Source: Romanomermis culicivorax (taxonomy: Eukaryota > Nematoda > Enoplea > Mermithida > Mermithidae). From it: DNA of 64,000 bases. The stretch covers positions 62,001-126,000 of the forward strand of contig CAWUHX010000419.1 in the NCBI GenBank assembly GCA_963922205.1, read 5' to 3'. Within the stretch, counting starts at the first letter, position 1; every line of letters starts with the position of its first letter. The notes under the pieces are model-generated. The model made no database searches and was not told where the DNA came from. It was given only the letters and a program-made list of their open reading frames with translations. The position numbers and the translations under genes are program-made. Below are positions 1 through 64,000 of this stretch, piece after piece.

Positions 1-483
1 ACTTAAACAAAAAAATAAGAGCCAAGATTCAACGATTTAAGCTCGAGCTACAATGGTTTATCTGAAAGAGAGTGCTAAAACTGTCCCACTTTAGCCTGTT
101 TTACAGTATATATTAATCATACATACACACAAGGTATGGACAGGGTATGGATTCACCCTACCCTAAAAAAGTTTACTATAGGCCAAAAAGTTTACTATAG
201 GCCAAAAATTTGGCAAAGTAAAATGCAACAAACATTTTGAAAAGATTAAATTTTAAAAAAGATCAATATAAAACACAGTTTATGATTAATGTCAGCAAAC
301 AACTTTGTTGAGTAATTATTGATACAAAAGGCAATAAAATTTCATTTTAAAGTAAAAAAATTACTATATACCTGATTTCTGAAAAAAATTACTAAAGGAC
401 CAATTTTGGTCATTTTCTATACCCTGGGACCCGTAACCGTGTGCATGTACATATGATATTAATATAATACCTTTGTAGTCAAA

Positions 484-880
484 AATTGAATCAATTTGAA
501 TTTCCTGAACAATTCTGGAGTTATTTAAATTTTCTCAGCATTCCATTTCTTTTCGAGTCGTCGTGAAATATTTTCTTGCACAGTTTTTTCTTATCTCACC
601 GAAATGGTTTGCTGAAAAATAGGTAGGGCACGATTTTTACAAAAAATTAATGCGTTAAACGTTAACTTTTTATCAAACTTCTGGCCTAAAACTTTTCCGC
701 ACTTTTCAGTAATGTTTCTGTTGGGAAAAAATTTTTTGTGCCATTGGCACAGATTTTTTTGGCCTCTTGTGCCAATTGCAGTGTTTTTTTTGTGCCAAAA
801 CATGGTTTTTGGCACAAAAAAATTGGAATGGAACAAAAAATTTTGAGCGTTTGTGCCAATTGGCACAAAATTTTTGGCTG
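484..880 (+). repeat. Diverged direct repeat, copy A
   Basis: This block is repeated about 1.16 kb downstream (1644-1955) in the same orientation with many substitutions. Both copies end in a cluster of TTGGCACAAA / TTTGTGCCAA half-sites that pair as short palindromes. No coding sequence is recognisable; the overlapping short frames are rich in simple A/T runs and look accidental. Confidence 0.6.
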
Positions 881-941
881 GTCGAACATTGAATTTCCTT
901 GACTTTTAGACGTTTTAGAGGTTGAAAACACAGAAATTTTT

Positions 942-956
942 CGGCGCTTCGCGCCG
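942..956. repeat. GC-rich hairpin motif, copy 1
   Basis: A perfect palindromic stem CGGCGC/GCGCCG with a 3-base loop, next to an A/T run. The same stem recurs at 2480, 5157, 19391 and 29184, usually followed by AAAATTTT. Confidence 0.6.
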
Positions 957-1643
957 AGTCAATGAACATAGTATTTCCTATTTCTATATTTGACCCGCCC
1001 GAACGCGAACGATTTCTCTCCGAACAGTGTATTATTATCGTTGCAGCACATTTTATAGGCTGTCAATGACTGATGATTGAGAAAAAATTCTGAATATTCT
1101 CTGTTAATTCAGTCAAATTTGGTTTCAAAACTGAAATTCTCATTTTTCGTGTTTGATTGATTCAAATAGAAAAATCGATATTGTTGGTAATGGTACAATA
1201 TTTCGGCCGAAAATTTGGGTAAATTAGGGGTGGCAGTGGCCGCCGAATTTACCCTACCTTTAAAATTTTCCTTAGGCTTAGGCTTAGAGTACAGCAGCTG
1301 CGCCTGAAGGGCGCAGCGCTGTTGAGGCTCTTCCAAATGAATAATTAGAAGAACGATGAAGAAGAAATGGTGGATGAATATGGGGACATCATTGCATAAG
1401 TGAGGTGAGTCATATGCAAATTTTTTCCCATAACTTCGCTTTGGCGCTTTTCCCATGCATAATTCCACTTGTTCTTTCTTCCCTTCATTATGAAAACCCC
1501 CAAAAACTGGCGTCAGAGAAATTTCGGCGTGGCCACCGCCATCCCTAAAAATTCCGAAAATTTACACAATTTTTAACTTCATTCTCCCTAGTCTTTACAG
1601 TGTTGCTAAATGTATATCGATAATTCATATTCGTCGTAAGCCG

Positions 1644-1955
1644 AAGTGAATTAATTTGAACTTCCTGAACAATTCTAGAGTTATTTGAACTTTGTCAGCA
1701 TTCCATTCCTTTTAGAGTTGTCGTGAAATATTTTCTTGCACAGTTTTTTCTTATCTGACTGAAATGGTTTAGCTGAAAAATACAGGTTGAGGAGCACGAT
1801 TTTTCCAAAAAATTAATGCGTTTTAAATGTTAACCTTTCATCAAACTTTTGGCATAAAATTTTTCCGCAGCTTTCCAGTATGTTTCTAGTAGAAAAAATT
1901 TTTTGTGCCATTGGCACAAATTTTTTTGGCCGTTTGTGCCAATTGGCACAAATGT
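1644..1955 (+). repeat. Diverged direct repeat, copy B
   Basis: Second copy of the 484-880 block. It shares the stretch around the ATTTTCTTGCACAG sequence and the terminal TTGGCACAAA palindromes. The spacer 957-1643 shows no gene or recognisable repeat. Confidence 0.6.
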
Positions 1956-2479
1956 CCGTGCACAAAAAAACGCTGCAAAAAATGCAAGTTAATGAGGATG
2001 AACGTTAAAGAAACATCAGAAATGATTTTGAGCGATTTATAAGCAAGGAAACTAAAAAAATTGATTTTCCCACATGAGGAACGAATTTTCGGGGGTTTTT
2101 CCTCAAATGAGGCAAAAAGCTTTCAGCAAAAAAAACAATACCGCGCAGTGTTTTTTTTCCACGAACTTTTTTCCACAAATGTGGAAAGGGCTCAAATTTT
2201 TTTCGTCTTAAAATCCTCGTTTTTTGGCTTAAAAATGCTCACAGACGCTTTATCGCGCTGTTTTTGAGCTTTTTCAAGCCTTCCGGTGTTTTTAGAGAAG
2301 TTAATTCATTAAAATTGAAGAAAAAATTGAAATTTTCGAGTTCAAAGTATAATCTACAAGCATTTGAACAAACTTCCAAGCAAACTATCCAAAAGCATAA
2401 TGACTCTGAATTACATGAGAAATCGATGGTTAAGTCCTCTATGATGACAAGTGAGAACCCAAAAGGGATGGCAATCTTT

Positions 2480-2496
2480 CCGGCGCCCAGCGCCGG
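2480..2496. repeat. GC-rich hairpin motif, copy 2
   Basis: CCGGCGC/GCGCCGG stem with a short loop, followed by AAAATTTTTT. Same family as the hairpins at 942, 5157, 19391 and 29184. Confidence 0.6.
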
Positions 2497-2531
2497 AAAA
2501 TTTTTTGGGTATATTGACATTCTGGGATCAT

Positions 2532-2727
2532 ACCTTTAAGACCTCCGACCAGTTGGGGGGGGGATAGAAAAAAGTCGAAATTTTTCCCAAAAAAGCCAAA
2601 AAACATACACTTTTTTGCAAATTTTTTTAATTTTTTCCAAACTGGAGGGGGGAAGTTGGGGAGGGGGGTAAATGATTTTGGGCACAGGGTTGGCCAAGTT
2701 GGGGGGGTCCCCCCAAGCACAGGTATG
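2532..2727 (+). mobile_element. Short G-run interspersed element
   Basis: A roughly 196-bp element that begins with ACCTTTAAGACCTCCGACC, contains long G runs and a central AAAATTTTTT stretch, and ends ...CACAGGTATG. It is flanked by an 11-bp imperfect direct repeat (TCTGGGATCAT at 2521 and TCTGGGATGAT at 2728), which reads as a target-site duplication. Related copies lie at 4118-4538 and, inverted, at 28953-29143. It has no coding capacity. The class is uncertain; the ACCT...AGGT ends suggest very short terminal inverted repeats. Confidence 0.55.
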
Positions 2728-2819
2728 TCTGGGATGATGGAAAATCAATTTTCCGAACATTTATTTCAAGAATTAGATTCCAATTTTGTGTTCAAGAGTC
2801 GTAATTTCTAGAATTTTAC

Positions 2820-4107
2820 TTGAAAAATTTTAAAATCTGTAATTTATCTGTAAACTCTCATGAACTTGGTCGAAAATATATGAGTAAGAAGAGTATAAAA
2901 AATTTTTTCAATATTTTTGTACTGACTGGGCGCCTTCCGAGCATCTGGAAAATGGCTCATGTGACTCCAGTTTTGAAGAAAGGGATCAAGAGTGAAAGTT
3001 GCAACTATCGGCCTGTATCTTTAACTTGCGTTTGTTGTAGGATTCTTGAAAAAATCATAAAAGCTCAAGTGACCAACTTTCTTACTGTAAATAATTGTAT
3101 TTCTGATCGTCAGTTTGGTTTTGTGAAGAAAAGATCCTTCGAAACCCAGCTCTTACTGTTCTCTAAATACTTAATTGATAACATTGACAAAAAAAGGGCA
3201 GTTGATGTAATATATTTGGATTTTTCTAAAGCCTTTGACACAGTACCACATTCAAAGCTCATTGCAAAAGTGGAAAAATATGGTCTCAAGGGAAATTTAT
3301 TGTCATGGATTACCGATTTTCTTCATAATAGACAACAAAGAGTTAAGTTAAAAAACACCTTATCTACTTCTCAAAATGTAACAAGTGGTGTCCCGCAGGG
3401 CAGTGTTTTGGGTCCTTTACTATTCCTTTTATATGTCAATGATATAGATAACCTACCACGATCACCTGAAGTAAGCCTGTTTTTGTTCGCTGATGATATA
3501 AAAATCTTTAGCTGTACTGAAAACAGTGGGGACCTTCAAAAATTTCTAGAATCCATTGTCAGATGGTCTGAAATTTCTCAACTAACTCTTTCTACTTCCA
3601 AAAGTAAGGTAGTGCATTTTGGATTTGATAACAAAATGAAGAAATACAAAATTGACGATAGAATAATTGAGGATACTGACAAATATGTTAAAGATCTTGG
3701 TATTTTTTCAACCAAAAATTTTAAATTTGATGAACATATAGGGCATATCATAAAGAATGCTTACTACAGATTATATCTTATATTTCGTCGATTTGTAAGC
3801 AAAGATAAATTTTTACTGACTAATGCATACAAAACATACGTCAGACCTATTCTGGAATATGCAACTACCATCTGGTCACCCCACTCAACTAAGAACATCA
3901 GAGCCATTGGAAAAGCACAGAAATACTTCACAAAAAGGGTTCTCAACTATCCTGAGGTTTCTTATAATGATCGTTTAACTGTATTAAAGTTAGAGAAACT
4001 TGAAAGTAGAAGGCGTTTGAATGACTTGGTTATGTTATATAAGATAATAAATCATGAAGTAGACGTAAAATTGAGTGATTTCTGCACCATTACACATTCT
4101 CAGACCC
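2820..4107 (+). pseudogene. Non-LTR retrotransposon (LINE) reverse transcriptase, 5'-truncated
   Basis: This is the reverse transcriptase of a LINE, which would copy its own RNA at a nicked target. Visible RT motifs in order are the YRPVSLTCV block, the LDFSKAFDTV block (first catalytic Asp), the SGVPQGSVLGPLLFLLY block, FADDIKIF with the catalytic DD, and a thumb region, followed by the YVRPILEYATTIWSP stretch typical of CR1/jockey-type elements. The endonuclease domain and any ORF1 are absent, so the copy is 5'-truncated near 2.8 kb. The frame opens with TTG rather than ATG, so the true start lies outside this copy. It is interrupted at 4108-4548 by a short element plus target duplication and resumes at 4549. 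Inactive copy; family assignment within CR1/jockey is tentative. Confidence 0.85.
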
Positions 4108-4117
4108 GATCCAACCA

Positions 4118-4538
4118 TACCTGTAAGACCTCCGACCAGTTGGGGGGGGGGGGGGGTAAATCCGAAATTTTGGGGGGGGGGTAGGAAAAAGTCGAAATTT
4201 TTCCCAAAAAAGGCCAAAAAAACATACACTTTTTTGAAAATTTTTTAATTTTTTCCAAACTGGGGGGGGGGTTGAGGGCCCTCCAACCATACCTGTACTT
4301 GGGGGGGTTGGGGGGGGGGGACCCCCCCCAACTCGGCCAACCCTATACCCAAAATCATTCCCCCCCCCCAACCCCCCCCCCCCCAGTTTGGAAAAAATTA
4401 AAAAAATTTTCAAAAAAGTGTATGTTTTTTGGCTTTTTTTTGGGAAAAATTTCGACTTTTTCCTACCCCCCCCCAACTGGTCGGAGGTCTTACAGGTATG
4501 CCCCCAACCCCCCCCCCCCCCCCCCAAATACAGGTACG
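4118..4538. mobile_element. Head-to-head pair of G-run elements inserted in the LINE
   Basis: A 421-bp insert flanked by a perfect 10-bp direct repeat GATCCAACCA (4108-4117 and 4539-4548). It consists of two copies of the 2532-2727 family in opposite orientation: the left arm begins ...CTGTAAGACCTCCGACC and the right arm ends ...GGTCGGAGGTCTTACAG. Together they form a long imperfect palindrome with poly-G and poly-C runs. Insert plus duplication is 431 bp, which accounts exactly for the frame difference between the two halves of the LINE protein. Confidence 0.65.
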
Positions 4539-4548
4539 GATCCAACCA

Positions 4549-4714
4549 CAATTGGAAGTTAAAAACAGATATTCCAAGGACTGATATTAAGAAATACTTC
4601 TTTACAAATAGAGTTATTCCTATTTGGAATAAACTTCCTGAATCGATAATAACATCTAGAAATAGTAAAATTTTTCGCTCTAAATTGGATAAGTTCAATT
4701 TTGGTCAACTGTAA
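4549..4714 (+). pseudogene. LINE reverse-transcriptase protein, C-terminal fragment
   Basis: The last ~55 codons of the same LINE protein. The YFFTNRVIPIWNKLP stretch followed by the FRSKLDKF region is the standard C-terminal ending of CR1/jockey-type RT proteins. It ends at TAA 4712-4714. It is out of frame with the upstream part only because of the 431-bp insertion. Confidence 0.75.
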
Positions 4715-4842
4715 GAGCTATATGCCTTTTTCACCAAGCACAGCATATTCGTAAATGTACTGCATATTTATTCTGTATTTAATTAACTTATTCGTTTATT
4801 TTATTATATTCTCCTAACATTGCTTAGTGACGTTGTAAATAA

Positions 4843-4869
4843 AATCATCATCATCATCATCATCATCAT
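4843..4869 (+). repeat. LINE 3' tail microsatellite (ATC)n
   Basis: A run of ATC repeats directly after GTTGTAAATAAA, about 130 bp past the LINE stop codon. Short simple-repeat tails like this mark the 3' end of many CR1/RTE-like elements, so I take it as the end of the LINE. Confidence 0.7.
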
Positions 4870-5156
4870 AAATTTCCGAAAGATATTTACATGAAGCTTT
4901 TGAATTGATTTAACGTTAGCAAAGAAATAATCGCATCATAAAGCATAAAGACTTGACGTATTGATCTTTCTCAAAAGGAAAAAATGCGAATCTTCATTAA
5001 ATATTATGACAAAATGTTGAAGATTACCAATTAAAATACGAGATACTACGTTTAAGATGATGAAAACTATTATAGATTAAGTGATAAATAAAGGTAGACA
5101 TGATAAAAGCCGCGCCTGAGCTACTGAATAAATAATGATGATTATTAAAGTTATAA

Positions 5157-5173
5157 CCGGCGCCAAGCGCCGG
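5157..5173. repeat. GC-rich hairpin motif, copy 3
   Basis: CCGGCGC/GCGCCGG stem followed by AAAATTTT, near-identical to the 2480 copy. The sequences downstream of both copies contain TTTCCACA / TGTGGAAA blocks, so the hairpin is probably part of a longer dispersed repeat. Confidence 0.6.
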
Positions 5174-5608
5174 AAAATTTTGAGATTTGCACCTCCTAAA
5201 ATGCACCAAAATGCATCTTTTCAATATGAAAACCCCAAATTTTTCTTCCACATTTGTAGAAAGACCTCAAAAAATTTTTCCACATTCCAGATTTTTTTTC
5301 CACATTATAGTGCAAATGTGGAAAAAAACAGTGATACCGCGCCGCCGTACGCCAAAACTCACGATGTGCCTCCCGCTAAAGATTACAGTAAAAGGATGCA
5401 TTGTGCAAAAGTAATGACGAAGAGAAAGTCTTGCTTAAATCCTCGATGGGAGTTACTGAATAGAAAATTGTCGTTTTTTCAAATGAGCCTCAAAAGTAAA
5501 AATATTCATATTTTTACAACAAAAACGAATTTGCAGCGCAACCGTACATGTTTTTCCCTTTATACGTTGACTGTATATGTAGCATCGCACTACACTTTGA
5601 GAAAACAA

Positions 5609-5850
5609 TATGTCTGTTTTTTATAAAATGCTCCCAAATCGAAAACCGACACAAATCAGTACTGTCATGAAAATCGCTAACAGAGCTTTACTGTAAAATT
5701 TTTCACTCGTAAAATTGTTAAAGATTAGTACAGTATGCTCACAAATTTCCTCTCCTATGTTATTGTCCATCGGCAAGTCATTATAATACGAAATACTACT
5801 TGCTTTCCACTTTCATTATTTAGAAGCATTCCAAGAAAAACAGACTAGAG
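5609..5850 (+). mobile_element. MITE family A, copy 1
   Basis: A ~242-bp non-coding element with imperfect terminal inverted repeats. The left end has GTCTGTTTTTTATAAAATGC and the right end GCATTCCAAGAAAAACAGAC. Its body (AAATCAGTACTGTC, AGTATGCTCACAAATTTCC, AATACTACTTGC) recurs at 21254-22463, 27150-27243, 27968-28130 and, inverted, at 30613-30863. Confidence 0.65.
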
Positions 5851-7227
5851 GATTCAGGTTTATTTATCTGCCTACGGATTTCGTTGAATTACGGTGCTCA
5901 TTTGACAATAAATTCATTACCGGAACGACAAATTTTACATCAAAAACTATAGTCTGTTTCACTGGTTTTTTTTGTACAACACCCCTTTGTACTTGTACAA
6001 AGATTGAAGTCAAAAAGACTTTGTACATTTTAATTTTTCTTTGTACAAAAAAATTTTCGTTTCATATATACTTTTTAGTAATCCTGAACCCAGTGATAAC
6101 GTTGGTTTGAAATTTTTGAGCACTGGAAGGACAGGGAGGAAATATCAAAACTACAAGAGAATTTATGTTCAAATTTTTTATCAGAAGTAAGGTTAGGATC
6201 AGGAATATTTTCAGGTTTGGTAGAAATAGAGGAAAAATAATCATTTAGCAAATCAGTTATTTATTTATCAATAGGACTGATGGCAATTATGTCTCTATAT
6301 TTAAGACCAGGAATACCTAGATGCAGAAAGTTTACTATTCACATACTGATAAAATTGGTGTAACTCTCCAGCTTCAACAAGATTCATCTCTTTCATTATT
6401 TGATGTCTTTTAGTTTCTGATCTCAATTTATTTCTAGGTATGCTTGGATGCATTCAGGTTTTTTTGTGCAGGCCAGGTTGCCATGTGCAACTTGGGGAAA
6501 AATTTTACTGGCACAGATAGATTTTTGGTCGTTCGCTCTAAAATCAATAAATAAGCTACCAGGAGCTAGCTTTCTTAAACCTCAGTTGATTCACGTCGGT
6601 TTTCAACTTTCAAAACTCAATTTACTGAATTTTGGAATTTCGAACATCAGGATTCAATTTTGTATGCAGCTACGACGACAAGTTTGGCAATAGCTCGAGA
6701 CTGACGTACATCGTTCCTCCTGGAGAAAAAAATCTTTGTACATGTACAAAGACTGTCAGAATTTTTCTTTGTACAAGGGAAAAAATCTGTGTAGAGTACA
6801 AAAAAAAAACAGTGGTCTGTTTTTCTGGAAATGCTTATGTAGTCTATTGAAAATAGCAGATGCAGCGAAGACACGAGACCGACGGACTGTTCTTTCCAAT
6901 AACCTGGTCAAATGCTTATTTAAAATGGATAGCGAAATACCTTTTTTTGGCTACAGTTTAAAAACATGTATTGTCGAATCGAACACGTTTTTTGGTTTCT
7001 GCATCTGTCATTACAAAACAAATAGACTGTAAATAAAGCAAAACAAATACTCCTTAATATTTTTTAGACTTTCTGCTGAACCACGTGTCATATAGTGCAG
7101 GATTTTTCTTAATACTCAGCGAAATATTATTTCAGTGAAAACATTCTACGGTATAACCTTTGTTCAAACCATTTCGACGGCACTACTATACTCTATTCAT
7201 TTTGCGTCGGCCATAGTTTCGGCAAAC
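5851..7227. other. No gene seen; TTTGTACAAAG clusters
   Basis: No supportable coding region. Two patches (about 5970-6060 and 6735-6800) are rich in the self-complementary words TTGTAC and GTACAAAG. Short frames across them are low-complexity. Confidence 0.4.
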
Positions 7228-7231
7228 GTAG

Positions 7232-8120
7232 TGTAACGTACCTGCTAAAAGCAGTACTGTAAACATGTAGCATACTGTATGTAATAGACATTTATTAGAT
7301 ATTATTTTATTTTCACATTTTATCGTCTCAAGGATGTCTGGAATTCACACCCAAACATTCCCACAAAATTACGTGAAGTACTTTATTTTGATCCGTTCAC
7401 ACCCCGGTAGCCCAATTAAGATGCCCTAATTAATTTGCACAAACGGCAGCTGTTCCCCTAGAACCTACACTAAACTACACATTCCACAGCTACCGTAATC
7501 CCCCGTAAAAATCGTAAACAACACCTGCACACAGTAAAATGCGTAGAAGCCCCGCCGTACAGTAGTCTCAAGTGTAACAGTAGCGGCGGCCCCACAAAAC
7601 GTGTGTATACAGAGAAACCGATACAGGAAGCATGCACAGAAGCACAAAGGCGTGGCCAAGCCCACCGTAGAAAGCAAGCAAAGCACAGAAAGCATACGGT
7701 ACCAGAAAAGCGTTAGAGAGGCGTAACTAAGGAAGCATGAAAAGCGTAGCCGGAAACGACGATTGGCGGAAGAAGATGGACAGAAACTCGACCTCCCGCC
7801 GCGTCCAGGGAGTGGCCAAAATCGCCGTATAAAAGAAGAAGCAAAGCGTGATTTTCATCTTTATTCTGATTCTTATTCTTGTGTTTTTTCCGCGCTCGCC
7901 CCGTCTTATACATCTGCAAGCGGCCGACTATTCGAAAGCACTTAAACCGAGGCCCCCATCCGTTTTTATTCGAAGCGCGTTTATTGTCGACGTTCAAGCG
8001 ACCGTCGAATATCCGTTGTTGTGTTGTAACCGTTCGCCCGCATTCCCCGTCCCGTATTTGTCCCGGCCGTATCGACCGATTGGTCCAAGTAAAGTACCTC
8101 ACAGAAATCTGGTCGTTACA
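7232..8120 (+). repeat. Element 1 5' LTR
   Basis: 889 bp, TG...CA ends, TATA box at 7828. It matches the 3' LTR at 15625-16513 nearly base for base. The first ~600 bp are also shared with element 2's LTR, but the part after the TATA box (about 7856-7980) is largely unrelated to element 2. Confidence 0.95.
7828..7835 (+). promoter_or_regulatory. TATA box in element 1 LTR
   Basis: TATAAAAG within the LTR, so transcription would start roughly 25-30 bp downstream. The same box is in the 3' LTR (about 16221) and in element 2's LTRs (32133 and about 40516). The GTG that opens the frame at 7848 would lie upstream of the transcript start and cannot be the initiator. Confidence 0.65.
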
Positions 8121-8125
8121 TATTT

Positions 8126-8137
8126 TGGTGACCGTAC
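8126..8137 (+). promoter_or_regulatory. Putative primer-binding site
   Basis: TGGTGACCGTAC starts five bases after the 5' LTR end. TGG pairs with the CCA of a tRNA 3' end, and TGGTGACC resembles sites used with tRNA-Trp-like primers. Only the first eight bases fit that tRNA, so the primer identity is open. Element 2 has the same site at 32440. Confidence 0.5.
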
Positions 8138-8363
8138 CGTTACGTTAACCAGTGGAACTCCCTGCCCCCAATTAGGTGTACTCTTATCCGGGCAATTAGA
8201 AGCATTAGATAATACAGTAGTAATCATTTCCTACAGTAAGACGGTATTCGTATTAAGCAAACTGGAAACCCCCTCTAACGAAGCATTAAGCGATACATTT
8301 AAACGAATACAGCGTGAAGCAAAAATTGAAGCATTTAAGCAGAAATCCCATCGTAAACCAAGA

Positions 8364-11300
8364 ATGACCCACCAAACGCAAGATCATTTAGGAGAAATCG
8401 TTAGAGAACAGATAAACGATTTATTTTCAGAACATTTTCGTACCCTACGCACACAATTGAATCAGAATACAGTAAACCCTACCCTAATAGACGATCTAAG
8501 AACAGCAAACATTCGTAATAACATGGCAAACAATTTCTACGCGAAACCTACAGTATTCACGGGCGGCGTGACCCAACATTTTGGTGAATGGAACAAAAGA
8601 TTAGAACAATTCATGGCACTCCAAGGCATGAAAGATACAGACGTACAGTTAAAGCTGGCATGTTTAGAAATTCATTTAGGAGGAGCCGCGTTAGCAAAAT
8701 TCAAAAGTTTAGCAAATTCTGAAAACCCTCCCCACACATACGAGCAGTATAAAGTCGCATTACAGGCATTTTTCCCAAACAATAGAGATAATGAGCTACA
8801 TCAACAATTCTTACGCGAAAGAAAACAAAAGCGATCAGAAACAGTGACTGAATTTTTATTTGATCTAGAACATCTCGCAACCCTCGCCTACCCTAACTTT
8901 AACACAGATGCACGAGAAATGATCATAAAACCCCTCTTTGTAGAAGGCATGCAAAACGAAATCAGGGAAGCAATTAAGTATAGAAGGTTCGCAACTCTAA
9001 AAGAAATGTCAGACGAAGCAGCTTACATTGAACAGCAAATTCTTAGAAATGAGTTAAAATCTAACGTCCTTCCCTTCATACCCCCAAAACCCGAACCCAT
9101 CTTTTCCCTAACCAAAAATACAGACCAACAGGATCTTTTGCATCAGTTAGAACAACAAGTAAAAGATTTACAGTTGCAGATCAAACAAAAACCTCAACCC
9201 CCACAACAGAATAGCTACAACAATTTCAGTAACAATACTTTCAGTAGGAATAATGCTTACAGGAACAATACCACCCCCAGGCAACCCACATGCTTCCAGT
9301 GTGGACAAATCGGACACATAGCTCGTAATTGTAAATCAGTAGGCACCCGAAAATCATGTGAAATCTGTTTCCGTAATAATCACAGTACACGTGATTGTAA
9401 AAGCCCATGCATCCACTGCTCCCAAACAGGACATAGATCAGATAACTGCCCTTCAAAACCCTACTCCAATTTTCAATGTTTTATATGCAAGCAGAGAGGT
9501 CATACAAGCAGGTATTGTCCAAATCAGCAGAGTCGTAATATTCAAAATTGCATTGAGTACAAGCAACCCCAACCCCTCATGGACATTGACGACCCCGCAT
9601 TTTACTCAAAATTACCCGCCATAACTAACGGCCCTCAGACTACTTTAGGAACTATCATGCCCAACACCCACCGCCGTAGTGACGAATACGTCCTTGATCT
9701 GGACGTACCCGATTGGTGCGCCATGTCACCACCCCCCACGCCTGAAGCCGAAAAAATCGAAAAATCGCCACCCACCATCCCCGTAGGCTACAAGATCCCC
9801 CGAAAGCAAGACACAACGCCGCCCACCGCCCCCGAGACCCCGTCGAAAACAGGCCGCAACTTGTTATCCCTTCTCCATGGCCTCACCCCCGAACCCTACC
9901 AATTTCGCCCCCGCCAAACATTGCTACCGACCCCCGCAAGTAAGCAAGTCCAAACCCCATCCCATAACTCAAATTCCAAACTTTTACAGAATGTTCAGAT
10001 TTCAAACCGGCAACCCCCCCAGCTCAAAATCGCAAAACGACAACACCAAAAGCCCCAACACCAAACCGGCCACAACGAAAACATACAGTGCCCCGCCACC
10101 TCCACTAAAACATTCTATTGGCCGATGTTTTGTATTTTTCTTTGTATAATAATCCCCACATCGTGTAGTGCCCAATTTCAGATGTGTGGAACTTCATTGA
10201 GCGGTCACTCAGTCAGCATACCAAAACTTGTATCATGCATGCCCCCTTCCATAGTAGACAAACCCGTACAAACATTCGGAAAAATCTATATCCCCTCCAC
10301 TAAGCCCCACATTACAGACACATACAAATGCAGTGTTCGCAAACGCAAAATTTGTACTAATACAGGATTTTTTGGATCAAAAGGTATTGTCTTCGACCAA
10401 ACCGAAATGCAAAATCTAACCCCACATGTTTGTAAGGCAGTCGTTATAGACAAAGAACACAACGGTCAAAAATTATACGAAACCCAACCAGGATTTTGGT
10501 CAACAAATAACTCCCTAAGCGTAGAATACACATGGTGTTGTACAGACCATTGTACCTCAGTCACTAACGTCATCATAGAAATAGGACAAATAGCATCTTG
10601 GAATGGAAAATCTATGACAGGTACATTAGGCGACCTAGGGTCATGCAAACCGACATCAGGTCATTGTGTCACAGCCGACGGATCCATTATCTGGAATGAA
10701 ACAGCATTTGAAAACTTATGCCCCTTCGAATACAAAAATACACATCCCATAAAACTCACGCCAACCCACATGATAATAGAAGAGCTACAAGGTGCATTCT
10801 CGGTTAAAAACACACTCTTTTCAAACCCCAATTGCCCAGAAATCCAAGACAGCATTCTAACCGAACAAGGCATTATTGTACAATTAGACAAAAGCACACC
10901 ACATCGTAACGCATTTCTAACCCCAAAAACCAACGAAACTCATACTACACTATACGATTTTGATGATTTTGAACCCATCAATGCAAAACTAAACTATCTA
11001 GCAGACAAAATACAGGAATTCGAAATTCAAAATTTCAAAAATGTATGGAATGAATTATGCAGACAGGCACAGCGTCACCTTGATCTCGTATGGCAAATTT
11101 TACGTCTTGATGCAACCCTTGGAGCACGTGCATTCCTACAGAGAACCGACATCATAGCAGAATTTACAGGAGAAGCCCTCACAGTCTGGCCCTGTAAACA
11201 AGTAAATGCATCTAAAATCTTTTACAACCACAAAATCAACCAAACATGTTACAAACTTTTGCCCATTCTCGTAGGAACTGAACTCATGTTTTCAAATCCA

Positions 11301-14300
11301 GGTGGCAACGATTTGACCCCTTTCTCACAAACCGTTGACTGCCATCACATGCATGTAGCCCTTTACAAACAGAATAATACATGGGTAAGTGAAACAGGAT
11401 CCCCGCATGTCACAAATTTACCTTTAGAAATCGTCTGGAACCAAAATTTCTCCCTTTTTCATTTTAATACACCCCCCATTTTTCATGATCAACTTGCAAC
11501 TATTTCAACCAACTTACTATTTTTGAAACAATACATTTACAAAACTCACACACTCGAAAACGTTGTCCAAAAACTCGTCAATTACACCGCCCAAATGTCT
11601 CTCAATTCCGATACAGTTTACAACATGATCTCAGGCACTGGTCAAGCACTCGGAAATACACTCTCTGGCGCCGGTCAAGGCATAGAACATGTAATAACCG
11701 GTACCACCCAAAGTCTCACGGACGGATTAAACAATTTACTCAAAGGACCCCTGCAAATCATTATCAATCTCGCTGTTATTACTGTAGTTATTGCAGGCGT
11801 CTTTTATTCGTTTCTCGTTCTTCGAAAATATTTCCCCTCTCCAAAGCGTCATGCCACAAACGAACATGCATACGAAATACCATCAAACAACAGACATTTA
11901 CATGAGACCATTCCCCCATCATTCGGCCATGCTCTCTTAGAATTAGCTAATCGTCGTGGGGCACAAACACAACAGAAATACGTCCTTGTCGATATTGATA
12001 CCCCCCGAACTCCTGCAATCGAACTCATTAATCAAATTCAGCAATCCGCATCAAATAAGCCACCCCAAAATGTACCTGAGAAACATACCCCTCATATTCC
12101 AATCACACTTAACGGCAAATTAATGACAAAAGGCATGATTGACACTGGTGCAGTTTACTCACTCATTGATTCCCGAATCGCTCAAATCCTACAGTTAGAC
12201 ATGAAACCCCCGCTAGTCCAAGCAAAAGCAGCTAATAATCTTCCGATTCACTTTGTAGGAACCACTTTTGTCACAGTGACAGCTCAAACAATCCAGGAAA
12301 CAATCATGGTCCATGTCCAAAAAGATTGCACAGCAGACATCCTTCTAGGCAAAAACTTTCTCAGTCGATTTTCGGAATACACTATCAACAATCAAAAATC
12401 ACAGGTCAAATTTGGCAATGTTATACTACCTTGTGATGGCCTAGAATATAGCCCTCTTTCAACTCGTGGTGGAACTTATTTGGATGAGAAATTAGAATTA
12501 CCACCCCGTACAGTAACTGAATTTACTGTCCCCTTGCCCAAATCGTACTTACAGGTCAAACAGCTTGAATTCACCCCAAAACCCAAACAGAATCCCAAAG
12601 TCCATTTCGCAGCTTGTATCTCTGAAAACCAAAACAGTCGCATACGCATATCGGTCCTAAACACACAAGAAACAGCTCAAATTCTTTATCCTGGAACATG
12701 CATTGGTACAGTCTCCTGTTACATCCCGAAACAAAATACTCCCGCTAACGTAACCCCTTCCACGCAAAACCAGCCCAACCGTTTTGATACATTCACATGG
12801 TTAAAAGAAAACGTCAATTTAACCTCCAGTGACCTCACAGAAGCAGAAAAAACGCAACTCCTACGCGCCCTATCGAAGTATCCCACATTATATGCTAAAT
12901 CCAAAATGGATGTAGGCAGAACCACCCTCGTTTCACATACAATTGACACCAATGGCTCCCAACCTGTACGTAGACAACTTTATCGGACTTCCCCAAAGGA
13001 AAAGCAAATCATACAAGCAGAAGTTGAGCAACTCGCAAAAGCAGGTGTCATAAGCCAAAGCAATTCCCCATGGTGTACCAACACAGTTTTAGTTCCCAAA
13101 AAAGATGGAGGCCATCGTTTATGCATTGATTTTAGAGGCCTCAACAAAGTCACCAAAAAAGATACCTACCCCTTACCCCGTATAGACGAAATTCTAGACA
13201 CCCTCCGAGGAATGAAATATTTCACCTCCCCTGACCACTCCAACGCATATTATTCCATTCCCATAGCACAGGCAGACAGAGAAAAAACAGCCTTTAATTG
13301 CTCAGCCGGCCAGTATCAATTCAATTACCTCCCCTTTGGACTCACCAATGCCCCAGCCACATTCCAAAGGTTAATGGATGTTATTCTTTCGGGTCTGCAA
13401 TGGAACACATGCCTTGTGTATCTCGACGATGTTTTGGTATTCGCAGACTCCCATGCCCAAATGCTGGAACATTTAGACACTATTCTTGCCCGATTCTCAC
13501 AAGCAGGCCTTAAGCTAAACATACAAAAATGCAAATTCTGCCAGCCCCAAGTCCAATACTTAGGCCACGTCATTTCTCAGCAAGGCATTTCACCAGATCC
13601 CCATAAGGTACAGGCCATTTATGACATACCCACACCCAAAAGCTCAAAAGAAGTTAAGTCATTCCTTGGCCTACCCTCGTATTATCGCAGATTCATCCCA
13701 AATTGCTCCCAAGTTTCTAGTCCACTCACATCGCTACTCAAAAAGAACTCAGAATTTTCCTGGGGCCCTGAACAGCAAAATGCATTCACTAAGCTAAAAG
13801 AATTACTCATTCATGCCCCAATACTGCAGCACCCCGATTTCACAAAACCGTTCATTCTGCAAACCGACGCCTCAAAACTCGGAATCGGCGCCATTCTCAG
13901 TCAGCTAGATAGTAAAGGTCAGGATCGCCCCATTGCTTTTGGGAGCCGCACATTGAAACCCGCAGAACGCAACTACCCGATCACTGAGTTGGAAACCCTT
14001 GCAGTAGTCGAATTTGTCAAGTATTTCCGCCCTTATCTTTTCCAGCAACATGTTATTGTACACACTGACCACACAGCAGTTCAGGCAGTCTTACAGAAGG
14101 AAAACCCGTCCCCTCGCATTGCCCGTTGGGGATTAGCCCTCTCTGGTATTCAACTCGACATTCGACCTAAGAAAGGCACTGCTAACCGCAACGCAGATGC
14201 AGTTTCTCGATTCCCCTCGCAAACAGCAAAGCAATCCTTTGATATTGAGCAATTAGAAACCCGCCCCGAAATATCAACTATCAATTCAGTTTTGGAAGCC

Positions 14301-15593
14301 GAAGCAACTGAACAAGAAGAGCAACAGAAAAACTTTGCCGAACTCCAACGCACTGATCCAACTGTCAAAAGTATTTTAGCAAAAATCGCCCAAAAACACC
14401 CCCTTACCCTTCTCAAATTCGCCGTACATCAAAACATTCTCTTCCGTATAGTCGACAAACAGACAAAACTATACATTCCCAAGTCGCAAGTCCAGCATCT
14501 CATCGCCTCACATCATGACAGCAAATTCACAGGTCATTTTGCGGCCCGGAAAACTTTACACTTGCTCAGACAGAAATATTTTTGGCCCCAAATGAGCCAT
14601 GATATCAAACGTTACTGCAAAACTTGCCACCCATGCCAGACACAGAAAGCTCTTAGGCACAAAGTCCATGCAAACTTGGTACCAATTCAGCCAACCGGCC
14701 CATTTGATCGAGTTGGTGTTGATTGCATGGGACCGTTACCCCTCACTGAAGACGGCAACCGATTCATTGTCGTTTTCATCGATTATTTCACAAAGTATGT
14801 CGAGGCATTCCCGACCCCTGACATCACCGCAGCCACTATTGCCAAGTTATTCGTAACCAAAATTGTTTGTCGTCATGGGTCCCCAAAAATCATCCATTGT
14901 GATCGTGGCACCGATTTCGTATCCGATCTTTTCTCACGGATCACCAGTTTATGCAATACTCAGAAAATTCACACCACCCCATATCATCCCATTGCCAATG
15001 GAGAAGTTGAGCGTTGTAACCAAACCTTAGCCACCCGTATCCGCATGTACATCAATTCAAATCACACTGATTGGGATACTTATCTCCCGTATGCCGTTTT
15101 TTCGATCAACATCCATAAAAATGATAGCACATCATATCCCCCATTTGAATTACTCCACGGTAGGCAAGCTAATCTGCCGTCAGACACAGCTTTAAATTTT
15201 TTCCCCACGTCCTACATGGTTGATTTAGATGATTACGCCCTTCGTGTAAAATCGCATTTTACAGAAGCACTCTCAACCGTGCAGAAAAGTTTGCAAAAAG
15301 CCCAAGCCCACTACACCCGTCAGTATAACAAGCATGCTCAGAACATACATTACAAAGTAGGTGATCTTATACTTTATAAAAATCATTCGTGTAAACAAGG
15401 GTTGACTCCCAAATTCCTCCCTCGCCAAAACGGGCCCTATACAGTTACAAATTTCATGTACCCCAACGTTACACTCAAACACCCCCATAAGAATATTACA
15501 TTCACGGTGCATGTAAACGAGACAACCCCTTTCTACCCTCGGAAAGCAACTATCGCATCTACCCCCACCCCTCCTCAACCTCGAAAGCCTTGA
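8364..15593 (+). CDS. Gag-Env-Pro-Pol polyprotein of element 1
   Basis: One uninterrupted frame. It is open from 7848 in the LTR, but ATG 8364 is the first in-frame ATG, so I choose it. Order of domains by position: capsid-like Gag (about 8.5-9.1 kb); four CX2CX4HX4C zinc knuckles (9291-9518); a Pro-rich linker; an internal signal peptide starting at M 10125; a Cys-rich glycoprotein ectodomain; a membrane anchor (about 11754-11822); protease with DTG at 12141; RT with YLDD at 13419; RNase H from Asp 13866; integrase with an HHCC finger (about 14.51-14.64 kb) and a D,D,35,E core at 14721, 14901 and 15009; then a GPY motif. All key catalytic residues are present, so this copy looks competent. 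No stop or frameshift separates Gag from Pol, so processing must be entirely proteolytic. Confidence 0.92.
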   Translation: MTHQTQDHLGEIVREQINDLFSEHFRTLRTQLNQNTVNPTLIDDLRTANIRNNMANNFYAKPTVFTGGVTQHFGEWNKRLEQFMALQGMKDTDVQLKLACLEIHLGGAALAKFKSLANSENPPHTYEQYKVALQAFFPNNRDNELHQQFLRERKQKRSETVTEFLFDLEHLATLAYPNFNTDAREMIIKPLFVEGMQNEIREAIKYRRFATLKEMSDEAAYIEQQILRNELKSNVLPFIPPKPEPIFSLTKNTDQQDLLHQLEQQVKDLQLQIKQKPQPPQQNSYNNFSNNTFSRNNAYRNNTTPRQPTCFQCGQIGHIARNCKSVGTRKSCEICFRNNHSTRDCKSPCIHCSQTGHRSDNCPSKPYSNFQCFICKQRGHTSRYCPNQQSRNIQNCIEYKQPQPLMDIDDPAFYSKLPAITNGPQTTLGTIMPNTHRRSDEYVLDLDVPDWCAMSPPPTPEAEKIEKSPPTIPVGYKIPRKQDTTPPTAPETPSKTGRNLLSLLHGLTPEPYQFRPRQTLLPTPASKQVQTPSHNSNSKLLQNVQISNRQPPQLKIAKRQHQKPQHQTGHNENIQCPATSTKTFYWPMFCIFLCIIIPTSCSAQFQMCGTSLSGHSVSIPKLVSCMPPSIVDKPVQTFGKIYIPSTKPHITDTYKCSVRKRKICTNTGFFGSKGIVFDQTEMQNLTPHVCKAVVIDKEHNGQKLYETQPGFWSTNNSLSVEYTWCCTDHCTSVTNVIIEIGQIASWNGKSMTGTLGDLGSCKPTSGHCVTADGSIIWNETAFENLCPFEYKNTHPIKLTPTHMIIEELQGAFSVKNTLFSNPNCPEIQDSILTEQGIIVQLDKSTPHRNAFLTPKTNETHTTLYDFDDFEPINAKLNYLADKIQEFEIQNFKNVWNELCRQAQRHLDLVWQILRLDATLGARAFLQRTDIIAEFTGEALTVWPCKQVNASKIFYNHKINQTCYKLLPILVGTELMFSNPGGNDLTPFSQTVDCHHMHVALYKQNNTWVSETGSPHVTNLPLEIVWNQNFSLFHFNTPPIFHDQLATISTNLLFLKQYIYKTHTLENVVQKLVNYTAQMSLNSDTVYNMISGTGQALGNTLSGAGQGIEHVITGTTQSLTDGLNNLLKGPLQIIINLAVITVVIAGVFYSFLVLRKYFPSPKRHATNEHAYEIPSNNRHLHETIPPSFGHALLELANRRGAQTQQKYVLVDIDTPRTPAIELINQIQQSASNKPPQNVPEKHTPHIPITLNGKLMTKGMIDTGAVYSLIDSRIAQILQLDMKPPLVQAKAANNLPIHFVGTTFVTVTAQTIQETIMVHVQKDCTADILLGKNFLSRFSEYTINNQKSQVKFGNVILPCDGLEYSPLSTRGGTYLDEKLELPPRTVTEFTVPLPKSYLQVKQLEFTPKPKQNPKVHFAACISENQNSRIRISVLNTQETAQILYPGTCIGTVSCYIPKQNTPANVTPSTQNQPNRFDTFTWLKENVNLTSSDLTEAEKTQLLRALSKYPTLYAKSKMDVGRTTLVSHTIDTNGSQPVRRQLYRTSPKEKQIIQAEVEQLAKAGVISQSNSPWCTNTVLVPKKDGGHRLCIDFRGLNKVTKKDTYPLPRIDEILDTLRGMKYFTSPDHSNAYYSIPIAQADREKTAFNCSAGQYQFNYLPFGLTNAPATFQRLMDVILSGLQWNTCLVYLDDVLVFADSHAQMLEHLDTILARFSQAGLKLNIQKCKFCQPQVQYLGHVISQQGISPDPHKVQAIYDIPTPKSSKEVKSFLGLPSYYRRFIPNCSQVSSPLTSLLKKNSEFSWGPEQQNAFTKLKELLIHAPILQHPDFTKPFILQTDASKLGIGAILSQLDSKGQDRPIAFGSRTLKPAERNYPITELETLAVVEFVKYFRPYLFQQHVIVHTDHTAVQAVLQKENPSPRIARWGLALSGIQLDIRPKKGTANRNADAVSRFPSQTAKQSFDIEQLETRPEISTINSVLEAEATEQEEQQKNFAELQRTDPTVKSILAKIAQKHPLTLLKFAVHQNILFRIVDKQTKLYIPKSQVQHLIASHHDSKFTGHFAARKTLHLLRQKYFWPQMSHDIKRYCKTCHPCQTQKALRHKVHANLVPIQPTGPFDRVGVDCMGPLPLTEDGNRFIVVFIDYFTKYVEAFPTPDITAATIAKLFVTKIVCRHGSPKIIHCDRGTDFVSDLFSRITSLCNTQKIHTTPYHPIANGEVERCNQTLATRIRMYINSNHTDWDTYLPYAVFSINIHKNDSTSYPPFELLHGRQANLPSDTALNFFPTSYMVDLDDYALRVKSHFTEALSTVQKSLQKAQAHYTRQYNKHAQNIHYKVGDLILYKNHSCKQGLTPKFLPRQNGPYTVTNFMYPNVTLKHPHKNITFTVHVNETTPFYPRKATIASTPTPPQPRKP
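10125..11875 (+). other. Env-like glycoprotein module inside the polyprotein
   Basis: A membrane glycoprotein embedded between Gag and protease. It opens with a hydrophobic signal-peptide-like stretch (MFCIFLCIIIPTSCSA) with an A-Q cleavage-like end. About 530 residues rich in Cys and N-x-S/T sites follow, then a Gly/Ser-rich pre-anchor stretch (GTGQALGNTLSGAGQG), a ~23-residue hydrophobic anchor and a basic cytoplasmic start. The segment around 11055-11280 has a Cys, a long helix (QRHLDLVWQIL), a TLGARAFLQR turn and paired Cys, an arrangement I associate with class III fusion proteins of the gB/chuvirus type. That family call is inference; that it is a type I membrane glycoprotein is well supported. 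Element 2 keeps the whole module, and element 4 keeps its C-terminal end. Confidence 0.7.
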
Positions 15594-15611
15594 ACGAGGA
15601 CATTCAACTCC

Positions 15612-15624
15612 GGAAGGAGGGAAA
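15612..15624 (+). promoter_or_regulatory. Polypurine tract of element 1
   Basis: GGAAGGAGGGAAA lies directly against the 3' LTR start at 15625, the expected place for plus-strand priming. The identical tract precedes element 2's 3' LTR, and AAGGAGGGGAA precedes element 4's. Confidence 0.85.
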
Positions 15625-16513
15625 TGTAACGTACCTGCTAAAAGCAGTACTGTAAACATGTAGCATACTGTATGTAATAGACATTTATTAGATATTATTT
15701 TATTTTCACATTTTATCGTCTCAAGGATGTCTGGAATTCACACCCAAACATTCCTACAAAATTACGTGAAGTACTTTATTTTGATCCGTTCACACCCCGG
15801 TAGCCCAATTAAGATGCCCTAATTAATTTGCACAAACGGCAGCTGTTCCCCTAGAACCTACACTAAACTACACATTCCACAGCTACCGTAATCCCCCGTA
15901 AAAATCGTAAACAACACCTGCACACAGTAAAATGCGTAGAAGCCCCGCCGTACAGTAGTCTCAAGTGTAACAGTAGCGGCGGCCCCACAAAACGTGTGTA
16001 TACAGAGAAACCGATACAGGAAGCATGCACAGAAGCACAAAGGCGTGGCCAAGCCCACCGTAGAAAGCAAGCAAAGCACAGAAAGCATACGGTACCAGAA
16101 AAGCGTTAGAGAGGCGTAACTAAGGAAGCATGAAAAGCGTAGCCGGAAACGACGATTGGCGGAAGAAGATGGACAGAAACTCGACCTCCCGCAGCGTCCA
16201 GGGAGTGGCCAAAATCGCCGTATAAAAGAAGAAGCAAAGCGTGATTTTCATCTTTATTCTGATTCTTATTCTTGTGTTTTTTCCGCGCTCGCCCCGTCTT
16301 ATACATTTGCAAGCGGCCGACTATTCGAAAGCACTTAAACCGAGGCCCCCATCCGTTTTTATTCGAAGCGCGTTTATTGTCGACGTTCAAGCGACCGTCG
16401 AATATCCGTTGTTGTGTTGTAACCATTCGCCCGCGTTCCCCGTCCCGTATTTGTCCCGGCCGTATCGACCGATTGGTCCAAGTAAAGTACCTCACAGAAA
16501 TCTGGTCGTTACA
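15625..16513 (+). repeat. Element 1 3' LTR
   Basis: 889 bp, same ends and TATA box as the 5' LTR. The GTAG duplication follows at 16514-16517. Confidence 0.95.
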
Positions 16514-17674
16514 GTAGCCTCACTAGAGATCAGGAATTCAATTCCGATAATCTTGAAATGATTGAAAGGCGTGATCATCAAGGAGTCGATATCATGAAAA
16601 AAATTTATTAAATAGTAAACGAGCCTTCCATAAGTTTGGCCATGACTTCACCGCATCGATCATTTCAAAAACAATAGAGCATAATTTGTATCACTTTTTA
16701 ATTTCCAATCATTTAAAAAATAACATGCCATAGCTAATAGCACTTTTTACTACAGCTTATCATATTTGTTATACTGTGAACGGATAAAATTTAAATACGA
16801 GTAAAACAAAAACGAACGATACCTCATCAAAATTTGCGGAAAAAGGAAATTCGTTCGAAAATATTACTATCCGAGACAAAAAGAGCATCGGAGTGTGATA
16901 TACGGCCATCGTGTCCACTTTATTGTCTGTAGTATCTCGCCTCATTTTGAATAATTTTCAACTTTCACTTTCTCTACACATTTCATCATGTCAGTTATCA
17001 AGGAGATACTGGGAAAAAGATGAAAAAATTCATAAAAGGGACTAAGATGATCATACTCGTATTAGCTAAAAAGACGACAAATAACACGACAAAAAACAAA
17101 TAAAACGTCGAATCAAGAAAAAACCTACACCCCTTGCGAGTCCAACGCACAAATAACTCCTTCGAACTCCAAAAAGAAGCAATTTAGCGTTTGTCCATTG
17201 TTCGAGATATGTTTGAGGTTTTGTTTGAACTCGAAGAAAAACAAGCGTTGTTTGTAATACGGACTGCACACTCTTCCTTATAACGTAAAATTTTCAATCC
17301 GGAAAAATTTAATTTAAAACAAAATGCGATTTTTAAGGATTAAAATTAAATCGAAAATTTAATTACTCGTACCGTCGACAAGTATACATATTTTCGGTAA
17401 AAGCATGCACATGCTGGGTTTCGGCTGTTGGTCCGTATTTCGAAATAAAAATTGGCTCCTAAAATTCGAACGGAATAATCAGTTGTTATAGAAATATAAG
17501 ACATACGGTACACTAGAGGAAAATATACGCCAATTTTCTTTACGATGCAAAATTTGTACAAAACCAACGTTACATCGGAGAAATTTCTCTCGTTGGCGAA
17601 GAAAACCGCATATTTTTGAACTGAATATTACATCAAAAGGACACATGCGTGTCGTTAGGGGAAGGGTGCGGAGT

Positions 17675-17745
17675 GCTACTATACTCAATTTATTTAAAAA
17701 TAATGCAGTGGTCGATGTTTCAGCAAACGCAGCCTCCCCACAACC
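17675..17745 (+). repeat. Paralogue of the element 1 integration site (empty)
   Basis: The words CTACTATACTC, GTTTC and GCAAACGCAGCCTC here match, in order, the left flank (about 7185-7231) joined to the right flank (16514 onward) of element 1. It looks like a diverged duplicate of the target that never received the element. Confidence 0.4.
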
Positions 17746-19390
17746 CATTTACTGTGAAATGGCAGATACAGTGACCAGAAAAAAGTTGAGCTCAATTTGT
17801 CGCGCAATTCTCACGGAGTGTAAATCTTTATATTGTAGAGAAACCATGTTTTTGATGACAATGGCGGAACCAAAAGCAAACAAATAACATCAAGTTTTTT
17901 CATCTTTGCTTTGGATAGAACTGCACCGACGCCCAAGTGCATTTAACCAAATATGTGGAGAGAAGATTATCAGTCGGTCTGCGATTACAATAGCAGTAAG
18001 CTTACTATTTTTTTGCGAATTGAACTTACTTGTATCGGTTCGCTGCATTTGATATTTGAAAAAAATATACACGTCAGGAAATCATTATCTTTAGACTGGT
18101 TGAAAAACATGATAATCAAGGAATCTGCACCCTGAAGAAATCAATTGTCAACCGGCCGGACTTTCTCAGCTGTTATGGGGGGATGAATATCACATCAAAT
18201 GATCTATTATCAAAAAATATCAAAATTATCACTCGGTCTCTTGGGGAAGTGATTCTGCAACAGACAAAAGGCAGCCGATATGGAAATTTTAACCGTTTTT
18301 AATCCCAGAAGTTAGGACAACAGAATCGCTGAACTAAAATTTTTATTCTATTGACTAGGAAATTTAGAAAAGTACTTTTGAATTTGTAAGCTATGAACTC
18401 AAGGATGACCACAAAATCCAATTCATTCACGATTTCGGATATCTTGAAATTATCATATTAGGAGACACAATTCCAAATTACTTATTTACAATGATCTATC
18501 AGAAAGTCAAGTCATTTTCTTGTTTAACACACGATTTCAATCAATGTTTGTACATGGTATTATTATCTATTTGTCGTTTAAGTTTGCTGATGTGCACAGT
18601 ATTGATAGAACCTGTTCAAACGCAAATATAAATTCAAATCACTGTTTTTAGCGGCATACCCATTAGCACAGCCGTTGACTTTTCTTTATTTGTTATTCAT
18701 TTTTTGGCACGACTAACATTTTCATTAGTAAAGGCCCAACCTTATTAGCACCGCGCTAAAAAAACACTGATTCAAATGAGAGAATTCCATCATTCGTGAG
18801 ACAAGTTGGAAAACAAGATCAATGAATTTCGTCCTTGTTTTTCAAATAGTCGGGGAATATTTACGAGATCACTGTTAAGCATACATGTAATTGGGGAAAG
18901 TATCGTACGAACCCCGCCCAGAAATCGTCGACCATACGAAAACTCGCTCAAGATTTGCCGATTCTATGGCTGAAATGGGCTAGCCTTGGAATGGAATCCT
19001 CACCTTTTTGGTGGTAAAAATAGAAAAATTCAATTTTTAGGCAGAAAATGGTCGCTTTTGAACAGATACGGTCGAAAACGTGAATATTTTCATGGTATTT
19101 TAGATATTTTTAACCGTTTTTCGAAAATTTTGGGATAGAAATTTAACTTTTTTCTTTCAGAACGCCCCCTCTGAAATTTTGGAAATTAGTGACTCCAGGC
19201 TTGTTTTACTAATTTTAGGGACCTGGGCCCCTAAAGGGCTCCTAAATTTTTAGGTCCATGAGCAATTTTGACTTTCAAAAATTTTGATTTATATATTTAT
19301 GTGTTAGTGAATTGTCGTCATTTCCATGTAATTTGAGAATTAAAGTAAGTGTTCTGCATGCTCTAAAAATAGAAAACACCGAAAAATTTT

Positions 19391-19405
19391 CCGGCGCCTT
19401 GCGCC
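19391..19405. repeat. GC-rich hairpin motif, copy 4
   Basis: CCGGCGCCTTGCGCC, a slightly degenerate member of the hairpin family, preceded by AAAATTTT. Confidence 0.5.
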
Positions 19406-19999
19406 AAATTTTATTTCATAATTCTTCGGATTGGTCTAGCAACTGTTTCTTCACACATTATACATTTTTTGAGAAAAAATTTCGAAATAGAGAAAAAATG
19501 TAGGGATTCGACATGACTAAGGTGAATTTTGATGCACTTTAGAAGTGAAAATCTACATTTTTCCAACTTTTCGTGACTATAATTTTAAACATAAACCTTA
19601 AACATGAACATTTATTATAAGCAAACACCAAAAGATTTTCAAACTTATGAAAGTATGGGTATATTTTTTTAATTTTAAAAAATTAAGATATGTTTTTAAA
19701 CAGAAAATTTGAACCTTATGTTTATTGAATAAGTTATTCTTAAATTGATTTTCCAGCACTTCTGAATGACAGAAGCTAAAAATTTACGCGCTGGAAAGAT
19801 AGGAGACAAAAGAAAGACTAAGAAAAGAAGCTGCATTTTTCGATACACGATACTTTTGTGCCGTATATGAAGGGAATAAACTTGAGTGATATCTGAAAGA
19901 GGGTTTGTGCAAAGAACAACAATAAATCGCGGTTTTTTGTGTACAAAAAAATTTTTCGTACAAAGATTTTTTGATGGATCTTTTTTTGATGGATACAGG

Positions 20000-20270
20000 C
20001 AGGCCCGTAGCCAGGGGGGGGGCGGGGGGGGGCACTGCCCCCCCCCCCCGAAATGGGAAAGAAGACGAAATTTTCCTAAGTACCCTACCTTTGAATTTTC
20101 CTAAGTACCCTACCGTCATTGACATTTTTGCTGATAAAGATCATCGTCGAATTGCTCTATCTCATCTACTATGGCCTAATTTTCCAGATAAGACAACCGT
20201 TTTGCAACTGAATTTACTTAGGTCAAAACTAAACATGTGCCCCCCCCGAAAAAAATTCCTGGCTACGGCC
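20000..20270. mobile_element. MITE with GGCCCGTAGCCAGG ends
   Basis: A 271-bp non-coding insert with inverted ends: GGCCCGTAGCCAGG followed by a G run on the left, and a C run then CCTGGCTACGGCC on the right. It is flanked by a perfect 11-bp direct repeat ATGGATACAGG (19989-19999 and 20271-20281). Internally AATTTTCCTAAGTACCCTACC is repeated twice in tandem in slightly different form. No transposase; superfamily not assigned. Confidence 0.65.
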
Positions 20271-20660
20271 ATGGATACAGGTATAAAGATGCTTGTAAAA
20301 AAAACACTCGTTGAAAAGTAATTTTTGAACAACCAGTTTTTAAACACGTATATATCAACTGATTGAATATCTATATAATTTAATTACACTCAACAATGCG
20401 CTACAAGCCTATACTTCCATATTCTTCAATTACAGATTTTTGGCTCCTAAAAATTTAAGCTTAGGAGACCTTTGGCTCGTGATTTTCAAACCAAAAAAAG
20501 TCTGAATGACTCCAACCAAAAAATACTCGTTTGACCCCAGAGATATCGGAGCTCCGTTACATGTGTGTTTTAGAGCGTACAACCATTTCAGTAATACTAG
20601 TTTCAAATCAGTTTGAAAATGAAGATACAGTCGTCGTAGGCATTGGATTATAAAAGTGGT

Positions 20661-20775
20661 ATTAGCTACATCTTTGGGATTTCACACAGCTTCTCTTTAT
20701 TAGCTACATCTTCGGGGTTTCACACAACTTCTCTTTATTAGCTACATCTCTGGGATTTCATACAGCTTCCCTTTT
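20661..20775 (+). repeat. Three-copy 38-bp tandem repeat
   Basis: TAGCTACATC starts at 20663, 20701 and 20739, giving a 38-bp period with a few substitutions per unit. It is too few and too contiguous for a CRISPR array: there are no unique spacers. Confidence 0.8.
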
Positions 20776-21011
20776 TTGAAAGTTAATTTCTATATGATGA
20801 GTTTAATTAATGTTATAGTCATGTGCGGGTCATATCCTGTGTTTTTTCATTTGAGATAAAATGAATACTTCAATTTCGAAAAACTTTTTAAAATTAATAT
20901 TCGAAACTAAAAATAATTAAAATTAATATTGAGAATTGAAAAACAAGACGTCACTAGCCCCAATATTGGCTCACAATTGACTAGTTCAAAAATGATAATA
21001 TTCTATTTCAG

Positions 21012-21141
21012 GCTTCCATGCATTTTTGACAACGTTTTTCGCTACACTTACACCGGCCCGGACACGGCGGAAAATTTGGGAACAGTCGATAACTGGCTGC
21101 GACCCTGCTACATCAATCATTTCAAAGTGAATGGAGTATAG
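21012..21141 (+). CDS. Possible terminal exon of an unrecognised gene
   Basis: TTCTATTTCAG at 21001-21011 is a good splice acceptor, and the following ~128 bases are noticeably more GC-rich than their surroundings, ending in TAG at 21139. In the frame ending there it encodes a stretch containing FRYTYTGPDTAENLG and VDNWLRPCYINHF. I do not recognise the family, and no matching upstream exon was found. A second frame is also open for most of the length, so the frame choice is uncertain. Confidence 0.25.
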
Positions 21142-21253
21142 ATTCATTTTCAATTTCATCATGAAACGATGCATCATAATCAACATTATTCTATATACTC
21201 ATAAGAAAATTTAAATCGAAAATTGAAAACATCGACTAGCAAGACTGTCATAA

Positions 21254-22463
21254 CAATGGTCTGTTTTGTATTAAATGCTCTTAAACTTAAAAATGACAAA
21301 AATCAGTTCTGTCGTCGCCGTCAAAATCATTTATACGAAGCTTCTACAGGAATATTTTTCAGTTGAAAAATTATCAATGGTTAGTCGAGTATACTCACAA
21401 ATTTCCAGTCCTATGTGACATATGGTTAAGCATAAAATCATTAGAATGTGAAATACTACTTGCTTTCCATTTTCATTAGTTAGAAGCAGAGCACCCCATG
21501 GGGGGGGTATGGGGGGGTATTACCCCCGTCTTAGATTTGAAAATTCATTTACTACCCCCATAAAAACAGCTCACTATACCAAAAAATTTTGGTAGACTTC
21601 ATCCTCTCCCCAGTTGGTTATACTAATTCGAGGGAAATTGCAGAATGTTTGATTCTGAGGAATTACTCACTGCTCTTTTTGACACATTTACTGAGCAAAT
21701 GATAATGGGAAAGTATGGAACTTCTGTGCCATATAGCGATTTTTAGGAAAGGATATCAGTACATTAATATATGCTACTTGTAGGAAATCATTATAAGTAT
21801 AATTAGGAGATGAAATAATGACTTATGTATATGTGATTAATCAAAAAACCGCCCCTTGGGAAGAAAAAAATTATGTTGTTAAAATTCTGCCTCTTCATGC
21901 TCTCCTTTCCTTTTCTCCGCTTCTGCGTTGGATCTTCTGTGCGCGTATGGTTACCCAAGCTGCGGCATACTTTCCTGCTATGAGTTTAGACATGTGAGGT
22001 CTGTTGACGTGGATCAGGAGTGGTACTTGGTTTCAAACTCGTAGTTCATAGTCTAATGGGATTAATAATACTGAAGCCACATTCAGCATCAGGACTTTCA
22101 ATTCGAAGCACTTTTGCAAGCCTAATCAGTGATGGGATAAGCCCATACTGCTGAAGATGCTGGTTGAAACAATGTTTCCAAAGTGGATTAAAGTTGCAGG
22201 ATTGGGAGCTGGAAATGGAGTTAAACCAGTAAATGTTTTATGACTGTAAAAAGCATAAAGTAGGGGCATTATTCATTTATGTAAGTTCTATGTGGTTAGA
22301 GTAGTACAACTCCCCCCTCCTTGGCAAAAAGTTGTGAGCAAAAAAAAAAGGTCACACGGCATATTTCAAGTACTACCCTTAAAATTTACGATTTTACCCC
22401 TACCTAAATTTTCGACCTTGGGGACCTCTGGTTAGAAGCGCTTAAAAAACAGACCATAGTTGT
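21254..22463 (+). mobile_element. MITE family A, copy 2, split by a hAT insertion
   Basis: The left part (21254-21486) matches the 5609-5850 MITE. The right end (22431-22463, TTAGAAGC... then CAGACCATAG) is displaced by 944 bp of inserted hAT sequence. The break falls inside the TTAGAAGC word conserved in all copies. Confidence 0.65.
21487..22430. mobile_element. hAT-type DNA element nested in the MITE
   Basis: 944 bp starting CAGAGCACCCCATGG and ending with the reverse complement of CAGAGGTCCCCAAGG. It is flanked by a perfect 8-bp duplication GTTAGAAG (21479-21486 and 22431-22438). An 8-bp duplication with CAGAG ends is the hAT signature. No intact transposase is present, so it is non-autonomous or decayed; a short open stretch near 21.64-21.74 kb ends quickly. 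Confidence 0.75.
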
Positions 22464-23778
22464 CTGAATTATAAGATTGCACTAGATAGTAGAGAACGGT
22501 CGGAGAAAGCTTTTTTACTTCGACTGGGGTGAGAAAATTACCCCGGTTCTGACCGGAGCCGGGATTATTGATGTCACTATATGCGTCAGCTATCTAATGA
22601 AAATAAACTGAGATCAACTGAGTAAAATTAGCCCGCATGTACAGAATTAAATTCTACTAGAAATAAATAATGGAATTTGCAGTATGCCTGAATTTGAGAA
22701 GCAGATAATCCAATATTTTTCACATTAAGTTGTTCATCAGTAGAAGCTTTACCTACTGGAACGCTTTCGATAACATTAATCGAAACAGAATCACAATGTT
22801 TCTATTCTTTTAAACGAAAATGGCAACAGAGAGCATTCAATTCTACAACTACCATAGTGACTCCATCCTAATCTGAAAGCTAAGTTGGACGAATGGCATC
22901 GAATTATTTCCTATCTTATTGGTAGCAATTGTACGGGGCCTCCGACCCAGAATCTGATTGAGGACGAAATTTTTTGAGTCGGGGTTGAACGTCGAGGGGG
23001 TGAATTTTTTCAATAGATCAAAATTGCCACAAACACGATACAACAAGCTTTGTACAGATTGTCTGTAATAAATGTTTTTTTTCCTAATATGAAAGAATTT
23101 GAGAATGTTGTCCGCTCTGATATCCATTAAGCCTATTAATTGGTATTAGGTACGTGTATGTACTGCACAAAATTCCACATAAAGTCAACAGCGCGATGCA
23201 TCAGCGTATTATTTACTAGCTGGACTATTCTTACAACCGATATTCGTATCATTTTTTTTCAAAATTTTGGAACCACCAAATTTTTCAAGATTTGTTGTTT
23301 TTTAACAGCTAGACGTAAATAATAATATAATATAAAACTATACATTGAAACGTTTATACTTTATATTATGTCGTCTGCTTTACTTGTTATGCGTCATAAT
23401 AAATCATCAGTATTATCATTTTCACCAGTTTTCCGATGACACAATTTCGGGGAGCATAATTTCTCAAAAATGATTGATGTTTTGGGCAAAAAAGTCAGAA
23501 AAACATTGAATATAATTTTGGAAAAGATATGTGCTTCAATTTGAACCGGCAATAAATGTTTGATGAAACCTTGAAGTCATAATTTTAAACTGATGATCCT
23601 TCATTTATGAAATATGTCAATTGTTTGGGGGGTCAATAATCCTGATAATCCTTGAAAGACACTTCGAGGCTAGGAACGTACATGCAAGTGCACATGTATG
23701 CAAAAACCTTCAGATCACTATCCGTAACATTATCATTTCTGGAAAATAGCGAAGAAAATTTCTGTGAATGAAACTTAC
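22464..23778. other. No gene seen
   Basis: No supportable coding region on either strand. If the zinc-finger gene on the minus strand continues past its 23779 donor, its next exons must lie here or further left, but I could not identify them. Confidence 0.4.
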
Positions 23779-25493
23779 TGATTCGCATAGTGGGCTTGCG
23801 CTACCTTCTCCATTTCTTGCTTAGTCACCGGAAACGGTAATTTTTTGATAAATTTTTTGTCGTCGATAATGGTATTTAAATTATCCAATGGTCCAAATTT
23901 TGGTATCGAATTGATCGTTTGATTACAGTTTTCGAGGAAGACGCCGTCGTTATTATTATTATTACAATGTTCGTCGAGATCCACACCTTTTAAAGCTAAT
24001 AAATTTTCAGCAGCTCGGGCAGCTTCCGTCATTTCGTTCTGATCAGCAGGCTTATCGGTGTTTTTACTCCCATGTAGAGATCTGAAAATAAATAAAAATT
24101 ACTCATAATTTTGGTGAAATTTTTGTTTTAAGTTAACTATTTGTCATTGTTCTGATTTTGAAAATTCTGAAATGAAATGCAATAAATAGATAAGTAAACA
24201 AATAACTGGAAAATTAAAAGATTGTAGATTACCCGAAGACTTTGTCAAACCAGGCATTGTTGTATTCTTGAACTTCTTGTTTCTCGACTTTGACCAGCAA
24301 ATCTTTGATCATACGTTCTCGTCGAGCGTCCAAACTTTCGGGATGCTCGCCATCGAAGGCATGATCGAATAGTCCGGACCGGCGACTACTGACCCCCAAA
24401 TTATCGCGTTTCGGAAGGGCTGAAACGATCTACGAAATTCAACTTTCAAAAAATACTTGATTATACAAATTATAGAGTGGACAGGATGGCTTAAACATCT
24501 TCCGATGATTTCATAAGTTTATTACATTGTTTACCTCCAAATTTACGACAGCTGCTGCCGAAAGACAAGTGCTTCAAATTCAGGGATAGCAAATCAAATT
24601 TCTTGCCCATAGCTGGGTCATGGCGTATATGAGTAGTTCGATGGCATTTTAAACTATTTTTCCATTTGAAGGTAGCATTGCACAACGGACAGATAAACGG
24701 TTTGAAATCCATGTGTATTCGATTGTGATTCCATAGCGATGATCGGCGATTGAAGCCTTTACGGCAAACGTTACACGCAAACGGTTTTGAACCTATAAAA
24801 TTAAAATTTTTCAGTTTTTCGCGACTAACGAGTTATAAAGAGAGATTCTATTAACTGATTCAATTTTTTATTGAGTTGACCGAAGTAACAAAGTCATACA
24901 GAAAACAGAGCAGATTTTAGATTACGGTCTTTTGCGTTCGACAGTAAAATTACTCCAGTATCGGATTTCAGAACGTCACACACTTTCGGAAATCAGAGTG
25001 GTTGACGTGGCTCAACGCAAAACTACTCATTCATGAGGGGTTTCAAAGATAACTTCTTGACAGATTCCTAAAAAATAGACGAGTCTTAAATAAAATACTG
25101 CTGATGAGTCTATTTTTGAATGAGGAATGCTCAATGAAATTATATTCGATGAACACTTTATTTTGATTATTTTCAAACGAATTTTCGGTCCTTTTCTAGC
25201 TGTCAATCAAAGAAGTATTAAAAATTTCAGAAAAATTGGCATTTCTGGAAACAGTATATACTTTTGTCTATGATTGTCAACGACAGAGGTACTATTCCTT
25301 TCCTCCACTAAAAAGAAAGTGACTGTTCTGTTCCGTTATTGAACAAGAAAGGACGGACACTTTCATTTATTTCCTTCCACTGGTTTTTTGTAAACCTTAC
25401 ATACCCGTGTGAGAGTTGATGTGTTCTTCCAATTCTAAACGACTACCAAACGAAAACGCACATCGTAGACAGCGAAATGGCTTGCAACGTTTC
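23779..25493 (-). CDS. C2H2 zinc-finger protein, partial multi-exon gene
   Basis: Four exons read on the minus strand. 25405-25493 holds finger 1 (CLRC...HINSH) and ends at donor GTATGTAAG; its 5' limit is tentative. 24535-24792 starts after acceptor TTTTATAG and holds fingers 2 and 3 (CNVC...HNRIH, CPLC...HRTTH). 24233-24419 starts after TTTCAG and 23779-24081 after TTTTCAG. The final donor is CA|GTAAGT, so the gene continues leftward. All four exons join in one frame, and the HTG|SKPF linker is split by a phase-1 intron. Each finger has the CX2CX12HX3H spacing. The C-terminal exons are Asn-rich and acidic with no recognised domain. This is probably a sequence-specific nuclear DNA-binding protein; orthology is not assignable. 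It is the clearest host-type gene in the window. Confidence 0.75.
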
Positions 25494-25921
25494 CTGGCAA
25501 TTATGGCTGATGTTTGAGCCGACTTGATCATCATTAATCGATTTTGGATGAATTCGACAAAAATAAACGAAAAGATACTTCCAAATTTCGTTGCAAGAAT
25601 ACAACTTATATTGAGCAATCTCGTTCTTATATCAAAGTACCCTGAGCAATATGAAATACACTGCATTTTAAACGGTTGCTTTTTGTGAAAAGATTAAGAA
25701 AAGTTCAAGGTTTCATATCTTTTCTGGCGTTTTTTCTCTGAAAATTTATAACAATCAAACTAAAGATCCACAACTGCCTTTCCGTTAAACCAAGAACAGT
25801 CTAGCTCTAATCTAAACCTAAACAATGGAACTAAAGAGTCAGATCCACAAGTTATTGCAATATTAATGAAATTTGGAAATGTGGAGGACAATTTTGGGCA
25901 TGGTTCTCATGGTGGAAAAAA
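25494..25921. other. No feature resolved upstream of the zinc-finger exons
   Basis: Would contain the upstream exon(s) or promoter of the minus-strand zinc-finger gene. No convincing donor/acceptor pair or start codon could be placed. Confidence 0.3.
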
Positions 25922-26627
25922 ATGTTTGCCGTTTTGGTGAACTTTAAGAGTCAGTTTCCGTTGGCATCGACCATAGTTGTATGTACTAACGTCGGATACG
26001 TCAAAAAACAACATAGGGCGACTCTTACACATATTATACAACTTTTTATGCTGAGTTCAATGGTGCAAACCGCTTTACACAAAATGAAAAATCTTTATGG
26101 CTTAGTACTGCTAACATACTATCAAAAATCTAGGGAAAAATCATTGGTCATAAATGAAATAAATATTGATTGTCTATTTGAAATTGGTTCTGAATTCATT
26201 GAATTGCAGTTATATGGGGATGAAATATTGACAAATTATTCATTGCATGATTACCATCTCTTGATCATCAAGCCATTTGAAAAATTATCAAATCATCCTC
26301 GTGTTGTGCTGTACGTCAATCTTACTATTATCTTCAATTCGCCCACATAATCGATTCTTTGTGATTGGCAATAGAGACCTTCGCCCTGATGTTGATTTTG
26401 CATCAGATCTCGTTATTGCCAGAGCGAAACAACGCTTTTGTGGAAATGGTAGCATATTGGACAATGGCAATAAGATTCCACTTGGTATAGTACTTATCAA
26501 GACACACAATCAAACATTTATCAGGAACAATATTGCTTGGAAATCTGGTTCAGTTACTCCAGCACTCAATTACGCCTCTGTGGATTTCATTAAGCAGCAT
26601 ATAGTGGATATGCTTGTTTTTTTCTGA
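25922..26627 (+). pseudogene. Unrecognised ORF pair, probably one frameshifted gene fragment
   Basis: Two overlapping frames (25922-26350 and 26277-26627) together read as about 230 residues of mixed, non-repetitive composition, for example the words EFIELQLYGDEIL and DFASDLVIARAKQRF. The overlap around 26.28-26.35 kb suggests a frameshift. I do not recognise a family or motif. A C-rich patch and CAGAGGTCC sequence near 26.70 kb may be a hAT end, so this could be decayed transposon coding sequence. Confidence 0.3.
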
Positions 26628-27149
26628 ATAATTTTTCAAAGCAGGACAAAGCACAAGAATATGCAATACATCAGCACAAGTAATTTGAGATGGTCCCTTC
26701 ACCCGCCCCCCCCACCCAGAGGTCCCAGTCAAATAATAGATTTTTAGCATTGTTAAACAAAAAATTCTAAAACGATTTGTATAATCATTTTTTTTCTAAA
26801 AACATGCTAGAATTCATCAGTTTCTTTCATAATTTTATTATTTTATTCTGGGTTTTTTAGCACAAAACTTTTTCCTCCTTATAGCACTAATTTTTATGCC
26901 TAAAGATGCAAGACATGCAGAAAAGCAATCTCAAAGCGCCAAACTGATTTATAGTGGCATATTTGGAAAAATTTTTGGCAGACCTGCGCCCCAAAATTTC
27001 TTGCAGTCAATCCATATGTAATCATAGATACTGCTAGATATGTCTTTCAACTGCGTTAATTCTTTCCGAAGTTTTAAGGAAGCTTTGTTGGAGAGAGCAA
27101 ACAAGTGTATAAATTATTTCAGTACAAATTATTTCGATTCGGCCCTTAA

Positions 27150-27243
27150 CTTCGTTAAGGCTTTATGTAAACGATTTTGACAACGATACTGATTTGTGTC
27201 ACTTTTCTATTCGGAAGCACTTTATAAAAAACAGACTTTAGTT
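27150..27243 (+). mobile_element. MITE family A, partial copy (one end)
   Basis: Contains the family words ATGTAAACGATTTTGACAACGATACTG, TTTGTGTCACTTTT and the terminal TTTATAAAAAACAGAC. Only one terminal half is present. Confidence 0.5.
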
Positions 27244-27334
27244 CAGCTTTGTCTTCTACTTGAGGATCACAGAAAGCCTAAATTATTTAATTTTGATTTG
27301 TATGATCAATATGTGTTATATTTCAAATTTCAAT

Positions 27335-27510
27335 CCATCCTTTTCAAATCCAGGATCTAGTAAAGATGTCAGAGCATGAAGTCTATTGTCTTCAGTGGGT
27401 TTAAAGTGGGCTCGATTATCATTTCTATAAAAATATTGATTCATTTTCCCCGACAATTCCTCCTTTAATGAACCCAATCCAGGAAAGTTGAAATTGTGGA
27501 TTCAGTGGCG
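27335..27510 (-). pseudogene. hAT transposase fragment
   Basis: About 55 codons on the minus strand including LKEELSGKMNQYF and the LHALTSLLDPGFEK motif. The L-x-x-LLDP-x-F-x-K signature is typical of the C-terminal half of hAT transposases (RNase-H-fold DDE enzymes that excise and insert DNA). Only this block is readable; there are stops on both sides. Confidence 0.5.
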
Positions 27511-27580
27511 TAAAATCCTTAATCATACGATTCTTTAATCTATGTTTTTCAAAAAAATTTAGGCACAAAATCTAGCTTAC

Positions 27581-27745
27581 GTTTCTTCAGCTATTTCCTC
27601 CGAAATACAGGCGTTTTTAGTTTTACAGTTTCTGCAAAAGATTTTGACAAATTGACGAGCTGCAAAATTATAATTATCTATGGTGTGGATACATTATACA
27701 TGTATTAAAGTATATTCTTACCGCCGCAGCTAAAATATTCCATTC
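27581..27745 (-). CDS. Candidate small two-exon gene start, Cys-rich
   Basis: On the minus strand an ATG at 27745 opens a short exon ending at a GTAAGAAT donor (last exon base 27722). It joins in phase to an exon at 27581-27659 that follows the acceptor ATAATTTTGCAG and ends at donor GTAAGCTAG. The predicted start reads MEYFSCG, then a Cys-rich stretch (FCRNCKTKNAC) and EEIAEET. The Cys spacing suggests a small metal-binding motif. No family is recognised and further exons were not found. It could instead be chance in hAT-derived sequence. Confidence 0.3.
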
Positions 27746-27924
27746 ATAGCTTGTCAAATTCTTGTTATCTAGTTCATCAATGGCAACACAGGGCAAACAT
27801 GCTAGACATTAAAACAACCATTTTCACAAAAAAATAATGTATCTACTAAAGTAAGTGTAAAATATGTATGTGAACAATCTGTTTTTTAAGCATATGCACC
27901 TGCATTCATTGTAGCAAAAAGTTG

Positions 27925-28945
27925 CCAAACAATCGGCCATCGGCCGATTATTTGCCAAAACATCGGCCGATGCATTTTTCACTCGAAAAATTGTTAACGG
28001 TTAGGTCAGTATGCTCACCAATTTCCATTTCTATATAGTATATTGTTTATCAAAAAATCGTGAAAATCTAAAATACTACTTACTTTTCACTTTCATTATT
28101 TAGAAGCATTTCAAGAAAAAACGACTATAGCTTTGGCTAGAATGGTTGTCGATCAAAAATAACAAAATCAACGCTTTCCTGAAAATATGGTTCAAAAATT
28201 TGAATGAATTTTCAATCTCATTCTCCAAACTTTCTCTGTAAGCCACAATTAATACTAATGTAAATAATTCAAGCATTCACACAAAACTGACCAATTTCAG
28301 GCCCTATTTGGCTATTGCACGTTCATCTGAAGATGAGCTGTAGCCCGAAAAATATGCAATATCAACATTTGATCAAGCAAAATCCATTGTTTTGGAATAC
28401 ATTACTAGAATAATGGAAGAAAAATGCTACAACAAAACCAGAATTAGCTAATGTGAGTTACAATAGTGTGCAGTTGAAAATAAGTTTCACTATGGAAAAA
28501 ATTTCTTTAGCTTGCCATGAAATTTTTATCAGCTTCAGTTGGGTCAGTAGCTAGTGAATGATCATTTTAAAAAGCAAAAGATGCTAGAAGTGGAAAAAGA
28601 TCCCGTTTATCGCTGAGATTGGATCCAATAGTGCAAACTGGAAAAGCAAGCTGAAGTTGAAGAAGCTTCTAGTGAACTCAGCAATCAAAGTGAAGGTAGT
28701 ACAACAGATGCCGTTGTTGATGACAAATTGGATGAATGAAATGTTGATAATTATTGACTGTTGAAAATATCAGTAAAACTTTGTGAATAATTCATAATAA
28801 TTTTAAATTTATTACAGTGTAACAACTTCAGGTTGCATTTTGTAACAGCCGATGCAAAGGCAATCGGTTATCGGCCGATGCGTCGGTGACCCTGGCCGAT
28901 GCATCGGCATCGGCAGATGGCAAATTTTTGGCCGGCCATCGGTCC
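27925..28945 (+). mobile_element. Decayed hAT element with GCCGATGCATCGGC ends
   Basis: Both ends are dense in CATCGGCCGATG words (27932-27978 and 28850-28945). The right end reads, on the opposite strand, ...GTGATGGACCGATGG, which resembles hAT termini of the CAGTGATGG type. Inside, near 28.56-28.64 kb, a plus-strand stretch GKRSRLSLRLDP resembles the KRSRLSP block at the C-terminus of hAT transposases. A MITE fragment (27968-28130) interrupts the left part. Multiple stops; inactive. Confidence 0.45.
27968..28130 (+). mobile_element. MITE family A, partial copy
   Basis: Matches the right two thirds of the family (TTAGGTCAGTATGCTCACC, AATACTACTTAC, TTAGAAGCATTTCAAG) and ends ACGACTATAG. The left end may be the similar CTGTTTTTTAAGCATATGC sequence near 27880, with hAT-end sequence in between. 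Confidence 0.5.
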
Positions 28946-28952
28946 ATCACTA

Positions 28953-29143
28953 CCCCCAACTTGGCCAACCCTGTACCCAAAATCATTTACCCCCCCCCCC
29001 AGTTTGGAAAAAATTTAAAAATTGCAAAAAAGTGTATGTTTTTTGGCCTTTTTTGGGAAAAATTTCGACTTTTTTCTACCCTCCCCCCAAAATTTCGGAT
29101 TTACCCCCCCCCCCCCCCCAACTGGTCGGAGGTCTTACATATA
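28953..29143 (-). mobile_element. Short G-run interspersed element, inverted copy
   Basis: Reverse-complement copy of the 2532-2727 family: C runs, a central AAAAAATTT block, and the right end AACTGGTCGGAGGTCTTAC. It abuts the right end of the hAT remnant. Confidence 0.6.
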
Positions 29144-29183
29144 TGAATGAAAAGATTAATATGACTAGACTGTAGTAATGTAT

Positions 29184-29200
29184 TCGGCGCGCAGCGCCGA
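29184..29200. repeat. GC-rich hairpin motif, copy 5
   Basis: TCGGCGC/GCGCCGA stem followed by AAAATTTTTTC, as in the other copies. Confidence 0.6.
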
Positions 29201-30612
29201 AAATTTTTTCAGGATTTTAATATTCTCGAATGCTGGAAAATGAATCTTTTCACTTTTTATTTCGTAGACTGACGGTTTGAGCTATCAGCGAATTTGATAA
29301 ATTTTCAGTCGGACCGGACAAACTAAAATTCAAAAAACTAGGCAAGCGATCAAGAATTTGGATCAAAAATTTCTAGCATCGTCTCACACTCAAAATGTTC
29401 TAATCACATGAATGTCAAAGTATTTATTCATGAAGAGGAGATCGCAAAAAAATTGAGAAAATGACCGAGAAAAATGTTAGTTTTCATCAAATTCGTCAAA
29501 AAACAATACACAGGATCAAACATTTATCCATAATATGTTGATAACTAGAAGCTATAAGCAATAACTAGAATGGACAGTGCAAATTGGCATGGCAGAAAAA
29601 ATTTGGTTGCACAGCCCGAAATTTGGTTACTGTGCTGTGTGCAAAAAACCCTGCAAGAGCGCCGGAAAACCTTCACTATTTCCCATTTTATAACGCATGA
29701 AAATGCATCTCCGGACAGGAAAACCTATAACCTAATCGAATGGACAGTTAGGCTTCAAGCTGCACCGTGGAACTTGACAGATTGGTTTCGCAAAACAAAA
29801 ACCCGCACCACCATGTGCTTAATAATCCGGTCAGATCATGAAAATAGTAAAATTGTCATTTCCTGCTTATTCGAACAGAGCTTTTAAACCTGCGTTTCAA
29901 AACAGGATATAATCACGTATCGTCCGAAGAATGTAATTTGTTTTTAAGACATTAGAAAAATATATATGCGGTTAATTTTATTCCCAATAGTTTTTTCTGT
30001 GGTTTGTCATTCTTCACCATTGCAAGTCATGCACAGGTTTCAAATAAATGCTGCAGGAGCTCCCCATCTTCCATTAGTTAGGTTTGTGATGCATTTGATC
30101 AATACTGACAATACCACAGTTTTCGGGAAAACTGAAAGATTTCTAAGGTCTTATATCTCAAAAGCCTATAGGTCGACAGGTAGTCTGCCCAGGGTTCATA
30201 CACACAAACCTTTCCATTGAACATGTATTACGTTTGCTTGAGAAAAAATGTTTGCATACGATGCATATTTATGATTTCGTAATTTTTTCATTCTGCAACT
30301 TATTTGAAAATAAATGGATATATCACAAAAAATAAATTTAAGAATGACAATCGTAATGTGTCTTTTGTAAATATATTGGGATTCATGAAATCACAGGGAT
30401 TCATAAATCATTACCCTTTCTACGATTGCTTTGGTGTAGTGAAACGCTTCGCACTTGGACCTGAACCTCGTAAAAACGTGATGAATGAATAGGCACTTTG
30501 TCTCTAGAAAGAAAATCCGCTCCTCGACCGGTAGGGAGTACACCAAGTTCTTGATTGGTAAACTCGAAATGAAGTGTAACTCGCACCTGCCTCGATCACT
30601 TCGCGGCTAATG
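29201..30612. other. No recognised gene
   Basis: Two modest plus-strand frames (29570-29887 and 29966-30220) have no recognisable domain. The second starts with a hydrophobic stretch (MRLILFPIVFSVVC) that could be a signal peptide, but there is no further support. Confidence 0.3.
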
Positions 30613-30863
30613 CTATAGTCTATTTTTCTTGAAATGCTTCCAAATAATGAAAGTGGAAAGCAAGTAGTATTTCACATTTTTGAGATTTTCTGATAAACAA
30701 AATATCATGTAGGACTGGACATTTGTGAGCATACTGACCTAACCTTTAGCGATTTTTCAAGTAAAAAATTTTACAGTAGGAACTTTATGTAAACGATTTC
30801 GGCGACAGTACTGATTTGTGTCACTTTTATATCTGGAAGCATTTTATAAAAAACGGACTATAG
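30613..30863 (-). mobile_element. MITE family A, full-length inverted copy
   Basis: 251 bp with well-preserved ends: CTATAGTCTATTTTTCTTG on the left and AAAAAACGGACTATAG on the right, continuing inward to TGCTTCC/GGAAGCA. This is the best copy for defining the family. Confidence 0.7.
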
Positions 30864-31533
30864 ATTTGAAAAGTTTATCAGTATTGATAAGTTCAAATAA
30901 AGACGATGAATAATTTTAAGACTGACGACGTTTCAAGGTTTTTTGGGACGACAAGAGAGAAAAACACAACCAAAAGCTTTTACTAACATTGTCTATCTAT
31001 TCTATGCAAAGCTTATCAAGAGGTAAAGAAATTGGAATAGAACTTTCATGAAAATTAGAAAGATTAAAAATATGAAAAAATGAAAGCTTCCGAAGACAAC
31101 CCACATTAAGTTACAGTAAGAAACAGGGGAGTGAAAAAGGAAGTTGCTCCCTCACGTTGTACGACACATTCTCAGAAATCCATTGAGTTGATGTTGCACA
31201 TCCAAGCAGCCAAACCTGGATTTCTGTGACGGACACTGCATTTGCAATGGGCGATGCAGGACGGAGTAGCTGGTGGTAGCAGTGCTGTCACCCTGTGCAC
31301 CGTCCCATCTGTTAATTTACAAGGTCGAAAGTCAACTTCTTGTTTGAATCTGGTTCACTTTATGCACGATTTGCTCATGAAGAAAGAAGGAGGACTTCAG
31401 CACTCAACACATATCGGCATGCAAAGGTATTTGGGGGTCTTGACAGGCAGACTACTAACTCCATACACAATTCTGGCTTTTCCACGGCAGATTCCATTCT
31501 AATAGACTTTTGTGTCTATCAAAACTTAATAAG
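30864..31533. other. No recognised gene upstream of element 2
   Basis: Overlapping plus-strand frames at 31242-31567 look partly coding in composition (words such as LYARFAHEERRR) but share no motif I know. They end at the element 2 insertion point and could be an interrupted older repeat. Confidence 0.3.
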
Positions 31534-31537
31534 CTTT

Positions 31538-32434
31538 TGTAACGTACCTGCTAAAGCAGTACTGTAAATATGTAGCATACTGTATGTGATAGACATTTAT
31601 TAGATATTATTTTATTTTCACATTTTATCGTCTCAAGGATGTCTGGGATTCACACCCAAACATTCCTACAAAATTACGTGAAGTACTTTATTTTGATCCG
31701 TTCACACCCCGGTAGCCCAATTAAGATGCCCTAATTAATTTGCACAAACGGCAGCTGTTCCCCTAGAACCTACACTAAACTACACATTCCACAGCTACTG
31801 TAATCCCCCGTAAAAATCGTAAACAACACCTGCACACAGTAAAATACATAGAAGCCCCGCCAGACAGTAGTCTCAAGTGTAACGGTAGCGGCGGCCCCAC
31901 AAAACATGTGTATACAGAGAAACCGATACAGGAAGCATGCACAGAAGCACAAAGGTGTGGCCAAGCCCACCGTAGAAAGCAAGTGAAGCACAGAAAGCAT
32001 ACGGTACCAGGAAAGCATTAGAGAGGCGTAATTAAGAAAGCATAAAAAGCGTAGCAGGAAACGACGATTGGCGGAAGAAGATGGACAGAAGCTCGACCTC
32101 CCGCAATGCCCAGGGAGTGGCCAAAATCGCCGTATAAAAGAAGAAGCAAAGCGTGATTTAGTTAGTTGTTAGATTGTTGTAATCGTTTTATTTTTGATCC
32201 GCGGCCGTTCCTTTATTTGCAAGCAACCGTCTTCGAAAGCAATTAAACCGTGTCGTGTATTTTTATTTGCAAGCAAACGCGCCGTCGGAATTGTGTATTG
32301 TCGACGTTCAAGCGACCGTCGATCACCCGTTGTTTTATTGTAACCGTACGCCTGCGCCCCGTCCCGTTATTTGTCCCCGCCGTATCGACCGATTGGTTAA
32401 AAGTAAAGTACCTCACACAAATCTGGTCGTTACA
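31538..32434 (+). repeat. Element 2 5' LTR
   Basis: 897 bp; TATAAAAG at 32133-32140. Shares U3 with element 1 but has its own sequence from about 32160 to 32285. Confidence 0.95.
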
Positions 32435-32677
32435 TATTTTGGTGACCGTACCGTTACGTTAACCACTGGAACTCCCTGCCCCCAATTAGGTGTACTCTTA
32501 TCCGGGCACTTAGAAGCATTAGATAATACAGTAGTAATCATTTCCTACAGTAAGACAGTATTCGTAGAAAGCAAACTGGAAATCCCCTCCAACGAAGCAT
32601 TAAGCGATACATTTAAACGAATACAGCGTGAAGCAAAAATTGAAGCATTTAAGCAGAAATCCCATCGTAAACCAAGA

Positions 32678-35600
32678 ATGACCCACCAAACGCAAGATCA
32701 TTTAGGAGAAATCATTAGAGAACAGATAAATGATTTATTTTCAGAACATTTTCATACCCTACGCACACAATTGAATCAGAATACAGTAAACCCTACCATA
32801 ATAGACGATCTAAGAACAGCAAACATTCGTAATAACATAGCAAATAATTTTTACGCAAAACCTACAGTATTCACGGGTGGCGTGACCCAACATTTTGGTG
32901 AATGGAACAAAAGATTAGAACAATTCATGGCACTCCAAGGCATGAAAGATACAGATGTACAGTTAAAGTTAGCATGTTTAGAAATTCATTTAGGAGGAGC
33001 CGCGTTAGCAAAATTCAAAAGTTTAGCAAATTCCGAAAACCCTCCCCACACATACGAGCAGTATAAAGTCGCATTACAGGCATTTTTCCCAAACAATAGA
33101 GATAATGAGCTACATCAACAATTCTCACGCGAAAGAAAACAAAAGCGTTCAGAAACAGTAACAGAATTCTTATTTGATCTAGAACATCTCGCAACCCTGG
33201 CCTACCCTAACTTTAACACAGACGCACGAGAAATGATCATAAAACCCCTCTTTGTAGAAGGCATGCAAAACGAAATCAGGGAAGCAATTAACTATAGAAG
33301 GTTCGCGACTCTAAAAGAAATGTCAGACGAAGCAGCTTACATTGAACAGCAAATTCTTAGAAATGAGTTAAAATCTAACGTCCTTCCCTTCATACCCCCA
33401 AAACCCGAACCCATCTTTTCCCTAACCAAAAATACAGATCAACAGGACCTTTTGCATCAGTTAGAACAACAGGTAAAAGATTTACAGTTGCAGATCAAAC
33501 AAAAACCTCAACCCCCACAACAGAGTAGCTACAACAATTTCAGTAACAATACTTTCAGCAGGAATAATGCTTACAGGAACAATACCACCCCTAGGCAGCC
33601 CACATGCTTCCAGTGTGGACAAATTGGACACGTAGCTCGTAATTGAAAATCATGTGAAATCTGTTTCCATAATAATCACAGTACACGTGATTGTAAAAGC
33701 CGATGCATCCACTGCTCCCAAACAGGACATAGATCAGATAACTGCCTTTCAAAACCCTACTCCAATTTTCAATGTTTTCTATGCAAGCAGAGAGGTCATA
33801 CAAGCAGATATTATCCAAATCAGCAAAGTCGTAATATTCAAAACTGCATCGAGTACAGGCAACCCCAACCCCTCATGGACATTGACGACCCCGCATTTTA
33901 CTCAAAATTACCCGCCATAACTAACAGCCCTCAGACTACTTTAGGAACTATCCTGCCCAACACCCACCGCCGTAGTGACGAATACGTCCTCGACCTGGAC
34001 GTACCCGATTGGTGCGCCATGTCACCACCCCCCACGCCTGAAGCTGCAAAAATCGAAAAATCGCCGCCCACCATCCCCGTAGGCTACAAGATCCCCCGAA
34101 AGCAAGACACTACGCCCCCCACCGCCCCCGAAACCCCGTCGAAAACAGGCCGCAACTTGTTATCCCTTCTACATGGCCTGACCCCCGAACCCTACCAATT
34201 CCGCCCCCGCTAAACACTTCTACGGACACCCATAAGTAAGCAAGTCCAAACCCCATCCCATAACTCAACTTCTAAAGTTTTACAGAATGTTCAGATTGCA
34301 AACCGGCCACCCCCCCAGCTCAAAATCGCAAAACGACAACACCAAAAGCCCCAACACCAAACCGGCCACAACGAAAACATACAGTGCCCTGCCGCCTCCA
34401 CTAAAACATTCTCTTGGCCGATGTTTTGTATTTTTCTTTGTATAATAATCCCCACATCGTGTAGTGCCCAATTTCAGATGTGTGGAACTTCATTGAGCGG
34501 TCACTCAGTCAGCATACCGAAACTTGTATCATGCATGCCCCCTTCTACAATAGACAAACCCATACAGACATTCGGAAAAATCTATATCCCCTCCACTAAG
34601 CCCCACATTACAGACGCATACAAATGCAGTGTTCGCAAACACAAAATTTGTACTAATACAGGATTTTTTGGATCAAAAGGTATTGTCTTTGACCATACCG
34701 GAATGCAAAATCTAACCCCACATGTTTGTAAGGCAATCGTTATAGACAAAGAACACAACGGTCAAAAATTATACGAAACCCAACCAGGATTTTGGTCAAC
34801 AAATAACTCCCTAAGCGTAGAATACACATGGTGTTGTACAGACCATTGTACCTCAGTCACTAACGTCATCATAGAAATAGGACAAATAGCATCTTGGAAT
34901 GGAAAATCTATGACAGGTACATTAGGCGACCTAGGGTCATGCAAACCGACATCAGGTCATTGTGTCACAGCCGACGGATCTATTATCTGGAATGAAACAG
35001 CATTTGAAAACTTATGCCCCTTCGAATACAAAAACACACATCCCATTAAACTCACACAAACCCACATGATAATAGAAGAACTACAAGGTGCATTCTCGGT
35101 TAAAAGTACAGTTTTTTCGAACCCCAATTGCCCAGAAATCCAAGACAGCATTCTAACCGAACAAGGCATTATCATACAATTAGACAAAAGCACCCCACAT
35201 CGTAACACATTTTTAACCCCAAAAACCAACGAAACTCATACTACACTATACGATTTTGATGATTTTGAACCCATCAATGCAAAACTAAACTATCTAGCAG
35301 ACAAAATACAGGAATTCGAAATTCAAAATTTCAAAAATGTATGGAGTGAATTATGCAGACAGGCACAGCGTCACCTTGATCTCGTATGGCAAATTTTACG
35401 TCTTGATGCAACCCTTGGAGCGCGTGCATTCCTACAGAGAACCGACATCATAGCAGAATTCACAGGAGAAGCTCTCACCGTCTGGCCCTGCAAGCAGGTA
35501 AACGCATCCAAAGTCTTTTACAACCACAAAATCAACCAAACATGCTACAAACTTTTGCCCATTCTCGTAGGAACCGAACTCATGTTTTCAAATCCAGGAG

Positions 35601-38600
35601 GCAACGATTTGACCCCTTTTTCACAAACCGTTGACTGCCATCACATGCATGTAGCCCTTTACAAACAGAATAATACATGGGTCAGTGAAACAGGATCCCC
35701 GCATGTCACAAATTTACCTTTAGAAATCGTTTGGAACCCAAATTTCTCCCTCTTCCATTTCAATACACCCACCATTTTTCATGATCAACTTGCAACTATT
35801 TCAACCAACTTAGTCTTTTTGAAACAATACATTTACAAAACTCACACACTCGAAAACGTTGTCCAAAAACTCATCAATTACATCGCCCAAATGTCTCTCA
35901 ATTCCGATACAGTTTACAACATGATCTCAGGCACTGGCCAAGCACTCGGAAATACCCTCTCTGGTGCCGGTCAAGGCATAGAACATGTAATTACCAGTAC
36001 CACCCAAAGTCTCACAGACCGATTAAACAATTTACTCAAAGGACCCCTGCAAATCATTATCAATCTAGCCGTTATCACTGTAGTTATTGCAGGCGTCGTT
36101 TATTCTTTTCTCATTCTTCGAAAATATTTCCCCTCCCCAAAGCATCAGGTCACACATGAACATGCATACAAAATACCATCGAACAACAGACATTTACATG
36201 AGACCATTCCCCCATCATTCGGCCATGCTCTCTTAGAATTAGCTAATCCTCGTGGGGCACAAACGCAGCAGAAATACGTCCTTGTCGATATTGATACCCC
36301 CCGAACTCCTGCAATCGAACTCATTAATCAAATTCACCAATCTGCACCAAATAAGCCACCCCAGAATGTACCTGAAAAACATACCCCTCACATCCCGATT
36401 ACACTTAACGGCAAATTAATCACAAAAGGCATGATTGACACTGGTGCAGTCTACTCACTCATTGATTCCCGAGTCGCACAACTTTTACAATTAGACATGA
36501 AACCCCCACTAGTCCAAGCAAAAGCAGCAAATAATCTCCCGATTCACTTTGTAGGAACCACTTTTGTCACAGTGACAGCCCAAACAATCCAGGAAACAAT
36601 CATGGTCCATGTCCAAAAAGATTGCACAGCAGACATCTTTCTAGGCAAAAACTTTCTTAGTCGATTTTCGGAATATACTATCAACAATCAGAAATCTCAG
36701 GTCAAATTTGGCAATGTCATACTACCTTGTGATGGCCTAGAATATAGTCCTCTTTCAACTCGTGGTGGAACTTATTTAGACGAGAAATTAGAATTACCAC
36801 CCCGAACAGTAACTGAATTCACTGTCCCCTTGCCCAAATCGTACCTACAAGTTAAACAGCTCAAATTTACTCTGAAACCCAAGCAGAATCCCAAAGTCCA
36901 TTTCGCAGCTTGTATCTCGGAAAATCAAAACAAACGCATACGCATATCCGCCCTGAACACACAAGAAACAGCCCAAATTCTTTATCCTGGAACATGCATT
37001 GGTACAGTCTCATGTTACATCCCAAAACAAAATGCTCCCGCTAATCTAACCCCTTCAACACAAAACCAGCCCAACCGTTTTAATACATTCACATGGTTAA
37101 AAGAAAATGTTAATTTAGCCTCCAGTGACCTCACAGAAACCGAGAAAATGCAACTCCTACGCGCCCTATCGAAGTATCCCACATTATATGCTCAATCGAA
37201 AATGGATGTAAGTAGAACCACCCTCGTTTCACATACAATTGACACCAATGGCTCCCAACCCATACCTAGACAACTTTATCGGACTTCCCCAAAAGAAAAG
37301 CAAATCATACAAGCAGAAGTTGAGCAACTCGCAGCAGCAGGTGTCATAAGCCAAAGCAATTCTCCATGGTGTACCAATAGAGTTTTAGTCCCCAAAAAAG
37401 ACGGAGGCCATCGTTTATGCATTGATTTTAGAGGCCTCAATAAAGTCACCAAAAAAGATACCTACCCCTTACCCCGTATAGACGAAATTCTAGACACCCT
37501 CCGTGGAATGAAATATTTCACCTCCGTTGACCAATCCAATGCATATTATTCCATTCCCACAGCACAAGCAGACAGAGAAAAAACTGCATTCAATTGCTCA
37601 GCCGGCCAGTATCAATTCAATTACCTCCCCTTTGGACTCACCAATGCCCCAGCCACATTCCAAAGGTTAATGGATGTTATTCTTTCGGGTCTACAATGGA
37701 ACACATGCCTTGTGTATCTCGACGATGTTTTGGTATTCGCTGACTCCCATGCCCAAATGCTGGAATGTTTAGACACTATTCTTGCCTGATTCTCACAAGC
37801 AGGCCTTAAGCTAAACATACAAAAATGCAAATTCTGCCAGCCCCAAGTCCAATACTTAGGCCATGTCATTTCTCAGCAAGGCATTTCCCCAGATCCCCAT
37901 AAGGTACAGGCCATCTATGACATACCCACACCCAAAAGCTCAAAAGAAGTTAAGTCATTCCTTGGCCTAACCTCGTATTATCGCAGATTCATCCCAAATT
38001 GCTCCCAAGTTTCTAGCCCACTCACATCGCTCCTCAAAAAGAACTCCGAATTTTCCTGGGGCCCCGAACAGCAAAATGCATTCACCAAGCTAAAAGAATT
38101 ACTCATTCATGCCCCAATACTCCAGCATCCCGATTTCACAAAACCGCTTATCCTGCAAACTGACGCCTCCAAACTCGGAATCGGCGCCATTCTCAGTCAA
38201 CTCGATAGTAAAGGTCAGGATCGCCCCATTGCTTTTGGGAGCCGCACACTAAAACCCGCAGAACGCAACTACCCGATCACTGAGTTGGAAACCCTTGCAG
38301 TAGTCGAATTTGTCAAGTATTTCCGCCCCTATCTTTTCCAGCAACATGTTATTGTACACACTGACCACACAGCAGTTCAGGCAGTCTTACAAAAGGAAAA
38401 CCCGTCCCCTCGCATTGCCCGTTGGGGATTAGCTCTCTCTGGTATCCAGTTAGACATACTACCCAAGAAAGGCACTGCTAAAGGCAACGCAGATGCAGTT
38501 TCTCGATTCCCCTCACAGACAGCAAAACAATCCTTTGACATCGAGCAATTAGGAACCCGCCCCGAAATATCCACCATCAATTCTGTTTATGAGGCCGAAG

Positions 38601-39889
38601 CAACTGAACAAGAAGAGCAACAGAAAAACTTTGCCGAACTCCAACGCACTGACCCAACTGTCAAAAGTATTTTAGCAAAAATCGTCCAAAAACACCCCCT
38701 TACTCTGATCAAATTCGCAGTGCATCAAAACATTCTCTTCCGTATAGTCGACAAACAGGCAAAACTATACATTCCCAAGTCGCAAGTCCAGCATCTCATC
38801 GCCTCACATCATGACAGCAAGTTCACAGGGCATTTTGCTGCCCGGAAAACTTTACACTTGCTTCAACAAAAATATTTTTGGCCCCAAATGAGCCGTGATA
38901 TCAAACGTTATTGCAAAACCTGCCACCCATGCCAGACACAGAAAGCCCTCCGACGCAAAATACATGCAAATTTGGTACCAATTCAGCCGACTGGTCCATT
39001 TGATCAAGTTGGTGTCGATTGCATGGGACCGTTACCCCTCACTGAAGATGGCAACTGATTCATTGTCGTTTTCATTGATTATTTCACAAAGTATGTAGAG
39101 GCATTCCCGACCCCTGACATCACTGCAGCCACTATTGCCAAGCTATTCGTAACCAAAATTGTTTGCCTTCATGGGTCTCCAAAAATCATCCATTGTGATC
39201 GTGGCTCCGATTTTGTATCCCATCTCTTCTCACGGATCACCAGTTTATGCAATACTCAGAAAATTCATACCACCCCATATCATCCCATTGCCAATGGGGA
39301 AGTTGAGCGTTGCAACCAAACTCTAGCCACCCGTATCCGCATGTACATCAATTCAAATCACACTGACTGGGATACTTATCTGCCCTATGCCGTTTTTTCG
39401 ATCAACATCCATAAAAATGATAGCACATCATATCCCCCATTTGAATTACTCCACGGTAGACAAGCTAATCTGCGGTCAGATGCTGCTTTAAACTTCTTCC
39501 CCACATCCTACATGGTTGATTTAGACGATTACGCCCTTCGTGTAAAATCACATTTTACAGAAGCACTCTCAACTGTGCAGAAAAGTTTGCAAAAAGCTCA
39601 AGCCCACTATACGGGTCAGTATAACAAGCATGCTAAGAACATACACTACAAGGCAGGTGATCTTATTCTCTACAAAAATCATTCGTGTAAACAAGGGTTG
39701 ACTCCCAAATTCCTCCCTCGCCAAAACGGACCCTATACAGTTACAAATTTCATGTACCCCAACGTTACACTCAAACACCCCCATAAGAATATTACATTCA
39801 CGGTGCATGTAAACGAGACAACCCCTTTCTACCCTCGGAAAGCAACTATCGCATCTACCCCCACCCCTCCTCAACCTCGAAAGCCTTGA
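32678..39889 (+). pseudogene. Gag-Env-Pro-Pol polyprotein of element 2, four in-frame stops
   Basis: Same domain order as the element 1 polyprotein. ATG 32678 corresponds to ATG 8364. Breaks: TGA 33644-33646, created at an 18-bp in-frame deletion inside the first zinc knuckle; TAA 34211-34213 (CAA in element 1); TGA 37787-37789 (CGA in element 1), just after the RT YLDD region; TGA 39056-39058 (CGA in element 1), at the start of the integrase core. No frameshift occurs over 7.2 kb. The last zinc knuckle has also lost a Cys (RYYPN). The Env module from ATG 34421 to the protease and into RT (to 37789) is an uninterrupted 1,122 codons. As it stands the copy cannot make a full polyprotein without repeated readthrough. 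Confidence 0.9.
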
Positions 39890-39907
39890 ACGAGGACATT
39901 CAACTCT

Positions 39908-39920
39908 GGAAGGAGGGAAA
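39908..39920 (+). promoter_or_regulatory. Polypurine tract of element 2
   Basis: GGAAGGAGGGAAA, identical to element 1 and abutting the 3' LTR. Confidence 0.85.
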
Positions 39921-40817
39921 TGTAACGTACCTGCTAAAGCAGTACTGTAAATATGTAGCATACTGTATGTGATAGACATTTATTAGATAATTTTTTATTT
40001 TCACATTTTATCGTCTCAAGGATGTCTGGGATTCACACCCAAACATTCCTACAAAATTACGTGAAGTACTTTATTTTGATCCGTTCACACCCCGGTAGCC
40101 CAATTAAGATGCCCTAATTAATTTGCACAAACGGCAGCTGTTCCCCTAGAACCTACACTAAACTACACATTCCACAGCTACTGTAATCCCCCGTAAAAAT
40201 CGTAAACAACACCTGCACACAGTAAAATACATAGAAGCCCCGCCAGACAGTAGTCTCAAGTGTAACGGTAGCGGCGGCCCCACAAAACATGTGTATACAG
40301 AGAAACCGATACAGGAAGCATGCACAGAAGCACAAAGGTGCGGCCAAGCCCACCGTAGAAAGCAAGTGAAGCACAGAAAGCATACGGTACCAGGAAAGCA
40401 TTAGAGAGGCGTAATTAAGAAAGCATAAAAAGCGTAGCAGGAAACGACGATTGGCGGAAGAAGATGGACAGAAGCTCGACCTCCCGCAATGCCCAGGGAG
40501 TGGCCAAAATCGCCGTATAAAAGAAGAAGCAAAGCGTGATTTAGTTAGTTGTTAGATTGTTGTAATCGTTTTATTTTTGATCCGCGGCCGTTCCTTTATT
40601 TGCAAGCAACCGTCTTCGAAAGCAATTAAACCGTGTCGTGTATTTTTATTTGCAAGCAAACGCACCGTCCGAATTGTGTATTGTCGATGTTCAAGCGACC
40701 GTCGATCACCCGTTGTTTTATTGTAACCGTACGCCTGCGCCCCGTCCCGTTATTTGTCCCCGCCGTATCGACCGATTGGTTAAAAGTAAAGTACCTCACA
40801 CAAATCTGGTCGTTACA
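39921..40817 (+). repeat. Element 2 3' LTR
   Basis: 897 bp, paired with 31538-32434; followed by the CTTT duplication. Confidence 0.95.
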
Positions 40818-40821
40818 CTTT

Positions 40822-42020
40822 CAATTTTTATAAAATGTGTGCCGTATTTTCAAATCAACAAAATAATTGACTACAGAGAAAATCAACCATAAATTCATTT
40901 GTTGTAGTGTTACTTTTGGTTTTCCACAACTGTCTTAAAGTAATATTACATTCTCGCTACCTTTACAACCACTGGTCCCCACCATGCTATTGAAATTCAA
41001 ACCCTGCGACCCGACCCAGTGTGCTCAGAAATTTGACAGTGATTCATTGTTCGTTTTATACCTCCTGCCAACTGGTTTTTAAATCATGAAATCCAAGATT
41101 TCACGATTTAGAATAATTTTGATTTCGGTTTATTTATACATGTGGTTTTTCCTCAGTGCTCCATGCAAGACTCGTATGTGCCCCAGCCCAACAAGAAGTA
41201 AGTTTTAGTAAAGGTCTGAACTTCTTGGAACTCCTGCCTAAATCAATCTTATTCTTGGTGAATCACGAAGCCTACAGTCTCAAATAAAATAAGAAAATAT
41301 TTTAAAATATAACATTGGTGATCTGTTTAGGTTTACTAAGTACTTATCTTCTCTGTGTTGAGGCCTAGTTTCTAAATTTTAACGAATTCTGGAGGCTAGA
41401 CCTTGTAGGATTTCTGCCTTAGGATACTTCCCGGGTTTTTACAAAATGCTGACAAATTCTCAAAAAATTCCTTGTATCCCACCCACAAATAGCGCCTCGC
41501 TAGTCATGCCTAGGTAATCATCATAGGTGGCGCGACAGCGTCAACCTATAATATACTTGGCCCCCAAATTTCATGTCCCCTCCCCTCTAGAGCCAAAACG
41601 GTAAGAGTTAGAACCTTCGGGTTTTTTTGCATAATATCGGGCATAGGGGCAAACTATGGGGTGCCTTTTGTCATTTCGCCTCTATCTGAAAGTGGTGCTC
41701 GGTGGGGCCCCAAAAACGGGTAAAAAACGCACTTTTTAAGGCCCCCCAGTTCCACCATGCCCAGCAATCGGTGTGCCATATCCAACCTCCATACTTCGGC
41801 CTAAGCATCTTGGGGGTGTAACCTCAAATGCGAATTTTTTTTTGTTTGAAATATGGCCTCAATTCAATAATGGTTGTCCAAAGTCCCGGAAAACGCCAAA
41901 TTCCCCAATTTTGTTATATAATACTTATAGGTTCAAAAAAATTTTTTTTGCAGCGTAATGCACTACCAATTTTTTTGCAGTTTCAAATATACCTGTAGCC
42001 TTATTGGGATTTTTGGGCTG
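40822..42020. other. No gene seen
   Basis: Non-coding sequence between element 2 and the minisatellite. No supportable frame, element end or RNA gene. Confidence 0.4.
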
Positions 42021-42022
42021 CA

Positions 42023-42850
42023 AGGGTTTTCGACTATTGGGAATTTGATGGACATGGTCACTTTACACGAAAAATTATCCCGGGTGTAAACAAGCGTATT
42101 TCCGTGATTTTACAGTGGAGGGAGTTTTCAACCGCAGGGAATTCAATAGACGTCCTCACTTTACACAAAAAAATTATCCACAGTGTAAACAAGCGTACTG
42201 CCGTAATTTTCTTGTGAAGGGGATTTTCGACCACGAGGAATTCAATGAATGTGGTCACTTTACACCAAAAATCATCCCGTTTGTAAACAAACAAACGTAT
42301 TTTCGTGATTTTTTGCTGGAAAGGGTTTTCGACCACGGGGACTTTGATGAATCCGATCACTTTACGCAAAAACTTGTTCCGGTTGTAAACAAACGTATAT
42401 TCGTGATTTCCCGGTGGGCGGGGTTTTCGATCACGGAGAATTTGACGAATGCGATCATCTTACAAAAAAAAACTATCGCGGGTGTAAACAATCGTATTTT
42501 CGTGATTTTTATGGAAGGGCTTTTGACTGCAGGGAATTCAATGGATGTGTTACTTTACACAAAAAAATTATTCCGAATTTAACCAAGCCTGTTTTCGTGA
42601 GTTTTTTATGGGAGGGGTTTTCGACCACTGGGAATTTAATGAAAGTGATCACTTTACACACTAATTCATATTGAGTGTAAACAAATGTATTTCTGCGATT
42701 TTTGAGGGAAGATGTTTCTGACCATGGGAAATTCAATGAATGGAGTCAGTTTACATGAAAAAAGTCATTTGTGTAAACAAAGGTATTTCTGCGATTTTTT
42801 GGGTTGAAGGATTCTAAACCATGAGGAATTCAATAGATATGGTCACCTTT
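42023..42850 (+). repeat. Minisatellite, about nine diverged ~98-bp units
   Basis: Units begin near 42026, 42120, 42221, 42323, 42420, 42521, 42615, 42708 and 42800 with versions of GGGTTTTCGACCACGGGGAA, followed by CACTTTACACAAAA, then GTGTAAACAAACGTATTT and CGTGATTTTT. Periods run from about 94 to 102 bp, so the unit is not a fixed multiple of three. Repeating open frames on both strands here follow from the repeat and are not evidence of a protein. Confidence 0.8.
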
Positions 42851-43030
42851 CAGTATTTTTACAACGTTTTTTAAGTAATATGCGGTTTACACATCCTTTA
42901 CTTTTGCCGGAGGTGAAAATTCGTTGCTTGAAGTTTTTTTATTGTTTTTGTGCAGATGACCAAATTTAAGACTTCAATGTGCTTCTATGAAAGTTTTCGC
43001 GCATGGTTGAGGCCCACTAAAAAGAGGTGA

Positions 43031-44677
43031 ACTAGTTTATTAGAAAATGCCCCGATGGGGCAGAAAAAAGGAGAATATACTTGCTTCGACAGTTGCCATG
43101 GTAGAAAAAGAAGTGGACTAGATTTTTGAGAACTTAGGTCAAAGTTGGAAAAAATTCACTTTCTTTATATTGGATTTTCATTCTTTCTCAAAAAAATTGT
43201 CTATGGTTGTGAAAAGGTATATTCTGCAGCTGAGTGCATCAACACACTTTCCAACCAATGTGCATCTCTGAAATTTTTAGGAGGGTACAGGCGTGGACCT
43301 TGGTGTTTTAGCATTTTGTGAGACAAAAAATTCAAAAAAAGTTGACCAAAAATTTTTTGCATAACAAATTTTCCAGTTTCAAAACCCTTGTGGAAGTTTA
43401 TACCCCCATGTCCCCTCTCACACATGTTTGCTTCCAACTGTGTTAAACATTTTTACTGAATTTGGTGTCAACAAAAGGAATCAACTGAGGGAAAGTGGCA
43501 CATAAAATCCCATTCAGCTTTTTTAGAAAATAGAGATACAGCACAAAGTCTTCTAAGAACTAAATCGATTGTGCAAGATACGTTTCATTCACTCTTTTTA
43601 TATAACATATCATTATAGAATTCACTCCGTAAGTTCTACTGATTACAAGCTACAAACAAATTTATTCTCTTCTATTTAACTATTGAACAAAATAGCATCA
43701 TTCACATTTTTTGGATTTAAACGCAAATTTGCAGAAAGAGCGCTTTTTGTGGGATTGCAAATGAGAAGCAATTTCACCCATCTTTGTCGCTCCAATTAGA
43801 GTCGGGGAGAATCAGATACGGGATTTGGCGCAGACCCCTAATATATGCATGGCTGAATCCCATTTACAGATCGGTGCTCAATCACTGTAACCAAATCCCA
43901 GTTGCACTAAAGGGGTCTGAGCTCAAGCTCTAGGTAATCTCGAACAAAAAGGCCACTCGGTTTGATTTCAAGTTCGGTATAATTTGAATGTTATCCGGAT
44001 CATAACAAGCTCAATGTTGAGATTATCCCCAGCTCAAGCTGTCGGGTTGCACTAAAATTTTTGCATAATTTTCTTATCTCTAAAGCAAATAAATATAAAA
44101 ATTTCTGCAATTCCCAAACCCGAACTTAAACCTCAGTTTTAGTTAATCCTGAAGTGAGTATGATTTGTGCATTGGAAGAAAATAATTTGGACATTGTGAA
44201 TAGCTTAAACTCAGGATCATCAATTTAATCCCGATGTTGAGATTGTCCTCATGTTGGGTTAGTGCAACGAACCTCAGGTTCCTTTATAGTTCTGAAAATG
44301 ACTATAATATGCCCCCTCACTATTTTTCAGCTAGTGTGAAAGGCAGGAGTTTTGAATTGGTCGGGAGTTAGAATCCTATCGGTCTACCATTTCTTTACAC
44401 TTGAAGTCTGGTGCATATAATTTTCATATAGAAAAATTTTACTGTAGTTGATGCCAGTTGAAGGACAAAATGCACGATGCTGCAGAATATACTTTTTCAC
44501 AGACATAGACAATTTTTTTGAGAAAGAATGAAAATCCAATATAAAAGAAGTGAATTTTTTTAACTTTGACCCAAGTTCTCAAAAATCTAGTCCACTTCTT
44601 TTTCTACCATGGCAACTGTCGAAGCAAGTATATTCTCCTTTTTTCTGCCCCATCGGGGCATTTTCTAATAAACTAGT
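43031..44677. mobile_element. Foldback element with ~200-bp inverted arms
   Basis: The left arm (43031-43230, starting ACTAGTTTATTAG) and the right arm (44480-44677, ending CTAATAAACTAGT) are reverse complements with only a few mismatches. About 1.25 kb of non-coding spacer lies between. The spacer itself contains a smaller inverted pair, GTTGCACTAA near 43.90 kb and TTAGTGCAAC near 44.26 kb, perhaps a nested MITE. No transposase frame is present. The arms are far more conserved than neighbouring repeats, so insertion or arm homogenisation is recent. Confidence 0.75.
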
Positions 44678-44689
44678 ATATTTCTATTT

Positions 44690-46571
44690 CTGCACAACTG
44701 GCGCAAGACTCGCAGATAATGGTGCCATTGGTCCTCACATTACCACCAGTGGGATCGGGTTCACAGGATACTGCGAATCAGATGCAACTATTGGCGAATC
44801 TAGCTCTGAATAACCACACTCAAGTACCTCAAGACTCCACTGCTCAATCTCCTTGTGTAGTCAATCTTCTGCATTCTGCCCAAAATACCATCACTAATCG
44901 GGTTTTCTTGGTGCTGTGGCCTCAGCGGTTGCAGCCTTGGTTTTGCAATCAGCATCTGCTCCTATTGTGGCTACCCATTCTCAAGTAAACTATACCTCCC
45001 AAATCTGCCATTGCTATCATGCTGTGCCGTTTTAAGTTCTCAACAAACCTCATTTCAACTTGTCTCTTCTGATTCTGAATCCTCAACTCTTGATTACTTT
45101 TTACTTCCCTCATCTCGCCCTTGTAAAAGTAGGAAACCTCAGTCAAAAAACATACTTTGATGGAAAAATTTAACCTTTTCATTGCTGCTAATCCTACTCA
45201 ACCTTCTGTAGTAAGTCATCTAAGTCATTCAAATCCTCCTCCTGTTAATATTCCTCAGCCTCACCATCTAGCCTCACATAACATACCTGACATTAATACT
45301 GCACCTCTAGCACCTCATATATCTGCTATACCTCCTGTAATTAAGTTGAAAACTCATAATTCTGATCAGTCTGCTCCTTCTAGTCACTGCGATTCTTCAA
45401 TAATTGAAGAAGAGCATGTCCCTCACTCTAAGATACCTCATAATTCTTCTCACACTGCTCCCCCTCCTGGTTTTTCTGACTATCCTCCTGCAAATTTTTC
45501 CAATAATTTTGGTTACCACACTGCCGATATTTGTCACCTGTCACATCTTGATGAGGAAAGCCGAATAGAGGTAATCATTAAAAATATGACTCTTCTCTGT
45601 ATTAAGGAAACCACCGGTGATAAGAAATTATTATGGTTCTTCATTTGTCTCAAAAGTGAGTTCAGTTTTGACTTAACTTATTGTGTCAAGATCATTGCCA
45701 GAGGTGGGGTTAGTGTAGCTCAATGTCCACTAAACACGCAATTTTATCTCAAAATTACACAACCACTGATCAATTTTAAGGACTTTAGGTAGGGGTAATA
45801 CCCCCTCATACCCTGCTCCATGGGGTTGTCTGATCAGTTCACTTCACAGACTCACTCATGATGCTCCTAGTGATACCATTCAGGACATAAATGATTATAA
45901 AGAAGCTAGATATATGCTAATGTTCTCTCTTGCCCCTTACTGTGACAAAATGACCCTCAAATGTGAGTTAGACTCAATGACCTCAAATGTGAATTAGACT
46001 CAATGACCCAGCGGCCTTCCTTAGTTGAGTCATGACTTATGTTCAACTTCTCTTTCAAGATAAGGATCAAAAATTCCGCCATCAGAAAGTCATTAAGACA
46101 TTTTTGATGAAAAAGCCTATTTTCTACCAAATCTCTATTGATGATGATGCACAGGAATTTTCAACTGTTCAACAGTTTGCCACCGCTGTTTCTAAAGCTC
46201 TTAAAATCCTGGATGCTATGAAGGTCAATATTTGTACCTCAGAATGACTCATTCTCATCAATCAAGCTGATCCTCATCTTCAACAACAACCCCCTTCTCC
46301 TCCTAGTCAAAAACGATATGATAGAAGAGGTCTTCCTCAGTCACATTCTCCTAGTCATAATTCTGATAATTCTAATTCTAATAAACCCCACATCTCTTTT
46401 AGTGAAGCTACTGTTCCTGTAGGTAAGATTACTGATCTTCTTCAGCAAATTGCTGATGGAATTCATAATAATAGGCAACCTCCTTTTACTTCTGATTATT
46501 GCCCTTCTTAATCTCATTTTCTGACCAATAGAAGTCGAAATAATTCTGCCCACCATGATTTTGCAGCTTCA
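44690..46571 (+). pseudogene. Old gag-like retroelement remnant, 5' part
   Basis: Plus-strand frames in sequence (about 44.70-44.97, 45157-45698, 45841-45990 and 46032-46247, then an open stretch to the insertion point at 46571) are rich in Pro, Ser, His, Asn and Gln, as in retrotransposon Gag. Several frame changes and stops separate them. A 134-bp hAT-like insert splits one frame at 45699. Element 3 is inserted at its 3' end, and the remnant resumes at 60320 with a CX2HX4HX4C motif like the one in element 3's Gag. No LTR or Pol for this older element was identified. Confidence 0.45.
45699..45832 (-). mobile_element. Short hAT-type MITE in the gag remnant
   Basis: 134 bp. Its right end (GGGTAATACCCC...CCATGGGG...GTCTG) is the reverse complement of the left end of the hAT element at 21487. 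The left end starts CAGAGGTGGGG. Flanks ATCATTGC (45691) and ATCAGTTC (45833) match at six of eight positions, fitting an aged 8-bp duplication. Confidence 0.5.
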
Positions 46572-47170
46572 TGTCGGGGATGGACATAGTCTATCTCCAG
46601 GTTGTGAAGAAATAGCCAAAGTCGACGCGATTTGCATCGACACCGATTTGCATAGACACCGCGCATAAATATGCCGGTTGTCTATGTTTTTGGTCATTTT
46701 CATTGATTGTTTGTTTATTTTATAATAAAGACAAATCGGCGGCCCAGTAGGGAAATTTTTATATTATTGTTATATTATTTTTTGTGGAGAATTTCCACCG
46801 GAAATACAACGACCCGCGGCTGGACAGCCTTTGGATTTCTCGCAGAGGAGGGAACGCAGGTTAGACCCCGGATTTCTGGAGTGCCACCCAGTGTGCAAGT
46901 CTACATTTACAACTCAGTTCTCGGCCTGATTTCTAGGTTTGCCCCTGGTTTGAAGTTACTTGAGCTCAGGGTGTTATCTTATCTTCTGCAGTTCTTCGGG
47001 ACGAAAGCAGGAGATCTTTGTTGACTTTGAGACTGACCGAACTGTTGCAAGCTTATTCTACCTAAGGTTTCGGCCTGATTAGGTGAATTAGTGAGTGACT
47101 GATTAGGTCCATTTTTGATATCAAATCCTTTATTATATTTCTCAACCTCAACGCAAGTCTCATTTCAACA
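46572..47170 (+). repeat. Element 3 5' LTR
   Basis: 599 bp. Contains CATAAATA (46664), a possible TATA element, and AATAAA (46724). A candidate primer site TGGTGGCTTCTGAC starts at 47173; I could not assign the tRNA. Confidence 0.92.
46724..46729 (+). promoter_or_regulatory. AATAAA polyadenylation signal in element 3 LTR
   Basis: AATAAA about 55 bp after the TATA-like CATAAATA, repeated at the equivalent place in the 3' LTR. Consistent with an R region of the transcript, though the order is unusually tight. Confidence 0.45.
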
Positions 47171-47268
47171 AGTGGTGGCTTCTGACTCTCAAAGTAACGG
47201 AAAATCAGAGGCAAACTCGAGGAGTCAAAAAACCTATTGGTTTTTATAGAGAACTGGGAGGTTACAAA

Positions 47269-49722
47269 ATGAGTAAAGACAACCTAGGTGGCCTCAAGAG
47301 TTCCGGTTCGCCCAGAACACCACCCGGAAAAAAGGCCCGTGATACAGAAAAGTTAATTGTCCTAACTTCAGCTGAAACTTCAGCTGAAGAGGACAATTGC
47401 TCAGATCACAGGCCTTTATCGGTGGAAAATGAAGGCAACCGACCTACAACCTCGACAGCTGTCGAGAGGGAGGAAGACGACGCGATATTATCGGCCAATG
47501 AAGATCAAATGTTTAAAATTCCGTTGTCGATGAACCTCCCGAAGAGGGGCGAGTATTTACAACCGCCTGTTACGGGACCGGCGCGTCCATTACCGAAGAT
47601 GAACATTCCAGTTTTGGATCAACAGCAGCGCCGGCCGACAAATAAAGCTACCCAATTATACGATACGTACCATCGATTATATTGGGACAATGAGCGGGAA
47701 GAACACCACGAAAATCCTCGAAAGAGCTCATTGGAGGATAAATTGGGCCAGATCATGAACAGGTTAGATGTTTATGATAGCATATTCGCCAACATTGCTA
47801 ATACAGGTTCACAGAAAGCCAGTAGGGCAAATGAACCGAGGCAAAGCAATGCTGGCTGTTTGGAACAAGGTGGTGCTTTGAAGTTTGAGCAAGGCCAGGA
47901 AGAGTTAGGGTGGCAAAATGATGGTATCACTCTTCAGCAAGACTGTAGACGGAAAGACCAAAAGTCAAGTCTCGGTCCTAAAGAGCAGTATATGCCTCAT
48001 TTGCCCACTACCTCAAAAGTGGAGCAGAGAGTGAGTAGTTGTGGTTTTGACGAAGGCGTAAAAAACCCGAGTCTGATAAATCCAACTATCTCACAACAGA
48101 GCAGTTGTATTAGGGGAGAGACCCCAAGTGTCAGGCAGAAGGTTATGCCTACAATGATTCCGATTGATCCAGCTTTATGGGTCAATCCGGCTCAAGTAGG
48201 CCCAACTGTCTATGACATTGAAAGGGCGATCAAACCGAAATTACTGCAATCTGACATGCCAAGTAAACAGGTTCTTGCTTTTCTAGTTGAGCTAGAAGGT
48301 GAGTTTTGTAAGAATACTCCCGATGAGGTGAAACTAGAAGCATTAACCCGCTTGTCAAGGGACTTGCCGAAAGAATTGGCCGAAGAGTCAATGACATATA
48401 GGGAGGCCCGAGACAAGATTTTGAACTATTGTGCTCCAGATTGTAACCTGGACATGCTCAAACGGGATTTATTGGATATTAAGCAGGAACCCGATGAAGC
48501 AGCAACCAAATTTCTAAAAAGGGTTCGAGCACACATGAATCTCGTTTATCAGAGTGAAACAAAAGAGTTTAAAAATAAAGTAATCATTGAAACCTTTTTC
48601 TATAGAAGTTCTTTAACGTATCAATTAGAATTGCAGAAAGACATAGCAAAATTCAAAAATTGGTATGATCTTTCGCAGGCAGTCTATGAGATAGAGTTAA
48701 AGTACCGGAATGCGATTAGAACATTTGGGCCAAGAGAGCAGCCCATTATGATAAACACGGCACAAATGGAAATTGCTGAGGAGCAGCAAGCCGATGTTAA
48801 TGTGATCCAAAGGCCTTATGAAAGCGTCCAAAAGCACAATAAGGACTTTAGAAGACCAAATACAGAAAGGCAAACTCCAATGCAATCTTTGCAAAATCAA
48901 TTGATAGATATAGCGGATGATGAAGTACTTGGAGTACCTCCGCAACAGGCCATAATGCCTCGGCAACAGCCTGTTGAGGAGCCAAAAAAGGACTCCCTCA
49001 TTGTGGCTTTATCTAAGGAGTTTATCAAAATGGCACAATGTTATGAAGAGATTAGGAACTCAACCAAAGCTCAAGAGGAAGCCATAACTGCTTTAACTCA
49101 GAAAGTTGATAAAGCGAAAGGGAAAAGTCAACAAGAGGTTCAGCAGCGAAAATGGTGTACTTACCACGAAAATAACACTCACAACACGATTGATTGTAGA
49201 ACCTTGAATTTTTATAAAGGTCTGCAAAATCGTGGAAGGGGTGGAAATAGTGGAAGAGGCTTTGGAAGAGGAAGTCCTAGAGGAAGTTTCGGGAATTTCC
49301 GAGGTAGAGGAAATTTCAGAGGTAATTTCAGAGGAAATTACGGAGGAAGTAGAGGAGGTTTTGGTAACGAAGGCGAAAGGGGAGCTTATCAAGTTTCGTT
49401 TCCTGACGAGGAGGCGGAAAATTTGCAAGAATATGCCGAGTTTCAGGAATACCTAAAGTTGAAGAAGCTCAGGGAGCAGATGAGATTGTTACAGGCTACC
49501 ACCCAGCTGATGTTACCAGGACCAAATCTAATGGACCAACAACCAGTAATCGCAAATCAGAGTTCAAATACCCTGTTGGTTCCGCAGAAGGTAGTTAGTC
49601 CGTCGCAAGCCTCCGAGCAGACAGACCAACCGCCGACTAGTGGTGTCAATAGTGTACAGCAAGAACCAATGATCGAGATGAAGTTGTGTGGCCTGCATAA
49701 TTGTGCCATGGAGAAAGAGTAG
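47269..49722 (+). CDS. Gag of element 3
   Basis: 817 codons from a clean ATG. It would package the element RNA into particles. The N-terminal ~390 residues are charged and low in hydrophobics. A retrotransposon Gag helical domain follows (about 48.2-48.7 kb; words FLKRVRAHMN and YDLSQAVYEIELKYR). Next comes a CTYHENNTHNTIDC motif (CX2HX4HX4C, a variant zinc knuckle) at about 49.16-49.20 kb, then an RG/FRG-rich nucleic-acid-binding stretch (about 49.23-49.39 kb) and an acidic, Gln-rich tail. The frame ends in TAG 49720-49722 and the Pol frame continues in the same register, so readthrough of one amber codon would make Gag-Pol. This is the best-preserved frame of the element. Confidence 0.8.
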   Translation: MSKDNLGGLKSSGSPRTPPGKKARDTEKLIVLTSAETSAEEDNCSDHRPLSVENEGNRPTTSTAVEREEDDAILSANEDQMFKIPLSMNLPKRGEYLQPPVTGPARPLPKMNIPVLDQQQRRPTNKATQLYDTYHRLYWDNEREEHHENPRKSSLEDKLGQIMNRLDVYDSIFANIANTGSQKASRANEPRQSNAGCLEQGGALKFEQGQEELGWQNDGITLQQDCRRKDQKSSLGPKEQYMPHLPTTSKVEQRVSSCGFDEGVKNPSLINPTISQQSSCIRGETPSVRQKVMPTMIPIDPALWVNPAQVGPTVYDIERAIKPKLLQSDMPSKQVLAFLVELEGEFCKNTPDEVKLEALTRLSRDLPKELAEESMTYREARDKILNYCAPDCNLDMLKRDLLDIKQEPDEAATKFLKRVRAHMNLVYQSETKEFKNKVIIETFFYRSSLTYQLELQKDIAKFKNWYDLSQAVYEIELKYRNAIRTFGPREQPIMINTAQMEIAEEQQADVNVIQRPYESVQKHNKDFRRPNTERQTPMQSLQNQLIDIADDEVLGVPPQQAIMPRQQPVEEPKKDSLIVALSKEFIKMAQCYEEIRNSTKAQEEAITALTQKVDKAKGKSQQEVQQRKWCTYHENNTHNTIDCRTLNFYKGLQNRGRGGNSGRGFGRGSPRGSFGNFRGRGNFRGNFRGNYGGSRGGFGNEGERGAYQVSFPDEEAENLQEYAEFQEYLKLKKLREQMRLLQATTQLMLPGPNLMDQQPVIANQSSNTLLVPQKVVSPSQASEQTDQPPTSGVNSVQQEPMIEMKLCGLHNCAMEKE

Positions 49723-49725
49723 AAT

Positions 49726-52700
49726 GTGCCAGAAATGGAATGCAGTGCCGAGTATGGTAGAAAGGCAACTGCAGAGGAGTTGGATATGTTAGCAAGATAC
49801 CCTAGAACACAGCCATTTCACATCAAAGTAACTGTGTGTTCTACTACTGCAAAGGCACTGATTGACATGGGAGCTCAGTGTTCGGTGATGTCCGGTGATT
49901 TCTTGAAAAAATCACTTGGACTGGAGTATACAGCGTACCCTAAGATCCTAAAAGTCACTGTTGCCAATGGTAAAGTAGTTAGTGCACATGGTTATGTTCA
50001 ATTTCAAATGCAATGTCATTATGGCCGTTTTCCAGTTAAAGCTATCATAATACCAGGGTCCGCAGAAGATTTGATATTGGGAACAGACTTCCTGGCGCAT
50101 CTGGAAGTCAATACGGTAATAGATTTTGGAAAAGGTTCAATGACTATGATGGGTGTAAAGAAAAGTATTGATTTGTTAACATCAGATAAGAAAGCAATTC
50201 CAATAGTTGGGATGCATAATCTGATGATAGCAGAATCAATACAAGAAAATTCTATTGAAGAAGATCAATGTTTGACAATCGAGCAACTGGAAGATCTAGT
50301 TCCAGTAGTGGCTTGTAATAGAATTTACATTCCACATGGAACAGATCAGCTAGTGAAAGCTAAATTGTGGAATAAATCCTCGGCAAATAGAATAAATGGA
50401 ATCATCGTAGAAGGAGATGATTCAGAAACGAGATTCAGAATAGATGATACTATAGTTGATGGTTCAAAGGAGGACTTTGTATTGATGATCTCCAATAATA
50501 CAGGTTCTGGTTGCCTGATAGAACCTAATCAAGTTCTTGGCTACTGTAACTCCCTATTTCGGGGAGAATCAAGTGTATCAATTTTGCAGGCAGGAAATAG
50601 TGGAGAAAGTAGCCTAGAGGGCATTTTCGATGCCAAGGAATCAAAATTCGATAGAGTTGTGTTTCTGGAAGCATTGTACAAAATGACCTCTAAAGCTACA
50701 GTGTTGGAGGAACAGAAAGAGGTGGCGATACAGCAACTCGTGAAATACCGGGATGTATTTAGCCTACCTCATGATCCTCTGACAACTACTCCCCATCTTA
50801 CTTGTAAAATTGATACAGGTGATGCTAGCCCTGAGGCAAAACATTACTACAGAGCTGCCATTGAATGCCGACCATATATCAGACAACATGTGCAACAAAT
50901 GCTGGACAAAGGAGTCATAGAGCCATCAAGATCGCCCTGGGCGGCGCCATTATTCCTAGTAGGGAAGAAAGATGGGTCGCTCAGGCCGGTTGTTGATTTC
51001 AGAGGCTTGAACGAGGTTACGAAGGATGATCAATATCCAATACCAAGAATGGATGATTCTGGACTGCCTCGGGAGAGCAAAATTTTATACGACTCTTGAC
51101 CTTAAGTCTGGTTATTGGCAAGTGCCAATAGAAGAAGGCAGTAAAGAAAAGACTGCTTTCCTGTGTCAAGAAGGGTTGTTTCAGTTCAAAGTAATGCCCT
51201 TTGAACTGAAAAATGCACCAGCTGAGTTCCAGAGGATGATGGAAAGAATCCTTCATCCTCATGTTTGGAAGATATGTCCAGTTTACATAGACGATATCAT
51301 AGTGTTCTCGAATACGTTCGAGGAACACATAGAAAATTTGAAATTGGTCCTGGATGCTCTGAGACAAGCCCAGCTTAGACTTAAACCGGAAAAATGCGAA
51401 TTCCTACCAAAGAAGGTACATTTTCTTGCTCATATTTCGGATTCTAATGGAATTTCGCCCGATCCGAAAAAAGTGCAAGCTATTAAGGAGTTTGAATTCC
51501 CGGATTTGGCCAAGCCTATGCAAAGGTTTCTCAGAATGCTCCAGTGGTGTAAAAAATTTATACCACATCTGGCAAAGCACGCAGAACCTTTGTATAAGCT
51601 GACGGCCAAGAAAAGGAATAAATGGCTCGTCACAGAGGATCATCACAAAGCATTTAATGCTTTGAAAGAAGCACTGGTATCAGTTCCATTTCTTAGGTAC
51701 TAAGTAATGGATGGCTCAGCCCAGTTCATTCTACAAACTGATGCCAGTGGAACAGCACTAGGGGCTGTTCTGTATCAAGAGTCTGGAGACGACAAGTGGG
51801 TCATAGCATACAATAGCGGTGTGCTAAAAGAGGACGAGAAAAAGTGGTGCGCAACCGAAAGGGAGTGCCTCGTGATTATCTACGGCCTCAAAATCTACCC
51901 GCACTATTTATTGGGGCAGAAAGTATTGATTAAGACAGATCACAGACCACTGTTATCAATGAAAGTCAACACTACAACAAATGACAAGTTGAAACGGTGG
52001 TATGCGATCATAAATCAATACAACCACAAGTTAGAATACATGCCCGGTAGACAAAATGCTATGGCTGACTTTCTCTCTAGAAAGGATGAGCCAGAGGATG
52101 TGGTGAAATCACCCTGAAGTGGGAAAGCATGTTCAAATCGGATGTTGTTTCCTCTGATGTCAAAGGAATAAAAGAACAAGAACAACAACAAATTTCCTTG
52201 GTGGCCGAGAGGAACAACATCCCCGAAAAGAATAAATCCCACAAGGATAAAAAGGAAGGAGAGGATGCTCTAATTAGTCCTGAGGACGAAAGAGAGCATT
52301 CTAAAAGAGTAGAAGCGGTAGTAACCTGAAGCAAAGCTTGTGTTTCGGAAAAGGTGCAGAAAGAAAGTCAGGAAACTGATAAATCTGCTATACCTAAGAA
52401 ACAAGACAATGTGCAGTGGTTACACCCTAGAAAGGAAGAGGAATTTGATAAACCAGGAACATCAGGAGAAAAAGAGATATCTATTGGCCTGATCCCAGAT
52501 GACTTGATGAGCAAACTGCAAAAAGCAGACGAAAGCTTAGAGCCAATCTGGGATAGATTAGGTGCAAATAGCACCACGAAGTATCACACTGGGTTCTACG
52601 AAGAAAATGGTGTATTGTATTGGGAAACTGAGGCAGAAAGCGAAGACCAATTGGTCGTACCCGCAAACCTCAGGGACTCTGTACTGCATCAGCATCATGG

Positions 52701-53721
52701 TGCTGTAATAATGACACACCAGGGTTTCAAAAGAACTCTGAGTGTCATGAAATTGCACTATTGGTGGCCTGGCATGGAAAAAGATGTCAGGGAATGGATA
52801 AAATACTGCGTTGTCTGTCAAATGGCAACTGCAGGAAAGCCATCCATTCCTCCGTTGATACCCATTGTGCCACAAGGTCCATTCGACATTGTATCTGTGG
52901 ACATAGTAGGAATTTCGCCTTTGGGAGAAAGAATGCCTTATGTTATAGTTTTTCAGGACTATTTCACAAAATGGGTTGAAGCTGAAATGATCCCAGATCA
53001 ATCAGCAAATTCAGTTGTGAATGCATTCTTAGAAGCTGTAATATTTAGGCATGGAACATCAACGAAACTCCTAAGTGACAATGGATCTTGTTTTACTTCG
53101 GATTTAATGAAATCAGTTTGTGATTTATTAGAGTGTAAGAAGATCTTCACTACTGCTTACCACCCTCAGGGTAATGGTATGGTAGAGAGGTTCAACCAAA
53201 CTCTAATAAAACAACTGAGAAAAGTAGCTATCAGTGAACCCGATAGCTGGCCAAGATATCTCAAATCAGTGGTCTTTGCCTACAATGCTACCCCACACGC
53301 AGTGACGAAGGCCTCGCCATTTGCATTGTTACGGGGCCATGAGGCAAAGTTCGGGATGAATTTGTCAAAAGCCCTTAAAATAGTAATGCCCATGATTTAT
53401 GAGGCATACAAATTCATCCTAACAGACCACTTAACCAGGCTTTATGGTATTATTGCCGAAAATATCCAGAAAGCAGCGGAAGCTAGCAAAAGATATTTCG
53501 ACAAGAAAATTTTAACCTCGGTTTTTAAAGAAAATGATTGGGTACTCCTTAAAGTTGATAAGCAAAAGAAACTAGGCTTAACTTGGGAAGGACCCTTCAT
53601 TATAACTGATGTTTCCAGGTTAGAAGATAATGTCATAACAATCGCACATTATGATAATCTTTTGCTACGGCAAAAGGTTTCAGCAAGTAGGCTGAAAATT
53701 TTTCGCTACGAGACTACATGA
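49726..53721 (+). pseudogene. Pro-Pol of element 3, multiply broken
   Basis: In order: retropepsin-like protease with LIDMGAQ at 49864, where the usual DTG reads DMG; RT with VVDFRGLNEV, TLDLKSGYW and YIDDIIVFS (51284); RNase H (LQTDASG, TDHRPLL, NAMADFLSR); integrase with an HHCC finger, a D,D,35,E core (second Asp 53077, Glu 53185) and a GPF motif. Breaks: a frameshift at about 51.05 kb between the RT palm motifs, TAA 51701-51703 before RNase H, a frameshift at about 52.12 kb after RNase H, and TGA 52327-52329 before integrase. Downstream of each break the sequence continues colinearly. Ty3/gypsy class by domain order. Inactive, and the protease active-site change would be an additional defect. 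Confidence 0.85.
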
Positions 53722-54970
53722 TGGCAGAACTACATAAAAAATCGATCGAATCGTCTTACTGTACCTTCGCAATTAGTGGAGAGTAGTGCAACACCTGATG
53801 TAGTTTTGTAGCGGCAAAATCTGCCGATTTGCATGTGTTTATTTTGTATATTTAATAAATATTTATTCCAATTGTGTTTTGTAACAGTTAAAATCCGTTT
53901 TCATATTTTTTGATATGTAGGATTGTGTTTTAATGGAGCAGGGGAAAAGCTTTTAAAGCGAAAGACCTGTTTTCGTACAATTTTTCATTTTACAACTTCT
54001 TGGTTAACACTTCAAAATCATTCAAAACTTTCAAAAGTCGTGTCCCGCGTCTGCTCTTGAATTTTCAAATCTTTTTCGAAAACATTGTGAACGGAAGAGC
54101 CCTCCCGTGAGGTAATTTGCAGCCGCAAGGGAATAGACTGTAAATGTTTTATACATCAGTCTACTTTTCACAGCTGCAAATCCGGTTTAAAAAAATTTTT
54201 AAAATTATTTCGGTGCGAAGAATCGGGCCCAAAAAAAAATTTTTCGAATGGGTACCCCGAACGAGTGTACTCGGACGTACAACACGACAGACGACGAAGT
54301 CCAGTTTGGGGAGCCGCACCCGCGGCAGAATAATCGATATTTTTTGGTCGACGGTAAGCAACCATTTTATATTTGTAAATAGTTAGGTAAGAAAATGAGC
54401 GGAGGTTACGCTCGTCAGGGGTGTTTTGTAAGACTGTCTCTGTGCCCTTTCTCGGACAAGCTACCAACTGGGAGTTGAGAAATAAACACAAAAATTAGGT
54501 AGAAGGGGGTGGCAAGGGCCGAACCTAGGTGATCCGAAAAAGACTTCGGTCGAATTAGGTGATCCGATTAGGGGAGGTTTTTGTCATTCCCGCTCCCTCT
54601 GGTTTCTGCAAAGCGGCGAAGAAGGGGATTAGCAGAAATTAGTCGCGGAGATCAGAGTTGTGATCAATTAAGCGCTGATTGAGTAGCAAAAGTGTGTTGG
54701 GTTAGAGTGAAAAAAACCTAGTTTCACATATTTTTGCCTATCAATTTTGGTTCCTATAAAGGGACACCCAACGGCCAGAAAGGCTAAATATCAAGTTCCC
54801 ACTCCAAAAATTTCAAAAGTTCAAAAGTTAAAACGGTGTTCTGCACAAGGTGCTAGAGTTTTCCCCAAAGATTAAAGGAGTAGTAGTGGGTAAAGTTACC
54901 CAAAGAGTTCAAAAAGGGTCACGAAAATGCACATAAAGAGTTAGTAGAGTATGTCTGTGTAAAAATTTAA
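53722..54970 (+). other. Non-coding spacer of element 3 between Pol and the accessory frame
   Basis: No supportable coding region. It ends in CTCTCCTGGATTTTTAG (AG at 54988-54989), a pyrimidine-rich splice-acceptor-like sequence just ahead of the accessory frame. Confidence 0.4.
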
Positions 54971-55009
54971 ATCTCTCCTGGATTTTTAGACCACAACATC
55001 CGTCGGGCA

Positions 55010-55762
55010 ATGCGGATAGCAGAGTTAGAAAGGTGGTTTTTTGCCACTTTTGAGTTCTGGCGGACCAACCCTATCGAGTCGATAATTGTTCCCATGGGAA
55101 GTGTGGAAAGGGTGGTAAAACACCTAGAAAGCAGCACTTTCCGAGGCATGAACATTGTCGGCTTCGATGTAGAGAAGGTGAACCACGAGGACGCTAGAAA
55201 GCTATTTAGGTGGGGGTTCAAAAATGAAAAAGGCAACCAGTTTGCCAGATTAGTTTCATTCGCCCACCTAAATGGCAAAACATTCGTAATCGATTTAACG
55301 TTGCTGCAAGAGCAAGAGTGGAACATCTTGTTACACTTCTTATGCTCAGCGACGTTGTTAGTTGGTTACGCCGTTTTGGAGGACATAGTGTCAATTGTCA
55401 ACGTCCGTGGATGTGGAAAAAGCACCGATGGTCGCGACTTGTCTGACGCGATTAGATGTAGTATCAAAGATGGAAATCTTGGAAGATACTATGATCTAAG
55501 CGTCATGGCAAAGCAGATCATGGGAAGTGAGATTACCAAATCCAGGAAAGCAGGAATCTGCCCTGAGACATTGAAATTGAAAGGCCTCTTTGCTGAAATG
55601 TATTTGGCTGACATCGGTCCTCACCAGACTGATTTCAGTCTTTTGCGTAATAGACAAAGTGTGGCCAAAGAAAGAGTCCCGGAAGAGATACTGCAGTACG
55701 CTGGTATAATGCGTACTTTTCATTCACAATTTTTATGGGTGCATTTCACTATGGGTATGTGA
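55010..55762 (+). pseudogene. DEDDy 3'-5' exonuclease-like domain (accessory frame, part 1)
   Basis: 250 codons; the frame is open from 54971 and ATG 55010 is the first start. Motifs fit the RNase D/WRN/EXD2-type exonuclease family, which trims nucleotides from 3' ends. Exo I is GFDVE (Asp 55166, Glu 55172). Exo II is LVGYAVLEDI (Asp 55382). There is a middle DLSVMAKQIMG helix. The Exo III region is VPEEILQYAG with its Tyr at 55697. Three acidic residues and the Tyr are in place. The fourth acidic position is not intact: the frame reads Met there, and a frameshift lies between about 55.70 and 55.74 kb, after which coding continues in another register (55735 onward). Family call is from motifs only. 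I know of no LTR retrotransposon that normally carries this domain. Confidence 0.65.
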
Positions 55763-56739
55763 TTGAGCTATGTGAGGGAGTTGCCAACTTTCCTCACGAT
55801 ATAGTCGATCCATCCCAGATTGAAATGCTTTCATATAAATTCTATCAGTTTTACTCATATATAGTTACGGACTATAAACTACGTAACTTTGTGGGTACAC
55901 CTGATATTGTGGTTAGGCAGCCTGAGGCCACCTACCACATGATGCGCCAAGAAATGTACGCAAGATGGGCCACACAAGTGCAAGAAATAGGGCCTAATTT
56001 TGGTTGCCATCGGGACATCTGCAATCCTAGGAAAGGGAAAGAAAATTTGCCGTGGCGAGGCATCTATCCAGGTGCTTATCATCAGGGTAAAAAATTAAAG
56101 CCCAATTCCTATGATGAAGCAAGTGATCCCGACTACGACGAAATGATCAGGCCTGAACAGCGCTTGTTGGCCAAGGATAGGTTGCGCATGCAGTTAGTAG
56201 AGGAAATGGCGCAAGGGAAGCAGTATCAAGAGCTCACGCAGCCAGCGTCCTTAGTCTGGTTCATTGACACAGCAAGGAAAGTTGTCAAACTGCCCCAGGA
56301 TCGTCAAAAGCAAGCTCTACTAGATGCCCTAAAAAACCATCTGGTTCATGTGCCCATTGATATTGATCCTGGAGTGGGTTATTTTGACAAAGATCACTGG
56401 AAGCCTCAGCTGGTGGAGTATGCTAAGGCATTTGAGGAAAAGCGGTTCTCGGAACTGCAAGCCGCTTGTGCCTTAGTCCCGCTGGCCTTTCACGTGATCT
56501 GGCCCCATAGCAGAAAGGAACTGGACTTTGTAATGGCCGAAATGTTTAGTTACAGGTTCATTACATCGTTCAGCCCAGAGCCACAGGGCAAGATAAAGGA
56601 AATGGCTTGGCGGTCAGACGAAAGGTTGTCCCATTATCTTTTGTTGGCGAAAACTCTTCCAAACATAGAGTATGAGGTACCCCGCAAAGGTGCTGGAATA
56701 TATGTTTGGATGAATCGATTCGGATTTATGCCCATTTGA
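55735..56739 (+). pseudogene. Accessory frame of element 3, part 2 (unrecognised domain)
   Basis: 334 codons continuing the exonuclease-like frame in a different register. The first ~90 residues (LCEGVANFPHDIVDP, YSYIVTDYKLRNF) plausibly complete the exonuclease fold. The rest is a soluble, mixed alpha-type sequence (YDEMIRPEQRLLAKDRL, RQKQALLDALKNHLVHVP, HVIWPHSRKELDF) with no motif I recognise. It stops at TGA 56737-56739, but the same register stays open beyond it, so the stop looks like decay rather than a true end. No membrane segment or signal peptide, so it is not an Env. Confidence 0.5.
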
Positions 56740-57702
56740 TTAAGGTTATGGAAGAATGCAGATGTGTGCGCGCGGAACCCTGGCAGCCCTGACACAATAA
56801 CTATGGACAGTGAGAGCTATAGCTCAAATCCGTATTATTATGTTAGGTTCTACCATATCGAGCTAGCATAAAGAACGCCTTCATTAAGATATGGGGTAAC
56901 CTGGCAAACCAAAATCGACAAGGTTGGAGACGTCTATGGGTCATTGGCAGAAAATAGGGAGTATACTATAGCCTTCCCTAAAAAGATCTTTGACTATAGA
57001 CCTCTGGCCTCGGATTTACCGGGAATTCAGCACACATATAGTTATAAAACGGGTGACGGTACTGTCACCAAATTAGCTGACAAGATTAGTCCCACCAAGA
57101 CTGATAGTCTGAAAGGTGAGGACAAACAGCAAGCTGATGTAGGTGTTGTTGAGTTTCCGATATTTTCAGGTCAGGAAGTCCAAACGTCGGAAAGCAAGAT
57201 CTTCAGTGATGCAGTGGTACTGCCGGCTGAAGATGAATCGCCAGACCAAGGACTTGAGGATGAGGACGTGACTGAGCTGTCGGAAGAAGAGCAGCAGCAA
57301 GAGCAATCGGTTCCGGCAACGGAACTGATGCAAGCTCAAACTGCTCAGAAGCAGTCCGAACTCGACAACCAGCGTGGATTAGAAGTTATTCCAAAGATGG
57401 AAGAGGAGGCGAAGGAAAGAATTCGACTCTAACGCGAATTAATGGAGGAAGAATTTGCGAAGAATGCGGCAATTTACAACAAAATACTTAGCCAAATGTC
57501 AATTCAATTCGGACTCCAAAAGGACGATACTGCAGCCCCCGAAGTGGAAACGAAGGTAGTCGTATTAGAGCCACCATCGCCGATGAAAGTAGACGAGGAT
57601 ATGGCCTCCGATAAGCTCGTTATTGACGAAACAAAAGGGGAAACGCCCGACTCGGAGATGACGGAGAGCAAGGAAAGCAGAAGTGAAAGAGAAAGACAGT
57701 AA
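56740..57702 (+). pseudogene. Accessory frame of element 3, part 3 (acidic linker)
   Basis: Same register as part 2, with TAA at about 56.87 kb and TAA 57430-57432, otherwise open. The second half is strongly acidic and Gln-rich ([22 protein letters not shown]), typical of a disordered linker. At about 57.70 kb the coding signal passes to the register of part 4, implying a second frameshift. Confidence 0.45.
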
Positions 57703-58900
57703 GACGGCGCCTTCATCCGTCATATCGACCTCAACTTCTATGATTACCTCCACTACTACCCCCACTTCTCAAATTACTTCTACTTCAACTGGAACACCGT
57801 CATTGGCTACATCTTCAGTGGCAACTGCAACTCAAGATAGTACATCCAAGACTAGTCAAACTTCAGGCGCAATAGGCCTTGCAATGGGGAAACCGATGCC
57901 GAAAGGTCAGGCAAAACCCAGCAAGGACCAAAAACCAGGAGTGGCAGCTAGTCTAGTGCAAGTGGCTGGTCCCAGTAAAATTAAGCAGGCACAGGCTGCT
58001 CAGGCAACTGAAACGCCAGAAGTGACTGCAGAAAAATTCAAGGACAATCTCTTGGACTTCTGGGATGTCTATCAACCAAAAGCCAGAGAATCTGGCCCAA
58101 TATCATTTTTCACGAGTGCAGTGGCCAAGTATTTTGCTTTCGAGCAATTTGAGTCAAAACGGGTTTTCTTCATGGTAAATGATGCCGTTAGGGAAATCTA
58201 CCAGGATTATGAACAACAGTTCAGAATCCAGGGAGCTTTTCTCTATGATCGGACCAATTTACCTGAAGAGCTCTGGGAAAGAGTCATGTATGACTTTCTC
58301 CCCAGGTGGCTCAAGACGGAGAGAGCACCTGATGCGTTTTCCTCGGTCAGGTATTTGGTTATGATGCTACTCCTCGTGTTGGAATGCACCCCGCTATCCC
58401 GGATGCTTATTGGAAACATTTATGCCAGGGCGATGGTGGCGGCGAATAACCGACTGTTGAGGGTGTATAATAACCACGATACCCCCTTGGAATACAAAAC
58501 GGCCTTTCGATCCCTGATGCTTAGTAGCAATCACCAGGTCGGAGTGATGGGAGCCAAAAGAAGCGCCAGTTCAGACTTGCAAAGCTCTGTTAAATTCAGT
58601 AAAGCTCAAGACGGAAAAACTGGTGCTACTTTGAAGGTTCACCGACTGCAAGGCCAGGGTCAAGGCCAAGGAAGCCAGGAAATATCTCCGAGTATGCAAG
58701 GAAAGGTGCAAAAGACTGGTAACTGCGGCCGAGGCCAGTTTCAGTTCCACAACCCCAACAGGGGTGGTCGTGGAGCAGTGCGTGGCAGAAGTGCCGCGCC
58801 TCAGGTGCAAGGTAGAGGAGGCCAGCAAGGCCAATGGGTATGGAGACCTTACGGAGGTCGTAGAGGAGCCCATAGAGGAGGCGGCGGGCCGCAACAGTAA
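57683..58900 (+). pseudogene. Accessory frame of element 3, part 4 (S/T-rich, helical domain, RG-rich tail)
   Basis: 405 codons: a Ser/Thr-rich stretch (about 57.70-57.88 kb), then a compact helical domain of about 180 residues (words [43 protein letters not shown]). The C-terminus is RG/GRG-rich (about 58.73-58.90 kb) like the nucleic-acid-binding tail of the element's Gag. The helical domain plus RG tail could be a second Gag-like RNA-binding module; that is inference. Ends at TAA 58898-58900, the natural end of the accessory frame. Confidence 0.5.
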
Positions 58901-59720
58901 TTTAGCCGCATAGTTTTTGGCCAAAAAATATTGTTTTTCGCATTTATTTTGGATAAAAAACACAAAATACAAAAAAAAATATAAAACCACAAAAATACAA
59001 AAAAAAATAAAGTACAAAATACAAAAAAAAAATTTTTTTAATCGTTGCGTGCTTTAAAATTTTTATTTGTTTTCGTACTTCGCATTGCCAAAACGGGCAT
59101 GTACAAAAAATTTATTTTTTCACTTAATCTCGGTTATTATCTCGCCTTATTTTTCTCTTTTTTTTGCTCAATCGATACGCGGGGATTTGATTTTTTTTGT
59201 GATACTCGTACTAATGTACATATTTTGTAGTTTATTTAGATATTTGAAAATTTTTTTTTGGCGAGGGCAACGTTGGAAAAAAGGCGGAGACTTCACGGTG
59301 AAACACGCAACCGGAAAGAGATAGACAGATAAATGTTCTGTCCCTGGCATTCAGCATATGGCACGAAACGAAAGGTCACTGGATGGACGGCAACCGAAGA
59401 CCCTCGGCCCTGGTGCAGGTCAAATTGGATTCCGCGGTAGGCCAACAAAGTCAAGCCGAGGCGGAGTCGTCGATCCATCGACGTCCAGACCAAGAGGTAG
59501 CGCACCCGGACGGCCTTGTGGACATTTCGGTATGCCTGGTAAAAGACTTGACGTAAGAGGGTGGTCATTCGGAAAGCTTTCCGCAAGGGGGCATGAATGA
59601 CCAAAAAGGTTCAGAAAACTGCTTTGACTGTATTAGGGCCTGAAAAGGTTCCAAAATTGTCATTGCGGCGTAATATGAATCTTTTTAACCTCCCGTTGGT
59701 CAGTTTCGAGGCTCCAGGGA
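58901..59720 (+). other. 3' untranslated region of element 3
   Basis: AT-rich, with long A and T runs (58.92-59.25 kb) and a short GC-richer frame (59358-59600) that I do not accept as a gene. The bases before the 3' LTR (GAGGCTCCAGGGA) make only a weak purine tract. Confidence 0.4.
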
Positions 59721-60319
59721 TGTCGGGGATGGACATAGTCTATCTCCAGGTTGTGAAGAAATAGCCAAAGTCGACGTTATTTGCGTCGACGCTGATTTGC
59801 ATAGACACCGCGCATAAATATGCCGGTTGTCTATGTTTTTGGTCATTTTCATTGATTGTTTGTTTATTTTATAATAAAGACAAATCGGCGGCCCAGTAGG
59901 GCAATTTTTATATTATTGTTATATTATTTTTCGTGGAGAATTTCCACCGGGAATACAACGACCCTCGGCTGGACAGCCTTTGGATTTCTTGCAGAGGAGG
60001 GAACGCAGGTTAGACCCCGGATTTCTGGAGTGCCACCCAGTGTGCAAGTCTACATTTACAACTCAGTTCTCGGCCTGATTTCTAGGTTTGCCCCTGGTTT
60101 GAAGTTACTTGAGCTCAGGGTGTTATCTTATCTTCTGCAGTTCTTCGGGACGAAAGCAGGAGATCTTTGTTGACTTTGAGACTGACCGAACTGTTGCAAG
60201 CTTATTCTACCTAAGGTTTCGGCCTGATTAGGTGAATTAGTGAGTGACTGATTAGGTCCATTTTTGATATCAAATCCTTTATTATATTTCTCAACCTCAA
60301 CGCAAGTCTCATTTCAACA
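59721..60319 (+). repeat. Element 3 3' LTR
   Basis: 599 bp, paired with 46572-47170; followed by the TTCA duplication. Confidence 0.92.
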
Positions 60320-60667
60320 TTCATGCAGCCATGATCAATCACATTCTGATAATTGTTATGATTTTGACTCTTGTAATGATTGATCTCAAAGTAGAGATCA
60401 TAACGGACCTTTATCTATCAATCCACTGTTTGCTGGTGTGAGCCTCATAAAAGCAAGATGCACAACACCACAGATTGTAAATGGTTAAAGCAGGTTAATC
60501 CTCAAACTCAACCTACTACTAATCATCAAATTGTCCCTACACTGCTAATAGGTACCAAAACCATTACAATCCAACCTTTGGCAATGGTGTTCAATTCAAC
60601 TCAAATTTGAGAAACAACAGAGGCAGCTGTAGTAGAATTATTACCATGGCAGTCGCAGTTCATATTT
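60320..60667 (+). pseudogene. Old gag-like remnant, 3' part
   Basis: Continues the host element interrupted by element 3. It contains CEPHKSKMHNTTDC (60437-60478), a CX2HX4HX4C motif with the same spacing as CTYHENNTHNTIDC in element 3's Gag, followed by a Thr/Gln/Pro-rich stretch. Several stops. Confidence 0.45.
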
Positions 60668-60981
60668 TAACTCATGTTTTTTCGCTTGTAAATTTGTTTC
60701 TCAATCGGAATTCTGATTTCACCCTCCATTTTTTGGATCTTTGGAAAACCTGACGACCTTGTTACTGTAGTAGGCACCCAGACGTTCGATATTGACGTCA
60801 GCAGTGAGATGTCTGCAATTTTTGAAAGTGCATCGAGTGAAATTGGTGCCTTTTATGCCTTTCTGCAATTCTGCTTCTATGATTAGATACTGATGCTTAA
60901 TTCTAATTCTAATCTGCTCAGGATGAAAGCAGGTTGTCAGCAAGATGAACATTCTGAAGCATACACAATTTATTGGCAATT

Positions 60982-61482
60982 TTACAAAAGTGACTTTATA
61001 ATTATATAAGTTCTGAACAAGTTTGAACATGTTTTGGAACCAGTTATGAAAAACTTACCCCATGGAAATATGACTACAGTATTTTGTGTAGTTTTATATA
61101 TGAGACCAGGAAAAATTTTTGGATTAAAAAATTAATTTTTATGACTCAAATTATTCAGTTTTCCTAAATTTATGCGAGAATTTATTCTACTTGTGCCTAC
61201 GTAAATATGAAATTTTATTGTAAAATTTTTTATCTTTAAGCCCAAAACATTCAAAATTCTCTGGAATGCTTCATTGGCACCCTGATCGCTTTTGGTGCCA
61301 GTGCAGTCCAATTGTCCAGATGAGAAAGCCAAAATCATTGCTTTTTGTGAAATTTTCAAGCTGGCCCCTGGGAATTTCTGGGGCTTATATTTGACCAGGT
61401 CTGGCGACCAATTTTCGACAAGTTTTTGAACATTGAAATGCTTGTGGAGATTTAGACTGGCTCTCAAGTTGACAACTTCCAT
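60982..61482 (-). pseudogene. Diverged TATA-binding-protein-like frame with one internal stop
   Basis: An intronless minus-strand frame from ATG 61482 to TAA 60982, interrupted by one in-frame TAA at 61132-61134. The first part matches TBP core repeat 1 in order: VVNL start, YKPQKFPG, LAFSSGQLDCTGTKS, then the LGLKI...HIYVG linker. After the stop, in the same frame, repeat 2 motifs follow: KIFPGLIYK and VVIFPWGKFFITGSK. All four Phe positions that kink DNA in TBP (two in FPG, two before SSG/PWG) are present. TBP nucleates polymerase preinitiation complexes by bending TATA DNA. Identity to ordinary TBP is clearly low, so this is not a recent retrocopy of the host gene. It may be an old paralogue or an acquired viral or transposon TBP-like gene. 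Confidence 0.7.
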
Positions 61483-61500
61483 GACTGATGAAAATTAGGA

Positions 61501-61653
61501 GATAACTCATCAAGTGATCTTCAGACACCTGCAGACCAAGATGAGGTCACCATCTTTCTGCAGGGACTCTACAGTATACCTCTTTCACCTGACTGGCACG
61601 TAAAGAACATGTTGTGGAAGTTCAAGAACATCTGTTCTAGAACAGTTGAGGAT
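61501..61653 (+). other. Unrecognised coding-like fragment cut by element 4
   Basis: About 50 open codons on the plus strand (words DEVTIFLQGLYSIP and WHVKNMLWKFKN) that end exactly at the element 4 LTR boundary (61654). The composition looks genuinely coding, but no family is recognised. Perhaps another piece of the older gag-type element. Confidence 0.3.
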
Positions 61654-62498
61654 TGTCACGGCCTTTCTTGAGTTTTCGTGAATTACTGTAGATTCAGGTA
61701 GCAACCGACTAAAACGGGGGTTTTTTGGGTATTTATTAAATAACCTACAGTAAATAAGGTGGATAAGGCAATAACTACAAAGGCGTGACAAAGAGGCGCG
61801 AGGGTAGTGCGTAGCGATTGGGCGTAAAAGGTTGACACAAATTACTTGAAAATAAACAGTCGTTCTCCGGGTAGCAGATGACAATTTGGAGGCAGGAAAA
61901 CGGCTGGTATCGAAGTCCGAGTCTCATAAAGTGTAGGCAATGCAATTGCCTCCAACCAAAACGTAAATGGTTTCGAAGTCCAATGGACTGTAAGGAGTGA
62001 GTGAGCGAAGTCGGGTAAAGACAAACCAACCAAAGCAGCGAGCGTAGTCGTGTAAAGACAAAGCAACCAAAGCAGCGAGCGTAGTCGCGTAAAGTACCAA
62101 CAAACTAAAGACTCATTCTTCTTCAATTTCCGAGTTGACATCCACGTTCTTGGGGCGTAGTTCTGAGAGCCCCCTGTGCATAATTAGTTTCCAAATTGTC
62201 GGAGGTTCAAAACATATGAACCCATTTTTGTATTTTGAGGAAAAGTGTTTTTAGTTTTAGAATGTGCCAACCTTTCCATTTCCTGCTGAGTAAATTACAA
62301 GTGCGAAAATGTGTGACAAAAACAAAGTACTTGAAAAATAGTCTGGTTTCCAACTAGGAACCCAGACTCTCGAAAACAATAGAGAACACTAATGGATTTC
62401 TAATATGGTACATGTGATGAGAAAATGAGGAATAAATAGAATATATATTTTCGCGAAAACTTACACAAAAATTATACAAATTTTTACACTCCTTGACA
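61654..62498 (-). repeat. Element 4 3' LTR
   Basis: 845 bp; on the minus strand it starts TGTCAAGGAG and ends GGCCGTGACA, like the GGTCGTTACA end of elements 1 and 2. It is bounded on one side by the purine tract and on the other by the coding-like fragment at 61501-61653. The 5' LTR is outside the window, so the boundaries rest on the ends alone. Confidence 0.65.
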
Positions 62499-62509
62499 TT
62501 CCCCTCCTT
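62499..62509 (-). promoter_or_regulatory. Polypurine tract of element 4
   Basis: AAGGAGGGGAA on the minus strand, directly ahead of the LTR. Nearly the same as the tract in elements 1 and 2. Confidence 0.75.
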
Positions 62510-62659
62510 ACAAAGCCCTCAGTGGCAACCTTCTCTTGTGGTTTTGATGCCGTGACGACTAAAGCAATGATGCCAAATCGAGCCGACCAAGTGTTGATGA
62601 TGCCTGACACGTTTGACTTTGCTGGACCGGTTAGATGACGCGGTAGGATGGATGGCAGA

Positions 62660-64000
62660 GATGCGGGGATGGAACCGGACAGTATCATTAATGTGCAATT
62701 TGTAAACTTTCTGTGTATTGGGTTGCTAAATTTCGACATTTGGATATGCAACTTTGACAATTTTGTATGGTCCGTGCTGCTATGAGACAAGCTTATCAGC
62801 CAACCATTTCTTGAAATCTTGTTTTTCAATTATGTTTTTGGTTTTTGCTTCTTCAAGTTGTATGCTGTGAGTCTTTTCTGTTTTTGAAACAAAATTTTTT
62901 ATGCTGCCCACACAAGTATTTTGAAAAAGCTTTATCTTGTCCGTTAGGGGATTCATAACCAAAATTCGAATTCTGCCCTCAATATTTGGCGAAACTGAAG
63001 CTGCAAAACAGACTCCTGCTTTTTGAACTAGGGTGTCACTGGGTTCAAACTGAACCACAGGCACATCTCTATACATGTCCGAAATGGCAACGGACAATTG
63101 GGTAACCGAATGGGGCGGCAAAATGAGATTTTGATCCAAATGAATACCACCATGTCTTCATAAGGGATGATACTGTAGGCCAGTGCATGGGATGATCGTG
63201 TTTCCAAGTCGCACAAAACTTTTTTCATTGAATATGGACCATTCTCTAAACCGAAACAAGAAGCTTGAATCCAAAAGTAGGTCAGCAGGACAATTTTCTT
63301 GTATGTACGCCAACAGGGTTTGACTTTCTGTGCCTGCTTGCATAGTGATGAAAGTGGAACTGACAAGTTCCACACCTAAATTATTGGCTGATATGGGCAC
63401 AACAGTTGTTGGGTTAATGCCAATATCTTCAATCTTATCTGTGATTTTCTTATCAATTATGGTGTAAGTAGCGCCACAATCAACCATGGCATTAGCTAGA
63501 ACCCACTTATTTACAATTATGTTTATGTGGGGGGTTCTTTGATCATGTAGTTTCATGCTGTTTATATATTCCAACTTCGGGGCTGAAGGAGCTTGGTGAT
63601 CTGGTACTACAATATATCTATGGCTAGTATGGGAACTTTGCATATTTGCCAGTTCTAAGAGTGCTTGACCCAAGCTGGGCAGTAGGGGTTGTGTTTGTGA
63701 TCAATTTTGAGGTCTTGTTGGTAGCTCATACGTGATGTTTCTCATTTGTTTCGTAAAGTTTAAGCATCCCTTTAACCAAAAGCACACATAGAGGGTTCCA
63801 ACTATAGTTGCAACTATGACCACCAAATTAATCAACATTTGAAGGGGTCCTTTGAGCAAATTGTTTAAACCCCGTGTCATACCTTGTTGGGTACCAACAA
63901 TTACGTGTTCTAGGGCTTGACCGGCCCCTGAAAGGGTGTGACCAAGAGCTTGGCTGCTCCCTGAAAGAACTTCATACATAGAGCTGGAGTGAAGTGACAT
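62660..64000 (-). pseudogene. Env C-terminus - protease - (deletion) - integrase C-terminus of element 4
   Basis: Reading from the window edge on the minus strand: the Env pre-anchor (SSQALGHTLSGAGQA) and membrane anchor, a short tail, then the GQALLELAN spacer, protease with VDCGATY where elements 1 and 2 have DTG, and the segment before RT (WLADKLVS). Directly after that comes the integrase tail HGPYKIVKVAYPNVEI and an HINDTVRFHPR end. About 2.6 kb found in element 1 (roughly 12.82-15.42 kb) is missing at the junction near 62.78 kb. In-frame stops lie at 63701-63703, 63158-63160 and at the junction. The residual similarity shows that Env next to protease is an old, stable arrangement in this lineage. 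Confidence 0.8.

What the first reader, a model, noticed from the sequence alone, without database searches (positions are those of the whole stretch)
7232..16513. LTR retrotransposon with envelope between Gag and Pol in one uninterrupted polyprotein
Sequence: a single frame from ATG 8364 to 15593 encodes Gag knuckles, then a signal-peptide/ectodomain/anchor module, then DTG protease, YLDD RT, RNase H and integrase. Established knowledge: Ty3/gypsy and BEL elements and retroviruses carry env after pol, usually expressed from a spliced mRNA. Inference: the internal signal peptide and C-terminal anchor leave both Gag and Pol cytosolic, so the fused layout can work, but it forces equal amounts of Gag, Env and Pol unless premature termination or splicing intervenes. 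Near-identical LTRs and intact catalytic residues suggest recent activity.
Basis: partly seen in the sequence, partly recalled or inferred. Interest (0 to 1): 0.92.

Follow-up and report, generated by a model that had tools for sequence, protein, structure and literature searches.

The report
Retroelement with envelope inside Gag-Pol
A family of virus-like jumping elements in a probable roundworm genome carries a captured viral membrane-fusion protein in the middle of one long protein, between the capsid and the copying enzymes, a gene order not seen in the papers that were searched.

Summary
Confirmed. Window 7232-16513 is an intact Ty3/gypsy LTR element: 889-bp LTRs with 5 differences, 4-bp TSD, and one frame 8364-15593 (2409 aa) reading Gag, Env, protease, RT, RNase H, integrase. 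Env is a class III fusion glycoprotein of the Monjiviricetes (chuvirus/bornavirus) type: Pfam PF24664 E=1e-18; the listed PDB fold matches are herpesvirus gB. Its signal and anchor are the only two hydrophobic segments found in the frame. It is no chance insertion: sampled copies of seven subfamilies in this genome, Env 37-56% identical, keep Env between Gag and Pol, and so does an outside polyprotein (P0010, Env 34%). In the 71 best-scoring near copies Env has no stop; Env pN/pS is about 0.09, on copies picked by Env similarity. No shared start codon or splice acceptor precedes Env. Best reading: Gag-Env-Pol is one membrane-threaded polyprotein, flavivirus-like in layout, cut by signal peptidase and the element's protease. 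Translation, cutting and infectivity are inferred, not shown. Env-carrying Ty3/gypsy elements are known; this order and this Env type in Ty3/gypsy appear new, but the most relevant 2025 survey could not be read.

The parts
7228..7231 (.). target site duplication GTAG, left
7232..8120 (+). 5' LTR, 889 bp, TG..CA
   Evidence: 99.4% identical to the 3' LTR
8126..8138 (+). putative primer binding site starting TGG, 5 bases after the LTR; primer tRNA not identified
   Evidence: sequence; a genome pattern search gave no evident tRNA gene
8364..15593 (+). single open frame, 2409 aa, Gag-Env-PR-RT-RH-IN
8652..9023 (+). Gag capsid region (Retrotrans_gag over its cut-off; Ty3_capsid and PNMA below theirs)
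9291..9518 (+). four CCHC zinc knuckles
9564..10112 (+). Gag-Env linker, in frame; no start codon shared between subfamilies at its end
10113..10172 (+). internal signal sequence of Env; cleavage after CSA is inferred
   Evidence: hydropathy; alignment
10173..11756 (+). Env ectodomain; 9 N-glycosylation sequons; 16 Cys counted over 10167-11756; class III fusion glycoprotein fold
10932..11468 (+). PF24664 Monjiviricetes_fusion core
   Evidence: E=1e-18, 67.2 bits, cut-off 27
11757..11807 (+). Env membrane anchor
   Evidence: hydropathy 2.56
12096..12368 (+). aspartyl protease, DTG at 12138
13092..13574 (+). reverse transcriptase, YLDD at 13419
13761..14144 (+). RNase H
14475..14990 (+). integrase H2C2 and rve core; GPY at 15432
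15612..15624 (+). polypurine tract before the 3' LTR
   Evidence: sequence
15625..16513 (+). 3' LTR
16514..16517 (.). target site duplication GTAG, right
31538..40817 (+). second copy of the same subfamily, LTRs 99.3%, TSD CTTT, same order, four in-frame stops
63221..64000 (-). Env C-terminus, tail and protease of another element of this kind, cut by the window edge; resembles subfamily B by identity, not placed by a tree

Best explanation
This is an envelope-carrying Ty3/gypsy (Metaviridae-type) element whose ancestor took in a class III fusion glycoprotein of the Monjiviricetes type between gag and pol, in frame. Most likely the full-length RNA is translated straight through. Gag is made in the cytosol; the internal signal sequence then docks the ribosome at the ER; the Env ectodomain is threaded into the lumen and glycosylated; the anchor stops transfer; and protease, RT, RNase H and integrase are made in the cytosol again. 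Signal peptidase would free Env from Gag, and the element's protease would cut on the cytosolic side. The uncut precursor would hold Gag and Pol at the same membrane patch as the spikes, so one particle could gather all parts without frameshift or splicing. Shown: order, open frame, intact motifs, class III fold, conservation of Env and its position. Inferred: translation as one chain, the cuts, budding, any spread between cells.
Against: No RNA or protein data. Insect Envs can take their start codon by splicing (PMC12992720, passages), so lack of a local Met does not exclude a spliced Env mRNA. GTAAG donors lie in the leader (8236) and in the Gag-Env linker (9940); T-rich acceptors in the element are somewhat more than in shuffled sequence, 7 against 4.6; subfamily A has a C-rich acceptor 102 bases before Env and another just inside it, and C and H have weak ones near Env. 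The scored copies are the best matches, so intactness is overstated: in wider lists 8 of 68 and 12 of 61 Env places carry a stop. The 29 copies for pN/pS were picked by Env similarity, which lowers Env pN; between elements 1 and 2 Env dN/dS is 0.176, above RT 0.118 and IN 0.064. The structure model is middling (pLDDT 56.3, pTM 0.31). P0011 has Env, a DSG motif and an RT start with its own Met at the signal, so some relatives may make Env-Pol apart from Gag.
Confidence: 0.62

Rival explanations
1. Env (or Env-Pol) is made from a spliced mRNA that brings a start codon next to the Env signal, while full-length RNA serves as genome and for Gag; the single frame is a by-product.
For: Spliced Env is described as typical for Metaviridae Env (PMC12992720, passages), and nematode Cer1 makes a spliced protein from a gag-pol RNA without a stop (PMC10309623, passages). 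GTAAG donor in the leader at 8236; T-rich acceptors 7 against 4.6 in shuffles. P0011 has a Met at the Env signal.
Against: No T-rich acceptor between 8868 and 11423; no acceptor shared by subfamilies in about 600 bases before Env; GTRAG donors 4 against 9.9 in shuffles. Splicing would not need gag and env to stay in one frame, yet they do in sampled copies of A, B, C and H.
Confidence: 0.2
2. Env is an in-frame intron: most mRNAs lose it and make Gag-Pol; unspliced RNA makes a minority Gag-Env-Pol.
For: Would explain frame-keeping on both sides and give more Gag-Pol than Env. A GTAAG donor lies at 9940, before Env.
Against: The first T-rich acceptor after Env is at 13131, beyond the protease. 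Three copies with a 1902-aa frame, tried as candidates for Env loss, all hold the 500-base part of Env that was sampled (3 of 3); no Env-less A copy was seen, though few were looked at.
Confidence: 0.08
3. The block is kept for a role inside the cell (membrane tether for assembly or vesicle transfer), not for infection.
For: Tethering follows from the layout; no infection data.
Against: The whole ectodomain and the class III fold are kept at 37-56% identity, with low pN/pS among copies; a tether would need only signal and anchor.
Confidence: 0.2
4. Chance insertion or assembly artefact.
For: None found.
Against: Seven subfamilies on many contigs and a separate outside contig.
Confidence: 0.01

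Closest known systems
Errantiviruses / insect ERVs (gypsy, ZAM)
   Same: Ty3/gypsy LTR element with an Env captured from a virus
   Different: Env lies after pol and is of baculovirus-F type (recalled), made from spliced mRNA (PMC12992720, passages); here it is class III and between gag and pol in one frame
Anakin (BEL/Pao with chuvirus glycoprotein, mosquitoes; PMC7642597, passages)
   Same: chuvirus-type glycoprotein captured by an LTR element
   Different: BEL/Pao, not Ty3/gypsy; the passages place earlier known BEL/Pao envelopes downstream of the polyprotein and do not give Anakin's own order. PMC10084718 (passages) found no clear evidence of capture by Gypsy elements
Cer1 of C. elegans (PMC10309623, passages)
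   Same: nematode Ty3/gypsy with no stop between gag and pol
P0006, protein on an unnamed NCBI contig
   Same: Env 33% identical over 95% of the query
   Different: Env follows a DUF5641 match that is below the family's cut-off (BEL/Pao integrase end, recalled), so Env seems to sit after pol there
Flavivirus polyprotein (recalled)
   Same: layout: cytosolic capsid, internal signal, luminal glycoprotein, anchor, cytosolic protease and polymerase in one chain
   Different: no relation; RNA virus, class II glycoprotein

Membership tests
Ty3/gypsy (Metaviridae) | PR-RT-RH-IN order, integrase last | tested here: met
Ty3/gypsy (Metaviridae) | LTRs TG..CA, 4-6 bp TSD, polypurine tract | tested here: met
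Ty3/gypsy (Metaviridae) | GPY/F motif in integrase | tested here: met
   GPY at 15432
Ty3/gypsy (Metaviridae) | RT placed among named reference clades | not tested
   no named references in the tree
Errantivirus-like (Env-carrying gypsy) | env downstream of pol | tested here: not met
Errantivirus-like (Env-carrying gypsy) | baculovirus F-type class I Env (recalled) | tested here: not met
   PF24664 and class III fold instead
Anakin (BEL/Pao) | BEL/Pao pol | tested here: not met
   integrase and RNase H families found, no BEL/Pao-specific family among the Pfam matches of pol
Class III fusion glycoprotein, Monjiviricetes | PF24664 over its cut-off | tested here: met
   67.2 bits, cut-off 27
Class III fusion glycoprotein, Monjiviricetes | class III fold with long central helix | tested here: met
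   model confidence is middling
Class III fusion glycoprotein, Monjiviricetes | fuses membranes | not testable with these tools
   needs an experiment
Retroviridae | env downstream of pol | tested here: not met

The most novel reading that the evidence does not exclude
An old lineage of retrovirus-like elements makes its whole particle, capsid, fusion spike, protease, reverse transcriptase and integrase, as one membrane-threaded polyprotein: a retroelement that converged on the flavivirus layout and spreads with a class III spike.
Probability: 0.5. Interest if true: 0.88.

Novelty: new variant of a known kind. Interest (0 to 1): 0.8.

Why it matters
The Env-carrying retroelements and retroviruses that I know of (recalled) put env after pol. 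A diverse clade with Env in the middle and many long open copies suggests that a retroelement can thread a spike through its own polyprotein, and makes it testable how Env, Gag and Pol can be packaged together without splicing or frameshift. It also extends captured Monjiviricetes-type glycoproteins from BEL/Pao to Ty3/gypsy and, by host inference, to a nematode element.

Tried and rejected
Chance insertion was rejected. The 2305-aa Ty3/gypsy family (E) was checked for an Env in one copy, upstream of its protease: no PF24664 match and no hydrophobic segment, a long Gag only. Env-less copies of A were looked for among three 1902-aa frames: 3 of 3 hold the sampled part of Env. In subfamily D one copy (C150) has a stop between Gag and Env; the one other copy in which that site was read (C60) does not share it, and C60 and C129 have frame changes of their own, so D gives no evidence of a programmed stop. 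Env relatives were sought in viral contigs, prokaryote genome contigs, phage records and PDB sequences: none. The primer tRNA was not found. VIA-align lists herpesvirus gB and one rhabdovirus G in its 50 rows; absence of others says nothing. By title the most relevant paper, Chary and Hayashi 2025 (eLife 108449), is not held; I saw only how two other papers cite it.

Results against a single Env capture: in the Env tree P0007 joins A, B, C, F, G and the other outside proteins join D and H (95/97), so the Envs of this genome are not one group there, although the nesting (A,B), (F,(G,C)), (H,D) matches the RT tree.

Full report
What is there. The element at 7232-16513 has 889-bp LTRs with 5 differences, TG..CA ends and a GTAG duplication. 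A single frame runs from ATG 8364 to 15593, 2409 aa. The 243 bases between the 5' LTR and that ATG hold no other ATG. Pfam gives, in order: Retrotrans_gag and zinc knuckles; PF24664 Monjiviricetes_fusion (67.2 bits, cut-off 27, E=1e-18); aspartyl protease; RT; RNase H; integrase. Four knuckles, DTG, YLDD and GPY are present. A Kyte-Doolittle scan of the frame in pieces finds only the Env signal and the Env anchor above the threshold.

Spread within the genome. The window lies in an unnamed 359-Mb genome. PF24664 finds 68 scored places, all over the cut-off; 8 of the 68 carry a stop. Of the 12 loci cut out from that search, 11 show Env followed by protease, and 9 of these also the start of RT; the twelfth (subfamily D, L016) is followed by RT on the adjoining stretch. 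A search with P0006 scored 61 places, 12 of them with a stop. I name seven subfamilies by Env identity to the window: A (window), B about 56%, C about 43%, D about 37%, F 43%, G 43%, H 39%. RT identity to the window is 71% B, 62% C, 53% D, 63% F, 64% G, 54% H. Gag lies upstream of Env: by alignment in A, B, C, D, G, by a weak match over the knuckles in F (E 0.005) and by a knuckle read in the open frame in H. Protease lies downstream in A, B, C, F, G, H; in D no protease match was obtained, but RT follows. Gag, Env and at least protease and RT share one frame in sampled copies of A, B and C; H keeps Gag and Env in one frame. In the C copy L030 the integrase lies in another frame. No element of this genome with Env after pol was seen, but only part of the hits was inspected. 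Another large family, E, shows no Env in the one copy read; element 3 of the window groups with E.

Copies of A. In the 71 scored copies, which are the best matches, Env has no stop and is 97-100% identical. Frames of at least 2409 aa hold 44 of these 71 and 68 of 112 RT-selected copies (counted). The Gag linker has at least 150 copies, the number scored. In a partial cross-check, 51 of 71 Env places had a Gag linker and 49 of 71 an RT at the constant spacing or within 3 bases of it; these are lower bounds, as the script was given 52 of 150 Gag rows and 50 of 112 RT rows. Pooled over 29 copies against the window, pN/pS is 0.085 for Env, 0.063 for the protease region and 0.244 for the Gag tail; the copies were chosen by Env similarity, which lowers Env pN. 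Between elements 1 and 2 dN/dS is 0.176 for Env, 0.203 for the Gag tail, 0.085 for the protease region, 0.118 for RT and 0.064 for IN.

Trees. The RT tree puts the nine Env-bearing rows of this genome on one side of a branch (83/99, below the starred level); E with element 3 stands apart (100/100); P0010 sits at an unresolved fork beside them. Several outside rows have long branches. The Env tree has the same nesting inside the genome but splits outside proteins between its two halves. So Env and RT seem to have travelled together for long within each half, while more than one capture or a later exchange is not excluded.

Outside this genome. P0010, 2338 aa on a 7.9-kb contig of an unnamed source (tag lgn), reads Gag 49-259, CCHC 245, Env 521-1106, DTG 1184, RT 1428-1894, IN 1945-2286: the same order in one frame, RT 44% and Env 34% identical to the window. 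P0011 has Env, a DSG motif and an RT start, with its own Met at the signal. P0006 has Env after a DUF5641 match below the family's cut-off, as expected of BEL/Pao. P0005 and P0009 are from Romanomermis culicivorax, a mermithid nematode; hence the host is probably a mermithid, by inference only.

Expression. No Met is shared at the Env signal among A, B, C, F, G, H; A has one inside the signal and H one before it. No acceptor is shared in about 600 bases upstream of Env in those six. In the window element strong donors are fewer than in shuffled sequence, 4 against 9.9, but T-rich acceptors are more, 7 against 4.6; none lies between 8868 and 11423. This favours translation as one chain but does not prove it, since insect Envs can take their start codon by splicing (PMC12992720, passages).

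Literature. Seen as passages or outline only: PMC7642597, PMC10084718, PMC10309623, PMC5408684, PMC12992720, PMC13172572, PMC12440569. None of these passages describes Env between gag and pol. The answered searches for that layout, this Env or this host showed no such element in the titles and abstract openings listed; the lists were capped (for example 15 of 500, 12 of 96) and two searches found no paper. Chary and Hayashi (eLife 108449) is not held, so priority is not settled.

Verdict. It is a new genome organisation within a known kind, Env-carrying Ty3/gypsy elements. The one-polyprotein mechanism is likely but unproven.

Noticed in passing
46571-60319: Element 3: 600-bp direct end repeats (98.3%), RT of the family E kind, protease and integrase, with further ORFs after integrase (55010-58897) of unknown kind; the two of these scanned gave no Pfam match.
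   Followed up: partly
8001-16000 and 32001-40000: Elements 1 and 2 are strand-biased: GC skew -0.15 to -0.31 and AT skew +0.10 to +0.22 in 2-kb windows, i.e. a C- and A-rich, G-poor sense strand.
   Followed up: no
L063 (C410:170800-172022): Subfamily F (frames of about 3018 aa) shows two DTG-type aspartyl protease motifs in a row downstream of Env.
   Followed up: no
own genome C122:529091-539356 and C180:404-17640: Env copies spaced about 8.4 kb apart, as in tandem arrays sharing LTRs; one C122 frame is 3612 aa and the three C180 copies each carry a TGA.
   Followed up: no
2820-4184: RT-like ORF (RVT_1 E=5e-37) not matched by the window element's RT; probably another retroelement class.
   Followed up: no
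42008-42842: Imperfect repeats beside element 2 (self-comparison).
   Followed up: no
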